Assembly: GCA_947496715.1 (NCBI GenBank)
Contig: CANMDT010000001.1
Coordinates: 1 to 64,000, forward strand
DNA length: 64,000 nucleotides
Source of the DNA: Myxococcales bacterium
Lineage (GTDB): Bacteria; Myxococcota_A; Bradymonadia; REDH01
Reading direction: 5' to 3'
The notes beneath the pieces are model-generated. The model searched no databases. It was given only the letters and a program-made list of their open reading frames with translations, and was not told the origin of the DNA. Positions 1-64,000 of this stretch are shown piece by piece. Position 1 is the first letter of the stretch, and each line of letters starts with the position of its first letter. Position numbers and translations under genes: made by a program.

Positions 1-522
1 GTCGACCCAGGCGGCGGCATCGGCAGCGCTGGCGGCGAAGACGAGCTTGGGGAGCAGTTGGGATGCCTCGGGGAGCGAGGCCAGGTAGGCGCGTGCGAGC
101 CGGCCGTAGGGGGCATGCTCGGGGTTCGCGATGGCGATCGTTGTGACTGCGTCGGAGGCGAGTGTCGCGACCGTGGCGGGGAGCATGAGGTGGGGTGCGA
201 CAGCGAGGGCGAGGTGGCCTGTGGCGAAGGGGCGGCGCGAGCCGTTGTCGCAGCGGTCCGAGGGCAGGAGGCGGTCGAGGGTGGCGCTGTCGGCCGAGAG
301 GAGGAGGTCGAAGGGGGCGCCGGCGAGGAGCTGGGTAGCGAGCTGGCCCGAGGGGCCGGCGACAACGGTCACGGGGCCGCCGAGCGCCTCGCTGAGCTGA
401 GCCTTGTAGGTGTGGGCCCACGGGGCGAGGTCGGTGGCAACGGCGATGGTGACGGGCTGCTGCGCTGGGGCTGACCCGCAGGCCGCGAGCGCAGTCGCGT
501 AGAAGATCAGGGTTGGGCGCAT
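1..522 (-). CDS. modA: Molybdate ABC transporter substrate-binding protein ModA-like, truncated by window edge
   Basis: Reading the minus strand from the ATG at 522 gives 174 codons with no stop, running off the left edge, so the ORF track missed it. The N-terminus is a short lipoprotein signal ending in LAAC-G. It is followed by VTIAVATDLAPW, the GPSGQLATQLLAGAPFDLLLSAD segment and GHLALAV. This is the typical ModA layout: an opening strand, a GSSG-like oxyanion loop, then the 'G..DLF.SA' strand. ModA family members bind molybdate or tungstate in the periplasm and deliver it to ModBC. The permease and ATPase would lie further left. A lipid-anchored substrate-binding protein in a Gram-negative is mildly unusual. 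The ligand could be another oxyanion. Confidence 0.82.
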   Translation of the reverse strand, partial: MRPTLIFYATALAACGSAPAQQPVTIAVATDLAPWAHTYKAQLSEALGGPVTVVAGPSGQLATQLLAGAPFDLLLSADSATLDRLLPSDRCDNGSRRPFATGHLALAVAPHLMLPATVATLASDAVTTIAIANPEHAPYGRLARAYLASLPEASQLLPKLVFAASAADAAAWVD

Positions 523-612
523 CGCCTTCGTCACCGGAAAGAACTGTTTGGAGTTTGCTTGCATCTAAGGGGTGGTTGGCGCAAGAGGCCACAGTCTTGT
601 TCAAGGTGGATC

Positions 613-1362
613 ATGTCGGTTCTCGGTCGTACGCTCTGTTTGTCTGTTCTCTTCTCGGTAGCGGGTTGCGCGAAGTCCAGCGACGCACCGGCCGATGATA
701 CCTCGGGGGCTGGCAGCGGCTCGGCAGGGAACGGCGCCGAGGCTTCGGGCAGCGGCGCCACAGAGGCCAGCGGCTCCGGCGCAACGGGCACCGTCGACGG
801 TAGCGGAACAGAGGCCAGCGGAGACACGGGTGCAGGCTCAGGCAGCGGCACCCTCACAGAGGTAGGACACATGGAAGGAAGGATTGACCACACGGTGAAG
901 CGGCTCGACGGCACGGAGACGAGCCTTCAGGACTACCGCGGCAAGGTGATGTTGGTGGTGAATGTGGCGAGCGAGTGCGGCCTCACGCCGCAGTACGAAG
1001 AGCTGCAGGCCCTCCACACAGCTTACGAGGCGCGCGGCCTCAAGGTGCTCGGCTTCCCCGCCAACGAGTTCGGTTCGCAGGAGCCCGGGACGAGCACGGA
1101 GATCGCCACCTTCTGCTCGAGCCGATACGGCGTGACCTTCGACATGTTCGACAAGATTGTGGTCAAGGGCGTGAAGATTGCGCCGCTCTACCGCACGCTC
1201 ACGACCGAGTCTCCTGAGGCCTTCCAGGGCGAGATCGCATGGAACTTCGCCAAGTTCCTGGTCGACAAGAATGGCTTCGTCATCAACCGCTTCGCACCCA
1301 CGACGCTGCCCATGAGCGCCGAGGTGACTGCCGCCATCGAGGCTGCGCTCACCGCGCCGTAG
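613..1362 (+). CDS. Lipoprotein glutathione peroxidase (thioredoxin-type GPx)
   Basis: A 249-residue protein. I chose the ATG at 613 because it begins a clean lipoprotein signal (SVAGC19); the track start at 559 adds a hydrophilic extension. Residues 20-80 are a Ser/Gly/Ala/Thr-rich tether. The GPx domain covers about 88-249. The NVASECGLTPQY motif carries the peroxidatic C122, FGSQEPG carries Q156, and WNF carries W210 and N211, which completes the catalytic tetrad. C168 in ATFCSSRYGVTF is the likely resolving cysteine of the thioredoxin-dependent type. The enzyme should reduce hydroperoxides at the periplasmic face of a membrane. Its 3' end overlaps the convergent aldolase-like gene by 14 bp. 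Most bacterial GPx proteins are cytoplasmic or lack a tether, so the anchored form is unusual. Confidence 0.93.
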   Translation: MSVLGRTLCLSVLFSVAGCAKSSDAPADDTSGAGSGSAGNGAEASGSGATEASGSGATGTVDGSGTEASGDTGAGSGSGTLTEVGHMEGRIDHTVKRLDGTETSLQDYRGKVMLVVNVASECGLTPQYEELQALHTAYEARGLKVLGFPANEFGSQEPGTSTEIATFCSSRYGVTFDMFDKIVVKGVKIAPLYRTLTTESPEAFQGEIAWNFAKFLVDKNGFVINRFAPTTLPMSAEVTAAIEAALTAP

Positions 1363-1969
1363 CGACTTTGGCGGAGAGCCTGTCGAGCAGTTCAAGCAGA
1401 GCCTCAGGGCTCTCCGCAGCAGCCATGAGACCGTCCTCGTGACCGCTCATCGCGGCCGCAAAGGAGTCCGTCTCGCAAGAGGCGATCTCGGAGAGCGATG
1501 CTGCCATGGCAGGTGTGCCGTAGGTGGCCGAGGCAGGGGTCTTCGGTAGCGCGATGGCGCCAGCGCAGGCTGCCTTCCAAAGCGCAGGGTGGTGGATGTG
1601 GCAGACGAAGGCTGCGTTGCAGGCCTGATAGATCGCCGCGTGGGTGAGCGACTCGGAAGAGGGCTTGCCAGCGCCCTCGGACCAGAGCTCGTTGGTGGCG
1701 GGGGAGGCTACGGTGACGGTCACCCAATGGAGGGCGGCGAGTGTTGCGAGGTGGCCGGTCTGGGTGGCGCTGACGAGGAAGGCATCACCGGCAAGACGCC
1801 GGCTCACATTGCCGTAGCCAAGGCCTCCGTAGCGCGCAGGGTCGCGGCCAATCCAGCCTCGGGCTCGGAGCGCGTCTCGAAGTCCTGAGAGGATCCCGAT
1901 CGCTTCAGCGTCAGGGAGCGGCGCGTCCCGATGGTGGAGCTGAAACTGAATGACGCCGTCGGAGGCCAC
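1349..1969 (-). CDS. Class II aldolase/adducin-like protein
   Basis: A 206-residue protein starting at a GTG (1969); no in-frame ATG exists in the N-terminal region. It shows the class II aldolase/adducin fold signature: a GLGYGNVSRRL segment near residue 50, then SSESLTHAAIYQ, then the zinc-binding CHIHHPALW (the HxH pair), and a third likely metal histidine in SGHEDGL near the C-terminus. Family members cleave or epimerise sugar phosphates such as fuculose-1-phosphate or ribulose-5-phosphate, or act as MtnB-type dehydratases. The substrate cannot be told from sequence. The gene is convergent with the GPx gene and divergent from the DUF4920 lipoprotein, so it is probably a single-gene unit. 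Confidence 0.85.
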   Translation of the reverse strand: MASDGVIQFQLHHRDAPLPDAEAIGILSGLRDALRARGWIGRDPARYGGLGYGNVSRRLAGDAFLVSATQTGHLATLAALHWVTVTVASPATNELWSEGAGKPSSESLTHAAIYQACNAAFVCHIHHPALWKAACAGAIALPKTPASATYGTPAMAASLSEIASCETDSFAAAMSGHEDGLMAAAESPEALLELLDRLSAKVATAR

Positions 1970-2054
1970 GCGTTGTTGCCCTGCGGTTGAAGAAGCGAGG
2001 CGTTCGGTCTAGCAGCCTCCGCAGAGCAACGGAACGCAGCGCGTGGAGGCAGCA

Positions 2055-2693
2055 ATGAGGCAGTTTGGATTGGCGTTGATGATGATGGGACTGGTCGCTT
2101 GTGGCACACCGACGCCGGCAGCAGCGCCCGCCGGCAGCGGCTCCGCAGAGGCAGTGCAGAAGGCGGTGCCTACGTTGGCCGCAGCAGCGCCCGCCGCCGC
2201 CCCCGCACCCGTTGCTCCGCCCGCCGAGGGCTCCGCGGAGCCGGCGAAGGGGCTCGGATTTGACCGCACGCCGCCCGACCAGGCGGCCGGGACGACAGCG
2301 CACTACGGTTGGGCCTTCACGACGGCCGGACCGGCCATGCCCATCTCGACGGCCATCGAGGCCTGCGTCCCCTCGGGCAAGGTCTGCCGCATCGCCGCAA
2401 AGGTCTCCGGCGTCTGCCAGAACAAGGGCTGCTGGATGACGCTGACGGCGCCCGAGCTCAAGCAGGAGGTTCGGGTGAAGTTCAAGGACTACGCCTTCTT
2501 CATGCCGAAGAACGCCATGGGCGGGAAGGTGGACATCGAGGGCGTGCTGACCGAGCGGGAGATGTCGCAGGACGAGGCGCAGCACTATGCCGACGATGCG
2601 GCGAAGGCGGGAGAGGCACCGCGCAAGGTGAAGGGGCCTGTGAAGGCCTATCAGATCATGGCAACCGGCGCGGACCTCTCGCTCGGCAAGTAG
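2055..2693 (+). CDS. DUF4920-type lipoprotein
   Basis: The start is taken at the ATG at 2055, preceded by GGAGG at 2045-2049; the track start (GTG 2043) lies inside that Shine-Dalgarno. The 212-residue product has a lipoprotein signal ending in GLVAC, then an Ala/Pro/Ser-rich spacer to about residue 70. The conserved domain has the DUF4920 pattern: CRIAAKVSGVCQNKGCWMTL with paired cysteines, then VRVKFKDYAFFMPK and a VDIEGVL strand. The family is usually periplasmic and of unknown biochemical role, often annotated near metal or redox functions. The stop codon overlaps the GTG of the next gene, so the two are probably co-translated. Confidence 0.82.
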   Translation: MRQFGLALMMMGLVACGTPTPAAAPAGSGSAEAVQKAVPTLAAAAPAAAPAPVAPPAEGSAEPAKGLGFDRTPPDQAAGTTAHYGWAFTTAGPAMPISTAIEACVPSGKVCRIAAKVSGVCQNKGCWMTLTAPELKQEVRVKFKDYAFFMPKNAMGGKVDIEGVLTEREMSQDEAQHYADDAAKAGEAPRKVKGPVKAYQIMATGADLSLGK

Positions 2694-3352
2694 TGGGCGT
2701 GGAGCGGAGCGCCGAAGAGCGCCGGGCCTTTATACTGGCGCAGACGCGGCTGGCGCCTGTGCCGGGGCTGAAGGGTGTGCTGCTTCGGACTGCGGACGCG
2801 GCGTTTCCGCTCTGGCATGAGGCAGCAGATTGGCTCAAGCGTGGCGAGCTCGCCCTGCCCTTCTGGGCCTTTCCCTGGGCTGGCGGCGTGGGGCTGGCAC
2901 ACCATCTGCAGCTGCATCCGGAGCTCGTCTCGGGCAGACAGGTGACCGACGTGGCGAGCGGGAGCGGCCTGGTGGGCATCGTGGCGGCGAAGCTCGGCGC
3001 GGCGCAGGTGCACTGCCTCGACATCGACCCGATGGCGGCAGAGGCGGCGGCACTGAATGCTGCGGCGAACGGCGTTGAACTGGTAGCGGAGACGGCTGAT
3101 GTGACGGCACTCGCGCCGCGTGGCGGCCTCATCCTTGCGGGCGACATCTGTTACGAGGGGCCGATGGCCGGAGCGATGCTGGCCTGGCTCCGGAGCTGCG
3201 TGGAGGCAGGCGCCGAGGTGATGCTGGGCGACCCAGGGCGCCACTACCTCGACGCTGCCGGCCTGGTCTGCCTGGGTCGCTACCGGCTGCCCTCGTCGCG
3301 TGAGCTGGAGGCCGGCGATGAGGCCGTCTGCTCCGTCTACCGGCTCTCCTGA
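2693..3352 (+). CDS. ETFB-lysine/PrmA-like class I methyltransferase
   Basis: The track ORF begins far upstream, but only the part after 2693 is real coding. A GTG at 2693 overlaps the last base of the preceding TAG; GTG 2699 is an alternative. The roughly 219-residue product carries LPFWAFPWAGGVGLA, then the SAM-binding motif I VTDVASGSGLVGIVAAKLGA, then DIDPMAAEAA and the characteristic GDPGRHYL near the C-terminus. This matches the family of ETF-beta lysine methyltransferases and nicotinamide-methyltransferase-like COG3897 proteins. Such proteins methylate lysines on electron-transfer flavoprotein or related targets. The actual substrate is an inference. The 3' end overlaps the convergent DPPY methylase by 16 bp. 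Confidence 0.8.
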   Translation: MGVERSAEERRAFILAQTRLAPVPGLKGVLLRTADAAFPLWHEAADWLKRGELALPFWAFPWAGGVGLAHHLQLHPELVSGRQVTDVASGSGLVGIVAAKLGAAQVHCLDIDPMAAEAAALNAAANGVELVAETADVTALAPRGGLILAGDICYEGPMAGAMLAWLRSCVEAGAEVMLGDPGRHYLDAAGLVCLGRYRLPSSRELEAGDEAVCSVYRLS

Positions 3353-4173
3353 TCGGGGCGTGGCGCCCGCTTGCGGAAGAGCATGAGGTAGTTGAAGCCG
3401 CGGAGGAAGAAGTTGCCCTCGTCTGCGGCCTTGCGGAAGTTGCCCATCTCGAGCGTCCGGTTGTGCCGCGTAACAGCGACGACATCGATGGGGTCGAGGT
3501 ACTGCCGCGCCGCCGCGAAGAGGTCGAAGCCGAGCGGCTGAAAGGGGCGGTCTTTCTTGAAGACGTCGCAGACGTAGATGGCGAGGACGCCGTCGTTTCG
3601 GAGCACGCGGACCGCCTCGTCAATTGCGAGCTTCATGGCGCGCTGGTAGCGGCCATCGCCCTTGAGCTTTCCGATGCAGCGGGGGTCGTCGGAGTAGTCG
3701 AGGTTGTCTGCGTAGGGCGGGTCCATGAAGACGAGGTCGACAGTGGCATTCTTGAGCGGGATGCTCCGTGCGTCGGCCTGCTGGATGTCGGGGCGGGTGG
3801 GCGCGAGGTCGAAGCCAAGGCCGGTGCGGCCTGTGTCGCGGCAGACATCCAAGGTGGTACCGGAGCCGCAGAAGGGGTCGAGGACTGTAGCGCCCGGCTC
3901 GGAGAAGCGCTGAATCACATTCCAGATGACATAGGAGGGGGTTGCACCCTCGTAGGACTGGCTCCCCTGCTGCGTCTGTCCGTAGTGCTGCGACGGGTAG
4001 TCCCAGAGGGTGGTGACCTGCTTGGAGAGCGGCGGCTTTTCGGGGCGGGTGTGGCCGGCGGTGATGGCGGGGCGCGGCGGGCCAGGAGGCTGATAGCGGG
4101 GACCGACGCCGACCGGAGCTCCATAGAAATCGGCATTGCGGGGAGCTGCGGGGCGCTTGGGACGCTGGGTCAT
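3337..4173 (-). CDS. DPPY-motif nucleic-acid methyltransferase (N6/N4 or Trm11-like order)
   Basis: A 278-residue protein. The true start is the ATG at 4173, whose ATGA overlaps the transporter stop; the 702-residue track ORF reads through two other genes. Motif I (VLDPFCGSGTTLDV) comes at about residues 95-110 and precedes motif IV (DLVFMDPPYADNLDYSDD). This motif order differs from the beta-class modification methylases. It fits Trm11/UPF0020-like enzymes and a small group of orphan DNA methylases with EMGNFRKAA and GNFFLRGFNYL at the C-terminus, both present here. No restriction enzyme gene is adjacent. The two operon partners act on or near tRNA modification, so an RNA substrate is possible. 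The DNA versus RNA target is unresolved. Confidence 0.8.
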   Translation of the reverse strand: MTQRPKRPAAPRNADFYGAPVGVGPRYQPPGPPRPAITAGHTRPEKPPLSKQVTTLWDYPSQHYGQTQQGSQSYEGATPSYVIWNVIQRFSEPGATVLDPFCGSGTTLDVCRDTGRTGLGFDLAPTRPDIQQADARSIPLKNATVDLVFMDPPYADNLDYSDDPRCIGKLKGDGRYQRAMKLAIDEAVRVLRNDGVLAIYVCDVFKKDRPFQPLGFDLFAAARQYLDPIDVVAVTRHNRTLEMGNFRKAADEGNFFLRGFNYLMLFRKRAPRPDQESR

Positions 4174-4904
4174 GTGTGTTGGCCTGGGGGCGTCTCGGCT
4201 GCGTCGCCCGAGAACTGGAAGGGGTTGAAGTTGGTGTTGGTGTCGAAGACATCGACGCCCTCGGCCCGCTTGAGTGCGCCGACGAGGAGATAGGTGACGG
4301 GCGTTGCGAGGACCTCGAGTGCGACCTTGAGGAAGTAGTTGTTGATGCAAACCGCGATAAGGTCCTCTACGGGCCAGACGCCCGCGGCAAAGCCTACGAG
4401 GCTCGGCAGGACGAAGAAGGCGAGCGGGTAGAAGATGACGCTGTCGACGGCCTCGCCGACAATGGTGCTTCCGACGGTGCGGGTCCAGAGATGCTTGCCG
4501 CGGGTCATCACCTTCATCTTTGCCAGAACAAAGGAGTTGCAGAACTCGCCGATGAAGTAGGCGATCATGGAGGCGATGAGGACGTAGGGGCTCTGGCCCA
4601 GGATGGTCTCGAAGGCGGCCTGGTTTTGGAAGCCGGGCGCAGGGGTGGCGCGGACGCAGAGCTGGAAGATGGCGGCTGCCAGACCAACGCTTGCAAAGCC
4701 GAGCCAGATGACGCGGCGCGAGGCCTTGTAGCCGTAGACCTCGGTGAGCACGTCGCCGAAGATGTAGGAGACCGGGAAGACGAAGATGCCGACGCCGATG
4801 GTGTAGCCCATGAGGACGGTGGTTTTGGCGGCCACGAGGTTGGAGACGAGCAATGCCGTGATGAAGACGGCGGTGAGAAGGTCGAGGTAGCGAGTGGATT
4901 TCAT
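4170..4904 (-). CDS. yhhQ: YhhQ/QPTR-family queuosine-precursor transporter
   Basis: The start is the ATG at 4904 (the track uses 4913) because its ATGA overlaps the tcdA stop codon. The 244-residue product has about six hydrophobic helices and family motifs: SNLVAAKT in helix 1, PVSYIFGDVLTEVYGYKASRRVIW, AYFIGEFCNSFVLAKMK and GEAVDSVIFYPLAF. QPTR/YhhQ proteins import queuosine precursors (preQ0, preQ1 or queuine) through the inner membrane. The gene is the middle member of an operon with tcdA upstream and a methyltransferase downstream, all joined by 4-bp overlaps, so their products are probably made in similar amounts. Confidence 0.92.
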   Translation of the reverse strand: MKSTRYLDLLTAVFITALLVSNLVAAKTTVLMGYTIGVGIFVFPVSYIFGDVLTEVYGYKASRRVIWLGFASVGLAAAIFQLCVRATPAPGFQNQAAFETILGQSPYVLIASMIAYFIGEFCNSFVLAKMKVMTRGKHLWTRTVGSTIVGEAVDSVIFYPLAFFVLPSLVGFAAGVWPVEDLIAVCINNYFLKVALEVLATPVTYLLVGALKRAEGVDVFDTNTNFNPFQFSGDAAETPPGQHT

Positions 4905-5728
4905 GAGGTGCATCCGTCGAAGGAGGGTTGCCTCGTAGGATGAGCGCCGGAGGCGAGAAGGTCCGCGGCGAGGGCGGCGAGGGTAAGGCCGACGGCGCCG
5001 ACGACCATGGCGGAGGTTCCGAACCCGGTTCGGCAGTCGAGTCGGGCGGGGGCGCCGGCTTCGGGCGTAGCGCAGACCTCGCCCTCCGGCGTGGGATAGA
5101 GCGCCCGCTCCTGCGAGAAGACTGCGGGGATGCCCCAGGGTTGGCGGTCAGCGACGCTCCAACCGTGGCCCGTGCGGAGGTGGCGCCGGACCTCGCGCAG
5201 GAGGGGATCGCCGGCGGTGGCGCCGAGGTCGCCGGAGGTAACAGCGGCGGGGTTCTTGCGGCCGCCTGCAGCACCCGAGACGATGAGGGGGAGCGCGCGC
5301 GCGCGGCAGAGGTGGATGAGCAGGGCCTTCTCGCGGGCGTCATCGATGGCGTCGATGACGAGGTCGGGCGAAAGCCCAAGAATCGCGTCGGCAGTGTCTG
5401 CGGCGAAGAAGTCGGCGATGACCTCAACGCTGCAGCCCGGTGCAATGGCGGCGATGCGATCGCGCATGGCGTCGACCTTTGGTCGCCCGTAATTGCCCAT
5501 GACTGCGTGGAGCTGCCGGTTGGTGTTGGTCACACAGACCTCGTCGAGGTCTACGAGAATGAGGCGGCCGACGCCCGTTCGGGCGAGCGCCTCGACTGTC
5601 CACGAGCCAACGCCGCCGACGCCGATGACCATCACCGAAGCAGCGGCGATCCGGTCGGCCGCGGCGTTGCCGTAGAGTCGTCGGATGCCGCCGAGTCGTT
5701 CTTCGTGCTCGGGCTCGGTGTGGGTCAT
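4901..5728 (-). CDS. tcdA: tRNA threonylcarbamoyladenosine dehydratase TcdA (ThiF/E1-like)
   Basis: A 275-residue ThiF-family protein. It shows RLGGIRRLYG at the N-terminus, the nucleotide-binding VIGVGGVGSWTVEALARTGVG at about residues 34-54, LVDLDEVCVTNTNRQLHA, and DAIDDAREKALLIHLC, all typical of TcdA (YgdL/CsdL). The enzyme uses ATP to cyclise t6A37 into ct6A on tRNAs reading ANN codons. It is the first gene of a minus-strand operon with the queuosine-precursor transporter and a DPPY methylase. The intergenic region to the divergent lipoprotein (5729-5835) contains an AT-richer stretch around 5762-5775 that may hold promoters for both directions. Confidence 0.93.
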   Translation of the reverse strand: MTHTEPEHEERLGGIRRLYGNAAADRIAAASVMVIGVGGVGSWTVEALARTGVGRLILVDLDEVCVTNTNRQLHAVMGNYGRPKVDAMRDRIAAIAPGCSVEVIADFFAADTADAILGLSPDLVIDAIDDAREKALLIHLCRARALPLIVSGAAGGRKNPAAVTSGDLGATAGDPLLREVRRHLRTGHGWSVADRQPWGIPAVFSQERALYPTPEGEVCATPEAGAPARLDCRTGFGTSAMVVGAVGLTLAALAADLLASGAHPTRQPSFDGCTS

Positions 5729-5835
5729 GCGGGCTGTGTGGGTTGGCGCTAGCGTGCGCGCGCTTTATTGCATAGTTGCGCCGATGACCAGAAACGCCCT
5801 GCCAGCAGGGTGCAACCGACCGAGACGAGGGACGC

Positions 5836-8001
5836 GTGAAGAAGCATTCTTGGAACTGGAGCCTCTGCCTGCTGTTCGCGGCCTGTGGGGACGATGCGAA
5901 GTCAGGCGGCGCGGAGGCCGACACGGCCGTGGAGGACAGCGCGGTCGCAGACACAGGGGCCGATACCGACACCGAGACGGATGGCAGCGCCGCCGACACC
6001 CTTGAAGACACAGCCCCGGACGGCTCCGGGAGCGGCGCAGACACGACGCCTGTCGATACGACGCCGGCGCCAGAAGGCGACTATCGCCAGCCCTTCGATC
6101 CCAGCCTCTTTTGCGAAGCAACGCCGCCCGTCTGCTCATCGGCGACCGACCTGTCGACCTACGCGATGCTGCGCAAGGATGCGTCGCTCGACGAGCGGCT
6201 CTACCCCGAGTTCACCGACCCGCCGCGTGATGGTGGACGGGTTCAGATTGTCGGCATCGCAGCTGCTTCGGGTCGGGTCCGGAGCGTGCTTGTGGACGAG
6301 CGCGATCTTGAGGCCGAAGTGTCGGCACAGAACGCGACGATGGAGTGGTACCACGTGTGGCCGGAGGAGGTGGTCGCCGGTCAGCCGATCTGGCTCAGCC
6401 TGCACAGCCGGTCTGCTGCCTGGGACGATCAGACCGTCCACAAGGTCACCATTGTCACGGACGAAGGCGACGCGCTGAGCGAGCGTGTGGTGATGACCAC
6501 GACCACCCTGCCCATCACCTACGTGACCACAGCAAACGAGGGGACACGGCTGCTCATCCACGTACAGAACCGGGACGAGCGGGAGGCGAGCATCCGCGCG
6601 ATCACGGTCAATGGCATCCGCTATGATGCCGCCGAGGTTTGCGGGCTAAGCGGACCGATCGCGCCGGGCGCGACGGTGCGGGCGGAGTTCAAGCTCTGCG
6701 AGCCGCTCAAGCCTGGCGACGCCTGGAGCGTGGTGCTCGACGACGGCACGGGCGTCCCGTCGGTGGGGGCCGGCCGCGTGGTTCCGGAGCAGTTTCCGAT
6801 CGAGGCGTGGCCTGTGTCGGACGAATGCCCCGTGCCGACGAACGAGGCCGACACGACCGCGCTGACCCAGCACCTCGATGCAGGTTTCGACACCTTCTAT
6901 CTCTACTGGAACGGCCGCTGCAACGCACCCACCGCGGAGGTGCTGAACAGCATCGCGCCGCAGCGGAGCGACTACCATGTGCTGATCGGCGACGACTATC
7001 TCTCGTCACCCGATGCCGGCACCGGTCTCATCGACACCACGCGCGCGGCCGGCTTCCTGATTGGCGATGAGGTCGACGGAGAAATCTACGACGCCGATGG
7101 CCTCTCACGGGCAAACCTCAAGGCACGGGAGGCGAGGCAGCTCTGGTCGATGCACCCGGAGCTTCCTGTCTACAACGGCGCCAAGACACATGGTCATGTG
7201 GGCACCTTCGCCGGCATCGCCGACATCCAGGGCATCGACTACTACATCGCCGCCTGCGCTCCCCACATCACCGAGGACGGGGCGCCCATCCAGCTGCTCG
7301 GCGCCTACGACTTCCTTCGTAACACGCGAGAGAACATGATGCCGCTGCCGACCTGGCAGTATGCGCAGGGGCTCCACAGCGGATGGAACCTGACGCGGGG
7401 CACGGAGGTGTTCCATCGGCAGCCCGCGCCGCAGGAGGTCATCTTCCAGGCCTTCTCCGCGATGGCGGCGGGCGCCAAGGGGTTGATGTGGTTCCAGACC
7501 TCGCTGGAGGAGGCGGCTGCGGCGCCGCGGTCGTGGGAGGCGATCGGGGCATCGAACAGGGCCTTCCGCGCGGTGCGAAACATGCTGCGCGAGGGCGACC
7601 TGTCGCACCAGGCGACGGTGCTGTCGGGCGAGGTCTTGGCGCAGACCATCACGGCGCGGGCGGGCATCGTCCTGCCGCTGCTGAATCTCAATACCACCTC
7701 TTCGGTGACCGACGCGCTCTGCCTCCGAAACGCCCTCTTCCCCGAGGATGTGCCGCACTGGATCTTCGGCGAGACCGAGGCGAGGGTGACCGTGAAATTG
7801 GCGCCCGAGCAGCGGCTCACCGATGTCTTCGAACTCGGCCTCGACGGCCTGCTGCATGAGGCGGAGTGGTACACCGACGCTGAGGCGCGGACGGTGACCA
7901 TCGAGGCAATTCCGATGTCGAATGAGGCGCCGGCCAGGCTCTTCGTGCTGGCGGGTGATCGTGAGCTCCGGCGAGAGATCGAGGCGATTCTTGCCGAGTA
8001 G
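5836..8001 (+). CDS. Large lipoprotein with a glycoside-hydrolase-like barrel
   Basis: A 721-residue protein from a GTG at 5836, preceded by GAGGGA. It has a lipoprotein signal (LLFAAC), then an Asp/Thr/Ser/Gly tether to about residue 85. A beta-rich N-terminal half (about 100-330) is followed by a segment resembling a TIM-barrel glycosidase: GFDTFYLYWNG, AAGFLIGDEVDGEIYD, IQGIDYYIAACAPH, MPLPTWQYAQGL and GAKGLMWFQTS. The acidic pair in GDEVDGE sits where a barrel catalytic acid could be, and WFQTS resembles the strand before a late barrel strand. I do not recognise the exact family, so a carbohydrate-active role is inference. It probably sits on the outer membrane. A strong hairpin follows the stop codon. 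Confidence 0.7.
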   Translation: MKKHSWNWSLCLLFAACGDDAKSGGAEADTAVEDSAVADTGADTDTETDGSAADTLEDTAPDGSGSGADTTPVDTTPAPEGDYRQPFDPSLFCEATPPVCSSATDLSTYAMLRKDASLDERLYPEFTDPPRDGGRVQIVGIAAASGRVRSVLVDERDLEAEVSAQNATMEWYHVWPEEVVAGQPIWLSLHSRSAAWDDQTVHKVTIVTDEGDALSERVVMTTTTLPITYVTTANEGTRLLIHVQNRDEREASIRAITVNGIRYDAAEVCGLSGPIAPGATVRAEFKLCEPLKPGDAWSVVLDDGTGVPSVGAGRVVPEQFPIEAWPVSDECPVPTNEADTTALTQHLDAGFDTFYLYWNGRCNAPTAEVLNSIAPQRSDYHVLIGDDYLSSPDAGTGLIDTTRAAGFLIGDEVDGEIYDADGLSRANLKAREARQLWSMHPELPVYNGAKTHGHVGTFAGIADIQGIDYYIAACAPHITEDGAPIQLLGAYDFLRNTRENMMPLPTWQYAQGLHSGWNLTRGTEVFHRQPAPQEVIFQAFSAMAAGAKGLMWFQTSLEEAAAAPRSWEAIGASNRAFRAVRNMLREGDLSHQATVLSGEVLAQTITARAGIVLPLLNLNTTSSVTDALCLRNALFPEDVPHWIFGETEARVTVKLAPEQRLTDVFELGLDGLLHEAEWYTDAEARTVTIEAIPMSNEAPARLFVLAGDRELRREIEAILAE

Positions 8002-8024
8002 GCCCCCAGCGGTGGCGGGGGGCC
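8001..8024 (+). terminator. GC-rich hairpin between lipoprotein and AEC transporter
   Basis: GGCCCCC pairs with GGGGGCC across a 10-base loop. It starts on the last base of the upstream stop codon. There is no U-tract, so an intrinsic terminator is doubtful. The right arm contains the G-run that would serve as ribosome-binding site for the ATG at 8029, so the hairpin could instead lower translation of the transporter. Confidence 0.35.
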
Positions 8025-8028
8025 TGTC

Positions 8029-8955
8029 ATGACTGCAGCAGTGCTCATCCTTGCCGGCCTGGTTGGGTTCGGCGCGCTTGCGGGCGCGCTTGGCGTGTTC
8101 CGTGACAGCGAGGCGGCGGCAGAGGTGCTGAACCGGTTTGCGATTACGCTCGCCTTTCCTGTCTGGATTGTGGTGCTGCTACTCAAGGAGGAGCAGACCG
8201 ACAGCGTAGCGCCGGCGCTGCTGTCGGCCACGGCGGTCTGGCTGCTCTGGCTCCCCTTCGCCTGGGCTGCCTCGCGCTTCTTCCGCGACGCAGCGCACCG
8301 GACGGCCGCCTTCTGCGCGCTCATCTACGGCAACAGCGCCTACATCGGGATCCCCTTCTGCACGGCGCTGGCAGGGGGCGCGGGGAGCCGGCGCGCAGTG
8401 GGCATTGCGACCCTCCACCTGTTGCTCGGCATGGCGGTGATGCCGGTGCTGCTCCGGCGGGCCTCGCCACAGGCCAGCAGCCGGAGCGTGCTCGCGGAGA
8501 CCCTCCGCATGCCCATCGTCTGGGCGCCCTGGATCGGCATCGCGGCCCGCTACCTGCCGGCCCCCATCAAGCTGCAGGCGGTGGCGATGCTGTCGCCGCT
8601 GGGCGCTGCTGCTTCGCCCGTGGCACTCGTCGCGATGGGCCTCTACCTCTGGCGTCACCGCGGCGCAGTCGTGGCACCCGATCGCGGCGTGGTGGGCACG
8701 ACGCTTCTCAAGACCGCAGGGGCCGGACTGCTGGCGGTCGCGGTCGTGCACTACATGCCGATGGAGCTCAGCGCGACCGACCGGGCTGTGGTGGTGGCAC
8801 AGTCGACCACGCCTGTCGGCGTCGCAGTCTTCAGCCTCTGTCATGCCTATGGTGTGGCCGAGCTCTTTGCCGCTCGCGCTGTCGTGGTATCCACCCTCCT
8901 CTGGCTTGTCGGCGCGATGGCCTGGGGCCTCACTACGTGGGCACATGCCGGATAG
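8029..8955 (+). CDS. AEC-family (auxin efflux carrier/MdcF-like) transporter
   Basis: A 308-residue integral membrane protein with about ten hydrophobic helices in a 5+5 arrangement. Diagnostic AEC features are the first-helix start, RFAITLAFPVWI in the first half, and LIYGNSAYIGIPFCTAL, the conserved 'GN.g..G.P' unwound-helix motif. The C-terminal repeat has VVVAQSTTPVGVAVF, matching the family's second 'P.g' crossover. AEC proteins are bile-acid/auxin-carrier relatives that export or import small organic anions such as malonate or malate. The substrate here is unknown. The 3' end overlaps the MFS gene by 11 bp, so the two transporters are likely co-translated. Confidence 0.9.
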   Translation: MTAAVLILAGLVGFGALAGALGVFRDSEAAAEVLNRFAITLAFPVWIVVLLLKEEQTDSVAPALLSATAVWLLWLPFAWAASRFFRDAAHRTAAFCALIYGNSAYIGIPFCTALAGGAGSRRAVGIATLHLLLGMAVMPVLLRRASPQASSRSVLAETLRMPIVWAPWIGIAARYLPAPIKLQAVAMLSPLGAAASPVALVAMGLYLWRHRGAVVAPDRGVVGTTLLKTAGAGLLAVAVVHYMPMELSATDRAVVVAQSTTPVGVAVFSLCHAYGVAELFAARAVVVSTLLWLVGAMAWGLTTWAHAG

Positions 8956-10216
8956 CGGCACACAGAACGCCTCTGCCGGTGGCTCCGCGATCGCGCTGCT
9001 CCGAAGACACCCCATGGTGCAGGCCTACCTCGCAAGCCGCGTCTTCGGGCTCATGGCGATGACGCTCTTCCGGGCCACAGCCTCATGGCACGTCTACGAG
9101 CTGACGGGGAGCAAGGTCCTTCTCGGCACGCTCGGGCTCGCGCAGTTTCTGCCGGCGCTGCTGTCGACGATGGCCGGCGGTGTCATCGCCGATCGCTACG
9201 AGCGGACCCGGACGGTGCGCCGGTCGCAGTTGGTGGCGGCAAGCGCAACGCCGATTGTTGCCTGGCTCGCCTATCAAGGGACGCTGCCGCATGGGGTGCT
9301 CTTTGTGGCAGCAGGGTGGCTCGCTGCAATCGGAGGGTTGGAGCAGCCTTCGCGCGCGAGCCTGCTGCCTGGCCTGGTGTCTCGGGAAGAGCTTCCACAG
9401 ACCGTGACCATTGCCGCGACGATGCAGAGCCTCGCGATGGCCTCGGGTCCGGCGCTCGCGGGGCTGCTCCTCGTCTTCTCTCCCATCTGGTCTATCTACC
9501 TGTTGCACTCGCTGCTGCTGCTGACCTCCTACCTGCTGGTGCGACGGCTCCCGCCCGCCATGCCCAGTGGAGCAGGCGAAGAGCAGCCGCACCCTTTCCG
9601 GCAGATGTTGGATGGCGCGAAGTTCGTCTCCTCTTCGCCGGTGCTGCTCGGCTGCATGGCGCTCGATATGGTGGCGGTGGTCCTGGGCGGCGCGCAGGCG
9701 CTGCTGCCGGTCGTTGCGAAGGAGACCCTCAACGTGGGGCCCGTGGGGTTTGGCCTGCTCTCGGCGTCGATTGAGCTCGGCGCTCTCAGCATGTCGATCT
9801 ACCTCGCCTCACGCCGACCGATTGAGCGGGCCGGAAGGACGTTGCTCTGGACGGTTGCGGCCTACGGCGCAGCGACGCTTCTATTCGGGCTCTCGACCAC
9901 GCTCTGGCTGTCGGTCATTGCCTACGCGCTGGTGGGCGCCGCAGACCAGGTGAGCGTGGTGCTGCGACACACCATCGTGCAGCTGTCGACCCCCGACGGG
10001 CTCCGCGGCAGGGTGAGCGCGATCAACATGCTCTTCATCCACGCCAGCAACCAGCTCGGCGCCTTTGAGTCGGGGCTGCTGGCGGCGGTTACCAGCACCC
10101 GCTTCGCCATCCTCTTCGGCGGTGGCGCCGCAGTGCTCGTCGCTGCGGGAATGGGGCGATGGAACGCGAAGTTGAGAGCCTACAGAACGGGCGACAGGCA
10201 GGAGTCGGTCGGCTGA
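8945..10216 (+). CDS. MFS exporter, EntS-like MFS_3 group
   Basis: The start is the ATG at 8945 inside the end of the AEC gene; the track ORF begins about 100 bp further upstream, in AEC coding. The 423-residue product has twelve predicted helices. It shows YLASRVFGLMAMTLFRATASWHVYELTGS in the first helices, the MFS A-like motif GGVIADRYERTRTVR, SRASLLPGLVSREEL, and the C-half TPDGLRGRVSAINMLF. These are hallmarks of the EntS/MFS_3 branch, which contains siderophore and drug exporters. Nothing nearby indicates a siderophore pathway, so the substrate is open. A promoter for the downstream pirin gene begins just after the stop codon. Confidence 0.9.
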   Translation: MPDSGTQNASAGGSAIALLRRHPMVQAYLASRVFGLMAMTLFRATASWHVYELTGSKVLLGTLGLAQFLPALLSTMAGGVIADRYERTRTVRRSQLVAASATPIVAWLAYQGTLPHGVLFVAAGWLAAIGGLEQPSRASLLPGLVSREELPQTVTIAATMQSLAMASGPALAGLLLVFSPIWSIYLLHSLLLLTSYLLVRRLPPAMPSGAGEEQPHPFRQMLDGAKFVSSSPVLLGCMALDMVAVVLGGAQALLPVVAKETLNVGPVGFGLLSASIELGALSMSIYLASRRPIERAGRTLLWTVAAYGAATLLFGLSTTLWLSVIAYALVGAADQVSVVLRHTIVQLSTPDGLRGRVSAINMLFIHASNQLGAFESGLLAAVTSTRFAILFGGGAAVLVAAGMGRWNAKLRAYRTGDRQESVG

Positions 10217-10245
10217 TTGCGGCGGGATCGCAACCGCCCTACCTA
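10217..10245 (+). promoter_or_regulatory. Sigma70-like promoter for the pirin operon
   Basis: TTGCGG at 10217-10222 and TACCTA at 10240-10245 are separated by 17 bp. This predicts transcription from about 10252 and a leader near 38 nt before the ATG at 10290. It argues against the track start at 10245, which would lie in the -10 box. Confidence 0.5.
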
Positions 10246-10289
10246 TGGCCGGCAGTTCGACCAACCGGTCTGCGAACGAGGAGAAAGAG

Positions 10290-11329
10290 ATGGCAGCAAG
10301 CATTGTCGAGTCCGTTGAGACGCTCCGCTTCCCGTGGCAGACCGTCGACCCCTTTCTGTTCTGCGTCTACCATGTGGACGACTACCCGGAAGGCACCGAA
10401 GCCATGGGCCCGAAGGCGAGCCTCGACGGGCGAAACCTCGGCCAGGACTTTGGCAACAAAGATGGTTGGAACATGTACCACGGCAAGGAGATCCCAGGGT
10501 TTCCGCGCCACCCGCACCGGGGCTTCGAGACGGTGACCTTCACCCGCCGCGGCCTCATCGATCACAGCGACTCTCTTGGCGCGACGGCCCGGTTTGGCAA
10601 CGGCGATGTGCAGTGGATGACTGCCGGCAAGGGGGTCGAGCATTGCGAGATGTTCCCGCTCGTGGAGCGCGAGCAGCACAACCTGACCGAGTTCTTCCAG
10701 ATCTGGCTCAACCTGCCCGCCCGCAACAAGATGGCGACACCCCACTTCGCTATCTTCTGGGCCCACCAGATCCCCGAGCAGACCTTCACCGACGAGGCCG
10801 GTCGCAAGACCCGTCTGGTCATGGCTGCGGGTGCCATCGGAGAGCAGCCCGCTCCGCCGCCGCCGCCAGCTTCGTGGGCCGCTTCGCCGCAGAACGAGGT
10901 GGCCATCTGGACCATCAATCTGGAGCCTGGTGCGCAGTGGACGCTGCCCGCCGCATCGCCTGGCCTCTCGCGGTCGCTCTACCTGTTTGAGGGGGCGGTG
11001 ACGCTCGGAGGCTCGCCGCTGTCGGGCCGCGTGCGGGCAGTCGTCCCGTCGCACCTGCCCTGCCCCCTCGAGAATGGCGATGCACCGGCGCAGCTCCTGC
11101 TGCTGCAGGGCCGCCCGATCGGCGAGCCCGTTGCCGCCCACGGCCCCTTTGTGATGAACAACTACGCGGAGCTGCAGCGGGCCTTTGACGACTACCAGCG
11201 GGGCCTCTTCGGGCGCTGGCAGTGGCCGAACAGCGGGCCGGTCCATCCGCGCGAAGCAGAGCGGTTCGCCAACCATGCCGACGGCCGCCGCGAGAGCGCC
11301 ACGGAGTCGCTCGCCGCTCGAGCACAATC

Positions 11330-11333
<4 letters not shown>
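10290..11333 (+). CDS. Pirin-family cupin protein
   Basis: The start is the ATG at 10290, which has a GAGGAG Shine-Dalgarno seven bases upstream and lies downstream of a plausible promoter. The 347-residue product is a bicupin with the pirin signature FPRHPHRGFETVTF. Metal histidines follow, and VQWMTAGKGVEHCEMFP matches the second half of the metal site. The C-terminal cupin (about 235-320) lacks obvious ligands, as is usual. Pirins act variously as quercetinases, redox sensors or enzyme modulators; which applies here is unknown. The stop codon overlaps the start of the prolyl oligopeptidase gene (ATGA), so the two form an operon. Confidence 0.92.
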
Positions 11334-13564
<2,231 letters not shown>

Positions 13565-13583
13565 CCTCCGCTTAGGTGCGCTC

Positions 13584-14243
13584 ATGCAAGACCGTCGCAG
13601 CTTTCTTCAACGCCTCGCCCTCTCGACGGGCGCCGTCATCCTGATGCCCGCGGTGAGCCGCTGTGGCGCGCCGCAGGCAGCCGCGCCTGCAGCTCCGGTC
13701 CGAGACCCGAACGAGCCCATCCGCACCGAGCCGGCCGGCTGGGATGCGATCGCCTACAACCGGGAGCGCGGCAACGCGGGCTTCATCCCGGCGACCTACC
13801 AGGCCGCGATCAATGCAGAGACGGGACCAAAGGAGGCGCTCGGCAAGCACCTCCCCTATCTGCCGGAGGTGGGCAGCGTGCCGGCGGGCTTCATGGCAGT
13901 GATGTGGGGTGATCCGTCGAAGGGGTATGCCCGCCATCCCAACGCGGTGAAGAGCGAAGCCAACAACCATGTGGGCCACTGGTACAACTGGATCAAGGTC
14001 CGGAAGGCCGACGAGGCCGAGACGGAGGAGCTGCAGAGCAGCTACTCCGACTGGCCGGGAACGGCGACGGGCGACAACGGCGCCTACGCTGTCTTTGGCG
14101 AGGGCGACATCACCGCCGACGGTGGCAAGAACACCATCTACCTCGCCGCGATCCCGGCGGGGGTGAAGTCGGGAGACAGGGTCCGCGTCTGGGCTCACTG
14201 TCTGACGCACGGCGAGTATGTGGCCTTCCTCACCGTCCCGTAA
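13584..14243 (+). CDS. Tat-exported superoxide-reductase-like (neelaredoxin/desulfoferrodoxin domain) protein
   Basis: A 219-residue protein with a twin-arginine signal (RRSFLQRL) and hydrophobic core. C27 follows it, but the preceding Arg makes a lipobox doubtful. The mature part carries all five ligands of a superoxide-reductase Fe centre in order: H89 in GKHLP, H118 in ARHP, H132 in GHWYNWI, and C206 and H209 in CLTHG. The catalytic lysine next to the first histidine (K88) is kept, while the usual glutamate before it is Gly. Class II SORs reduce superoxide to peroxide using Fe(His)4(Cys). Two insertions, before the third ligand and before the CxxH, lengthen the domain. Export suggests defence against periplasmic superoxide. 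An alternative is an electron-transfer or iron-binding derivative. Confidence 0.72.
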   Translation: MQDRRSFLQRLALSTGAVILMPAVSRCGAPQAAAPAAPVRDPNEPIRTEPAGWDAIAYNRERGNAGFIPATYQAAINAETGPKEALGKHLPYLPEVGSVPAGFMAVMWGDPSKGYARHPNAVKSEANNHVGHWYNWIKVRKADEAETEELQSSYSDWPGTATGDNGAYAVFGEGDITADGGKNTIYLAAIPAGVKSGDRVRVWAHCLTHGEYVAFLTVP

Positions 14244-14334
14244 CGGGACTGCCGCGGGCGACGCGCAGCGCGTCGTCTGGCTGTTTGCAAGTTGCGGAAA
14301 ACTCGGCGATGCCGTTTGACCTTGGGGGGGCGGA

Positions 14335-15474
14335 ATGACTAATCCCCGCGCACTCGTCAGGCAGTCCCTCACGAGCCCTCCGGAGAGAGCCGTGTCGACA
14401 TCCAGCATCTGGTCCCGCTTCCGTCCCCGTCCCCGCAACACGCTCTTCCTCGGCATCCACATCGCGACCCCGATCGTGGCCTGGATGGCGGGCTTCAGCT
14501 GGTTCGGCCTCCTCCTCGCGCTTGTGGTCTACTATGTGCGGGTGTTCGGCATCACGGCCGGCTACCACCGCTACTTCTCACACCGCGCCTACAAGATGGG
14601 GCGCGTGACGCAGTTCCTCATGGCCTTCCTTGCGCAGACCGCCTGCCAAGGGGGCGTGCTCTGGTGGGCTGCCCACCACCGCCAGCACCACCGCTACTCC
14701 GACCAGCCCGGCGATGTTCACAGCCCCAAGCTCGACGGCTTCTGGTACGCCCACATGGGCTGGATGCTGGTCGAAGAGACCGACACCACAGACATCGAGC
14801 GGGTGAAGGACTTTGCGAAGTTCCCGGAGATCCTCTGGCTGGAGAAGTATGCGATTGTGCCGCCGCTGCTGCTCGCCATCGCGCTCTACGCAACGTGCGG
14901 TCTCACGGGGCTTGGCTGGGGCTTCGGCGTCTCGACTGTGGCGCTCTGGCACGGCACGTTCTGCGTCAACTCGCTCGCCCATGTCATGGGCCGTCGTGTC
15001 TACGAGACCACCGACACGTCGCGTAACAGCGCGCTGATCTCCACCTTCACCATGGGCGAGGGCTGGCACAACAACCACCACCACTACCAGCGCTCCGCGG
15101 CGCAGGGTTGGCGCTGGTATGAGTTCGACCCCACCTACTGGATCCTCAAGGTCATGCAGTTCGTGGGGCTTGCCTCCGGCGTGAGCCGTCCGCCGCGCCA
15201 CGTCATCGAGAACACCATCGCCCGCGTCTCGGAGCGGGCCAAGGAGCTCCGCGAGGGGCTGGCGCAGCGGGCTGAGTCGCTTGCGGCTGCCGTGCAGTCG
15301 GCTCGTGGGTCGGCGCCCGAAGAGCGCGTTCGCCAGCTACTGCAGAGCGCCGAGGAGCTCCGCACGGAGATGCTGGCGCTGCGGGATGAGAAACTGGCCC
15401 ACATGGCCGAGCGCGTCGATGCGCTGGTTCACGAACTGGAAGCCAGAATGTTGGGCGAAACGAGCGGAGTGTAA
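14335..15474 (+). CDS. Acyl-CoA/lipid delta-9-type fatty acid desaturase with C-terminal coiled coil
   Basis: A 379-residue membrane desaturase. The three histidine boxes are present: H78-H83 in HRYFSH, HRQHH at 115-119, and HNNHHH near 245. Four hydrophobic helices flank them. The architecture matches Ole1/DesC-like delta-9 acyl-CoA desaturases, which put the first double bond into saturated acyl chains using O2. After about residue 285 the protein continues into an Ala/Glu/Arg-rich, probably coiled-coil tail of roughly 90 residues that plain bacterial desaturases lack. The start ATG follows a G-rich stretch ending in CGGA. The stop TAA shares a base with the uup ATG, implying coupling. Confidence 0.93.
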   Translation: MTNPRALVRQSLTSPPERAVSTSSIWSRFRPRPRNTLFLGIHIATPIVAWMAGFSWFGLLLALVVYYVRVFGITAGYHRYFSHRAYKMGRVTQFLMAFLAQTACQGGVLWWAAHHRQHHRYSDQPGDVHSPKLDGFWYAHMGWMLVEETDTTDIERVKDFAKFPEILWLEKYAIVPPLLLAIALYATCGLTGLGWGFGVSTVALWHGTFCVNSLAHVMGRRVYETTDTSRNSALISTFTMGEGWHNNHHHYQRSAAQGWRWYEFDPTYWILKVMQFVGLASGVSRPPRHVIENTIARVSERAKELREGLAQRAESLAAAVQSARGSAPEERVRQLLQSAEELRTEMLALRDEKLAHMAERVDALVHELEARMLGETSGV

Positions 15475-17315
15475 TGGCACTGATTCAACTCCGGGGGATT
15501 CATCTCTCATTTGGCTCGGCACCCGTGCTGAACGATACCTCGTTTTCCATTGAGCGGGGTGAGCGGGTGGGGTTGCTGGGCCGGAATGGCGCGGGAAAGA
15601 CGACGCTACTCCGCATGATTGAGGGCGTGCTGCTGCCCGAGCAGGGCGTGGTGGAGCGGCCCGATTCACTCCGTGTTGCGCGGTTGATTCAGGAGATCCC
15701 CTCGGACGACTCGGCCTCGGTCTGGGAGCTGGTGGCGGGCGCCTTCGGAAGCGCGGGGCGCGACGCTGCAGCGATGCGGGCCGGCGGCGATGCGATCGGA
15801 GACCCCTCAGCGGCCTGGGCCGTAGCACCCGCTGTCGAGACGGCTATCGCGCGGCTCGGCCTCGATCCCGACCAGCCCTTCGCGACACTCTCGGGCGGCC
15901 TCAAGCGGCGTGCCGCACTGGCCCGCGCGCTGGCCACCGACCCCGACATTCTGCTGCTCGACGAGCCCACGAATCACCTCGATGTCGAGGCGATCGAGCA
16001 GCTCGAGACGCTGCTCATGCGCGAATCGCAGCGCGGGCTGCTCTTTGTGACCCACGACCGGGCCTTCCTCGAGCGGATCGCCAACCGCATCGTCGAGCTC
16101 GACCGCGGCAAGCTGACCTCCTGGGATTGCGGCTACCGCACCTATCTGGAGCGGCGTGAACGGCAGTTGGCAGAAGAGGAGGCAGTGGGCATCCGGCTCG
16201 ACAAGCGCATCTCTGAAGAGGCCGAATGGGCGAGCAAGGGTGTGGCGGCGCGCCGGACCAAGTCGGTCGGCCGTCTCCGCGCGCTCGAACAGCTCCGTGC
16301 GGTGCGGGCCTCGCAGCGCAAGCGGCCGGGCGAACTCAAGATGGCCATTCAGGAGGCGGCGAACTCAGGCAAGCTGGTCTGTGAGACCCAGGCGCTCAGC
16401 TTCGGCTACGAGGGTCGTCCTCCGCTGATCCACGAACTCACCACCTTCATCATGCGCGGCGACCGCATCGGCATCATCGGGCCGAATGGCTGCGGAAAGA
16501 CCACGCTCATCCGCTGCCTGCTAGGCGAGCTCGAGGCGACCTCGGGACAGGTCCGCACCGGTACGCGGCTCGAGGTTGTCTACTTCGATCAGACGCGCGA
16601 GTGGCTCGACCCCGACCGCTCCGTCGTCGACACCGTGGCCGACGGCAACGACCGGGTCACGGTCGACGGCCGGCCCCGCCATGTGCACGGCTACCTGCAG
16701 GACTTCCTCTTCTCTTCGGAGCGTGCCCGTGTGCCGGTTCGACTCCTCTCCGGCGGCGAGCGGGCCCGACTGCTGCTCGCGCGCCTCTTCCTCAAGCCCT
16801 CGAATGTGCTTGTCCTCGACGAGCCGACGAACGACCTCGACACCGAGACGCTCGAGCTGCTCGAGCAGCTGCTGTCGAACTACCCGGGCACCGTGCTCGT
16901 TGTCAGCCACGACCGGGCCTTCCTCAACGAGGTGGTCACCAGCACGCTCGTCTTTGAGGGCGACGGCCGCATCGGCGACTACCCGGGCGGCTACGACGAC
17001 TGGCTCCGTCAGCGTCCCGAACCGGCCACGAAACAGAGTGAGAAGAAGGCCCTCATCGCCGCAGGGAAGCTCCCGGCGCCCAAGGTGCAGATGTCCTTCA
17101 AGGAGAAGAAGGAGCTCGAAGAGCTACCCCGCCGCATCGAGGTGCTGGAGAAGGAACAGAGCACGCTGAGCGCCCTGCTCGCTGACCCCGTCTTCTATGC
17201 AAAACCAGCGAGAGAGACCCGGCCGACCATGGACCGCGTGACCGCTATCGAAGCAGAGTTGGCCAAGATATACGTGCGCTGGGAGGCGCTCGAGGCGAAG
17301 GCGAACCCAGTCTAG
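15474..17315 (+). CDS. uup: ABC-F ATPase, Uup type
   Basis: A 613-residue soluble protein with two ABC cassettes and no membrane segment. Cassette 1 has GRNGAGKTT, LSGGLKRRAALARAL and LLLDEPTNHLD; cassette 2 has GPNGCGKTT, LSGGERARLLLARLF and VLDEPTNDLD. The linker between them is charged and helical (about 230-290). The C-terminal 80 residues form the coiled-coil arm typical of Uup (KKELEELPRRIEVLEKEQ). ABC-F proteins act on the ribosomal E site, and Uup also limits precise transposon excision and ribosome assembly defects in E. coli. The ATG overlaps the desaturase stop (TAATG), so the two share an mRNA. Confidence 0.94.
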   Translation: MALIQLRGIHLSFGSAPVLNDTSFSIERGERVGLLGRNGAGKTTLLRMIEGVLLPEQGVVERPDSLRVARLIQEIPSDDSASVWELVAGAFGSAGRDAAAMRAGGDAIGDPSAAWAVAPAVETAIARLGLDPDQPFATLSGGLKRRAALARALATDPDILLLDEPTNHLDVEAIEQLETLLMRESQRGLLFVTHDRAFLERIANRIVELDRGKLTSWDCGYRTYLERRERQLAEEEAVGIRLDKRISEEAEWASKGVAARRTKSVGRLRALEQLRAVRASQRKRPGELKMAIQEAANSGKLVCETQALSFGYEGRPPLIHELTTFIMRGDRIGIIGPNGCGKTTLIRCLLGELEATSGQVRTGTRLEVVYFDQTREWLDPDRSVVDTVADGNDRVTVDGRPRHVHGYLQDFLFSSERARVPVRLLSGGERARLLLARLFLKPSNVLVLDEPTNDLDTETLELLEQLLSNYPGTVLVVSHDRAFLNEVVTSTLVFEGDGRIGDYPGGYDDWLRQRPEPATKQSEKKALIAAGKLPAPKVQMSFKEKKELEELPRRIEVLEKEQSTLSALLADPVFYAKPARETRPTMDRVTAIEAELAKIYVRWEALEAKANPV

Positions 17316-17384
17316 CGCAGCGTCTCCGCGAACCTTCTCCCGCGGGGCTGCATCTCAGCGGATACACTCCCTGAGGACCATAAC

Positions 17385-18569
17385 ATGCGTCAGCTCTCCT
17401 TTACGCTGCTCCTCTGCCTTGTTGGGTGCTCCGACGAGTCTGCCGACCTTCCTGCAGGCAACGACGCCGGCGGCAGCACCGATACCGCCGAAGACGCCTC
17501 CGCGACCGACAGTTCGGCCGACGCGACGGATGGGTCAGGCGCAACGGACACCAGCGGCAGCGGCTCAGGAGAGCCCGCGCAGGGCATCATCTCCACGGAG
17601 AGTTTCCCGCTGCCCGAGAGCCTGCCCGGCGGCATCTTCATTCAGCCCCGACTTGTCTGTAGCCCGCCGGTGGCTGGCGACGCCCCCGCGGAGGGCGACT
17701 CGGTCTGTACCTACACCGCCATCTCGGCCTGCACCGAGCCCGGCCGCGACTTCGCCGACTACGGCCGCTGCGACATCGTTCGGACCCAGCGCCCCTACTC
17801 GGCGCAGCCTCCCGTTATCCGGAGTGACGCCGCCGACCCGCGGCTCGACGACCCTGCCTTCCTGTCGGAACTCGACTGGGTGACCTCGCAGGTCAAGGCC
17901 TGCGCCTGCGTCTGTTGCCATAGCTCGGAGCTGGCGCCCGAAGGCCCCTCCGACTGGCACCTCGAGGCCTCGGCCATCTGGACCGACTCGGTCTCTGACG
18001 ATGGCGTCGCGCTGCTCGCCGGGCTCGTCGATTCGTCTGCCTTCGGCGCCTATCCGCCCGAGCAGAACTTTGGCTTCGAGCGTGTTCGTACTGCGCTGCC
18101 GAGCACCGAGCCGGACCGGATGAAGACCTTCTTCCTGGAGGAGTATCTGCGGCGCGGCCACGTGGAGTCTGAGGCTGCGGCCATTGCACCCTTCGGCGGG
18201 CCGCTCGTCACCCAGGCCACCTACGAGCCCCGCGCCTGTGCCGGCAGCATCGGCGTAAAGGCCGATGGTACCATCCGCTTCACCGGCTCGGCCCGCTACC
18301 TCTACCTGCTCGAGATCGGCTCGGCGAACCCCGGCGTGCCGCCCAACCTCGACACCCCCGCCGGCACCATCTGGCGCGTCGATGTGCCCGAGACGGCTCC
18401 TGCGCTTCGCGGCGCGGTCACCTACGGCTTCGTCCCGGTCGGCGCTGCGCAGCGGGTCCCCGCCAGCGGTGCGCCTCGTGCGCTCACGGTGGGAGAGCAG
18501 GTCTACCTCTACACGCTCGCCGACGTGGGCCTGCCGCTGACGCGCTGCATCGCGACCGTCGCCCCCTGA
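17385..18569 (+). CDS. Lipoprotein with a CxxCH (possible haem c) motif
   Basis: A 394-residue lipoprotein: the signal ends in CLVGC, then an Asp/Ala/Thr/Ser/Gly tether runs to about residue 65. The body has many cysteines. Near residue 170 the run KACACVCCHSSE contains a CVCCH haem-binding consensus (CxxCH). A following segment, ASAIWTDSVSDDG with a conserved-looking PPEQNFGFERVRTA, might complete an unusual domain. I do not recognise a named family. Either a monohaem c-type protein or a metal-binding Cys cluster is possible; only the motif is visible. The gene lies in a run of exported proteins and seems to be its own unit. The start ATG is preceded by CTGAGGACC. Confidence 0.68.
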   Translation: MRQLSFTLLLCLVGCSDESADLPAGNDAGGSTDTAEDASATDSSADATDGSGATDTSGSGSGEPAQGIISTESFPLPESLPGGIFIQPRLVCSPPVAGDAPAEGDSVCTYTAISACTEPGRDFADYGRCDIVRTQRPYSAQPPVIRSDAADPRLDDPAFLSELDWVTSQVKACACVCCHSSELAPEGPSDWHLEASAIWTDSVSDDGVALLAGLVDSSAFGAYPPEQNFGFERVRTALPSTEPDRMKTFFLEEYLRRGHVESEAAAIAPFGGPLVTQATYEPRACAGSIGVKADGTIRFTGSARYLYLLEIGSANPGVPPNLDTPAGTIWRVDVPETAPALRGAVTYGFVPVGAAQRVPASGAPRALTVGEQVYLYTLADVGLPLTRCIATVAP

Positions 18570-18627
18570 GCTACTGCAAGGCCCCCTAGGCTCTGCTACT
18601 GCGTCTGCTTCCACCAGCGGAGGCCCC

Positions 18628-19857
18628 ATGCGCAGCCAGACTCTCACGCTCATCCTCATCGCCTTCACAGCAGGCTGCAGAGACGAGAGCGTCGGAACTG
18701 CCGACGCAGATACTTCGCTAGGCGCGGGAAGCGAAGACACAGGCACCAGCGCAGACACTGTCAGCAACGACAGCGGTGCAGACACGGGCAGCGAAGCCGA
18801 TGGCTCCGGCGAAGGCTCTGCGCAGCCTCTCCTGCCCTCGCTGCGCCTCCGCGGCCCGCACACCTTTGCCACCACCGCAGACGAGCTCGTGGACGAGACG
18901 CGGCCCTTCCCTGCCGGCTCCGGCGAGACAGCGGAGCCCCGCCGCCTGCCGGTCACCATCTGGCACCCCACCGATGCGGCTGCTCCCGGCCCGGTCATCA
19001 TCTGGGCGCACGGTCTTGGCAGCACTCGTTCGGACAACCGCAAGACCGCAGAGATCCTGGCCTCGCGCGGCTACATCGTGGCGGCCGCCGACTTCCCCAA
19101 GACCAACCGTCTCGCGCAGCCGCCCGATGTCGCCGATGTGGTGAACCAGCCCGGCGACCTCAAACTCCTCGCCGACCGGGTGCTCGAACTCGGCGCCACC
19201 GCCGGTTCGCCGCTCGAGGGCCGCGTTGACCCGGAGAAGATGGCCTATGTTGGGCTCTCTCTCGGCGCGATGACGGTCATGCTCGCTGCCTGGCAGACGG
19301 AGTTCTACGACCCCCGCATCGACGCCGTGGTCGCCCTCGCGCCACCCTCCTGTTACATGCCGCGCCCGCTCTTCGAGACGCCCGCCGTCCCGGCACTCAT
19401 CATGCTTGGAACGGGCGACGCCATCGTTGACTACGCCTCCAGCGTCGCCTCGTTCGCAGAGATTCCGGCGCCGTCGCTCGTTGTGTCTCTCGAGCGGGGA
19501 AGCCACACCGCCTTTGCCGATGTGGTGAGCGACTTCTTCAACAATGTGCCCCACCCCGACGTCATCGGCTGCTCGAGCGTGGTCTCGGACATCGATGTGA
19601 GCACCCTCGGCACGCTCGCTGAGTCACTCGGTGGCGCCTCCGCAGAGGTGGTCAACGCCGAATGTATCGCGCCCTGCTCGACGAATCAGACGGAGACACC
19701 TGCGATGCGGAGTGGCCGCCAGGCTGAACTTACGATCGCCTCGGTGGTCGGCTTCCTCGACGGCGTCTTTGTGCCGGGCGCGGCCTCCCTTGCCACGCTC
19801 GGAGCCGCGCTCGAATCCGAGCCCGACATCACGGTTGTGAGTCACCTCAACCCGTAG
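18628..19857 (+). CDS. Lipoprotein alpha/beta-hydrolase (PAF-acetylhydrolase/dienelactone-hydrolase-like)
   Basis: A 409-residue lipoprotein with signal end FTAGC, then an Asp/Thr/Ser/Gly tether to about residue 65. The hydrolase body shows PVIIWAHGLGSTR (oxyanion loop), the nucleophile elbow GLSLGAM, the acid region LGTGDAIVDY and the histidine in GSHTAFAD. A tail with three cysteines (IGCSS, AECIAPC) could form disulphides. The order and spacing fit serine esterases of the PAF-AH/chlorophyllase-like group. The substrate is unknown. A GGAGG lies upstream of the ATG. The next 490 bp downstream contain no intact gene. Confidence 0.85.
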   Translation: MRSQTLTLILIAFTAGCRDESVGTADADTSLGAGSEDTGTSADTVSNDSGADTGSEADGSGEGSAQPLLPSLRLRGPHTFATTADELVDETRPFPAGSGETAEPRRLPVTIWHPTDAAAPGPVIIWAHGLGSTRSDNRKTAEILASRGYIVAAADFPKTNRLAQPPDVADVVNQPGDLKLLADRVLELGATAGSPLEGRVDPEKMAYVGLSLGAMTVMLAAWQTEFYDPRIDAVVALAPPSCYMPRPLFETPAVPALIMLGTGDAIVDYASSVASFAEIPAPSLVVSLERGSHTAFADVVSDFFNNVPHPDVIGCSSVVSDIDVSTLGTLAESLGGASAEVVNAECIAPCSTNQTETPAMRSGRQAELTIASVVGFLDGVFVPGAASLATLGAALESEPDITVVSHLNP

Positions 19858-19890
19858 CCCCGCGCTTGGGTGCGGCGGCGATGGCCAGGC

Positions 19891-20181
19891 TTAGGGAGCG
19901 ACGATGCGGCCTGCTGTGTCGCCGTTGCCGCCGGGCGTGTGGCAGGAGTTGCAGTCGCCGTTACTGGTTTCGGTCTCCATCGCATAGGTCTGCCCGTTTA
20001 GGGTGACCCGTGCTGTGTAGGGCATGACGACGCGGGAGCTGAGCGTGCTGAGGTAGAAATTGCCGGCGCTGTTCGAGGTGAGGCGTGTCAGCGGAGCCGT
20101 TGATGTCGGCGCTCCTCAGTCACAATCGGGACCGCTCGAACCACTTGCGGTGTCAGTGCCAGAGCTGGCGGTGAGCTGCAT
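19891..20181 (-). pseudogene. Decayed gene for a CxxCH-type secreted protein
   Basis: On the minus strand one frame reads QLTASSGTDTASGSSGPDCD from 20181, then a TGA at 20118-20116, then continues in the same frame. The continuation has FYLSTLSSRVVMPYTA and RVTLNGQTYAMET and ends GDCNSCHTPGGNGD...GRIVAP at a TAA (19891). The first half looks like the Ser/Asp/Thr tether seen on neighbouring lipoproteins. The second looks like the C-terminus of a small secreted protein with a CNSCH motif. No lipoprotein signal is visible upstream, so this is most likely a remnant with a nonsense mutation. The rest of 19858-20350 holds only this remnant and the promoter of the next gene. Confidence 0.55.
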
Positions 20182-20301
20182 CGGCCTAATGCCGCGTCCC
20201 GATTTCGGAAGACAGTGCCGTTGCTGCGGTGCGGGGTTGCACATCCCTTCGAGGCTACCGACGCTGCGTCACGTCGAGCGAGGTGCTGCGATGGGACTTA
20301 G

Positions 20302-20331
20302 TTGACCCGCTCGCCGCGCGGAGGCTACTTT
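20302..20331 (+). promoter_or_regulatory. Strong sigma70-like promoter for the pseudokinase operon
   Basis: TTGACC at 20302-20307 and TACTTT at 20326-20331 with an 18-bp spacer. The predicted start near 20338 falls just before an AGGAGGT Shine-Dalgarno (20339-20345), so the leader would be only about 13 nt long. Confidence 0.6.
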
Positions 20332-20350
20332 GTGCATCAGGAGGTAGCTG

Positions 20351-23086
20351 ATGAGGGAGACCACCCCGGACAGGCTCGGCACCGGCGGGCAGCCCGCGGA
20401 GGGCGGCGAAGCGACGGTGGACGCGCGCCTCGGGACGGTGCTTGATACCTATCGGCTCGACGCCCTCATCGGCGAGGGGAGCGCGACACGGGTCTACCTC
20501 GGCACCGATCGGCGCGGTGCGCAGGTGGCCGTGAAGGTGCTCGACAGCAGGCACGCACGCGACCCGCGGATGCGCTGGCGCTTCTTCCGCGAAGCCTCCA
20601 TCTCCGAGCAGATCTCCCATCCTGCATCGCTCAAGTATCTGCGCAAAGATGTGACCCGTGAGGGCGACCCGTTTGTGGTGGTCGAGCTGATTCGCGGCGC
20701 GCATGGCGCGGCCGTCATCGCCGACGGTAGCGCTGGGCTGTCGGCCGTAACCGTGGCCTATCTGGGCCACATGGTGGCAGACTTCCTCGCCGCCTCGCAC
20801 GCGCGTCGCATCCTCCATCGAGGCGTTACGCCCAAGTGCATCGTCATCACAGATACCGGCCGCCTCCGGGTGGCTGGGTTCGCCGGCGCCTTCGTTGCGG
20901 ACGAACAGGCGGAGCAGAACTCCCCCGACCTTATCACGGCGCCCAGCGCCTGGCGGGCGCCCGAATTGGTCGGGCTCTGCGCCACGCCAGGCGACCCACG
21001 GAGCGATGTCTTCGGCCTGTCGGCGACCCTCTACTCGCTGCTCACGGGCCATCCCCCGAAGGTCTGGGCAGAGCAGAGTTGGCAGCTGTCGATCGAGGCC
21101 GAGCGGCTCGAGTTGGCGGCGGGCCCGGCGCTTGCGCGGATCCTGCTGCAGGGGCTGTCGGAGACGCCGCTTGGTCGGCAGACGAGCTGTGCGATCCTAC
21201 GCGACCAGCTGGCTGACTTTCTGGCAGCGGAGGGCGCGCCGGTGGTCACGGGCGAGCCCCATCCGGCGGAGGCCGCGCTGGCGGAGATCGGGGCGAGGTT
21301 TGCGGCGGCAGAGCGCGACATCCAATCCATCGACGCCAAGTCTTGGGAGACCGCGTCGAACCTGCGCGACCTGTTCCGGATGGTGGAGCACACGCTCTAC
21401 TCGATGCACCGGCACGGTTGGGAACATGCAGAGACCGAGAGCCGCGTCGCGGGGCTGCTGAAGTCTCTCCACGCCATTGTGGGTGAAGACGTGGACGGCG
21501 TGCATTGGCAGGTGCGACCCTACTCCTTTGAGTTCAACGGTGACTCCGTCTGGGAGCCTGCACCGCCCCACGACGCGGTGCCCTACAACCTCTTCGACGC
21601 TGGCTTTCGCGAGCTCAGCCTACTTCCGGGCTTCGACGAAGAGGAGCTCCGAAGCTGGCTGACCTGGCTCTACATCAATCCGTCGGTCGAACTCGCAGAC
21701 GAGGATGATCTCGCCACCGCCTTCTGGAACCTCGAGTTGCCGCACGCGCGTGCGAAACTGGTCAGCGCCGTCATCCTGCAGGACCTCAAGGAGTTCGAGG
21801 TGCTCGACCGCGAGCTGTCGGAGATGCAGACAGAGGCGCTCGCCACGCTCCGCGAGAGCATCCAGACCCGGATGCGCAAGCTCGGCGCGAAGCAGGAGCA
21901 GGCCGCCCCAACGCGGCGGCTGGGCGCGACAGACTTCGACATCAGCAGTCGGCCGGCGGCGGTGGCCATCCCCGAAGAGATGCTCGCGCTACTCCGCGAC
22001 GAACTCTTCGACTCCGAGGCAGAGCTCGGCGATGCGCTCGAGCACCATCTGGGCCGCACGCTGCTCGCGGTGATCATCGATGCGGGGCGTCACAACGACG
22101 AGGCGAGCATCATCGGCCACCTCGACAACCTGCTCGAAGACTGGGCGCGCCAGAAGAGTTGGCGGCGCATTCTCCGCCTTCACAGCTCCCTGCTTCGGCA
22201 CGACCCCGATGGCCAGACCGCGGCACCGCTGCTCGCTCGGTTCCTCGAACCGGCCATCTTGGCTGCAGTGCTGCGCGGCGTGAGTTCCGACCCAGATCCG
22301 GAGATTCATGTCCCCATCCGGCTCATGCTCGAGTCGCTGCACACGCTGCTGGAGCAGGCAGATGACGGCTGCTTCGACGAGGTCCTCGAGGCCGTCAAAC
22401 GGTGCGGGCTGCCCGACGCGCTCGACATGCTGCTCCACCATATCTCACGCTTCTCGGACGGGCGAGAGACGGCCATCGCCGCCATCCTCCCCGACGTCTT
22501 TCCCGCGCTGGGCGTCGGCCTTATCCGTGTGCTCGCGATGCATCCCACGCGTGCCTCCCTCAACGCTCTGCTGGCTGCCTACGCGAACGGCGCGCCGCAT
22601 GTGCGGCTCGAGGCGATGGATGTGCGGGCGCGACTGCTTCCGCAGGAGGTGACCGAGGAGCTCCGGCCGCTGCTCGATGATCGCGACCCGCGGGTGCGGG
22701 CGCGTGCCCACGAGATCGCCCGCAAGGCCAAGCTCTTCGGCCTCGCGTCGACGGTCATGGAGAAGCTGAACGGTCTCTCCTTCCACGACATGCCGCTCGT
22801 CGATCGTCATGCGCTGGTCACCACGCTCTTCACAATCGCGCCGGAGCAGGCAGAGGCCTTCTGCATAGAACTCGCCGCGTCGCACGGCTTCTTGGAGAAC
22901 CAGTCGCTCGATGTGAGCCGCAAACTCGCCGTCGACCTGCTCGCCGAGCACGCCCGCACGACCCAGGCAATCGAGGCCATCAAGGATGCCGCAAAGGGGC
23001 GCTGGTGGAACGCGCCCGAGCTGCAGGCCGCTGCGAAAGAGGCGGTGATCAAACTGACCGCGCGGCTCGGACCGGGGAGGGGCTGA
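20351..23086 (+). CDS. Ser/Thr pseudokinase fused to helical (HEAT-like) repeats
   Basis: A 911-residue cytoplasmic protein with a perfect AGGAGGT five bases before the ATG. Residues about 33-290 have a protein-kinase fold: P-loop GEGSATRVYLG (41-51), VAVK with K62, a helix-C Glu (E81) and the APE motif at 203-205. The catalytic loop reads HRGVTPKCI instead of HRDxKPxN, and the DFG motif reads AGF. The catalytic base, catalytic-loop lysine, loop Asn and metal-binding Asp are therefore all lost, while the ATP-site lysine stays. A middle region (about 330-450) resembles the N-terminal module of myxobacterial HEAT/HD proteins. The C-terminal third is alpha-helical repeats (about 600-905). It probably works as a scaffold or ATP-sensing regulator. 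It is coupled by TGATG to the next gene. Confidence 0.85.
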   Translation: MRETTPDRLGTGGQPAEGGEATVDARLGTVLDTYRLDALIGEGSATRVYLGTDRRGAQVAVKVLDSRHARDPRMRWRFFREASISEQISHPASLKYLRKDVTREGDPFVVVELIRGAHGAAVIADGSAGLSAVTVAYLGHMVADFLAASHARRILHRGVTPKCIVITDTGRLRVAGFAGAFVADEQAEQNSPDLITAPSAWRAPELVGLCATPGDPRSDVFGLSATLYSLLTGHPPKVWAEQSWQLSIEAERLELAAGPALARILLQGLSETPLGRQTSCAILRDQLADFLAAEGAPVVTGEPHPAEAALAEIGARFAAAERDIQSIDAKSWETASNLRDLFRMVEHTLYSMHRHGWEHAETESRVAGLLKSLHAIVGEDVDGVHWQVRPYSFEFNGDSVWEPAPPHDAVPYNLFDAGFRELSLLPGFDEEELRSWLTWLYINPSVELADEDDLATAFWNLELPHARAKLVSAVILQDLKEFEVLDRELSEMQTEALATLRESIQTRMRKLGAKQEQAAPTRRLGATDFDISSRPAAVAIPEEMLALLRDELFDSEAELGDALEHHLGRTLLAVIIDAGRHNDEASIIGHLDNLLEDWARQKSWRRILRLHSSLLRHDPDGQTAAPLLARFLEPAILAAVLRGVSSDPDPEIHVPIRLMLESLHTLLEQADDGCFDEVLEAVKRCGLPDALDMLLHHISRFSDGRETAIAAILPDVFPALGVGLIRVLAMHPTRASLNALLAAYANGAPHVRLEAMDVRARLLPQEVTEELRPLLDDRDPRVRARAHEIARKAKLFGLASTVMEKLNGLSFHDMPLVDRHALVTTLFTIAPEQAEAFCIELAASHGFLENQSLDVSRKLAVDLLAEHARTTQAIEAIKDAAKGRWWNAPELQAAAKEAVIKLTARLGPGRG

Positions 23087-25659
23087 TGGAGGCAGGAAGA
23101 CTCGACCCCGTCAGTATCCAGCGGACGCTCAAGCAGATCTACAGGCTCTTCCGCGTCGGCACCTTTCACCAGATCAACAACGATGCGATCCGCGCCGTCA
23201 TCGACGAGACACGGGCGATTCTTGAGGAGATCCGACGCGAAGATGTGAAGGAGATCACGCTGCTCTTCGACGGCGAGACCGTGTTGGTGAACAGCCAGAT
23301 GCTCCGTGCGAGCCGCGAGGTCTACGAGACCTCCCGCGAGTTCGGAACCTTCCTCGAGGGTCGCGGGGTCAACCTTCTCTCGCTCTCTACCTCGGCCGAC
23401 AGCCAAGACCTCCAGGAGCTGGTCGCCTTCTTCCTCGACCCCAGCCAGAAGCCGTCGGTCGAGGGCGAGGTGAAGTTGAGCGAGCGAGTCACGCTGCGGC
23501 GGGTTGAGCCGGGCATGCTGATTGGCTTCGAGGACGAGGGTCTGCACCCTGTGGAGCGGGTGTTGCTGGTCTACGCGCTCACGGTGCTCGTGCTGCGGCG
23601 GCTGCACGAATCGGTGATGGCGCAGGAGTACTCGCTCGCCGGCTACTTCAAGCGGCTCGCTCGCCAGATCGCGCAGATCAACTACGCGGAGCGGCCGGTG
23701 GTGCTGGACGTCATCCTCGCGGCCCATCTGAGCACAGACGACGCGAAGCGAACGGCCAACGCTGCCATCATCGCAGCGGCGATGGTCCGGCAAACGGGCG
23801 TATCGGAGGCCACAACGGCGCGGGTGGTCATGACGACATTCATGTCGGGCGTCGGCACGGCGCGGCAGCGCAGCCATTACTTCGACGGCAGCGACCCGCT
23901 CAGTGCACTGCTGCATCCCATCTCGGAGAGCGACCGCCAACATGAGCCCGACGGCGCGGCTGCCGCCGTCATAAGGCTCGGCACGCTGCGCGGCGAGGCT
24001 GCGCTTCGCTCCATTGTGGTGCGCGACGCGCGTGCCCGTCTCCTGGGAGAGGCCGACGGCGCCTGGCAGAGACTCTTCGAGTCGCGGGTCGTGGCGACCG
24101 CGCGCCGTTTCATCGATACCCTGACGGGCACGGCCATCGGACAACGCTCTCCGGGGCTGGTCCTCGAAGCGTTGCGGGCTCAGGCTGGCGACGCGCTCGA
24201 TCACCTCTGCCTCGACCTGCTCACCAACGGCATCCGCATCTACCCCGCCGGAACGAGCGTTGAGCTCTCCTCCGGCTGGCTGGCGCTGGTGCTCGAGGCG
24301 CCCTCCAAGCCCTCCGAATTCGACCGCCCGAAGGTGCTGCTCTGCCACGGCCCGGATGGTGCGGCGGCCGACCCACGCGAGGTCAACCTTGTGGAACGGG
24401 AGCATGCCGCGCTTGGCCATGTGAAGCGTATCGCGGAGGTGCCGACGCCTGTTTTGGAGCGACTACGCGCAGAGCGAATCGGAACGCGCTGGCTCGGCAA
24501 CGAGCGTAACGCCTCGGTCGCCGTCTGGCGCCAGCAGATGGCTGAGCAGCGTGCCTCGGCCGAGAACTTTAGAGCGGCGCTTGCGCAGGAGACAGACGCG
24601 GAGGCCGTCCAGCGCGATCAGGCCCGGCGCGCAGATGCCGAAGTCTTCGCGACAACCGCGGTCGAAGGGCGCCGCAAGTTCGGCCTGCTGACCAACATCA
24701 ACAAGGGTGCAGCCCACCTTTCGGTGCGGGGTACGACGGCCTTCTTGAAGATCAGCGGCCCGCTCGATCCGCGGCTTACCCCGACCTCGGCAGAGCCAGT
24801 CGTTTCTGCAGGAGGTTTGCGGAGCACGGGCGCCTTCGCGACGTTGTCTACGGGCTCGCACGAGGCCGTGGGTAGCCAAGGTAACAGCGAGAGGGAGTCG
24901 GCACGTTTCGCAGCAGTTCGAGGTTCGGGGAGCCATCCGCTGGTGCGCCGCAATGACGAGGGGAGTGGCGCCTACGGGTCGGTGGAGTCACGACAGACCG
25001 GCAGCTTCACCGCCGCGCCCTCCATGCCATCCGACCCGCTCGCGGCCGGTGCGAACTATGGAAGCCGCCAGACTGGCTCCTTCGTCGCAGCCGCGCATCG
25101 CTCGGGTTCCCACACGGCTGCGATCCCCGCCGCAGAGACGCTTCCGATGACGACAGCGCTGAGCGCCGATGAAGGATTGCCGGTGGCGGAACAGCATCCC
25201 GAGGCGCAGCCAGAGGTCGCGCCAAGTGAGCCACTCACCGCCGCCGATGTCATCAGACGGCGCCTCAGGCAAACCGCGCAGCTGCCGGCGGCAGCCTCCG
25301 TCACCGGCCGCGAAGCGACTTCCGAATCGGCGGGCAGCGATCGGCCGCGAACCGCCGCTATTCCGCCTGGGCTCGACCCTGAGTCTGTGCTGCGCGTGGA
25401 GACAGACCAACTCGCGCCCCCGCCCGCGCCTACCCCCACCCGCTCCACCGCAGCCCTACTCCGGAAGTATGCGCGGCGCATCGATGCCCAGCCTGCGGCG
25501 ACCGACGCGACGCCCGTGGTGACCGACGCGGCGCCCGTGGTGACCGACGCGACGCCCGTGGTGACCGACGCGACGCCCGTGGTGACCGATGCGACGCCGG
25601 CGGCGGCAACCGACCTCGACGCGCTCCTGGCCGCCTATCTCGGCGATAAGAAGCCCTAA
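23086..25659 (+). CDS. Degenerate HD-GYP-type protein with low-complexity tail
   Basis: The start is the ATG at 23086, overlapping the pseudokinase stop (TGATG). The 857-residue protein begins with a helical module containing ITLLFDGETVLVNSQMLR, as in myxobacterial HD-domain proteins. The next block follows an HD-GYP scaffold: the helix normally carrying HDIGK reads TTFMSGVGTA, and the HHE..DG.GYP region is gone. The later RPKVLL and IYPAGTSVELSSG segments that follow HD-GYP cores are retained. It is therefore probably unable to hydrolyse c-di-GMP. Residues 560-857 are disordered, Ala/Ser/Pro/Thr-rich, and contain GSRQTGSF repeats and five 7-residue TDATPVV repeats. It ends in a short helix (LDALLAAYLG) that may bind a partner. 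Confidence 0.78.
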   Translation: MEAGRLDPVSIQRTLKQIYRLFRVGTFHQINNDAIRAVIDETRAILEEIRREDVKEITLLFDGETVLVNSQMLRASREVYETSREFGTFLEGRGVNLLSLSTSADSQDLQELVAFFLDPSQKPSVEGEVKLSERVTLRRVEPGMLIGFEDEGLHPVERVLLVYALTVLVLRRLHESVMAQEYSLAGYFKRLARQIAQINYAERPVVLDVILAAHLSTDDAKRTANAAIIAAAMVRQTGVSEATTARVVMTTFMSGVGTARQRSHYFDGSDPLSALLHPISESDRQHEPDGAAAAVIRLGTLRGEAALRSIVVRDARARLLGEADGAWQRLFESRVVATARRFIDTLTGTAIGQRSPGLVLEALRAQAGDALDHLCLDLLTNGIRIYPAGTSVELSSGWLALVLEAPSKPSEFDRPKVLLCHGPDGAAADPREVNLVEREHAALGHVKRIAEVPTPVLERLRAERIGTRWLGNERNASVAVWRQQMAEQRASAENFRAALAQETDAEAVQRDQARRADAEVFATTAVEGRRKFGLLTNINKGAAHLSVRGTTAFLKISGPLDPRLTPTSAEPVVSAGGLRSTGAFATLSTGSHEAVGSQGNSERESARFAAVRGSGSHPLVRRNDEGSGAYGSVESRQTGSFTAAPSMPSDPLAAGANYGSRQTGSFVAAAHRSGSHTAAIPAAETLPMTTALSADEGLPVAEQHPEAQPEVAPSEPLTAADVIRRRLRQTAQLPAAASVTGREATSESAGSDRPRTAAIPPGLDPESVLRVETDQLAPPPAPTPTRSTAALLRKYARRIDAQPAATDATPVVTDAAPVVTDATPVVTDATPVVTDATPAAATDLDALLAAYLGDKKP
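25501..25605 (+). repeat. Five tandem 21-bp coding repeats
   Basis: Four near-identical copies of a 21-bp unit (ACCGACGCGACGCCCGTGGTG) plus a degenerate fifth encode TDATPVV heptapeptides near the C-terminus of the HD-GYP-like protein. Copies differ at single bases (gcg/gac changes), suggesting recent slippage expansion. Confidence 0.9.
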
Positions 25660-25716
25660 GGTCCGCACCCTCCGACCGCCGGCCGCATCTGATGAGCCGA
25701 GCAACGGAGCATCGCC

Positions 25717-27096
25717 ATGACCGCGACCAAAAAAGCCTTCCTCTTCCGAAGAGACCTTCGCCTCTACGACAACATCGGCCTAACTGCGGCGCTCGAGCAA
25801 GGTGAGGTGCTGCCAATCTTCTGTCTCGACCCGCGACAGGGGCCCGGCCACCGCTACTTCTCGACCTTCGGTTTCGGCTTCATGGCCGACGCACTGCGCG
25901 ACCTCGATAGCCAGCTCCGCACCCTCGGCTCGGCGCTCGAAATCCTCCCGATGCGCAGCGATGAGCTACCCGCCTGGCTCGAGAAGCGAGGCATCGGATC
26001 GCTGGTCTGGAACCGAGACTACACGCCGTTCAGCGTGGAGCGAGACGGCGCACTCGAGGCTGCCTGCCACGCGCGCGGCATCGAGACAGCTTCGTTCGAC
26101 GACTCGGTGCTGTATGAGCCGGGTTCCGTCAGGCAGCCCGGCGGCGACGGCTACAAGGTCTTCACGCCCTTCTACAAGCGGGCCATCACGCTGCCTGTCC
26201 CACGGCCACAGCCGCTTCCCGAGACGGCACGCTTTATCCCTGCCTCCGATGCGACCGCGGGGTGGGACCGGCTCACGGCAATCGAGGCAGCTTCCGGCCC
26301 CAAGCCGCGCCTCCGCGGCGGGCGCAAGACGGCCGAACTGCACCTGAGCCGAATCGAATCGCTCGTCGATTACGATGCGCTGCGGAACCTACCCGGCGTG
26401 GAGGGCACCACGGAGCTCTCGCCCCACCTCAAGTTCGGAACCGTCTCGCCGCGCGAGGTCTGCTGGCGCAGCCGTGACGCGCACGGACAGGGCCACGGCA
26501 TCGAGCGCGAGCTCCACTGGCGCGAGTTCTTCCTCCACCTCTGCCACCAGTTCCCGCAGGTCTATGGCCGCCCCTTCCGCCAGGAGTTCGAGGCCGTGGC
26601 CTGGCAGAACGACCCCAACGACTGGGCGCGCTGGGTGGCTGGCACGACGGGCTACCCCATCGTTGACGCCGGCATGCGTGAGCTCGCGCAGACGGGTTCG
26701 ATGCACAACCGGGTGCGCATGATCGTGGCCAGCTTCCTCGTCAAAGACCTGCTCATCGACTGGCGCGAGGGCGAGGCCTACTTCGCTCAAAAGCTGACCG
26801 ACTACGACCCAGCCGTGAACAACGGCTCCTGGCAGTGGGCGGCATCCACGGGCGCAGATGCGGCGCCCTACTTCCGCATCTTCAACCCGTGGCTGCAGCA
26901 GGTGAAGTTCGACACTGAGGCTTCCTACATCAAGCGCTGGGTGCCGGAGCTCGCATCCCTTCCAGCGGCGGACATCCACGCTCTCCTCGACACGCCCCCC
27001 CTCCGGCCCGAAGGCTATCCCGCTCCGATGGTGGACCACCGGATGGCAGCCGAAAGGGCGAAGGCGGCCTTCGGTGTGGCAGCCCGCCGCGAGTAG
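25717..27096 (+). CDS. phrB: Deoxyribodipyrimidine photolyase
   Basis: A 459-residue class I cryptochrome/photolyase. The N-terminal Rossmann domain starts LFRRDLRLYDN and carries the antenna-site region. The FAD-binding helical domain shows GTTELSPHLKFGTVSPREV, HWREFFLHLCHQFP, MRMIVASFLVKDLLIDWREGEAYF, NNGSWQWAASTGADAAPYFRIFNP and SYIKRWVPEL. These motifs, including the Trp-rich electron-transfer segment, match CPD photolyases that split cyclobutane pyrimidine dimers with blue light. The HTGADAAPYF-type region favours a repair enzyme rather than a DASH cryptochrome. The gene stands alone, about 57 bp after the HD-GYP-like gene. Confidence 0.95.
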   Translation: MTATKKAFLFRRDLRLYDNIGLTAALEQGEVLPIFCLDPRQGPGHRYFSTFGFGFMADALRDLDSQLRTLGSALEILPMRSDELPAWLEKRGIGSLVWNRDYTPFSVERDGALEAACHARGIETASFDDSVLYEPGSVRQPGGDGYKVFTPFYKRAITLPVPRPQPLPETARFIPASDATAGWDRLTAIEAASGPKPRLRGGRKTAELHLSRIESLVDYDALRNLPGVEGTTELSPHLKFGTVSPREVCWRSRDAHGQGHGIERELHWREFFLHLCHQFPQVYGRPFRQEFEAVAWQNDPNDWARWVAGTTGYPIVDAGMRELAQTGSMHNRVRMIVASFLVKDLLIDWREGEAYFAQKLTDYDPAVNNGSWQWAASTGADAAPYFRIFNPWLQQVKFDTEASYIKRWVPELASLPAADIHALLDTPPLRPEGYPAPMVDHRMAAERAKAAFGVAARRE

Positions 27097-27165
27097 CGCG
27101 AGGCTTGGCATCGGCCCGCCCTACGGTTAGCAGATCGGCATCAATCTACCCGCTCGGTGAAGCCC

Positions 27166-30100
27166 ATGACAACTCTCCGCTCCCTCCGTATCGCGCTCGC
27201 GCTTCCGCTCGCGCTTGCTGCCTGCAGCGATGATCCTGCGCGCTCCGGCGGAGGTACCGATACCTCCAGCAACACGCAGACCGACACCGCCATTATCGAC
27301 AGCGGTGCCGATTCCACCGTCGACAGCAGCTCCGGAGATACGTCGAGCGAAGACACCGAACTCCAAGACACCGCGCCCGATGGCTCCGGTGACACCTCCA
27401 TCGAAGACACCGCGCCCGACGGCTCCGGCGACACCGACACGGGAGACACCTCGCCACCGTCGACGGCCATCGTCATCAGCGAGCTGATGAAGGACCCCTG
27501 CGCCGTCTCCGACGGCGTCGGCGAGTGGTTCGAGGTCACCAACATCTCCGCCGCCCCCTACGATCTCCGCGGCGTGGTCATCTCGGACGACGGCAGCGAC
27601 AGCCATACCATCACCGGCGCCGATCCCATCCTCGTGACGCCAGGCGCAACCTTCTTGCTCGCTGCCAGCGGTGATACCGCCGTCAACGGAGGCCTCACGC
27701 CAGGCTACGTCTACAGCGGCCTGCTGCTGGCCAACGGCGACGACGCGATCGTCCTCACGGCAGCCGACGGCTCGCTGCTCGACGCCGTGCGCTACACCCG
27801 AACCGGCTTCCCCAACACAGCCTGCGCCTCACTCTCCCTCGCCGACGCCAGCGCCGGCAGCATCGCCAACGATGATGGCGCCGGCTGGTGCGACGGCTCA
27901 GCCCTCTACAACCTCCGCGACGCAGGCACGCCAGGCGCCACAAACAGCGCCTGCCCTGCGCCGCCCACGGTCGACCGCTGCCGCCTTGTTGCGCCAACCT
28001 TCCTCGAAGCGCGCCCCGGCGATGAACTCACCGCTGTCGCCTCGCTCATCGCTCCAGGACTCACCGACCGCTCCACCGCCACCGACACCAATGCGCGACT
28101 CCGGTTTGAGGTAGGCTTCGGGACGAGCGATACAACGCCGGACGCCGCTTGGATCTGGTCGCCCATCGCAGCCGACACGACCTGGGCCGAGTCCACCGAA
28201 GCAGCCCTCGACCAGTATGCCGGCACCTTCGCGGCGCCCACGACCGGAAGCTACGATGTCGCCGCCCGTGTCTCGCTCGACAACGGTCTCACCTGGACAC
28301 TCTGTGACCTCGCGGTCGACGGCTCAGACGGTTCGCTCGACGGCTACCAGCCGAGCAACGCCGGCAAGCTGACAGTGCTCGGCATCTGCGACCCCAACCC
28401 CTGTATCACCCCCCCTGCGACCATCTGCAACCTCGCCGGCTCGGGCATCATCTCCTACGGCGCGGGCAGCTGCACCGAGGTCGCCGGCCGCGGCGTCTGC
28501 GACTATCCCGCCACCCCCACGGCCTGCGCGCCGGGCCAGGTCTGCATCGACGCCATCTGTACCCAACCGCCCAGCGCGCCAACCGAGGCCGGTCAGGTGA
28601 TCGTCTCCGAGTTCATGCCCCAGTCCATCGGCGGCACAGACAACGGCGAGTGGGTCGAACTCCACAACACCACCACCACCGCCTTCAACATCCGGAACTG
28701 CATCCTCGGCGAAGGCACGACCGATGCCCACACCATCGCACGCGAACTGATCGTCCCTGCCGGCGGCTACCGCGTGCTCGCCCGGAGCGCCGACCCCGTC
28801 GCCAACCACGGCCTCACGCCAGACTACATCTATTCCGGCTTCAGCCTCCGAAACACCGCAGACAGCATCATCCTCACCTGCGCCGGCACCGAGATCGATC
28901 GCCGCGACTACACCGCCGCCGATGTACAGCTCGGCGTGTCGCGGCAGCTCGACAGCGACCACCTCGATGGCGCCGCCAACGATGTCGCTTTGAACTGGTG
29001 CGAGAGCCGCGCCACCTATGGCACCGCGGGCAAGTTCGGAACGCCCGGCAGCGCAAACCGGAGCTGCAGCCCGGACCCTGTTGCCGTGAACTGGTGCCGG
29101 CTCCAGGCGCCTGCATCGGCCGTCGTCACGGAGGGAACCTCCAGCAGCTGGTCGGGCCGCCTCTACATCGCCGGCCTCACCACGCTGACCACCGGCGTCG
29201 ACCCCTACGGCTCGCTTCGCGCGGAGGTCGGATTCGGCCCCGCCGACATCGACCCGACCAGCACGCCGACCGCCTGGAGCTGGGCCACCGCCCTCCCCAG
29301 CCCCGGCTATAACGCCACCACCGCCGGCGAGCCCAACAACGATGAGTATGTCGGGACGCTCGTCGCGCCGACGCCGCAGTCGAGCCGCGTCGCCTTCCGC
29401 TTCTCCGGCAATGGTGGCACCAGCTGGACCTACTGCGACCGCAACATCGGCGCCGGTGCCGATGGCGCAGAGAACGGCTTCGCGCTCGCAGACGCCGGCA
29501 CGCTGCTGAGCCTCTCCTCCGCAATCTGCGAACCCAACCCCTGCACCCTCCCGCTGCCTGACTACTGCGCAGACGGCTTCACCGCCGCCGCCTATCTGCC
29601 GACCGGCGTATGCGCGCCGCTCGCAGACGGAACGCCGGAGTGCACCTTTGAGACCACGCTCACCAACTGTCTCACCGCCGAGCAGCGCTGCAGCGGCGGG
29701 CAATGCGTAGACGCCGCGCCCGCTCCGTCGACGGCCGGCGCCCTCGTCTTCACAGAGGTCATGGCCGCCTCCCAGGCGGGCACTGGCGACCGCGGCGAAT
29801 GGTTCGAGATCTCCAACACCACCGCGGAGCCACTCGACCTCTCGCGCTGCACCATCACGGATGACGGCTCCGACATCCACGACATCGCCGGCCCCCTCGT
29901 CATCCCCGCCGGCGGCACCCTGCTGCTGGCCCGCTCCTCCAACACGGTCGAGAACCACGGCATCACCCCCGACTACACCTACGCCGGCATCACCCTCGGC
30001 AACACCGCCGACGCGCTGAATCTCACCTGTGACGGGCTGCTCATCGACCGCATCGCCTGGACAGCCGGCTTCAGCATCGCGGGAACTGCACGGCAGCTCG

Positions 30101-32964
30101 ACCGCGACCTCATCAACGCCGATGCGAACGACCTGCTCGACAACTGGTGCGCCGCCCGCGCCACCTACGGCACCGACGGCAAGTTCGGCTCCCCGGGCGA
30201 GCCCAACGCCAGCTGCGCGCCTGTGACCTACAGCATCGACTGGTGCCGGCTGCAGTACCCAACCGCCGCGCAGGTCACCGAGGGCAACGAGGTCACCGTC
30301 TATGGCCGCCTTTACATCGCCGGCCTCACCACGCTCACCATCGCCATCGACCCCGCAGCAGAGGTCTCGGGGCAGGTCGGCTACGGCCCGCGAGGCAGCA
30401 ACCCCGGCGACCCCGGCTGGTCCTGGTTCGACGCCACACCCAACGCCACCTGGGACAGCCTCTCCTTCTCCGAAACGGCGAACGACGAGTACCAGGCACA
30501 GCTCGCCGCGCCTGCCTTCGGAGCAACCAACAGCTACGATTTCGCCTTCCGCTTCTCAGGCGATTCCCGCGCAACCTGGACCTACTGCGACCGCAACGCA
30601 GGCGCAGGCTCCGACGGCGCGCAAGACGGCTATCAGGCAGCCAATGCGGGCCAGCTTTCGGTACTCTCTGCCGATATCTGCATCCCCAACCCCTGCGCGG
30701 CGCCACCGGCCAACAGCTGCATCAACAGCACCACCCTGCTCACCCAGCTCCCCGCACTCTGCTCGAACAACGGCGCCGGCGGCTTCACCTGCGACTACCC
30801 GACCAGCATCACCAGCTGCGCCGCGGACGAGGCCTGTGCAGACGGTGCCTGCGTCACCACCATCTTCGCACCCGCAGCACGCGGAGACCTCTACTTTACC
30901 GAAATCATGGCCGCCTCTGGGAGCACGGCTGGCGCCGACGCCGGCGAGTGGTTCGAAATGCGCAACGCCACCGCAGCACCCCTTAACCTCGAAGGCTGCG
31001 AGCTCAGCGATGCCGCCGCCACCACCCACATCATCGCCTCGACGCTGGTCGTCGGGGCGGGCCAGACCGCGCTCTTCGCACGCAACGCAGCAGAGGTTGC
31101 TCTGCTCGGCGCAACCGCGAACTACGAGTACCGCGGCATCGCCCTCAACAACACGGGCGAGTCGCTCTATCTGCGCTGCGGAGGCCTCCTTATCGACGAG
31201 GTGACCATCACGACGGCGCAGACGGTCCCCGGCACCGCCATCCAGCTCTCCCCTGCCGGCATTGGCGCCGATGCGAACGACACGGCGAGCAACTGGTGCC
31301 TCGCCAGCACGCCCATCCCGAGCTCCACACTGCTCGCCACACCCGGCACAGGCAATGCCCTCTGCGGCAACGAGCCGCTCACCATCGGCTGGTGCCGCCT
31401 GCAGTGGCCGCTCGACCCGACGGTTGCCGCCGGCACCTCCTTCACCACCTATGGCCGCCTCTACATCGCCGGCCTCACAGACCGCGACAACGGCAACAAT
31501 CCGGACGCCCGTATCACCGCACAAGCGGGATTCGGAGACCCCGGAACGCTGCCCGACACCGCCTCCTGGAGCTGGACCGGCGCGACCCCCGAGCTCACCT
31601 ACCCCGGCGCGAACGCCGAGGCTGCCAATGACGAGTACAGCACCTCGCTCAGCATCCCCGCAGACCGCGCCTCGAACGCCGACTTCGGCTTCCGCTTCTC
31701 GGGCGATGGAGGCACCACCTGGACCTACTGCGATCGCAACGCCGGACCCGACGCAGACGGCGCGGAGGGCGGCTTCCAGCCCGCCAACGCAGGTCACGCT
31801 TCCGTCACGGGCGCCTGCGCTCCCAACCCCTGCCTGAGCGTCCCCGCCGACGGCTGCGCAGACGGCACCACCGTGCGCAACTACAGCCCGACCGGAACCT
31901 GCTCCATCCTCTCGGGGAGCGCGAGCTGCGACTACACCTACCTCGACACCGCCTGTGGCTCAGGCCTTGTCTGCCTCGCCGGCGCCTGTTCCGCACCGCC
32001 CCCGCCCATCGCTGCGGGCGAGATTGTCTTCACCGAACTGCTCGCGCGCGGCTCCCAGATCGCCGACAACGCAGCGGACGACCTCGACGAGTTCATTGAA
32101 CTCTACAACACGACCAGCCGCTCGATCGACCTCGCCGGCTGCACGCTGGATGCCACCGGTTCTGCGTCGGGTCTCACCCGCTTCACGCTCCCCGCAGGCA
32201 CCGTTCTGCCGGCCGCAAGCTATCGCGCCCTCTTCCGCGCAAGCGCCACCGCCACGCGGCCTCCGGGTAGCCTCTCGGTCGTGGGGCTCTCGCTGCCCGA
32301 TGATGTCACCACGCTCTCGCTCACCTGCGCCGCCACGGTCATCGATGGCGCCACCATCTCGGCATCGCTCGTCTGGGCAGGCGTCGCAGCGCAGCTCGAC
32401 CCCACCCGGCTCAACCTCGCCGCCTCCGACAGCGCCGCAGACTGGTGCGCCGCCTCCACCGGACTCGGCTCTCAGCTCCTCGGCACGCCAGGCACAGTAG
32501 GTGGCCCCTGCCCCACCGGCACCATCACAGGCGGCCAGTGGTGCAGGCTCCAATATCCGACAGACATCGATACCACGGCGGGCACCTCCGTCGCACTCTA
32601 CGGCCGTATCTACCTTGACGGCATCTCCACCCGCTCCGACGCGGTGAATCCGGACCCGCGCCTCCGCCTGCGCTGGGGCTTCGGCCCCGCAGGATCAGAC
32701 CCGGCCGCCGGTGGCTGGACCTGGAAAGCCGCCGTCCCGAACGCCTTCTGGAACGCTGCCACCGCAGGCGAACCCAACAACGATGAGTACTGGGTCGAGA
32801 GCTCCATGCCCGCCGCCTCCGGCTCGCCCTACGCCCACGCCTTCAGCATGAGCCGCGATTCCGGCGCCACCTGGATCTACTGCGACCGCAATGCCGGTGG
32901 TGGCTCCGATGGATACGCCGACGGCTACCAGACCGCGAACGCCGGTTCGCTCCTCGTGCGATGA
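27166..32964 (+). CDS. Giant lipoprotein with five lamin-tail-domain repeat units
   Basis: The start is the ATG at 27166 (GGTGA upstream; the track GTG start adds three residues). The product is 1,932 residues with a lipoprotein signal ending in LALAAC. An Asp/Thr/Ser/Gly tether extends to about residue 100. The body is a fivefold repeat. Each unit has a lamin-tail domain (e.g. VISELM...GEWFEV, ...SDSHTI), then a WCRLQ...GRLYIAGLT...NDEY...WTYCDRNAG module. Between units lie four cysteine-rich linkers starting C.PNPC. Lamin-tail domains in bacteria are often attached to secreted nucleases or surface proteins, but no catalytic domain is visible here. It probably forms a long rod on the outer surface; the function is unknown. 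Confidence 0.88.
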   Translation: MTTLRSLRIALALPLALAACSDDPARSGGGTDTSSNTQTDTAIIDSGADSTVDSSSGDTSSEDTELQDTAPDGSGDTSIEDTAPDGSGDTDTGDTSPPSTAIVISELMKDPCAVSDGVGEWFEVTNISAAPYDLRGVVISDDGSDSHTITGADPILVTPGATFLLAASGDTAVNGGLTPGYVYSGLLLANGDDAIVLTAADGSLLDAVRYTRTGFPNTACASLSLADASAGSIANDDGAGWCDGSALYNLRDAGTPGATNSACPAPPTVDRCRLVAPTFLEARPGDELTAVASLIAPGLTDRSTATDTNARLRFEVGFGTSDTTPDAAWIWSPIAADTTWAESTEAALDQYAGTFAAPTTGSYDVAARVSLDNGLTWTLCDLAVDGSDGSLDGYQPSNAGKLTVLGICDPNPCITPPATICNLAGSGIISYGAGSCTEVAGRGVCDYPATPTACAPGQVCIDAICTQPPSAPTEAGQVIVSEFMPQSIGGTDNGEWVELHNTTTTAFNIRNCILGEGTTDAHTIARELIVPAGGYRVLARSADPVANHGLTPDYIYSGFSLRNTADSIILTCAGTEIDRRDYTAADVQLGVSRQLDSDHLDGAANDVALNWCESRATYGTAGKFGTPGSANRSCSPDPVAVNWCRLQAPASAVVTEGTSSSWSGRLYIAGLTTLTTGVDPYGSLRAEVGFGPADIDPTSTPTAWSWATALPSPGYNATTAGEPNNDEYVGTLVAPTPQSSRVAFRFSGNGGTSWTYCDRNIGAGADGAENGFALADAGTLLSLSSAICEPNPCTLPLPDYCADGFTAAAYLPTGVCAPLADGTPECTFETTLTNCLTAEQRCSGGQCVDAAPAPSTAGALVFTEVMAASQAGTGDRGEWFEISNTTAEPLDLSRCTITDDGSDIHDIAGPLVIPAGGTLLLARSSNTVENHGITPDYTYAGITLGNTADALNLTCDGLLIDRIAWTAGFSIAGTARQLDRDLINADANDLLDNWCAARATYGTDGKFGSPGEPNASCAPVTYSIDWCRLQYPTAAQVTEGNEVTVYGRLYIAGLTTLTIAIDPAAEVSGQVGYGPRGSNPGDPGWSWFDATPNATWDSLSFSETANDEYQAQLAAPAFGATNSYDFAFRFSGDSRATWTYCDRNAGAGSDGAQDGYQAANAGQLSVLSADICIPNPCAAPPANSCINSTTLLTQLPALCSNNGAGGFTCDYPTSITSCAADEACADGACVTTIFAPAARGDLYFTEIMAASGSTAGADAGEWFEMRNATAAPLNLEGCELSDAAATTHIIASTLVVGAGQTALFARNAAEVALLGATANYEYRGIALNNTGESLYLRCGGLLIDEVTITTAQTVPGTAIQLSPAGIGADANDTASNWCLASTPIPSSTLLATPGTGNALCGNEPLTIGWCRLQWPLDPTVAAGTSFTTYGRLYIAGLTDRDNGNNPDARITAQAGFGDPGTLPDTASWSWTGATPELTYPGANAEAANDEYSTSLSIPADRASNADFGFRFSGDGGTTWTYCDRNAGPDADGAEGGFQPANAGHASVTGACAPNPCLSVPADGCADGTTVRNYSPTGTCSILSGSASCDYTYLDTACGSGLVCLAGACSAPPPPIAAGEIVFTELLARGSQIADNAADDLDEFIELYNTTSRSIDLAGCTLDATGSASGLTRFTLPAGTVLPAASYRALFRASATATRPPGSLSVVGLSLPDDVTTLSLTCAATVIDGATISASLVWAGVAAQLDPTRLNLAASDSAADWCAASTGLGSQLLGTPGTVGGPCPTGTITGGQWCRLQYPTDIDTTAGTSVALYGRIYLDGISTRSDAVNPDPRLRLRWGFGPAGSDPAAGGWTWKAAVPNAFWNAATAGEPNNDEYWVESSMPAASGSPYAHAFSMSRDSGATWIYCDRNAGGGSDGYADGYQTANAGSLLVR
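27469..32961 (+). repeat. Five roughly 1.13-kb degenerate coding repeats
   Basis: Lamin-tail units begin near 27469, 28594, 29740, 30880 and 32010, a period of about 1.13 kb. The paired WCRLQ/YCDRN modules repeat with the same spacing. Copies 2 and 3 look closest (ANHGLTPDY versus ENHGITPDY); copy 5 is the most divergent and longer at its start. Confidence 0.85.
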
Positions 32965-33205
32965 GCCAACAGGCAGCCGACGACGCTGCACTTGTCACAC
33001 GCGGGTGACGCAAGCGGGAGGCAGCCCTAGAACACTCCGGGCTGCGACAGTCGGCGCGCAGACGGCGACAGAGACCGCGCCTATCTCGCCCGGCTCCGTT
33101 CCAGCGGGAGACCCTGCGATCGTGACAATTCGGAGACATCCGACGCCTCTGCTGCTACCTTCAGCGCTCCGGTAACTCCCTCCCTTGTACCCAGCAGCGG
33201 CACCC
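32965..33205. other. Intergenic region before the PHP lipoprotein
   Basis: A 241-bp gap with no convincing gene. It contains a 7-bp perfect inverted repeat (GCAGCCC / GGGCTGC, 33021-33045) without a U-tract, and a GCTACCTT element (33155-33161) resembling the -10 boxes seen elsewhere in the window, with no clear -35. Confidence 0.4.
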
Positions 33206-34726
33206 ATGCGCAGGCTCCTTCAGCACCCCCTCCTCCTCGCGGCCATGCTCAGCCTCTGCCTGGCTGGCTGCAGCAGCGACAAGAACGCCGCGGTCGGTAG
33301 CGATACCGCCACCGACGGCTCCGCTGCGGCGGATAGCGGCTCCGGCGAAGGGAGCGGCTCCGGCGACACCGGCAGCAGCGGCAGCGCAGACGACACCACC
33401 GCAGACGCAGAGACCACGGCCCCCCTCTACGAGCGGCAATACCCGCTCACAGAGACCTTCCCCGCCCCCGCGGGCAAGGTCTGGCGCCGCTCCATCGTCC
33501 ACCTCCACTCCACCCACTCGCACGACGCCTGCGACGGCAACCCGCGGGTCGACGGCCAGTACAACTTTGCCTGCCTCGCCAGCCTGCGCGCAGCGCTCTG
33601 CAAGACCCGCATCGACGTCGCCAACCTCACCGACCACCCCGACCTCTTCGCCGAGACCCCCTGGCCCGATACGCTCCTCTTCGACCCCGCCACCGACGAG
33701 CTCGTGACCGACGCCGACGGACGCCGCTACAACCAGATGCGCTGCCCGGACGGCTTCGTCGTCACCATCACCGCCGGCATGGAGTCGGCACTCATGCCCA
33801 TCCAGTTCCGCGGCCCCCTCTCCGAGGATGCGGAGCAGAACAAGACGCTGCTCAGCGGCAGCGACGGCGTCGCCATGACGCGCTTCCGCGACGCAGGCGC
33901 CCTCGCCTGGGTTGCCCACACCGAGTCCAAGACACTCGAAGAGCTCGATGACCTCAACGTCGGCGGTCTCGAGATCTACAACCTCCACGCCAACATCGAC
34001 CCAAAAATCCGACCGCTCCTCGGCCTCGATCCCTTCGGCTTTGCAGGCTCCGTCTTCCCCTTCATCGGCGGCGGAACCCGCGCCAATGCCGACTTCGCCC
34101 TGCTCGGCTTTCTTGCCCCCAACCAGAACGCGCTCGACAAGTGGGCAACCGTCAACATGACCCGACTTGTCGTCGGTACAGGCGGCACCGACGCGCACGA
34201 GAACACGCTCCCGCAGATTGCCACCGACGGTGAGCGCATGGACAGCTACCGCCGCATGATCGGCTGGTTTGCGAACTACGTTCTGGCGGAGGACGACTCC
34301 TTCGCCGCCTACCGCACCGCGCTCGCCACAGGCCGCAGCTTCGTAGGATTCGACACGCTCGGCAGCCCAGCCGGCTTTGATGCAGCCGCCTTCGACGCCG
34401 CAGGCAGCCGCTACGAGATGGGCTCCTCCTTCCTCCCGACGGAGGGCGCATACATCCAGGCAACGGTGCCGCAGATCAGCACGCCGGAAGGTGGCGACGC
34501 AGCAATCCGCACCCTCCTCTTCCGCTCGACAGGAACCACCTGGGAACAGGTCGGCGAGGCCGGCGTCGGCGAGGTCCGGTTCCCCATCAGCGAGCCCGGT
34601 ATCTACCGTGTCGAGGTCCGCATGACCCCCACGCACCTCCTCCCCTTCCTCGAGCGGCTCGGACGCCTCGCGAGCAACGAACTGCCCTGGATCTATGGCA
34701 ACCCGTTCCGGCTCGTCGCGCCCTAG
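33206..34726 (+). CDS. Exported PHP-domain metallohydrolase-like lipoprotein
   Basis: The start is the ATG at 33206 (the track begins at a TTG). The 506-residue lipoprotein has signal end SLCLAGC and an Asp/Ser/Gly tether to about residue 75. The body shows PHP metal-site motifs: IVHLHSTHSHDAC (HxH), NLTDHPDLF (TDH), AWVAHTESKTLEEL and GGTDAHENTLP near residue 335, with the typical order. PHP proteins are trinuclear metal phosphoesterases or related hydrolases. Secreted CehA/McbA-like members act on varied esters or sugars. A C-terminal beta domain (about 400-480) may bind ligand. The 3' end is only 3 bp from the convergent HD-GYP regulator. The substrate is unknown. Confidence 0.85.
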   Translation: MRRLLQHPLLLAAMLSLCLAGCSSDKNAAVGSDTATDGSAAADSGSGEGSGSGDTGSSGSADDTTADAETTAPLYERQYPLTETFPAPAGKVWRRSIVHLHSTHSHDACDGNPRVDGQYNFACLASLRAALCKTRIDVANLTDHPDLFAETPWPDTLLFDPATDELVTDADGRRYNQMRCPDGFVVTITAGMESALMPIQFRGPLSEDAEQNKTLLSGSDGVAMTRFRDAGALAWVAHTESKTLEELDDLNVGGLEIYNLHANIDPKIRPLLGLDPFGFAGSVFPFIGGGTRANADFALLGFLAPNQNALDKWATVNMTRLVVGTGGTDAHENTLPQIATDGERMDSYRRMIGWFANYVLAEDDSFAAYRTALATGRSFVGFDTLGSPAGFDAAAFDAAGSRYEMGSSFLPTEGAYIQATVPQISTPEGGDAAIRTLLFRSTGTTWEQVGEAGVGEVRFPISEPGIYRVEVRMTPTHLLPFLERLGRLASNELPWIYGNPFRLVAP

Positions 34727-34729
34727 CCC

Positions 34730-35800
34730 CTACGCGTCTTTGATGAACTCCACGATCTGACGCAGCTCGGGCTCCGCGCGCATCGCTGCATCTATGAGTC
34801 GTGGGTCGAAGGCGGAGCCGGCCTCCAGGCGGAGTTGCGACATTGCCTCCCCCCACGCCAGACGAGCGCGGTAACTCCGCGGCGCCGTCATCGCGTCCAG
34901 CGCATCGGCGATCGCTGCCACGCGGCCCTCCAGCGGAATCGCCTCTCCCTGCAATCCGTGCGGATAGCCCCCACCATCCCATCGCTCGTGGTGAGACCGC
35001 GCCATGCGCACCGCCGAGTCATCGGCGAGCGCACCGCCACGCGCGAGCAGCCTGGCCCCCGCCTCGCAGTGACCGCGCATCCGCGAGACCTCCTCCGCGG
35101 TCCAGACCCCAGCCTCCAACCGGAGCGCACCGACCATCTCGATCATCCCGATGTCGTGCCACGGTGAAGCTCTGCGAATCCCCTCAACCTCCGTCGGTGT
35201 GCAGCCTGCCGACGCAGCGATGGTGACAGCATACCGTGCGAACCGATCGCCATGCATCGAGCCGCTCTCCACGCCGCCCTCTATGCCACTGGCCACCGAG
35301 AGGGCATGCGCCTCGTAGACCGTCCGCTGCGACTCCATCGCGCTGGCCAGCAGCTCCTCCTTGTTGCGCGACGCAAACCACTGGCCCGTACCGGTCGCGC
35401 CGCCGCTCCGAAGCGCCGACCGCAGCCCGCGCATCTCCGACGACTTCCGCATCGCGATCTCCACCGTGCAGATGAGCAGAGAGGGCTCGAACGGTTTGAT
35501 GACCAAGCCGTGGATACCGCCGCGGACAAGCTGTTCCAGCACCTCCAGCTCGCTCTCCGCGGTCATCATCACTACGGGCGGCGCATCGAGATCGTCCCGC
35601 AGCGCAGCCACCAGCACATCGCCGTCTTGCCCCTTCATGCGCAGGTCGCTCACCACAACATCCAGCAGGCTCGATCCGATGAAGGCCAGCGCGCTCGCCA
35701 CATCGTTGCGAACCGTCACCGCGTGACCTCGACGCCGCAACAGCAGCGCCACAAGATCTGCAACCAGCGTGTCATTATCGACGACCAGTATTCTACCCAC
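34730..35800 (-). CDS. Response regulator with HD-GYP c-di-GMP phosphodiesterase domain
   Basis: I place the start at the GTG at 35800 (AAGGGAG upstream, VGRILVVDND at the receiver start); the track adds 32 poorly conserved residues. The roughly 356-residue product has a receiver domain (VVVSDLRM phospho-acceptor Asp, MMTAES, IKPFEP) and a C-terminal HD-GYP domain. The latter has WHDIGMIEM, GHCEAGARLL, HHERWDGGGYP and VAAIADALDAMTAPRSY. The HD, HHE and GYP elements are intact apart from HDIGM for HDIGK, so it should hydrolyse c-di-GMP under phosphorylation control. It is divergent from the REC-kinase gene and probably receives phosphate from one of the neighbouring kinases. Confidence 0.9.
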   Translation of the reverse strand: MGRILVVDNDTLVADLVALLLRRRGHAVTVRNDVASALAFIGSSLLDVVVSDLRMKGQDGDVLVAALRDDLDAPPVVMMTAESELEVLEQLVRGGIHGLVIKPFEPSLLICTVEIAMRKSSEMRGLRSALRSGGATGTGQWFASRNKEELLASAMESQRTVYEAHALSVASGIEGGVESGSMHGDRFARYAVTIAASAGCTPTEVEGIRRASPWHDIGMIEMVGALRLEAGVWTAEEVSRMRGHCEAGARLLARGGALADDSAVRMARSHHERWDGGGYPHGLQGEAIPLEGRVAAIADALDAMTAPRSYRARLAWGEAMSQLRLEAGSAFDPRLIDAAMRAEPELRQIVEFIKDA

Positions 35801-35920
35801 GACTGCCGCTCCCTTGCTTGCTCGACTGCCTCTCTCGCCTGACGACTCTACCACCAGTTTTCCGATCGGCAAAACGCGGAACGCGCTCGTTGACACCCGA
35901 GCTTTTTTGTCGCAAGTCGG

Positions 35921-35933
35921 GATCGTTACGATC
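35921..35933. promoter_or_regulatory. Perfect 13-bp palindrome between divergent signalling genes
   Basis: GATCGTTACGATC (GATCGT-T-ACGATC) lies 15 bp before the REC-kinase ATG. Its centre, TACGAT, could be a -10 box, with TTTTGT 16 bp upstream. The symmetry fits an operator for a dimeric regulator, but no regulator is identified. Confidence 0.35.
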
Positions 35934-35947
35934 TTGGGAGCCTCTTC

Positions 35948-37168
35948 ATGCTCGACACCACCTCACTCCACGCATCGATGCGGGATCTCGGTCTCGAACC
36001 GGTGATCTGCCGCCGCGTGCTGATCGTGGACGACGAACCGGCACTCGTCGAGACCCTCGAAGGGCTCCTCGAGGACCACTTCGACGTCATCACCGCCTCC
36101 GGCGGGCGAGACGCACTCCGCCAGCTCGAGGCCGGCGATATCGTCGACGTGATCGTCACAGACCAGCGCATGCCCGGCATGCTCGGTGTCGACTTCCTCG
36201 AAGAGGCCTCTAAGCGGCTCCCCGACACCATCCGCATGGTCGTCACCGCCTACGCCGACGTCGAGCCCATCATCGACGCCATCAACCGCGGAGCCGCCTA
36301 CCGCTTTCTCTCCAAGCCCTACAACGCCGATGAGCTCCGCGCCGCCATCTCAGAGGGCATGCAGCTCAAAGCGGCGCGCACCTCGCTCGGCCACCTCATG
36401 GCCGCCCTCGAGACCCGCCGCAACGACATCGAAACCGCGCTCGATGAGCTCCGCGCCGCCCAAGACCAGCTCGTCGCCGCAGAGCGGCTCACCACCTTGG
36501 GCAAGATGACCGCCGGCATCGCGCACGACATCCGCAACCAGCTCGCGGGCATGCGTGTCATGCTCTCGCTGCTGCAAGGCTCCGGCGCAGAGTCTTTCCT
36601 CCACGAACCCACCAAGCGAGCCGTCGCCTCGCTCGACCACCTCTCCAGACTCGTCAACGAGGCACAGGAATTCGCCAGGGCCGACAGTGGCGCGCTGCAG
36701 CGCCTCCGCGTCGACCCACGCGAACTCATCGCAGACACGCTCGTCCTCTGGCGCGCCGAAAACACCGCCGCCACGGAGCTGGAGGTCGAACTCGACGACA
36801 GCCTTACCTGGCTCACCGTCGATCCACTGCGCGTCACCCAGGGCCTCCTCGTCCTGCTCCGCAACGCAGCGCGCGCCAATCGCGACGATGCCACCGTCGC
36901 CCTCCGTGTTGCCCGCAGCGGGGCCGCGCGTCACGGCGTCCTCTTCTCCGTCATCGACCGCGGCGACGGTATGGACGCAGATACCCTGGCACGCGCCTCC
37001 GAGCCCTTCTTCTCAGCCTTCGACCCGCCATCGCTCGGGCTCGGACTCGAGGTCGCACGACTCGTCGCCACCTCGCATGCCGGCAGCCTCGAAATCACCT
37101 CATCGCCAGGCCTCGGTACCACCGCCTCGCTCCTGCTCGCCGATGCCGACGGAGGCACACATGGCTAG
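35948..37168 (+). CDS. Receiver-histidine kinase fusion (PhcR-like architecture)
   Basis: A 406-residue soluble protein. The receiver domain (20-140) has VLIVDDEP, the phospho-Asp D72 in VTDQRMPG, VVTAYAD and LSKPYN. A coiled-coil linker then leads to a HisKA box, TLGKMTAGIAHDIRNQL, with H193, and a HATPase with NAARAN-type N box, VIDRGDGMD, EPFFSAF and LGLGLEVARL. There is no membrane segment or output domain, so it likely receives phosphate at D72 and controls its own kinase half. A receiver N-terminal to a kinase is the layout reported for PhcR of Ralstonia. The next gene starts 8 bp before its stop codon. Confidence 0.9.
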   Translation: MLDTTSLHASMRDLGLEPVICRRVLIVDDEPALVETLEGLLEDHFDVITASGGRDALRQLEAGDIVDVIVTDQRMPGMLGVDFLEEASKRLPDTIRMVVTAYADVEPIIDAINRGAAYRFLSKPYNADELRAAISEGMQLKAARTSLGHLMAALETRRNDIETALDELRAAQDQLVAAERLTTLGKMTAGIAHDIRNQLAGMRVMLSLLQGSGAESFLHEPTKRAVASLDHLSRLVNEAQEFARADSGALQRLRVDPRELIADTLVLWRAENTAATELEVELDDSLTWLTVDPLRVTQGLLVLLRNAARANRDDATVALRVARSGAARHGVLFSVIDRGDGMDADTLARASEPFFSAFDPPSLGLGLEVARLVATSHAGSLEITSSPGLGTTASLLLADADGGTHG

Positions 37169-38336
37169 CAGCTTCGCGTCGCAGTCCGGCCTGCTCGACC
37201 GCTTCCGCGCACCGCTCCGCGTCTGGGTATCACGCGCCCTCTCCGCCCACCTCCCCTCCCTTTCTGCAGCGCTGGGCGACGATGCCGAGGTACACGCGCT
37301 GGTCGATGGCGCGCTGCCGCCCAGCATGGGTCCCGCCGTCCTCCTCGCCGCACCCTCCGACCTCGCCCCCTCCAACGAGCCGGTCCTGCGCGAGCTCGTT
37401 CAGGCCGCCGAGCCCGGACGCCTCGTGCTCTACGGCGGCGAGCAAGACAGAGCCGTCCTCCTCACCGCCATCAACCACTGGCGCGTCTTCCGGCTCATCC
37501 CCTCCATCACAGGGCTCCCGGCCGTCGTCGACGCCATCCAGAAGGCCCACGAGACCACCGAAATGGAGCTCGCGCTCGATTTCGGCATCCGCGACCTCGC
37601 CCAGCAGAACGAACACCTCGGACGCACCCTCGAGCGCCTGCAGCGCACCCGCGGGCAGCTCCTCCACGCAGAGCGGCTCACCACCCTCGGCCGGCTCACC
37701 ACCGGCCTCGGCCAGGCCCTCGACTCCCACCGCGTCGCCACCGACGATCTCTCTGCTGCCAGCAAGCGCATCACGCTCGACGCCGAACTCCTCGATGTCG
37801 TCGAGCGAACCCTCGAAGGCGGTCGCGCACTCGATTCGCTCCTCAGCGATCTCCTCTACTTCGCCGAAAACCGCGAGCGCCCCCTCCACCTCGCACACCA
37901 CGACGCAGACGCCATCGCCGCTGCCGCGCTCAGGCTTGCCGAGGTCGACCCCGTCTCGCGCAAGCGAAACATCTCCATCTCGCTCCGTTCCGGCAGCTTC
38001 GTCTGCGTTGACCGATACGCCATCTACCAGGTCCTCATCAACCTCCTCCGCAACGCCATGCAGGCGACCGAGGACGGCGGCACCATCGAACTCAACGCTC
38101 GCCTCATCGACGGCGAAGTTGTCTTCGAGGTTATCGACAACGGCACTGGTATGTCGCCCGACACCCAGGCCCGCCTCTTCGAACCCTTCTTCACCACCAA
38201 AGGCCGTGACGGACTGGGGCTCGGACTCCGCGTCTCGCGCCTCACAGTCGAGCGCCACGGCGGACGCATGGAGTGCCAGTCCACCCCCGGAACTGGCTCC
38301 ACCTTCCGCCTCTTCCTGCCCATCAGCGCCCACTGA
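37161..38336 (+). CDS. Histidine-kinase-like protein lacking the phospho-histidine
   Basis: The start is the ATG at 37161 inside the previous gene's end; the track ORF begins 600 bp too early. The 391-residue product has a receiver-like N-terminal part (about 50-140) without an acceptor Asp. An H-box-like helix follows, TLGRLTTGLGQALDS, in which Q185 replaces the phospho-accepting His. The ATPase domain is well preserved: NLLRNAMQAT, VIDNGTGMS, LFEPFFTTKG, GLGLGLRVSRL. It therefore cannot autophosphorylate at the usual site. It may bind ATP, dimerise with the upstream kinase (overlapping genes), or phosphorylate a partner domain. Both halves seem to be paralogous with the upstream protein. 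Confidence 0.85.
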   Translation: MASSFASQSGLLDRFRAPLRVWVSRALSAHLPSLSAALGDDAEVHALVDGALPPSMGPAVLLAAPSDLAPSNEPVLRELVQAAEPGRLVLYGGEQDRAVLLTAINHWRVFRLIPSITGLPAVVDAIQKAHETTEMELALDFGIRDLAQQNEHLGRTLERLQRTRGQLLHAERLTTLGRLTTGLGQALDSHRVATDDLSAASKRITLDAELLDVVERTLEGGRALDSLLSDLLYFAENRERPLHLAHHDADAIAAAALRLAEVDPVSRKRNISISLRSGSFVCVDRYAIYQVLINLLRNAMQATEDGGTIELNARLIDGEVVFEVIDNGTGMSPDTQARLFEPFFTTKGRDGLGLGLRVSRLTVERHGGRMECQSTPGTGSTFRLFLPISAH

Positions 38337-38364
38337 CCAGCGGCCCGCGCCGAACGGTCAAAAC

Positions 38365-38394
38365 TTGGGTTCCTCTGTCCGCATCGCCTAGTCT
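38365..38394 (+). promoter_or_regulatory. Sigma70-like promoter for the PilZ-methyltransferase gene
   Basis: TTGGGT (38365-38370) and TAGTCT (38389-38394) with an 18-bp spacer, giving a start near 38401 and a leader of about 23 nt. Confidence 0.45.
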
Positions 38395-38423
38395 GCTGAC
38401 TCTCACACGCAAGGGGTCTGCAG

Positions 38424-39896
38424 ATGTCCAAGAAGAAGCAATACGACGACCTCTACGGTGGCGTTGGCCGAGCGATGAACTTTCGCGCCAAGCGCGTCCT
38501 CGCCCGAGAGGTAGCCGATCTGGACGGCTTCGACCTCACCGTCGACGGCAAGCCCGCACAGGTCCACGACCTCGCCATGAGCGGTCTCTCCTTTCACACG
38601 CCGCCCGCCGACTCCTCGGCCGTCGGAGATGCCGTCGAACTCCGCGTCTGCTTCGCCGAACAGGTCATCTTCGAGGGCGCTGCACGCGTCGCACGCATCG
38701 AAGACCTCGGCCGCAGCCGGCGCATCGCCGTTCAGCTCCTCACAGGCTTCCTCGACCTGCCGGCCATCCGCCGGGCCGACGAAGATCGCACCCTCCAACT
38801 GCGGCTCGGCACCGGCGCAGACAAGGTCCGAGACAAGGTCCCTGCCGACTTCCGCGAGGTCAACGAGCACGCCGCTTTTTTCCTTGCCCACCACCGCCGC
38901 CTCCTCGACGAGACCGAAAACCGCTACCGCGAGCAGGGTGCCAACGGTCGCGAACTCATCGACAGGCTCGTCCAGCAGGCCTCCGATGCCATGCGACCCG
39001 AGTGGCTCGCCATCTCGAGCCGCGCCGGCGAGATCGCCCGCCCCTACCTTGAAGACACTGAGACCCGCGCCGCGATGAAGGCCTATGTAGAGACCCTCAT
39101 CACTTCGCAGCTCCTCGATGTTCCCATCGTCTCTCGCGCCTATACCAAGCCCCTCGGCTACGCTGGCGACTACCAGGTAATGAACCTCATCTTCCGCAAC
39201 GCCTACGAAGGCCGCACGGTCTTCTCACGCGTGATCAACAAGCTCTTCGTCGAGGAGTCCATCGCCGAAGGCGCCCGCGCGAGGCTCGAACTTCTCAAGA
39301 AAATCTATGCCGACGAGCTCGACCGGCGAACCGCCCTCGGAGCCACCGAGCCCTTCCGGATCATGAGCCTCGGCTGCGGCCCCGCCAAAGAGGTCTCCGA
39401 CTTCGCCGACGGCCCCGATGCCTGGCCAACCCCCATCCACTGGACCCTCCTCGACCAGGACGAGCAGGTGCTCTCGCTCGCCTACAGCGAGTCCTTCAAG
39501 CGACTCACCGCACGCCGTGATGGAAGCTCCGTCCGCTGCCTCTACATGTCCTTCCAGCAGCTCATCGCAGACCCCGAAGGCTCGTTCACCGAAGAGTCCC
39601 ACGACCTCGTCTACGCCTCCGGGCTCTACGACTACCTCCGCCAAAACCGGGCGAGGGAGCTCACCCGTGCCCTCTACGACAAGACCTCTCCTGGCGGTCT
39701 CTGCATCATCGCCAATGGAGCCGCCCCCTCCAAGTCGCTCTGGCCCACAGAGTTCATCCTCGACTGGACACTCATCTACCGCACCGAGGCAGAGATGCGC
39801 GACATCGCCGCAGCACTCCCCGCTGATGCAGAGGTCGAGTTCACTGCGGAGCGCGAAGGCGCCTTCTCCTTCCTCATCGCCCGCAAGCCTGGCTAG
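38424..39896 (+). CDS. PilZ domain-SAM methyltransferase fusion (PhcB-like family)
   Basis: A 490-residue protein. Residues about 18-115 form a PilZ-like domain with RVLAR (RxxxR, 24-28) and a DLAMSG element, consistent with c-di-GMP binding although the usual Ser is Ala. A helical segment follows, then the landmark KPLGYAGDYQVMNLIFRNAYEGRT. The Rossmann methyltransferase domain has IMSLGCGPAKEVSDF (motif I), WTLLDQDEQVLSLA, HDLVYASGLYDYL and PGGLCIIANG. The KPxGYAGDY plus methyltransferase combination is the one annotated as 'extracellular factor 3-hydroxypalmitic acid methyl ester biosynthesis' (PhcB-like). The reaction would methylate a fatty acyl carboxylate to make a diffusible signal. 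This family call is from recalled motif patterns, not a search. Confidence 0.72.
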   Translation: MSKKKQYDDLYGGVGRAMNFRAKRVLAREVADLDGFDLTVDGKPAQVHDLAMSGLSFHTPPADSSAVGDAVELRVCFAEQVIFEGAARVARIEDLGRSRRIAVQLLTGFLDLPAIRRADEDRTLQLRLGTGADKVRDKVPADFREVNEHAAFFLAHHRRLLDETENRYREQGANGRELIDRLVQQASDAMRPEWLAISSRAGEIARPYLEDTETRAAMKAYVETLITSQLLDVPIVSRAYTKPLGYAGDYQVMNLIFRNAYEGRTVFSRVINKLFVEESIAEGARARLELLKKIYADELDRRTALGATEPFRIMSLGCGPAKEVSDFADGPDAWPTPIHWTLLDQDEQVLSLAYSESFKRLTARRDGSSVRCLYMSFQQLIADPEGSFTEESHDLVYASGLYDYLRQNRARELTRALYDKTSPGGLCIIANGAAPSKSLWPTEFILDWTLIYRTEAEMRDIAAALPADAEVEFTAEREGAFSFLIARKPG

Positions 39897-39899
39897 CCC

Positions 39900-42590
39900 A
39901 TGCCGCAAGCCACCGCCTCCTACCTCGTCGTCCCTGCCCTCGCGGACGCACCCCTCAGTCTCACCGACGAGGAGCAGGAGGAGTTTCGGCGTCAATCACG
40001 GGGCATCACCAAGGCTGCACTCCAGACCGAGGCCTGGCTCGCCTTCTTCCTCATTCCCTGCTTTGGCATCCTCGATTGGGTCGTGCTGCCCGACTACTTC
40101 GGCACCTTCATGCTGCTCAGGCTCGCAGCAAGCCTCGTCTCACTCGCCACCGCCATCGCATGCCGGTCGCAGAGCGACTTCGTGCTCCGACACATCGAAA
40201 CCATCTCCATCGCCTTCCACGTGAGCATCACCTCCGCCATCGCCACCATGTGCTGGTTCGATGGCGGACTCGACTCGCCCTATTACGCTGGAATGGTCCT
40301 CGTCTACCTCGGCTTCGGCCACTTCCAGCTCATGCCGCTGGCCAAGGCCGTTCTTGTCCCGGTCCTCAGCTACATCATCTACATTGCACCCGCACTCTCG
40401 GGAACGACCCACATCGCTTCGCCCGCCTCGGCCATCAACAACCAGTTCTTCCTCGTCTCCTTCGGCTTCGTAACCGTCGTCTCCTGCAACCAGAAACTCC
40501 GACTCCAGATGCGGCAGTTCCTGACCAACCGCAGCCTCGACCTCGCACGCACCGAGGCCGAGCGCGCCAACGAGAAGCTCAAGCAGCTCGACAGGATGAA
40601 GTCCCAGTTCTTCGCCAACATCACCCACGAGCTACGTACCCCGCTCACCATGATCCTCGCACCCGTCGAGTCAGCGAACGACGGCGCGCGCGGCGTTGTC
40701 CCCGCCCACCTCGCACCCACGCTCAAGGATGTCTGGCGCAACGGACTCAAGCTCCTCAAACTCATCAACGACCTCCTCGACTTCTCCAAACTCGAAGAGG
40801 GCTTCGCACGCCTCCGCATCGACGAAACAGACCTCCCCGTCTTCGTCCGACAGATCACCGGCTACGCAGCAGACATGGCCGCCAGAAAGGAGATCACCCT
40901 CTCCTTCAACATCGCAGCGGACCCCGGCACGATGCACCTCGACCATGAGAAGCTCGAGCGAATCGTCGTCAACCTCGTAGACAACGCCCTCAAGTTCACC
41001 CCCATCGCGGGCTCCGTCGAAGTCACCATCGACTGCTCTCCCACCCACGCCTTTGTCCGCGTCAAAGACAACGGCATCGGCATCGCACCCGAAGCACTCG
41101 ACCGCGTCTTCGAGCGCTTCACACAGGCGGACGGCTCCATCCATCGCCAGTTCGGTGGCACGGGAATCGGACTCGCCTTCGCCCGTGAACTCGCCCGCCT
41201 CCACGGCGGAGACATCTCCGTTACGAGCGAACCTGGCCACGGCTCCGTCTTCACACTCAGCCTCCGGCGCGGGCGTGACCACTACGACCCCAATCTCATG
41301 GACCGGCGCAAAAATGCCGCCCCTGCCGGAGCAGCCATCCGCGGCGACGACGCCGGACCCGCAGAGTGGGCACGCCACCTCACCGAGCGTTTCGACTACA
41401 AGTTCCAAGGCATCGACGAGGCCACCGAACGCCGTGCCGTCCCCCGCTCCGACGACGAAGGAAAAACCAGCAAGGTCCTCATCGTCGAAGACAACCCCGA
41501 CATCCTGCGACTCCTTAACCTCGAACTCTCCGTCGAGCACTCCGTCTACGTCGCCAAGGATGGGCGCCAGGGCATCGAACTCGCACTTCGCGAACAGCCT
41601 GATGTCATCCTCACAGACTTCATGATGCCCGAGGTTGACGGACTCACCCTCATCCGAACCCTGCGCGCCGAGAGCCGCACCGCAGACATCCCCATCATCA
41701 TGCTCACCGCCAAAGGCGATGTAGAAGACCGCCTCGCAGCCGCAGAGGCCGGCGCAGACCTCTACCTCTCAAAGCCCTTCAGCACCCGTGAAGTCCGCGC
41801 CGCCGTCAACGCCCAGCTCAAGCGCCGCGGACGCCAGGTCGGCAACATCATCCGCGCACAGGTTCAGAGCCTCGAGCTCATCTCGGCCAGCCTCGCGCAC
41901 GAGATCCACAACCCGCTCGCCTACATCAAAAACGCCAACACCATCGTCACCGAAAACATCGAAAAACTGCTGCGCATCATCGCAGATCCGGCCCTCTCCG
42001 ACGAAGAGAAAACCAAGCGTATCGAAGCAATCCGAAACAGGCTCGGCCGCTCCACCACCATCGCCGATCAGGGCGTCGAACGCATCTCCCAGATCGTCGA
42101 CCTCGTCCGCCGCTACGCACGCGCCGGCTACAGCCCCGACCCCATCTCCTTCTCCATCGACGACTCCCTCCAAGACGTCCTCAGGCTCATCCACAGGCCG
42201 CACGACAGCGTCCTACTCCACGCCGAGCTCGAAGCCGGCGATGCACTCATCCGCGTCCGACCCGAAGAGCTCCATCTCGTCTGCCGCAACCTCATCCAGA
42301 ACGCCGTCGAAGCCATCGGCGAACGGGGCGACGTCTGGATTGTCGCCAAACGCGAAAATGACGACATCACCATTGCCATCCGCGACAACGGACCCGGCAT
42401 CAACCGCGAGCACATGGCCCGCATCTTCACCCCCTTCTTCTCCACCAAGGAGACGGGCAAGGGCATGGGAATCGGCCTCTCCATCGCCTTCCAGATCGTC
42501 AACAATGCCGGCGGCTCCATCGAGGTCGCCAGCACCCTCGGAGAGGGAGCCACCTTCACCGTACGCATCCCGCTGATCCGTCACGCCTAG
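39900..42590 (+). CDS. Six-TM hybrid sensor with two histidine-kinase modules and a receiver
   Basis: An 896-residue protein starting 3 bp after the previous gene. About six hydrophobic helices lie at residues 40-205. Kinase module 1 has FANITHELRTP (H243), NLVDNALKF, VKDNGIGI and GGTGIGLAFARE. The receiver has VEDNP, D573 in LTDFMMPEVDG and LSKPFS. Kinase module 2 has LAHEIHNPL (H667), NLIQNAVEAI, DNGPGIN, FTPFFSTKETGKGMGIGLS. No separate periplasmic domain is evident, so ligand sensing would be by the membrane helices, as proposed for PhcS and RpfC-type sensors of fatty-acid signals. Its position next to the PhcB-like methyltransferase supports that role. Two complete kinase modules in one chain is uncommon. 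Confidence 0.92.
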   Translation: MPQATASYLVVPALADAPLSLTDEEQEEFRRQSRGITKAALQTEAWLAFFLIPCFGILDWVVLPDYFGTFMLLRLAASLVSLATAIACRSQSDFVLRHIETISIAFHVSITSAIATMCWFDGGLDSPYYAGMVLVYLGFGHFQLMPLAKAVLVPVLSYIIYIAPALSGTTHIASPASAINNQFFLVSFGFVTVVSCNQKLRLQMRQFLTNRSLDLARTEAERANEKLKQLDRMKSQFFANITHELRTPLTMILAPVESANDGARGVVPAHLAPTLKDVWRNGLKLLKLINDLLDFSKLEEGFARLRIDETDLPVFVRQITGYAADMAARKEITLSFNIAADPGTMHLDHEKLERIVVNLVDNALKFTPIAGSVEVTIDCSPTHAFVRVKDNGIGIAPEALDRVFERFTQADGSIHRQFGGTGIGLAFARELARLHGGDISVTSEPGHGSVFTLSLRRGRDHYDPNLMDRRKNAAPAGAAIRGDDAGPAEWARHLTERFDYKFQGIDEATERRAVPRSDDEGKTSKVLIVEDNPDILRLLNLELSVEHSVYVAKDGRQGIELALREQPDVILTDFMMPEVDGLTLIRTLRAESRTADIPIIMLTAKGDVEDRLAAAEAGADLYLSKPFSTREVRAAVNAQLKRRGRQVGNIIRAQVQSLELISASLAHEIHNPLAYIKNANTIVTENIEKLLRIIADPALSDEEKTKRIEAIRNRLGRSTTIADQGVERISQIVDLVRRYARAGYSPDPISFSIDDSLQDVLRLIHRPHDSVLLHAELEAGDALIRVRPEELHLVCRNLIQNAVEAIGERGDVWIVAKRENDDITIAIRDNGPGINREHMARIFTPFFSTKETGKGMGIGLSIAFQIVNNAGGSIEVASTLGEGATFTVRIPLIRHA

Positions 42591-42597
42591 TTCGCTC

Positions 42598-42627
42598 TTG
42601 GCCTCACCGCGCCGAGTCTGGTAGCCC
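42598..42627 (+). promoter_or_regulatory. Sigma70-like promoter of the thrABC operon
   Basis: TTGGCC (42598-42603) and TAGCCC (42622-42627), 18-bp spacer, just after the hybrid kinase stop codon. The start would be near 42634, with a leader of about 20 nt containing GAGG before the ATG at 42653. There is no room for a threonine attenuator. Confidence 0.5.
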
Positions 42628-42652
42628 GCATGCGCTTCATCCTGAGGATTTC

Positions 42653-45169
42653 ATGCGCAATCTCACCATCCATAAGTTCGGCGGCACAAGCGTAGGCTCG
42701 GCAGAGCGACTCACCGCCGCCGCCGCCATCATCGCCGCCTCGCAGACCCCTGCGCTTGTCGTCACCTCTGCCATGAGCGGAACCACCGACGCCCTCCTGC
42801 GCGCCATCTTCGCCGCCGCCGACGGACGCGCAAATGAAGCCCGCGCCGAGGTGGGAAGCGTCACGCTCCGACACCTCGAAACGCTCACCGCCCTCAACGA
42901 CGCCAGCGGTCAAACGGGCACCCGCATCGGCCTCCTCTGCGACGAACTCACCCACCTCATCGAGGCCATCGTCGCCCTTGGTGAAGCGAGCCCCCGCTCC
43001 AAGGACCGCATCGTTTCCGTCGGCGAAAAGCTCGCCGCCGAGCTCCTCACACACGCGCTCCAAAGCGCCGGCCGACAGGCCCTCCCCCTCAGCGCAGACA
43101 CCTTCCTCGAAACCGACGCCCGCTTCACCCAGGCGAGCCCCATCCCCCACATCACCGCAGGCCGCATCCGCCGCGCCCTCACGCCCCACCTCGACGCAGG
43201 GCTCACCCCCGTCGTGACCGGCTTCATCGGCTGCTCCGCTGAGGGACACACCACCACGCTCGGACGCGGCGGCAGCGACTTCTCTGCCACCCTCATCGGT
43301 GCCGCGCTCGGAGCCGCCGACATCATCATCTGGACCGATGTCCCCGGCGTCTTCACCGCCAACCCCCGCATCGTCCCCGAAGCCCTCGCCATCCCCCAGC
43401 TCCACCACCGCGAGGCCGCCGAACTCTCCTTCTACGGCGCAAAAGTCCTCCACCAGCGCACCATCCAGCCCGTCAGCGGAACCGACGCCCGCGTCTGGAT
43501 CAAGAGCTCCTTCGAGCCCCACCTCGAGGGCACCCTTGTCGACCGCAACCAGCTCATCGGCTCACACCCCGTAAAGGCCATCAGCGCCGTGCCCGGTCAG
43601 GCCATCGTCAACGTCGAGGGCCGCGGCATGGCCGGCGTCCCCGGCATCGCCGCACGCATCTTCGGCGCCCTCGCCCGCCACGAAATCAGCGTTACTCTCA
43701 TCTGCCAGTCGAGCTCCGAAGCCTCCATCTGCTTCGCCATCCCAAGCGCTGAAGTCGCCTCCGCCGAGGCTGCGCTCAAGCAGGAGTTCCGCCTCGAACT
43801 CGCCGAAGGCTCTATCGACGACATCACCATCCTCCCCGACTGCGGCATCCTCGCCGTCGTCGGACTCGGCATGGCCCACACGACGGGCGTCGCGGCACGC
43901 GTCATGACCGCGCTCGCCAAGCAGGGCGTCAGCCTCATCGCCATCGCCCAGGCCTCCTCGGAGCTCAACATCTCCGTCGTCATCCGCGAGTCCGAAATCC
44001 CCGCCGCCACCCGCGCCCTCCACCGGGCCTTCGAACTCCACCGCCTCGACACCGGCAAAGACGCCGGCGGCCACCTCGACATCATCCTCTTCGGCGTCGG
44101 AAAAATCGCCCGCGCCCTCGTCGAGAACCTCGACCGCCACGCCCCCACCATCCGCGCTCGCTACGGCCTCATCCCCCGCCTCGTCGCCGTCGGCGACCGC
44201 TCCGGCTACCTCCTGCAGCCCTCCGGTCTCGACGCAACCAGCATCGCCGACCTCCTCCGCATCAAGGCAGCGGGCGGCCCCATCACCGACCTCGCCGGCG
44301 CCACCGCCTCCACCGACCCACGCGACCTCCTCCGCGCGGCGCTCCGCTACCGCCTCTCCCACCCCACCCTCGTCGACCTCTCCGACGCCGCGGTCGCCGC
44401 CGACCTCTACGACCTCGCCTTCGCCGAGGGCTGCGACGTCGTCACCGCCAACAAGAAGCCACTGGCCACACCGCCTGAGCGCTACAACGCCATGCGCCAG
44501 CTCCAGCAGACGGGTGCCCGCATCCTCCGCGCAGAGGCCACCGTCGGCGCAGGCCTCCCTGTCATCGACACCCTCGAGATGCTCATCGCCACCGGCGACC
44601 GCATCCACCGCGTCGACGGCTCCCTCTCCGGAACCCTCGCCTTCCTCATGGAGCGCCTCGAGTCCGGCCAGCCCTTCTCCGAGGCCGTCCGCGACGCCGA
44701 GGCCGGCGGCTACACCGAACCCGACCCGGTCGCCGACCTCACAGGCGACGACGTGGTCCGCAAGGCCATCATCATCTCCCGCATCGGCGGCCTCTCACCG
44801 GGCCACATCGAGATCGAGCAGGAGGGCTGGGTCGACGGCTCCCTCGCAGGCCTCCCCCTCCCCCTCCTCCTCGAACGCCTCAAGGAGTTCGACGCCCCCA
44901 TCGCTGCCCGCCTCGCGGCCGCACGCGAACGCGGCGAAGTCATCCGCTTCGTCGCCAGCGTCGAGCCCGGCCGCATCCGCGTCGGCCCGCAGTCGCTCCC
45001 CCTCGACGCCCCGCTCGCCCGCCTCGCCCGCACCGACAACATGATCGTCATCTCCTCCGAGCGCTACGACCAGCGCCCGCTCGTCGTCACCGGTCCCGGC
45101 GCCGGCGTCCAGGTCACCGCCATGGGCGTCCTCAGCGACATCCTCCGCATCATCGCCGAGCGAGGCTGA
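42653..45169 (+). CDS. thrA: Bifunctional aspartokinase/homoserine dehydrogenase
   Basis: An 838-residue fusion. Aspartokinase (1-285) starts HKFGGTSVGSAE, with GRGGSDFSATLIGAALGA and IWTDVPGVFTANPR. Two ACT regions follow (about 310-465: MAGVPGIAARIFGALA, TTGVAARVMTALAKQGVSLIAIAQ). Homoserine dehydrogenase (about 475-838) has LFGVGKIARALVENL, VVTANKKPLA, EATVGAGLPVIDTLEML and SGTLAFLMERL. It converts aspartate to aspartyl phosphate and aspartate semialdehyde to homoserine. The ACT domains imply threonine feedback. Size and order match E. coli ThrA (820 residues). It heads a compact thrA-thrB-thrC operon behind its own promoter. Confidence 0.96.
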   Translation: MRNLTIHKFGGTSVGSAERLTAAAAIIAASQTPALVVTSAMSGTTDALLRAIFAAADGRANEARAEVGSVTLRHLETLTALNDASGQTGTRIGLLCDELTHLIEAIVALGEASPRSKDRIVSVGEKLAAELLTHALQSAGRQALPLSADTFLETDARFTQASPIPHITAGRIRRALTPHLDAGLTPVVTGFIGCSAEGHTTTLGRGGSDFSATLIGAALGAADIIIWTDVPGVFTANPRIVPEALAIPQLHHREAAELSFYGAKVLHQRTIQPVSGTDARVWIKSSFEPHLEGTLVDRNQLIGSHPVKAISAVPGQAIVNVEGRGMAGVPGIAARIFGALARHEISVTLICQSSSEASICFAIPSAEVASAEAALKQEFRLELAEGSIDDITILPDCGILAVVGLGMAHTTGVAARVMTALAKQGVSLIAIAQASSELNISVVIRESEIPAATRALHRAFELHRLDTGKDAGGHLDIILFGVGKIARALVENLDRHAPTIRARYGLIPRLVAVGDRSGYLLQPSGLDATSIADLLRIKAAGGPITDLAGATASTDPRDLLRAALRYRLSHPTLVDLSDAAVAADLYDLAFAEGCDVVTANKKPLATPPERYNAMRQLQQTGARILRAEATVGAGLPVIDTLEMLIATGDRIHRVDGSLSGTLAFLMERLESGQPFSEAVRDAEAGGYTEPDPVADLTGDDVVRKAIIISRIGGLSPGHIEIEQEGWVDGSLAGLPLPLLLERLKEFDAPIAARLAAARERGEVIRFVASVEPGRIRVGPQSLPLDAPLARLARTDNMIVISSERYDQRPLVVTGPGAGVQVTAMGVLSDILRIIAERG

Positions 45170-45171
45170 CC

Positions 45172-46116
45172 ATGCGCGCCGCCGCCCGCACCTGCTTCGC
45201 ACCCGCGACCGTCTCCAACCTCGGCCCCGGCTTCGACCTCCTCGGCCTCGCCATCGAGGGCATCGGCGATACCGTCACCGCCCGCCTCACCGCAGACCCC
45301 GGCGTCACCGTCGAGCGCATCTTCGGCGACAACGGACGCCTCTCGCTCCTGCCCGCCGAAAACACCGCCGCCATCGCGGCCACCAGCACCCTCCGGCTCG
45401 CACACCGCACCGAAGGCATCGCCCTCACCATCCACAAGGGCATGCCCCTCGGCTCCGGCCTCGGCTCCTCCGCAGCCAGCGCCGCGGCCGCCGCACTCGC
45501 GGTCAACCTGCTGCTCGGCTCCCCCCTCAAGCGCTCCGAACTCGTCGCAGCCGTCCTCGACGCAGAAGAGGCCGTCTCCGGTCGCCACGCCGACAACGCC
45601 GCCCCCGCCCTCCTCGGCGGCCTCGTCCTCGTCCGCTCCCTCGACCCCATCGACATCCTCCGACTCCCCATCCCCCCAGACCTCTTCGTCGCCGTCGTGA
45701 CCCCGGACTGCGAGGTCTCCACCCGCGCCGCGCGCGAGCTCCTGCCCAAGCAGATCCCCCTCCGCGCCCGCACCGAGAACGCAGCCAACATCGCCTCCTT
45801 CGTCGCCGCCTGTTACACCCGCGACCTCGGCCTCCTCGCGGCCTCCATCGTCGACCCTGTCGTCACCACGCCGCGACTCGGCCTCATCCCCGGTGGCGCA
45901 GCCGCCCTCGACGCAGCGCAGGCCGCAGGCGCCCTCGCCAGCTCCATCAGCGGCTCAGGCCCCTCCCTCTTCGCCCTCTGCCACACCCGCGCCACCGCGC
46001 AGCGCGCCGCCGCCGCCATGGTCGCCGCCTTCGCTGCTCACAACCTCGCAGCAAAGCCCGTCATCTCTCCCGCCGACGGCCGCGGCGCGCGCGAAGTGCA
46101 GGACCCGCTCGCATGA
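45172..46116 (+). CDS. thrB: Homoserine kinase
   Basis: A 314-residue GHMP kinase, 2 bp after thrA. It shows the N-terminal ATVSNLGPGFDLLGLA, the phosphate-binding PLGSGLGSSAASAAAAALA and, at the C-terminus, the GHMP motif 3 SSISGSGPSLFALC. HADNAAPALLGG matches the homoserine-kinase region between them. It phosphorylates homoserine at the expense of ATP, forming O-phosphohomoserine for ThrC. The stop codon overlaps the thrC start (ATGA), fixing translation coupling. Confidence 0.96.
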   Translation: MRAAARTCFAPATVSNLGPGFDLLGLAIEGIGDTVTARLTADPGVTVERIFGDNGRLSLLPAENTAAIAATSTLRLAHRTEGIALTIHKGMPLGSGLGSSAASAAAAALAVNLLLGSPLKRSELVAAVLDAEEAVSGRHADNAAPALLGGLVLVRSLDPIDILRLPIPPDLFVAVVTPDCEVSTRAARELLPKQIPLRARTENAANIASFVAACYTRDLGLLAASIVDPVVTTPRLGLIPGGAAALDAAQAAGALASSISGSGPSLFALCHTRATAQRAAAAMVAAFAAHNLAAKPVISPADGRGAREVQDPLA

Positions 46117-47450
46117 ACCAGCCCATCCCCGACGCCCCCTGGCTCCTCCGCTGTGTCGGCTGCGCTGCCACCTACCCCGCCCTCGAGGTCCGCTTCTTCT
46201 GTGGCTGCGGCTCCCTCCTCGAGGTCGAGCACACCCACACCCGCGAACTCCTCGACGAGGCCCTCGCGCCCCACCGCCACGCCCCCAACCGGCAGCCCAC
46301 CTCGGTCACAGACCTGTTCGATCTGCGCCGCGCCTCCAACGCTGCGATCGACCGCTCCGGCGTCTGGCGCTTCCGCGAACTCCTCCTCCCCCTCGCCGCC
46401 GAACACATCGTCACCAAGCCTGAGGGCAACACCAACCTCTACTGCGACGCCCGCCTCTCTGCCTACACTGGCGTCCACAACCTGGTCGTCAAACACGAGG
46501 GCGAAAACCCCACCGGCTCCTTCAAAGACCGCGGCATGACCGCCGGCATCTCCGTCGCCAAGCGGCTCGGCATGAAGGCCGTCGCCTGCGCCTCCACCGG
46601 CAACACCTCCGCCGCCATGGCCTCCTACGCCGCCCAGGCCGGCATGCGCGCCTTCGTCTTCATCCCCGCCGGCAAAATCGCCTTCGGAAAGCTGGCCCAA
46701 GCCCTCGCCTACGGCGCAACCACCCTCCAGATCGACGGCGACTTCGACGCCGCCATGGAGCTCGTCCAGCAGGTCTGCACCAGCGAGGGTATCTACCTCC
46801 TCAACTCCGCCAACCCCTTCCGCATCGAGGGCCAGAAGGCCATCGGCTTCGAGCTCCTCCAAGACCTCGGCTGGACCGTCCCCGACTGGGTCATCCTCCC
46901 CGGCGGAAACCTCGGCAACGCCAGCGCACTCTTCAAGGGCCTCTCCCAACTCAAGGCGCTCGGCCTCATCAGCCGGCTGCCCCGCATCGCGGTCATCCAG
47001 GCCGAAGGCGCCAGCCCCCTCGCCCGCTCCTTCCTCAACAAGACCCCCTACGCGCCCCAACCCAACGCCAATACCATCGCCACCGCCATCCGCATCGGCG
47101 CACCCGTCTCCATCCAGAAGTGCCAGCGCGCCATCGCAGAGACCGACGGCTGGGCCGACCTCGTCACCGACGCAGAAATCCTCGACGCCAAGGCCGTCCT
47201 CGACGCCTCCGGCATCGGCGCAGAACCTGCCTCCTGCGCCTCCATCGCCGGACTCCGCAAGCTCGTCGCAAAGGGCATCATCAAGCCCGGAGAGTCGGTC
47301 GCTGCCATCCTCACAGGACACCTCCTCAAAGACCCCGACGCAGTCGTCGACTACCACGCTGCAGAACCCTCCCCAGACCGCCCCAGAGCCAACCGCCCCA
47401 TCCGCGTCCAAGGCTCCCTCGACGAGGTCATCGCACTCCTCCGCAAATAG
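46113..47450 (+). CDS. thrC: Threonine synthase
   Basis: A 445-residue PLP enzyme. The N-terminal LRCVGCAATYP...FFCGCGSLLEV is a degenerate zinc-ribbon like that of many bacterial threonine synthases. The PLP lysine lies in ENPTGSFKDRGM, phosphate-binding residues in ASTGNTSAAMASYAAQAG, and the core shows FIPAGKIAFGKLAQALAYGATTLQIDGDFD and ILPGGNLGNASALFKG. It converts O-phosphohomoserine into threonine and phosphate. It is the last gene of the thrABC unit; no clear intrinsic terminator follows. Confidence 0.96.
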   Translation: MNQPIPDAPWLLRCVGCAATYPALEVRFFCGCGSLLEVEHTHTRELLDEALAPHRHAPNRQPTSVTDLFDLRRASNAAIDRSGVWRFRELLLPLAAEHIVTKPEGNTNLYCDARLSAYTGVHNLVVKHEGENPTGSFKDRGMTAGISVAKRLGMKAVACASTGNTSAAMASYAAQAGMRAFVFIPAGKIAFGKLAQALAYGATTLQIDGDFDAAMELVQQVCTSEGIYLLNSANPFRIEGQKAIGFELLQDLGWTVPDWVILPGGNLGNASALFKGLSQLKALGLISRLPRIAVIQAEGASPLARSFLNKTPYAPQPNANTIATAIRIGAPVSIQKCQRAIAETDGWADLVTDAEILDAKAVLDASGIGAEPASCASIAGLRKLVAKGIIKPGESVAAILTGHLLKDPDAVVDYHAAEPSPDRPRANRPIRVQGSLDEVIALLRK

Positions 47451-47471
47451 CCCCCGTCGCCGCTCACCCGC

Positions 47472-47499
47472 TTGCGTCTCGCCCAAAATCCGTTAGGCA
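47472..47499 (+). promoter_or_regulatory. Possible promoter before the small membrane protein and ffh
   Basis: TTGCGT (47472-47477) and TAGGCA (47494-47499) with a 16-bp spacer. This gives a start near 47506 and a leader of about 36 nt. Confidence 0.35.
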
Positions 47500-47541
47500 A
47501 GAGACCCTCAAATCGTACCGCCTTTCAACCGCAGGCAGACC

Positions 47542-47706
47542 ATGTCCGAGCAAGAATCCTCCGAGCGAAAGCCGGTCCTCAACGACTCCGCGCTCCTCTT
47601 CGCAGCCGTCTGGTTCGGACTCCCCACCGTCCTCCTCCTCGTCGGCGAATACTTCGGCGTCCCGGGCATGGTCAATCACTGGGTCAATCAGCTCATCGGC
47701 GGCTGA
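47542..47706 (+). CDS. Small single-span membrane protein (54 aa), unrecognised
   Basis: Too short for the ORF track. From the ATG at 47542 the frame reads MSEQESSERKPVLNDSALLF, continues through a hydrophobic stretch (about residues 18-38, FAAVWFGLPTVLLLVGEYFGV) and ends HWVNQLIGG with TGA. The N-terminus is charged and acidic, and the single helix contains a Pro and Gly. The codon pattern is C-rich at third positions like its neighbours, supporting coding. It lies between thrC and ffh, 57 bp before ffh. A link to the SRP pathway is only positional; no family is recognised. Confidence 0.6.
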   Translation: MSEQESSERKPVLNDSALLFAAVWFGLPTVLLLVGEYFGVPGMVNHWVNQLIGG

Positions 47707-47763
47707 GTCGCGTCGCTCGCCACCTCCGCGAGCCGCCACACGATTTGAGTTAAGGCAACGCAA

Positions 47764-49458
47764 ATGGCCATGTTCGATGCCGTTCGAAAGGGTTTCAAGA
47801 ACGCCGTCCATGTCTTCGAAGGAAAGCGAGAGCTGACCGAAGAGAACATCGAAGAGGCCCTCAAGGCCATTCGCCTCTCCCTCTTTGAAGCCGATGTGAA
47901 CTTCCAGGTCGTCAAGCGATTCCTCGCTGCCGTCAAAGAGAAGGCCCTCGGCGAGATCGTTCAGATCCGCATCAAGGACGGCGGCAAGACCCTCCGCGCC
48001 TCGCCCGGCGACGTCTTCATCAAGATCTGCCACGATGAACTCGAGGCCCTCATGGGCCCCGTCGACACCGGCCTCACCTTTGTCCAAGGCCGCCTCGGAC
48101 CCACCGTCATCATGATGGTCGGACTCCAAGGCGCCGGCAAAACCACCACCGCCGGCAAGCTCGCCCGCTTCGTCGAACGCCACCACCAGAAGAAGCCCCT
48201 CCTCGTCGCCGCAGACGTCTACCGTCCCGCCGCCATCGAGCAGCTTCAGGTCCTCGGCAAACGCCTCAACATCCCCGTCTATGCCGAGCCAGGTGGCAAC
48301 CCGCCCGACATCGCCGAGCGCGCAGTCGCCCAAGCCAAGGCCGACGGCAACGACGTCGTCATCATCGACACCGCGGGCCGACTTGCCGTCGACGACCTCC
48401 TCATGTCCGAGCTCGAAGAGATCGTTGCACGCGTCAAGCCGCACAACATCCTCCTCGTCGTCGACGCCATGATCGGCCAGGACGCGGTCAACACCGCCAA
48501 GGAGTTCAACGACCGCATCGAACTCGACGGCTTCATCATGACCAAGCTCGATGGCGACGCACGCGGTGGCGCGGCGCTCTCCATCAAAGAGGTCACCAAA
48601 AAGCCCATCAAGTTCATCGGCCTCGGCGAGGGCATGGAGACCCTCCAGGAGTTCCAGCCCGCAGGCTTCGCCGACCGCATCCTCGGCATGGGCGACATCC
48701 GTTCGCTCGTCAGCCGCATCGAGAATGTCGTCACCGAAGACGAGATGAAGTCTCGCGAGTCCGACGCCGCACGCATGATGTCCGGCCAGTTCGACCTCAA
48801 CGACTTCCTCTCCCAGATCCGCATGATCAAGAAGATGGGCTCCCTCGGCGAGATCGTCGAGATGATGCCCTTCGCCAGCGCGCTCCCCGAAGGCTTCTCC
48901 GTCGACGACAACGAGCTCGTCCGCATCGAAGCGCTCATCCAGTCCATGACCCCCGACGAGCGCCGCAACCCCACCCTCGTAGGCAACCAGGTCACCCGCC
49001 AGCGACGCATCGCCAAGGGCTCCGGCCGCAAGCTCGAAGAGGTCACCGACCTCGTCCAGCGCTTCAACATGATGAAGCAGGTCATGGGCGCCCTCTCTGG
49101 AAATACCGGCGGCTTCCTCAGCCAGATCCCCGGCTTCAAGCAGCTCAGCGCTCTCAAGAACCTCAAGAACCTCGACATGGGCAGCCTCCTCGGCGGCATG
49201 GGCGGAAAGGGCCCCGGCGGCTTCCCCGGCATGGGCGGCTTCCCCGGCATGGGCGGCGGCGGAATGCCAAACATGGCCAGCCTCGAACAGATGTTCGCTG
49301 GCATGCAGCAGCCCCAGCAGCCCAAACTCCCCAAGGGCTTCAACATGCCCGGCGTCCGTGCCGTCTCCGAGGCCGAGGCCAACCGCGGAAACGCCGAGTT
49401 CGAGCGCGAAAAGCGCCGCAAGCTCGCCGCCAAACTCGCCAAAAAGAAGAACCGCTAG
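47764..49458 (+). CDS. ffh: Signal recognition particle protein Ffh (SRP54)
   Basis: A 564-residue SRP GTPase. The N domain starts MFDAVRKGFKNAV. The G domain has GLQGAGKTTTAGKLARF, VAADVYRPAA, DTAGRLAVDD and TKLDGDARGGAALS. The M domain begins near 330 (MGDIRSLV..) and includes SMTPDERRNP and GSGRKLEEV, typical of the SRP-RNA and signal-peptide groove. The C-terminus is extended, with GGMGGKGPGGFPGMGGFPGMGGGGMPNM, a Gly/Met-rich segment found in many Ffh proteins, then a basic tail (KRRKLAAKLAKKKNR). The protein targets nascent membrane and secretory proteins to FtsY/SecYEG. The ATG at 47770 is an alternative start. The next gene abuts without a gap. Confidence 0.97.
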   Translation: MAMFDAVRKGFKNAVHVFEGKRELTEENIEEALKAIRLSLFEADVNFQVVKRFLAAVKEKALGEIVQIRIKDGGKTLRASPGDVFIKICHDELEALMGPVDTGLTFVQGRLGPTVIMMVGLQGAGKTTTAGKLARFVERHHQKKPLLVAADVYRPAAIEQLQVLGKRLNIPVYAEPGGNPPDIAERAVAQAKADGNDVVIIDTAGRLAVDDLLMSELEEIVARVKPHNILLVVDAMIGQDAVNTAKEFNDRIELDGFIMTKLDGDARGGAALSIKEVTKKPIKFIGLGEGMETLQEFQPAGFADRILGMGDIRSLVSRIENVVTEDEMKSRESDAARMMSGQFDLNDFLSQIRMIKKMGSLGEIVEMMPFASALPEGFSVDDNELVRIEALIQSMTPDERRNPTLVGNQVTRQRRIAKGSGRKLEEVTDLVQRFNMMKQVMGALSGNTGGFLSQIPGFKQLSALKNLKNLDMGSLLGGMGGKGPGGFPGMGGFPGMGGGGMPNMASLEQMFAGMQQPQQPKLPKGFNMPGVRAVSEAEANRGNAEFEREKRRKLAAKLAKKKNR

Positions 49459-50217
49459 ATGGAGCCCCACGCGCCGGCCGCAAACGCCTGGCCCGTGCAC
49501 TGCACCGTTCACCCCGGCCGCAGCGCTGCCGCCTTCTGCACCGTCTGCAAGCACTCCTTCGCAGGCCTCTTCCTCGCGGTCCGGCCCGACGGCCGCGCCA
49601 TCTGCCACACTTGCGCCCGCGAGCAGGGGGGCATGCTCTACGCAGACGCCACCCGCACCAACCACGACCCCCTCGCCTCGCGAGGCATGATCTCGGTGCT
49701 GGGAGCCCTCCTCCTACGACCCTCCGACGCGCTCGTCTCCCGCTTCTCCGGCGCCGGCGCCCCCGCGCTCGGCATGAGCTTTGTCGCCTCCCTCATCGGA
49801 TACGCCTCCTGGGTCTTCTGGATTCTCCTTCTCGTCCGGGAGCAGATCCTCACCCTCGCGCAGCAGCGACTCGGCACTGCGATCGAAGAAGACCTCCTCG
49901 TCACAGGGCTCTGGCTCAGCGTCCCCATCCTCGCATTCATCCGCACCGCGGTTGCGCCGATCCTCGTCCATATCGGCGCCCGCCTCGCAGGCGCCCCCGA
50001 GGACTCCCTCCGCGCCAACGTCCGCGCTACCGCCCTCTCCTCCGTCTCGCTCCTGCTCGTCGCCATCCCGGCCCTCGGCGCCTTCCTCGCGCTCATCGTC
50101 GGTGTCCGCGCGATGCTCCACTTCCTGCGCGCCAAGTATGACTTCTCCTACCCGCGCGCGATCCTCGCCCTGCTCCCCTTCCTGCTGCTCTACCTGCTCA
50201 TCGGCCCGCTCGGCTGA
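49459..50217 (+). CDS. Zinc-finger (B-box-like) multi-pass membrane protein
   Basis: A 252-residue protein directly abutting ffh. The N-terminal 65 residues have CTVHPGRSAAAFCTVCKHSFAG and AICHTCAREQGG, a Cys/His pattern like the B-box-type zinc ribbon found before many bacterial membrane domains. Then come about five hydrophobic helices with an SVPILAFIRTAVAPILVHIGARLAGA and AIPALGAFLALIVGVRAMLHFL arrangement that resembles Yip1-like proteins. The function is unknown. The zero-length junction with ffh suggests co-expression, perhaps in membrane biogenesis. It is convergent with rlmI, with 7 bp between stops. Confidence 0.75.
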   Translation: MEPHAPAANAWPVHCTVHPGRSAAAFCTVCKHSFAGLFLAVRPDGRAICHTCAREQGGMLYADATRTNHDPLASRGMISVLGALLLRPSDALVSRFSGAGAPALGMSFVASLIGYASWVFWILLLVREQILTLAQQRLGTAIEEDLLVTGLWLSVPILAFIRTAVAPILVHIGARLAGAPEDSLRANVRATALSSVSLLLVAIPALGAFLALIVGVRAMLHFLRAKYDFSYPRAILALLPFLLLYLLIGPLG

Positions 50218-50224
50218 CGAGAGG

Positions 50225-51439
50225 TTAGCGCACCCGGAAGAGTACCGCTGAGAGATACCGGCACTCCGGCATCGCAGCCACGTAGGGGTGATCGCCGGCA
50301 TGGCCGCGCACGCCAACCACATCCACCCGACGCCCAAGCCGCACAGCCGCATCGCCGGCCGAGTTCAGGATGGAACCCTCGCCCAGCACCGAACTGCAGG
50401 AGCTGACAAGCACCAGCCCGTCGGGCGCTGCCACGCGGAAGGCCTCCACACAGAGCGAGGTCTGCTTCCCCTCGCCTGCCTCTGCGGAGTTCCGATCGGG
50501 CGCCAGCTTCGGCGGGTCGAGCGAGATCAGATCAAACCGATCGCCCTTGTCGAATGCGCGCCGCAGCCGGTTCTCCACCTTGTCGCTCACCCACTCTGTC
50601 CGCTCCGACAGGCCGTTCTCCGCCGCGTTCCGGCGCGCCGCAGCGACAGCACCCTCGGAGCTATCCACACCGAGCACAGACAAGGCCCCTGCGCGGGCCG
50701 CAGCGAGCCCGAACCCCCCCGAGAAGCAGAAGGCATCGAACACTCGAGCACCCTTCGCCAACTCGGCAAACCAGGCCCGGTTCTCCCGCTGATCGCAGTA
50801 GTGGCCCGTCTTCTGCTGGCTCCGCGGCGACCAGATGTAGCGAAGCCCGAGCTCGTGCACCCAGAGCTCCTCCGGCGCCTCACCAAAGGCCGCCTCGTCC
50901 ACCGCCGCATAGCCCTCGCGCTCCGCAAAGGTCGCATCGTTCCGGTGCCAGAGCCATGCCAGCCCGGCCTCCTTTCGGAGCGCCTCCACGATGCAACCCA
51001 GGTAGGGCGTCAGCACCGCGCTCGACAGATGCATGAGCGCCCCGTCGCCGTAGCGATCCACCGACAACCCCGGCAGCCCATCGCCGTCAGCATTCACCAG
51101 CCGGTAGCTATCCGTCGCAGCCGACGGCAGCCCGAGCCTCCGCCGCAGCGCAACGGCCGATGCCACCCGCTCCTGCCAGAAGGCATCGGGCAGCGTCGCT
51201 TCCTCAAAGGGCCACACGGGCCCGATCCCCAGGAGCCGAATCCGCAGCGCCGATCGCGGACTCCAGAGACCAAAGTCGAGCACCTGGTCCCGCGAGTCGC
51301 GGAGCTCGACCACGCTGCCGGCCGCCAGCCCCTCGAGCTGATGCGCGAGCGCGCCGGAGAAGACCCAACGGTGGCCTGCCCAGAAGGGGCGAGCCTTGCG
51401 ATCTGCCAGAACGGCAACGGGACCCGAGAACTGTGCCAT
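50225..51439 (-). CDS. rlmI: 23S rRNA cytosine methyltransferase RlmI-like
   Basis: A 404-residue protein. The N-terminal PUA domain (about 1-80, RKARPFWAGHRWVFSGA) is followed by the EEHUD-type linker with YRLVNADGDGLPGLSVDRYGD. The Rossmann methyltransferase domain has KTGHYCDQRENRAW, VFDAFCFSGGFGLAAARAGA, VDSSEGAVAAARRNAA and the catalytic SLDPPKLAP, with SCSS at the last strand. This is the RlmI/YccW layout, an enzyme that makes m5C in 23S rRNA (C1962 in E. coli). The gene lies downstream of rplM-rpsI on the same strand, behind a strong terminator, so it is at most expressed by read-through or by its own promoter. Confidence 0.9.
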   Translation of the reverse strand: MAQFSGPVAVLADRKARPFWAGHRWVFSGALAHQLEGLAAGSVVELRDSRDQVLDFGLWSPRSALRIRLLGIGPVWPFEEATLPDAFWQERVASAVALRRRLGLPSAATDSYRLVNADGDGLPGLSVDRYGDGALMHLSSAVLTPYLGCIVEALRKEAGLAWLWHRNDATFAEREGYAAVDEAAFGEAPEELWVHELGLRYIWSPRSQQKTGHYCDQRENRAWFAELAKGARVFDAFCFSGGFGLAAARAGALSVLGVDSSEGAVAAARRNAAENGLSERTEWVSDKVENRLRRAFDKGDRFDLISLDPPKLAPDRNSAEAGEGKQTSLCVEAFRVAAPDGLVLVSSCSSVLGEGSILNSAGDAAVRLGRRVDVVGVRGHAGDHPYVAAMPECRYLSAVLFRVR

Positions 51440-51455
51440 GCGTGAGGCTCCAACG

Positions 51456-51486
51456 AAAAAGGCGGCCCCCGAAAGAGGTCCGCCTT
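51456..51486 (-). terminator. Rho-independent terminator of rplM-rpsI
   Basis: On the minus strand AAGGCGG pairs with CCGCCTT around a 14-base loop and is followed at once by TTTTT. It ends 16 bp before the rlmI start codon. Confidence 0.85.
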
Positions 51487-51526
51487 GACGATCCAGACCT
51501 CCAGAAGAGGTCGATGGAAGAGGTGA

Positions 51527-51922
51527 TTAGCGCTTCGAGTACTGGAAGCGACGACGAGCAGCCATGCGACCGTACTTCTTACGCTCCTTGCCACGGGAGT
51601 CGCGGGTGAGGCAACCGGTCGGCTTGAGGGTGGCGCGAAGCTCAGCGTCGAACTCGAGGAGAGCGCGCGAGATGCCGTGACGGATGGCGCCGGCCTGACC
51701 CGACTTTCCACCGCCAACAACCTTGGCGAAAACATCGAACTTGCCGAGCATGTCGACGAACTCGAGGGGCTGCTTGAGCAGCATCACAGAGGTCGGACGA
51801 CGGAAGTAGTCGTCAACGGACTCACGGTTGACAACGATCACGCCCGTGCCGGGCTTGAGGGTGACGCGAGCGGATGCGGTCTTGCGGCGGCCAACGGCGC
51901 GCCATGAAGTCGAAGCTGCCAT
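51527..51922 (-). CDS. rpsI: 30S ribosomal protein S9
   Basis: The start is the ATG at 51922 rather than the TTG at 51925, with GGAG upstream. The 131-residue product has the S9 marks [48 protein letters not shown] and the conserved C-terminus [25 protein letters not shown], whose tail reaches the P-site tRNA. It is the second gene of the standard rplM-rpsI operon and is followed by a clear intrinsic terminator. It is short and complete, with no odd features. Confidence 0.98.
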
Positions 51923-51948
51923 CAAGGGCTCCAGGTCAGATTGCTCTA

Positions 51949-52389
51949 TTAAGCGTTGGTAGAAAGTTGGAACGGCGTCGGGTTCTGCGCCTGATGCGGA
52001 TGATCAGGGCCAGCATAGACCTTGAGCTTGCCAAGCACCTGACGACCCAGCGGGTTCTTCGGGAGCATGCCCTGAACCGCGTTCTGGAAGATCCGCTCAG
52101 GGTGCTTGATAAGAAGATCGCGTGCAGCAACCTCACGAAGACCGCCCGGGTACTGCGTGTGGTGACGGTACAGCTTGTCCTTCCACTTCGCGCCGGTCAG
52201 AACCACCTTGTCGGCGTTGATCGCCACGACAAAATCGCCCGTGTCTGCGTTCGGCGTGAAAGACGGCTTCGTCTTGCCACGCAGAATCATCGCAACCTGC
52301 GCCGCTGCGCGACCAACCGTCGCTCCGGCCAGATCAACCAGAATCCACTGGCGATCCGCTTCCTCTCGAGTGATGTACAGAGTTCTCAT
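51949..52389 (-). CDS. rplM: 50S ribosomal protein L13
   Basis: A 146-residue L13 with [23 protein letters not shown], the [40 protein letters not shown] core, [32 protein letters not shown] and a short C-terminus. It assembles early on 23S rRNA. It leads the rplM-rpsI operon, with a consensus-like promoter about 75 bp upstream. The leader has inverted repeats that may bear on autoregulation. Confidence 0.98.
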
Positions 52390-52464
52390 CGTGCGCCCAT
52401 ACCTTCGATGGTCAGTCCCGCACCGAACGACTTCAAGACCGAAGTTCGGGGTGTGGGGGGAGGC

Positions 52465-52494
52465 GAACTAGGCGATTTGACCGCTCGATGTCAA
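52465..52494 (-). promoter_or_regulatory. Sigma70 promoter of rplM-rpsI
   Basis: On the minus strand TTGACA (52494-52489) and TAGTTC (52470-52465) are 18 bp apart, a near-consensus -35. Transcription from about 52458 gives a 5' leader near 69 nt, long enough for regulatory structure. Confidence 0.65.
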
Positions 52495-52507
52495 GTCCCC
52501 AACGCCC

Positions 52508-53290
52508 TCAACCACGGTACTTTCGGAGGTAGGCTGCTGCCTGAGCACCCCACTCCGATCCGCCGTCCTCAGACACAAGGCGCTCCAACTCCGATACCGC
52601 AGCTGCCCCATCCCCCAGCAACAGGTAGCTCCGAGCCAACAAGTATCGGCCCTCCGAACGCAACCCCGACGTCGGGTATCGCGTCAACATCTCCGAAAGC
52701 CGACGCGCCGCTGCCAGCGCATTCGATCGATCCAGGTAGAACTTCCCAACGTACAACTCGTGCGCCGCCAAACGATCCGTCACAACGCCCAGCATCCGAT
52801 CCGCCTCGGGAAGAAGCGTCGAATCGGGACGCCCCTTCACAAACCGCGTCAGCGCACCATAGGCCTCCTTCGCCGACACAAGCTCACGCTCATGCGCCGG
52901 TGGCATCACAAACCACTCGCCCGGCATCTGCTGGTAGGCGCATCGCGCTGCCGCAAGCTCTGCCTCCTCTGCCTTGGCATGGGTCGGACGCTTCTGCGCA
53001 AACCGCCGGTAGGCGTCGGCCGCCATCAGATAGCTCCCCTCCTCAAAATACAGATCTCCCAGCCGGTACTCAGCGAGCGCTCCATACGGAGACATCGCGA
53101 ACTGCTCCGAGATCTCCGTCAGCAGGTTCCGCGCCCCCTCATACTCGCCACGCTCCAGCGCACGCTCCGCGCGCTCATAGGCAGCCTGGGCCTCCTCTCC
53201 GTAGTTCGCCGGCTTCACCGGCGCCCCTCCGCAGCCCACCATCAACATGCTCACCGCTAGAACGACGACCGACATCCAACGCATTCGCAT
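52508..53290 (-). CDS. bamD: Outer-membrane assembly lipoprotein BamD/YfiO-like
   Basis: A 260-residue lipoprotein (signal end LMVGC; the ATG at 53284 is an alternative start). The body is a series of tetratricopeptide-like helix pairs: YERAERALERGEYEGARNLLTEISEQF, PYGALAEYRLGDLYFEEGSYLMAADAYRRFAQKRPTHAKAEEAELAAARCAYQQ and a final VSELERLVSEDG. This matches BamD, which organises the beta-barrel assembly machinery with BamA at the outer membrane. Its spacing of PTHA and YQQ segments fits YfiO. It lies just downstream of a decayed receiver gene. The ribosomal promoter begins right after its stop codon. Confidence 0.9.
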   Translation of the reverse strand: MRMRWMSVVVLAVSMLMVGCGGAPVKPANYGEEAQAAYERAERALERGEYEGARNLLTEISEQFAMSPYGALAEYRLGDLYFEEGSYLMAADAYRRFAQKRPTHAKAEEAELAAARCAYQQMPGEWFVMPPAHERELVSAKEAYGALTRFVKGRPDSTLLPEADRMLGVVTDRLAAHELYVGKFYLDRSNALAAARRLSEMLTRYPTSGLRSEGRYLLARSYLLLGDGAAAVSELERLVSEDGGSEWGAQAAAYLRKYRG

Positions 53291-53301
53291 CGCAACTTGC
53301 C

Positions 53302-53517
53302 TTACGGGTCCGACTGCAACAGCAGCTGCCTGCCGTTCCTCTCGACCAACGAGGCCACCATACTCCGCATCACATCAATGTCGAACGGCTTGTCGAGGTA
53401 GCCATTCGTTGCCTCCAGTCAGCCGCAGGACTACCCTCGGAACAACTCCCAAAGCAGCTCGCGATCGCTCGCCGAATCGTCGGCCACCAGTATCTTCGGA
53501 AGGCTCGTGTCGCCCAT
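53302..53517 (-). pseudogene. Response regulator receiver domain with internal deletion
   Basis: From the ATG at 53517 the minus strand reads MGDTSLPKILVADDSASDRELLWELFRG, a receiver N-terminus with the acidic DDS pair. A TAG follows at 53433, then a second stop (TGA) four codons later. The same frame then resumes as NGYLDKPFDIDVMRSMVASL, the receiver's C-terminal lysine motif and helix, ending at TAA (53302). The phospho-acceptor Asp region and the central strands are missing, roughly 70 codons. It looks like an internally deleted, non-functional receiver. Its ATG overlaps that of the divergent lipoprotein (CATG). Confidence 0.7.
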
Positions 53518-54249
53518 GTTGAACACCTCGCATCTCGCGCCGTTTCTGCTCCTCACGACACGACGTCTCCACGTTTCGCTCGCCCTCCTCCTCGCCCTCA
53601 CAGCCTGCGAACCCGACGAGCCCGACCCCTGCACCATCGACGCCTTCGGCTGTGTCTCCAACTTCGAGACCCTGCCTACGGATCAGAGCTGCACCACCAT
53701 CGAGCCCCTCTCCGTGGAGGTCGGCTGGGGCGACTCCAGCTTCCACACCTTCGCGGACGGCACACCCGAGGTCCACAACGGCATTCAGGGCGGCCAGCAC
53801 ATCTTCGCCTCCTTCCGCGCCTCCGGCGCAGAGCTAGACGACGTCCCCATGGTCGAACTCCGCCTCTTCAGCTTCGGCCCCGTCGACCCGCAGGCCTGCA
53901 CCGACGAGGTCCTCTCACGCCGCCAGTGGGACCCAGCCTCCCTCCCGGCCGACGCCCTCACCGGCGACTTCGACCCCTCGGCCGCCGGCTCGCCCATCAT
54001 CCTCGGCTACACGCCACTCAACCTCGAGGGGCTCCCCGCCTTCGGACCCAGCCGCTGCCTCACCATCGGCTCCGAGCGCCAACTCCTCGTCGACGCCACC
54101 TCCGAGCAGGCCGCCAGTGGCAGCCTGGAGACAAACTCCATCCTCCTCCAGCTCCCCTTCTCGAGCAGCCCCGACGTCCTCGTCGTGGCTACCCTGCGCG
54201 ACCCCTGCGGAGAGACCGCGCAGGCCGCCCTCCCGGTCATCCTGCCGCG

Positions 54250-54253
<4 letters not shown>
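53516..54253 (+). CDS. Lipoprotein of unknown function
   Basis: The start is the ATG at 53516, overlapping face-to-face with the decayed receiver's ATG. The 245-residue product has a rather long n-region and a lipoprotein signal ending in LALTAC, then a short Glu/Asp/Pro-rich stretch (EPDEPDPC). The body is beta-rich with four to six cysteines (CTIDAFGC, SCTTIE, ACTDEV, SRCLTIG) that could form disulphides, and GWGDSSFHTFADGT. Its shape suggests an Ig-like or jelly-roll extracellular domain. I do not recognise the family. The 3' end overlaps dnaE by 4 bp, tail to tail. Confidence 0.7.
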
Positions 54254-57756
<3,503 letters not shown>

Positions 57757-57978
57757 ACGGCGGCCCCTTAGGTTGCGAGCCCATGCTGTAGGCCCGGCCC
57801 CCCGCCGTCAACCGCAACCGTCGCTCTCGTTGTGCAGCCTGGCGCCCTCCCCACGCGCATCTTGTCTCCCGTTTGGAAACCTACTACGACCCCGATCTTG
57901 AAAGGTTCCGCTGCGGGTGGAATTGCGCTCGAACTCAACAACGCTGAGACTGTCTCGGCAATTTGGAGGAATGTCCCG
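57757..57978. other. Divergent intergenic region, dnaE / lipoprotein
   Basis: A 222-bp region serving two divergent genes. It contains TTGTCT-N17-TACGAC (57862-57890) and TTGAAA at 57898 as alternative plus-strand promoter elements; neither is decisive. GGAGGA at 57965-57970 is the ribosome-binding site of the downstream gene. Confidence 0.4.
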
Positions 57979-59175
57979 ATGAAGAAGCTCTCTCTGTTGA
58001 TGGCACTTGGACTTGGACTTGGCGTGGTTGGCTGTGGTGACGACACCGCAGAGTCCGCGACGACGGACACGGGCACCGCCGACACCGCCACCGACACGGG
58101 CTCGGGCTCGACAGACACCGGCACCGCCGACACCGCCACCGAGGACACCGCCACCGAGGACACCGCCACCGAGGACACCACGCCCGTCCCCACCGACGAG
58201 CAGTTCTCCGGCCCCTTCTCCTACGTCTGGCGCATTCAGATTCCGCAGTCGGGTACCGACGCGGAGTGCTGCTTTGACTTCACCGCCGACGGCGTGACCG
58301 ACAACGGCCTCGGCACCCTGATTGGCGCCCTCGGCGCCATCTCGACCGACATTGACATCCAGGCGACGCTCGACGGCGCCGTGGCCGATGGCAGCATCGC
58401 CCTCCTCCTCGAGTACGCTGGCCTAGCCGAGATCACCAAGACGGGCCCGACCCAGCTCTGGTTCTACCTCGCAACCAACGACATCGACGGCGACGGCTCG
58501 GGCGACCAGGACTGGGCTACCGCCCTCAAGGCCGGCGAAGGCATCTTCCAGGTGCAGCCCACCTCGCTTGACGCCGACGGCAGCCCGCTCATCAAGTTTG
58601 AGTCGGCAAGGATCAGCAGCGACGTGCTCAGCGCCGGCCCCGGCGACTTCCCCCTCACCATCCCGATTCCGGGCCTCCTCACGCTTGATGTCACCATCAA
58701 GCAGGCCCAGATCGAAGCCGACGTTCGCCCCGAGGCTTCGGGCATCTTCACCAACGATGCCGACATCGACTCCGATGGCGACGGCACCCCCGAAGTCTGG
58801 GGCGGCGGCAAGCTTGGCGGCGTCATCCCCGTCGACCAGGTCATCGGCATCCTCAACGACCTCGCCAACGACTGCGCCTGCGCTGGCATCGCGCCCGACG
58901 CCGCCGTCATCATCGCCGGTGAGGGCACCGACCAGTACGACGTCGCTTGCGACCCCAACATCACCATCAACGACGGCGCTTGCACCGACGCCGATGGCGT
59001 GATCTGCGGCAACCTCTCGACCGTCTGCGGCTTCGCTCCCGCCCTGCCCACGCTCGGCCTCATCGACGTCGACACCAACGGCAACACGATCCCCGACGCC
59101 ATCTCCGTCGGTCTCCGCCTCTCGATGTCGGGCGCGACCCTTGAGAATCCGCCCGTCGCTCCTGCTGCCCCCTAA
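57979..59175 (+). CDS. Lipoprotein with TDTA/TEDTA repeat tether, unknown function
   Basis: The start is the ATG at 57979, eight bases after GGAGGA; the track start is too early. The 398-residue protein has lipoprotein signal end GVVGC and a tether of Asp/Thr/Ala/Glu repeats to about residue 75. The body contains Asp-rich segments such as DIDGDGSGDQDW, DIDSDGDGTPEVW and DVDTNGNTIPD, which look like calcium-binding loops of the thrombospondin-3/EF-hand type. Cysteines cluster in AECCF, DCACAG and VICGNLSTVC. I recognise no named family. An extracellular, calcium-stabilised binding protein is a reasonable inference. A strong double terminator follows. Confidence 0.75.
   Translation: MKKLSLLMALGLGLGVVGCGDDTAESATTDTGTADTATDTGSGSTDTGTADTATEDTATEDTATEDTTPVPTDEQFSGPFSYVWRIQIPQSGTDAECCFDFTADGVTDNGLGTLIGALGAISTDIDIQATLDGAVADGSIALLLEYAGLAEITKTGPTQLWFYLATNDIDGDGSGDQDWATALKAGEGIFQVQPTSLDADGSPLIKFESARISSDVLSAGPGDFPLTIPIPGLLTLDVTIKQAQIEADVRPEASGIFTNDADIDSDGDGTPEVWGGGKLGGVIPVDQVIGILNDLANDCACAGIAPDAAVIIAGEGTDQYDVACDPNITINDGACTDADGVICGNLSTVCGFAPALPTLGLIDVDTNGNTIPDAISVGLRLSMSGATLENPPVAPAAP
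58129..58173 (+). repeat. Three exact 15-bp repeats encoding DTATE
   Basis: GACACCGCCACCGAG occurs three times in perfect tandem in the tether-coding region of the lipoprotein; partial copies precede and follow. Slippage could vary tether length. Confidence 0.9.
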
Positions 59176-59182
59176 CGGGTGA

Positions 59183-59242
59183 CTGTCACGCTTCGGCGTG
59201 ACAGAAGCTGCGGCGAGGGAGACCTCGCCGTTTGGCGTTTTT
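59183..59242 (+). terminator. Tandem hairpin intrinsic terminator
   Basis: The first hairpin is CTGTCACGC/GCGTGACAG with a TTCG tetraloop (59183-59204). The second is CGGCGAGG/CCTCGCCG with a GAGA tetraloop (59211-59230), followed by TTTGGCGTTTTT. Both have stable tetraloop classes. The pair ends the lipoprotein transcript. Confidence 0.85.
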
Positions 59243-59318
59243 GGCCCCTGCATCTCTCGCGGATTCCGCGTCAAGGGTGTAGATACTTCATACTTCCAAC
59301 CCTGACCCGGTGCGGCTC

Positions 59319-61853
59319 ATGAAGACGAATGCCCTCCTCGCCCTGACCCTCTCGCTCCTCTCCGCCTGCGCACCATTCTCGGATCCGGATGCCATCGACC
59401 TGCCAGACGCTGTAGCAGGGTCTGGCGCAGGCCCCGGCGGAACCGACACAGGCACCGACGCCGGCGGAACCCTGCCGAACGGCACACCTGTCGGACCCGA
59501 CGGACGCCCCGTTGTCGGCGCCCTCCTCGGAGACAGCTGCATCGCCAGCGCCGAGTGCCGCTCCAACCTCTCCTGCATCGGTAACGTCTGCCTGCCCACG
59601 GCCAGCCGCCAGCTCGGCGAGAGCTGCATCATCAGCGGAGAGTGCGCAGACGGCCTCGTCTGCGGCACCACCAGCCAGTGTTTCGAGGCCGGGCCCGGCG
59701 TCGACGGCTCACCCTGCACACAGGCCCAAGACTGCGGCGAAGGCCTGCGCTGCTCCTACCGAGGCCTTGGCGGCTTCTGTGAGACGCCAGGAACCCTCGA
59801 CATCGGCGAGGCCTGCGCCACCTCCTCGGACTGCGCCGCTCCCCTGCTCTGCGGCGTGGAGGGGCTCTGTCTGCTGCCCGCCTCCGGCTTCCCCTTCCTG
59901 CCCGACACCGAGTGCGCCAACCCCGCCGACGAGACGGGACCCTTCCGCATCTTCTTCGAGGTCCCGAAGGCCGGCGAGCCGCTCGCCGACTTCTTCCGCC
60001 TCCCCTTCCCCAACGACATCCGCCGCACCGAGACGGGCATGAACCTCGATGGCTTCCCCGACCCCGGCGTCCGCTTCCTCGGCGGCGATGTGCTCGGCAG
60101 CTACCTTCGCACCCTGCGCGGCAGCAACGAGGGCTTCTCGACCAACCCCACCATCTACTTCCGCTTCTCGAAGGCCCCCAAATTCGACACGATCCAGGGT
60201 GGCACAGGCGGCTCGCTCCGCATCGTCAACATCACACCCACCTCGCCCAGCTTCGGTCGCGGCGCCTCGATCGGCTGGAATGTCACCAACGGCCGGAGCA
60301 AGTTCATCTGCCACAACTATGTGGCCATCCACCCCTCCTTCCGCTCGCCGCTTGAGCCCAACACCACCTACGCCGTCTACCTGACCGACGCTGTGATCAC
60401 TGACGATAACGACCGGCTCGTACAGGACGCAGACTTCGCCGCGGTCATCGGTTCGTCAGCCCCCACGGAGCCTGAACTCCTCGACGGTTGGAACAAGTAT
60501 GCTCCGCTCCGAGCCTTCCTTGCCGCGGAGGGCACCGCCACTTCGAGCATCATGGGCGCCGTGGTCTTCACCACCATGGACCCGATCGCGCCGGCGCGCG
60601 CGCTCCGTCCCGCGGTGCGGGAGCTGCCCACGCCGGCGCTCGCCAACCTCCCACCCTGTTCGGCCGACGCCGGCGCCTCCGATGACGACCGCTGCTCCGC
60701 CGGTAGCGGCGACTTCACCGAACTGCATGCCACCGTCGCGGCCCCCATCTTCCAGGCCGGTACCCGCCCCTACTTCGAAGAGGCGCAGGGCGGCGACGTC
60801 GAGATCGCCGCCGGGAAAGCCATCGTTCAGGGCAGCGAGCAGCTTCGGCTGAGCCTCACCATCCCCTCGGGCGAAATGCCCGCCGATGGCTGGCCCGTTG
60901 TCCTCTACGCGCACGGCACCGGCGGAAGCTTCCGCAGCGGCATCGACGACGGCACCGCCGGTCGCATGAGCTCGATCATCGTCGATGGTCAGCCCGTGAA
61001 GGCCGCACTCATCGGCTACGACGGCGTGCAGCATGGGCCGCGGCGCGGGCCCTCCGAGCGCGACCCTGCAACCCTCTTCTTCAACTTTGCCAACCCCAAG
61101 GCGGCCCGCGGCAATACCCTCCAGGGGGCAGCGGATCTCCACCTGCTTACCTACCTCGCCGAGAACATCGCGGTCGACGCAGCCGCCTCGCCCACAGGCC
61201 AGGCCATCGCCTTCAATCCGGCAAAGATCTTCCTCTTCGGCCACTCGCAGGGCGCCTCCGTCGCCTCGCTCTTCGCCGCGCTTGAGCCCAATGTGAAGTC
61301 GGCCATCTTCTCGGGCCTCGGCGGATCGCTCATCCTCTCGCTCCTCAACAAGACACAGCCCGTCGACATCGCCCGCGGCGTCCGGATCGCGCTGTCGGGG
61401 TCGCTCACCAACTTCAGCAGCGTGAACGAACTCAACCCTGTCCTCTCCATCCTGCAGTGGTACACAGACCCCGTCGACCCAGTGAACTTCGCGCCCCTTC
61501 TCTATCGCCGGATCCCGGAAGGACGGAACCCGCTCCAAGTGCTCCAGACGCTCGGCCAAGGCGACAGCTTCACGCCCGAGCCCTGCATGAAGGCCTTCGC
61601 CGAAGCCGCAGGACTCCCTGCGGGGACGCCCGCCGGCTACACCCTCGCCGACTTCACAGACACCAGGGCCTTCCCTGTCTCGCGCAACAAGCAGTCGAGC
61701 CTCAGCGTGCCGGTCACAGCCCTCATGATCCCCTACCTCGCAGATGGCTTCGACGGCCACTTCGTTGCGCAGCGCAATGCCTCCGCGCAGCGTCAGTGCC
61801 AAGAGTTCATCGGGACCAGCATCACCGCCGGCACACCGACCGTCACGCAGTAG
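59319..61853 (+). CDS. Cys-rich lipoprotein alpha/beta-hydrolase
   Basis: The start is the ATG at 59319 (the track starts at a GTG three codons earlier). The 844-residue lipoprotein has signal end LLSAC and a Gly/Asp/Thr tether to about residue 60. Residues 70-190 hold four short Cys-rich units such as DSCIASAECRSNLSCIGNVC and ESCIISGECADGLVCGTTSQC, typical of secreted myxobacterial proteins. Then comes a beta-rich region (about 205-480) with PFPNDIRR and PNTTYAVYLTDAV, resembling the N-terminal part of bacterial virulence-factor lipases. The hydrolase domain has VVLYAHGTGGSF (oxyanion loop), FLFGHSQGASVA (nucleophile) and a late histidine in DGHFVAQ. It is probably a surface esterase or lipase. 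Confidence 0.85.
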   Translation: MKTNALLALTLSLLSACAPFSDPDAIDLPDAVAGSGAGPGGTDTGTDAGGTLPNGTPVGPDGRPVVGALLGDSCIASAECRSNLSCIGNVCLPTASRQLGESCIISGECADGLVCGTTSQCFEAGPGVDGSPCTQAQDCGEGLRCSYRGLGGFCETPGTLDIGEACATSSDCAAPLLCGVEGLCLLPASGFPFLPDTECANPADETGPFRIFFEVPKAGEPLADFFRLPFPNDIRRTETGMNLDGFPDPGVRFLGGDVLGSYLRTLRGSNEGFSTNPTIYFRFSKAPKFDTIQGGTGGSLRIVNITPTSPSFGRGASIGWNVTNGRSKFICHNYVAIHPSFRSPLEPNTTYAVYLTDAVITDDNDRLVQDADFAAVIGSSAPTEPELLDGWNKYAPLRAFLAAEGTATSSIMGAVVFTTMDPIAPARALRPAVRELPTPALANLPPCSADAGASDDDRCSAGSGDFTELHATVAAPIFQAGTRPYFEEAQGGDVEIAAGKAIVQGSEQLRLSLTIPSGEMPADGWPVVLYAHGTGGSFRSGIDDGTAGRMSSIIVDGQPVKAALIGYDGVQHGPRRGPSERDPATLFFNFANPKAARGNTLQGAADLHLLTYLAENIAVDAAASPTGQAIAFNPAKIFLFGHSQGASVASLFAALEPNVKSAIFSGLGGSLILSLLNKTQPVDIARGVRIALSGSLTNFSSVNELNPVLSILQWYTDPVDPVNFAPLLYRRIPEGRNPLQVLQTLGQGDSFTPEPCMKAFAEAAGLPAGTPAGYTLADFTDTRAFPVSRNKQSSLSVPVTALMIPYLADGFDGHFVAQRNASAQRQCQEFIGTSITAGTPTVTQ

Positions 61854-63018
61854 TCGCAGCGCTCGTCCGCCCGAAGTAGCGGCCCCGCAGCAGCCAGACG
61901 CCCAAGGCGCACACATCGGCCACCGCTGCCAGCCAGAAGGCCCAGGAAGAGTCCTCTGCGCCCACCAGGCGGCCGCCGATGAGCCCTGCCGCGAGCCCGC
62001 CACAGCCGAGAACCACAGAGGCAAAGACGCTCTGCAACAGCGGACGAGGCGTATGCTCCGCGTAGTGGTCGAGCTCGCGCAACAGCCCTGCATACCAGAG
62101 CCCGAAGCCGGCAAAGTGGAGGATCTGCAGGAGCACCAGCCACCAGGCCGACACAGCCATCGCCGTCGCGATCCAGCGCACGATGCTCAGCAGGAGTGAC
62201 CAGGCGACCACGCCGCTGGCACCGCGGCGGGCAAACAGGCGCGGGGCAAGTGCGAGCGCGGCTACCTCGCCCACGATCGCAACACCAACTGCGTAGCCCG
62301 GGACAGCCGACGAGAAGCCGTGGTCAATGCAGAAGATGGCCAGGAAGAGGTTGTAGCTCATCACCGCCACCCAGTGGCACCAGCCTGAAAGCAGAAAGAG
62401 CCACCAGTCCGCGCCCCGCGGGAGCCGCCCGCCGACCGACGAGGCAGCCTCGGCCAGCGGCGTCTCACTGACCCGAAACACGAAGATTGCGGCGAGCATG
62501 TAGAGCACCGGCGTGTAGTCCACCGCAATCTCGCCTGCCGCGCCCCCCTCCATGCCCGAGACGGCCCACCCGAAGAGCGCCACCGCAACTCCGTAGCCCA
62601 GGCTCCCCCACAGGCGGAACGAACCGAAGCGCACCGAGCCGTAGCGACCGACGATCGTCGTATCGAGCATCGGCACCGTGCCGGCCTCCGGGAAGGCCTG
62701 GAGCCACATCAGCAGGCAGACCGCAACAAGCCCCGTCGAAAGATTCATCAACAGCGACAGCAGCGCGCCAAGCCAGAGGGTTACCCGCAGGATGCCGGTC
62801 GGCCGCCCATACTTCACCGCAAGATAGCCGAGGGCCGGCTGCATCAGCACGCTGATGACCGAACGACCACTGAAGACCAGCCCAATCTCCGCCGGCGACA
62901 TCCCGATGGACCGAAAGTAGAGCGGCCAATAGGTGACGATGAGACCGATTGCACCGAGGTAGAGGAAGTAGGTGGCGCGAATCGCCGTCGTTTCCTTCAC
63001 TGCTGGCGTCCCGTGCAT
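61843..63018 (-). CDS. MFS transporter of the HcaT/PPP (MFS_1-like) group
   Basis: A 391-residue protein with twelve predicted helices. The features are the start ATYFLYLGAIGLIVTYWPLYFRSIGMSPAEIGLVFSGRSVI, then KYGRPTGILR, then FGSFRLWGSLGYGVAV, matching the 3-phenylpropionate (HcaT) and LacY-like MFS_1 group. FRLWGS with G after R is the recognisable family box. Such proteins take up aromatic acids, sugars or nucleosides by H+ symport, so the substrate is open. Its stop overlaps that of the Cys-rich hydrolase by 11 bp, tail to tail. The start is divergent from the DUF6178-like gene. Confidence 0.88.
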   Translation of the reverse strand: MHGTPAVKETTAIRATYFLYLGAIGLIVTYWPLYFRSIGMSPAEIGLVFSGRSVISVLMQPALGYLAVKYGRPTGILRVTLWLGALLSLLMNLSTGLVAVCLLMWLQAFPEAGTVPMLDTTIVGRYGSVRFGSFRLWGSLGYGVAVALFGWAVSGMEGGAAGEIAVDYTPVLYMLAAIFVFRVSETPLAEAASSVGGRLPRGADWWLFLLSGWCHWVAVMSYNLFLAIFCIDHGFSSAVPGYAVGVAIVGEVAALALAPRLFARRGASGVVAWSLLLSIVRWIATAMAVSAWWLVLLQILHFAGFGLWYAGLLRELDHYAEHTPRPLLQSVFASVVLGCGGLAAGLIGGRLVGAEDSSWAFWLAAVADVCALGVWLLRGRYFGRTSAATTA

Positions 63019-63124
63019 CTGCGCGCAGCCGAGCCCGCGCAGCGCTCCCCTACCGCATCGCAGGCGGTCTTGCTACGCTGCAAAGCCGCGATTCGCGCCA
63101 CTCCTCCTGTGCCCCGGCCTCGGC

Positions 63125-64000
63125 TTGTCAGACGCGCTCCAGCCTCCCTCCCGCAGCATCACCTACCTGACCACCGCGAAGACGGCGGCCCGCAAGATCG
63201 ATGCGCTCCTCAACCTGTCCCGCCCCATGAAGGCCGTGCAGGCGCTCGACGCCCGCGAGTTCCACGCGCTCATCCAGACGGCCGGACTCGACCAGTCGAT
63301 CGAGCTCATCGAACTGGCCTCCGGAGAGCAGATCCAGGCGCTCATCGACTTCGACGGATGGAACCGCGATCGGCTCGAGCACAAGCGGTTCGCAGACTGG
63401 ATGATGATCCTGCTGGGCTGCCCCGACGAGTCCCTCCATCGCTGGTTCGCCAAGCTCGACCTCGAACCCATCATCGTCTGGATGCGGGAGCACGCGCAGG
63501 TCTTTCTCTGGGAAGAGGACCGCGATCTCCTCGACTGCGTCGACGCCCCCGTGCTGACCTCGCCCGACGGAACCTATGCCATCATGGTGCCCGACGACGG
63601 AGAGCCGGCCGACATCGTCCGCATGCTCCTCGACCGCGCCTATGCCTACGACCTCGACTACGGCCGCCGCCTGCTCGAAGCCGCCCGCTGGGAGCTCAGC
63701 GCCCAGATGGAGGAGGAGGGCTACCGCTTCCGCAACGCCCGGCTCGAAGACCTCGGCTTCGTCGGCCTCGACGATGCCGCTGCTGTCTACGCCCGCATCG
63801 ACCTACCTGCCTGGGCCGCAGCACAGCGGCGCAAGCTCGACGCCGGCGGAGAGCTCGTCCCCACACCCGTCGGAGACATCACCGCCCTCGATCTCGAGAC
63901 ACGCTGGTATGAGGTGGGACCGGCCGGCACGCAGGCCAGCGTCACACGCAGCGCCCTCGAGCTGGTTCGCAAGCAGAGCGGAGCACTCCCCGATGCCGCC
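63125..64000 (+). CDS. DUF6178-like protein, truncated by window edge
   Basis: The frame starting at TTG 63125 (SDALQPPSRSITYLTT) is open for 292 codons to the right edge; an ATG at 63227 is the first in-frame Met. The sequence has the DUF6178 pattern: AVQALDAREFHALIQTAGLDQSIELIELASGEQIQALIDFDGWNRDRL near the N-terminus, and RWFAKLDLEPIIVWMREHAQVFLWEEDRD further on. These are helical repeats found in deltaproteobacterial proteins of unknown function. A TACGCT element at 63074 may be a -10 box. The start choice is uncertain, since the TTG has no good Shine-Dalgarno. Confidence 0.75.
   Translation, partial: MSDALQPPSRSITYLTTAKTAARKIDALLNLSRPMKAVQALDAREFHALIQTAGLDQSIELIELASGEQIQALIDFDGWNRDRLEHKRFADWMMILLGCPDESLHRWFAKLDLEPIIVWMREHAQVFLWEEDRDLLDCVDAPVLTSPDGTYAIMVPDDGEPADIVRMLLDRAYAYDLDYGRRLLEAARWELSAQMEEEGYRFRNARLEDLGFVGLDDAAAVYARIDLPAWAAAQRRKLDAGGELVPTPVGDITALDLETRWYEVGPAGTQASVTRSALELVRKQSGALPDAA

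Follow-up and report, generated by a model that had tools for sequence, protein, structure and literature searches.

A conserved gene pair for a HEAT-repeat protein and an HD-GYP-derived protein, both apparently non-catalytic in one genus of Myxococcota_A

The window, a 64,000-nt stretch of a Myxococcales bacterium genome (contig CANMDT010000001.1, positions 1 to 64,000), carries two plus-strand genes whose products resemble a protein kinase and an HD-GYP phosphodiesterase, and both products lack the catalytic motifs of those enzymes. Are these genes decaying, or is a pair of pseudoenzymes kept for something other than catalysis? The first gene, P1 (20351..23086), was delimited from its open reading frame, Pfam and family profiles. 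It encodes 911 aa with a pseudokinase, a domain shared with the second protein and a HEAT-like region. The second, P2 (23086..25659), delimited from its frame, a family profile and a metal-ligand alignment, encodes an HD-GYP-derived protein of 857 aa with a long tail. The frames overlap by one base, as a preliminary description had reported. In the junction TGATG (23084..23088, +), the shared A ends the P1 stop codon and begins the P2 ATG. A longer GTG start of P2 is mechanically available; the family alignments start near the ATG. The preliminary description had also put the pair behind the best promoter of the plus strand, and this claim was not borne out: a promoter scan of 17000-27200 gave no sigma-70-like site on that strand. 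A ribosome-binding site, AGGAGGT (20339..20345, +), does precede the P1 ATG.

P2 of the window had no Pfam match by itself. We therefore relied on a family profile (A1) of 20 P2 homologues, none of which has a complete HD-GYP site. Against the PDB, profile positions 231-409 matched the HD-GYP chains 5z7c (E 5.6e-8), 4r8z and 4mcw, and with E allowed up to 1, 10 of the 20 members matched Pfam HD_5, the best of them at 3.4e-5. A relative from the phylum, L076, matched the phosphodiesterase PmGH (4mcw) at E 8e-19. We then followed the metal ligands H..HD..H..HH..D, a motif defined as in PMC8177086, through the family alignment. Every ligand was present in L076, L079, L082 and L083. L084 has HN in place of HD; in family f6 only the first His and HD remain, and in family f2 HD is lost. 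In window P2 the degenerate domain (about residues 155-381; 23548..24228, +; profile and alignment) has none of the ligands and no GYP loop, and the whole site is gone throughout the window genus. The earlier idea of an HD-GYP scaffold without HD or GYP motifs thus agrees with both the profile matches and the ligand alignment.

P2 shares its domain ancestry with the HD-GYP phosphodiesterases PmGH (4mcw), 4r8z and the cGAMP phosphodiesterase 5z7c. It differs from them in lacking any ligand or GYP, in an additional domain at its N-terminus and in its long tail. Bd1817 of Bdellovibrio is, according to the available part of PMC8177086, an HD-GYP protein with a degraded GYP and no c-di-GMP activity that binds two irons. 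It resembles window P2 as a natural HD-GYP protein without canonical activity; however, its two irons are still bound, whereas the P2 ligands are gone, and that part of the source mentions no HEAT partner for it. One could suppose that the degenerate domain of P2 binds a cyclic dinucleotide without cutting it and that P1 relays the signal. The HD-GYP ancestry of P2 favours such a receptor, as do 10 GGDEF and three HD_5 matches in the genome, but the metal ligands and GYP loop by which known HD-GYP enzymes hold their ligand are all replaced in window P2, and we regard this role as unlikely.

The tail of P2 (residues 461-857; 24466..25656, +) was already described as long and repetitive. Genus comparison identified it as low-complexity and as the fastest-evolving part of the protein, and a repeat scan located a seven-residue tandem repeat in it (21 nt x 4.7 copies; 25500..25598, +), with fewer copies in L001. 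Weak DUF4388 (PATAN) matches were found in the C-terminal P2 tails of L067, L070, L071, L072 and L074, TPR matches in the tails of L071 and L072, and DnaJ plus TPR in L078. Such domains in some tails of the kinase-bearing clade described below hint at adaptor roles. A link to motility or polarity, considered from the DUF4388 tails and an MglA-like gene near L023, was rejected, as the window tail has no such domain.

The kinase-like domain of P1 covers residues 34-290 (20450..21220, +; Pfam, alignment, dN/dS). Residues 34-238 matched Pkinase (PF00069) at E 2.1e-18 (67 bits; cut-off 31.7). For the defence kinase MAD6 the score was 76 bits where the cut-off is 460, and we read that match as one to kinases in general. 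For motif assignment we aligned P1 with 12 intact kinase-HEAT relatives encoded in other genomes. The alignment confirmed that the ATP (beta-3) lysine, K62, is retained within VAVK, and the APE motif is retained too. It also confirmed that HRD is replaced by HRG (156-158, with G158) and the loop Asn by C163. The reading of AGF for DFG proved to be one residue out of register, since DFG aligns with GFA (G176-F177-A178). The four species sampled from the genus (the window, L001/L088, L089 and L090) all show the patterns HRG[VI][TS]P[KE]C and [AT]GFAG, and three of the four carry Asp at the position of the alpha-C Glu. Outside the genus, HRDxKPxN and DFG are intact in 12 of 12 homologues that carry a kinase domain. 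Judged by motifs, both P1 and P2 are probably catalytically inactive; kinases with altered motifs can retain unusual activities.

The frames of P1 and P2 are open in all four species. Within the genus, dN/dS was 0.091-0.094 for the kinase domain in three comparisons; for P2 as far as residue 460 it was 0.05-0.22. The losses are common to the four species and kinase dN/dS is about 0.09, so they do not reflect recent decay. The site is lost and the domain is nevertheless under purifying selection; the domain is therefore most likely an allosteric or docking pseudokinase. An alternative is an unconventional enzyme: with ATP bound, the kinase domain would carry out a different reaction, such as nucleotidyl transfer, or a weak phosphotransfer with migrated residues. 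Other chemistries do occur in some kinase-fold proteins, K62 is retained and the domain is strongly constrained. The base, the metal Asp and the loop Asn are, however, gone in 4/4 species, and three of them have Asp for the alpha-C Glu; we judge this alternative improbable. PMC12599244 describes the bacterial pseudokinase families ActPs1-3, GLW, CP1, DLHK and DYD, which have a kinase fold and have lost catalytic motifs, as P1 has. P1 differs from them in keeping the ATP lysine with the HRD Asp, the loop Asn and the DFG Asp lost. A term search of this 2025 review gave no mention of Myxococcota, HEAT or HD-GYP.

One of the two proteins had been called helical-repeat-rich; for P1, the family profiles point to such repeats in the C-terminal half. 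The HEAT-like region (residues 543-910; 21977..23080, +; Pfam and family profiles) is weak in P1 itself (HEAT at E 0.01, below the Pfam cut-off), but HEAT_2 was matched in 11 of 12 P1 family members, with a best E of 9.6e-11. In the P1 family this half is like HEAT-repeat proteins (PF13646); unlike them, the family has a shared N-terminal domain in front and, in one clade, a kinase domain.

Between its kinase-like and HEAT-like parts, P1 has a segment of about residues 329-472 (21335..21766, +) that is homologous to residues 6-144 of P2 (23101..23517, +). A comparison of the two alignments (39 and 43 rows) with hhalign gave a probability of 97.2 and E 2.9e-11. Seven control comparisons gave 0.2-0.8%, and an earlier run on smaller alignments gave 89.6%. 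Pfam searches of the P1 and P2 families reported no family for this domain. Structure predictions of P2 1-460 (mean pLDDT 41) and of P1 (mean pLDDT 38) were discarded as low-confidence. A heteromer formed through paired copies of the domain would be the natural arrangement, and the shared N-terminal domain makes a non-catalytic signalling complex, as first proposed for this locus, more plausible.

We next considered how far the pair is kept together. Of 43 loci, 41 have a homologue matched by the P1 profile immediately upstream of P2; at the other two (L020, L080) the contig ends there. The junctions often overlap by -4, -1 or -8 nt, most commonly as a 4-nt ATGA-type overlap. In 57 genomes of the class, 42 strong P1 matches adjoin P2, 5 more lie within 1.5 kb of it and 8, mostly at contig edges, have no P2 partner; the profiles came from paired loci, and the class-wide search itself ignored position. 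P2 relatives were found in 34 of the 57 genomes with a single sequence as query and in 45 with the profile. In the window's family, genome searches of two further genera did not find P2. The gene pair is thus old and found across the phylum. The literature searched held no description of such a pair or of its shared domain, and the pair is apparently undescribed so far. In paralogous pairs at G041:C77, G044:C91, G047:C42, G052:C17 and G053:C62, the matched parts of P1 and P2 are about 0.9-1.5 kb apart. Genes flanking the pair members indicated no pathway. Downstream of the pair in the window is a lipoprotein-like ORF of 1935 aa with several repeated blocks (27157-32964, +).

P1 and P2 could also be co-expressed and act separately, with the conserved order reflecting shared regulation only. 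The spacing in some paralogous pairs agrees with this; but adjacency is near-invariable across the phylum, the frames overlap and the two proteins have a domain in common, which makes separate action rather improbable. Pseudogenisation, with the missing catalytic residues of both proteins as its first signs, is very improbable and largely refuted by the open frames in four species and by dN/dS, which ruled out recent decay. The proposal of two pseudoenzymes made together is in line with the motif loss in four of four species, the purifying selection, the kept adjacency and the overlapping frames.

In a maximum-likelihood tree built from 43 P2 proteins, in which several branches are long, all kinase-bearing pairs, the window genus included, grouped in one clade of 16 (support 100/99). 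Every P2 of this clade has a dead HD-GYP site, and the pairs in which a complete HD-GYP site was seen all lack a kinase. The pattern fits a history in which the phosphodiesterase site would have been lost and the kinase gained at the base of the clade, after which the window genus would have lost the kinase site. Because the kinase gain and the HD-GYP loss coincide in a single clade, what links them is about one event, which is no statistical proof. The HD-GYP site is dead throughout the clade, an old loss, whereas the kinase site died only in the genus; the two losses thus differ in age, and neither is recent. The preliminary description had held that close homologues with intact motifs would point to random decay in this genome only. 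Inside the genus none was found, which favours its proposal; outside, the 12 kinases are all intact and a few HD-GYP sites are complete, which does not. In family f2 (nine loci), the pairs have neither activity by motifs and no kinase domain at all; a doubly non-catalytic pair is therefore not unique to the window.

We consider it reasonably probable that the pair is an old two-gene module that is mainly a binding or scaffold device, a P1-P2 heteromer with a docking pseudokinase in the window genus. A non-catalytic scaffold or allosteric relay is likewise the reading of its function that we favour, with some confidence. The module would consist of a HEAT-repeat protein, P1, followed directly by the HD-GYP-derived P2. 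The proteins would most likely form a heteromer via the shared N-terminal domain and the HEAT surface, and would act chiefly by binding or scaffolding rather than enzymatically. A complete phosphodiesterase site survives in a few relatives; most have lost it or keep part of it. The Ser/Thr kinase domain fused to P1 in one clade presumably linked the complex to phosphorylation, as input or as output. In the window genus that kinase has lost its catalytic base and metal-binding Asp, with the domain kept under purifying selection. From sequence, a physical association of P1 and P2 and a role in signalling are what we infer. A wider claim is that throughout the phylum the two proteins are subunits of a signalling module, joined by the newly found shared domain, that enzymatic activity in it is optional and has been exchanged in evolution (from phosphodiesterase to kinase to none), and that selection keeps the non-catalytic complex; this claim is tentative and may well not hold.

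Across its relatives the module forms a natural series, in which the gene pair has a complete HD-GYP site, a partial one, an intact-looking kinase beside a dead HD-GYP site, or neither. With this series one can address directly how a signalling pair functions after catalysis has been removed, and whether pseudoenzymes retain the regulatory core of their ancestors.

Other signalling genes were seen in the same genome. A response-regulator/HD-GYP protein encoded in the window at 34730-35896 (-) has an apparently intact site (WHDIG, HHERWDGGGYP), and its gene adjoins a divergent receiver/histidine-kinase gene at 35948-37168. The window genome (G000, a 3.56 Mb draft) has 45 Pkinase matches besides those to GGDEF; it is rich in Ser/Thr kinase signalling and probably in c-di-GMP signalling too.
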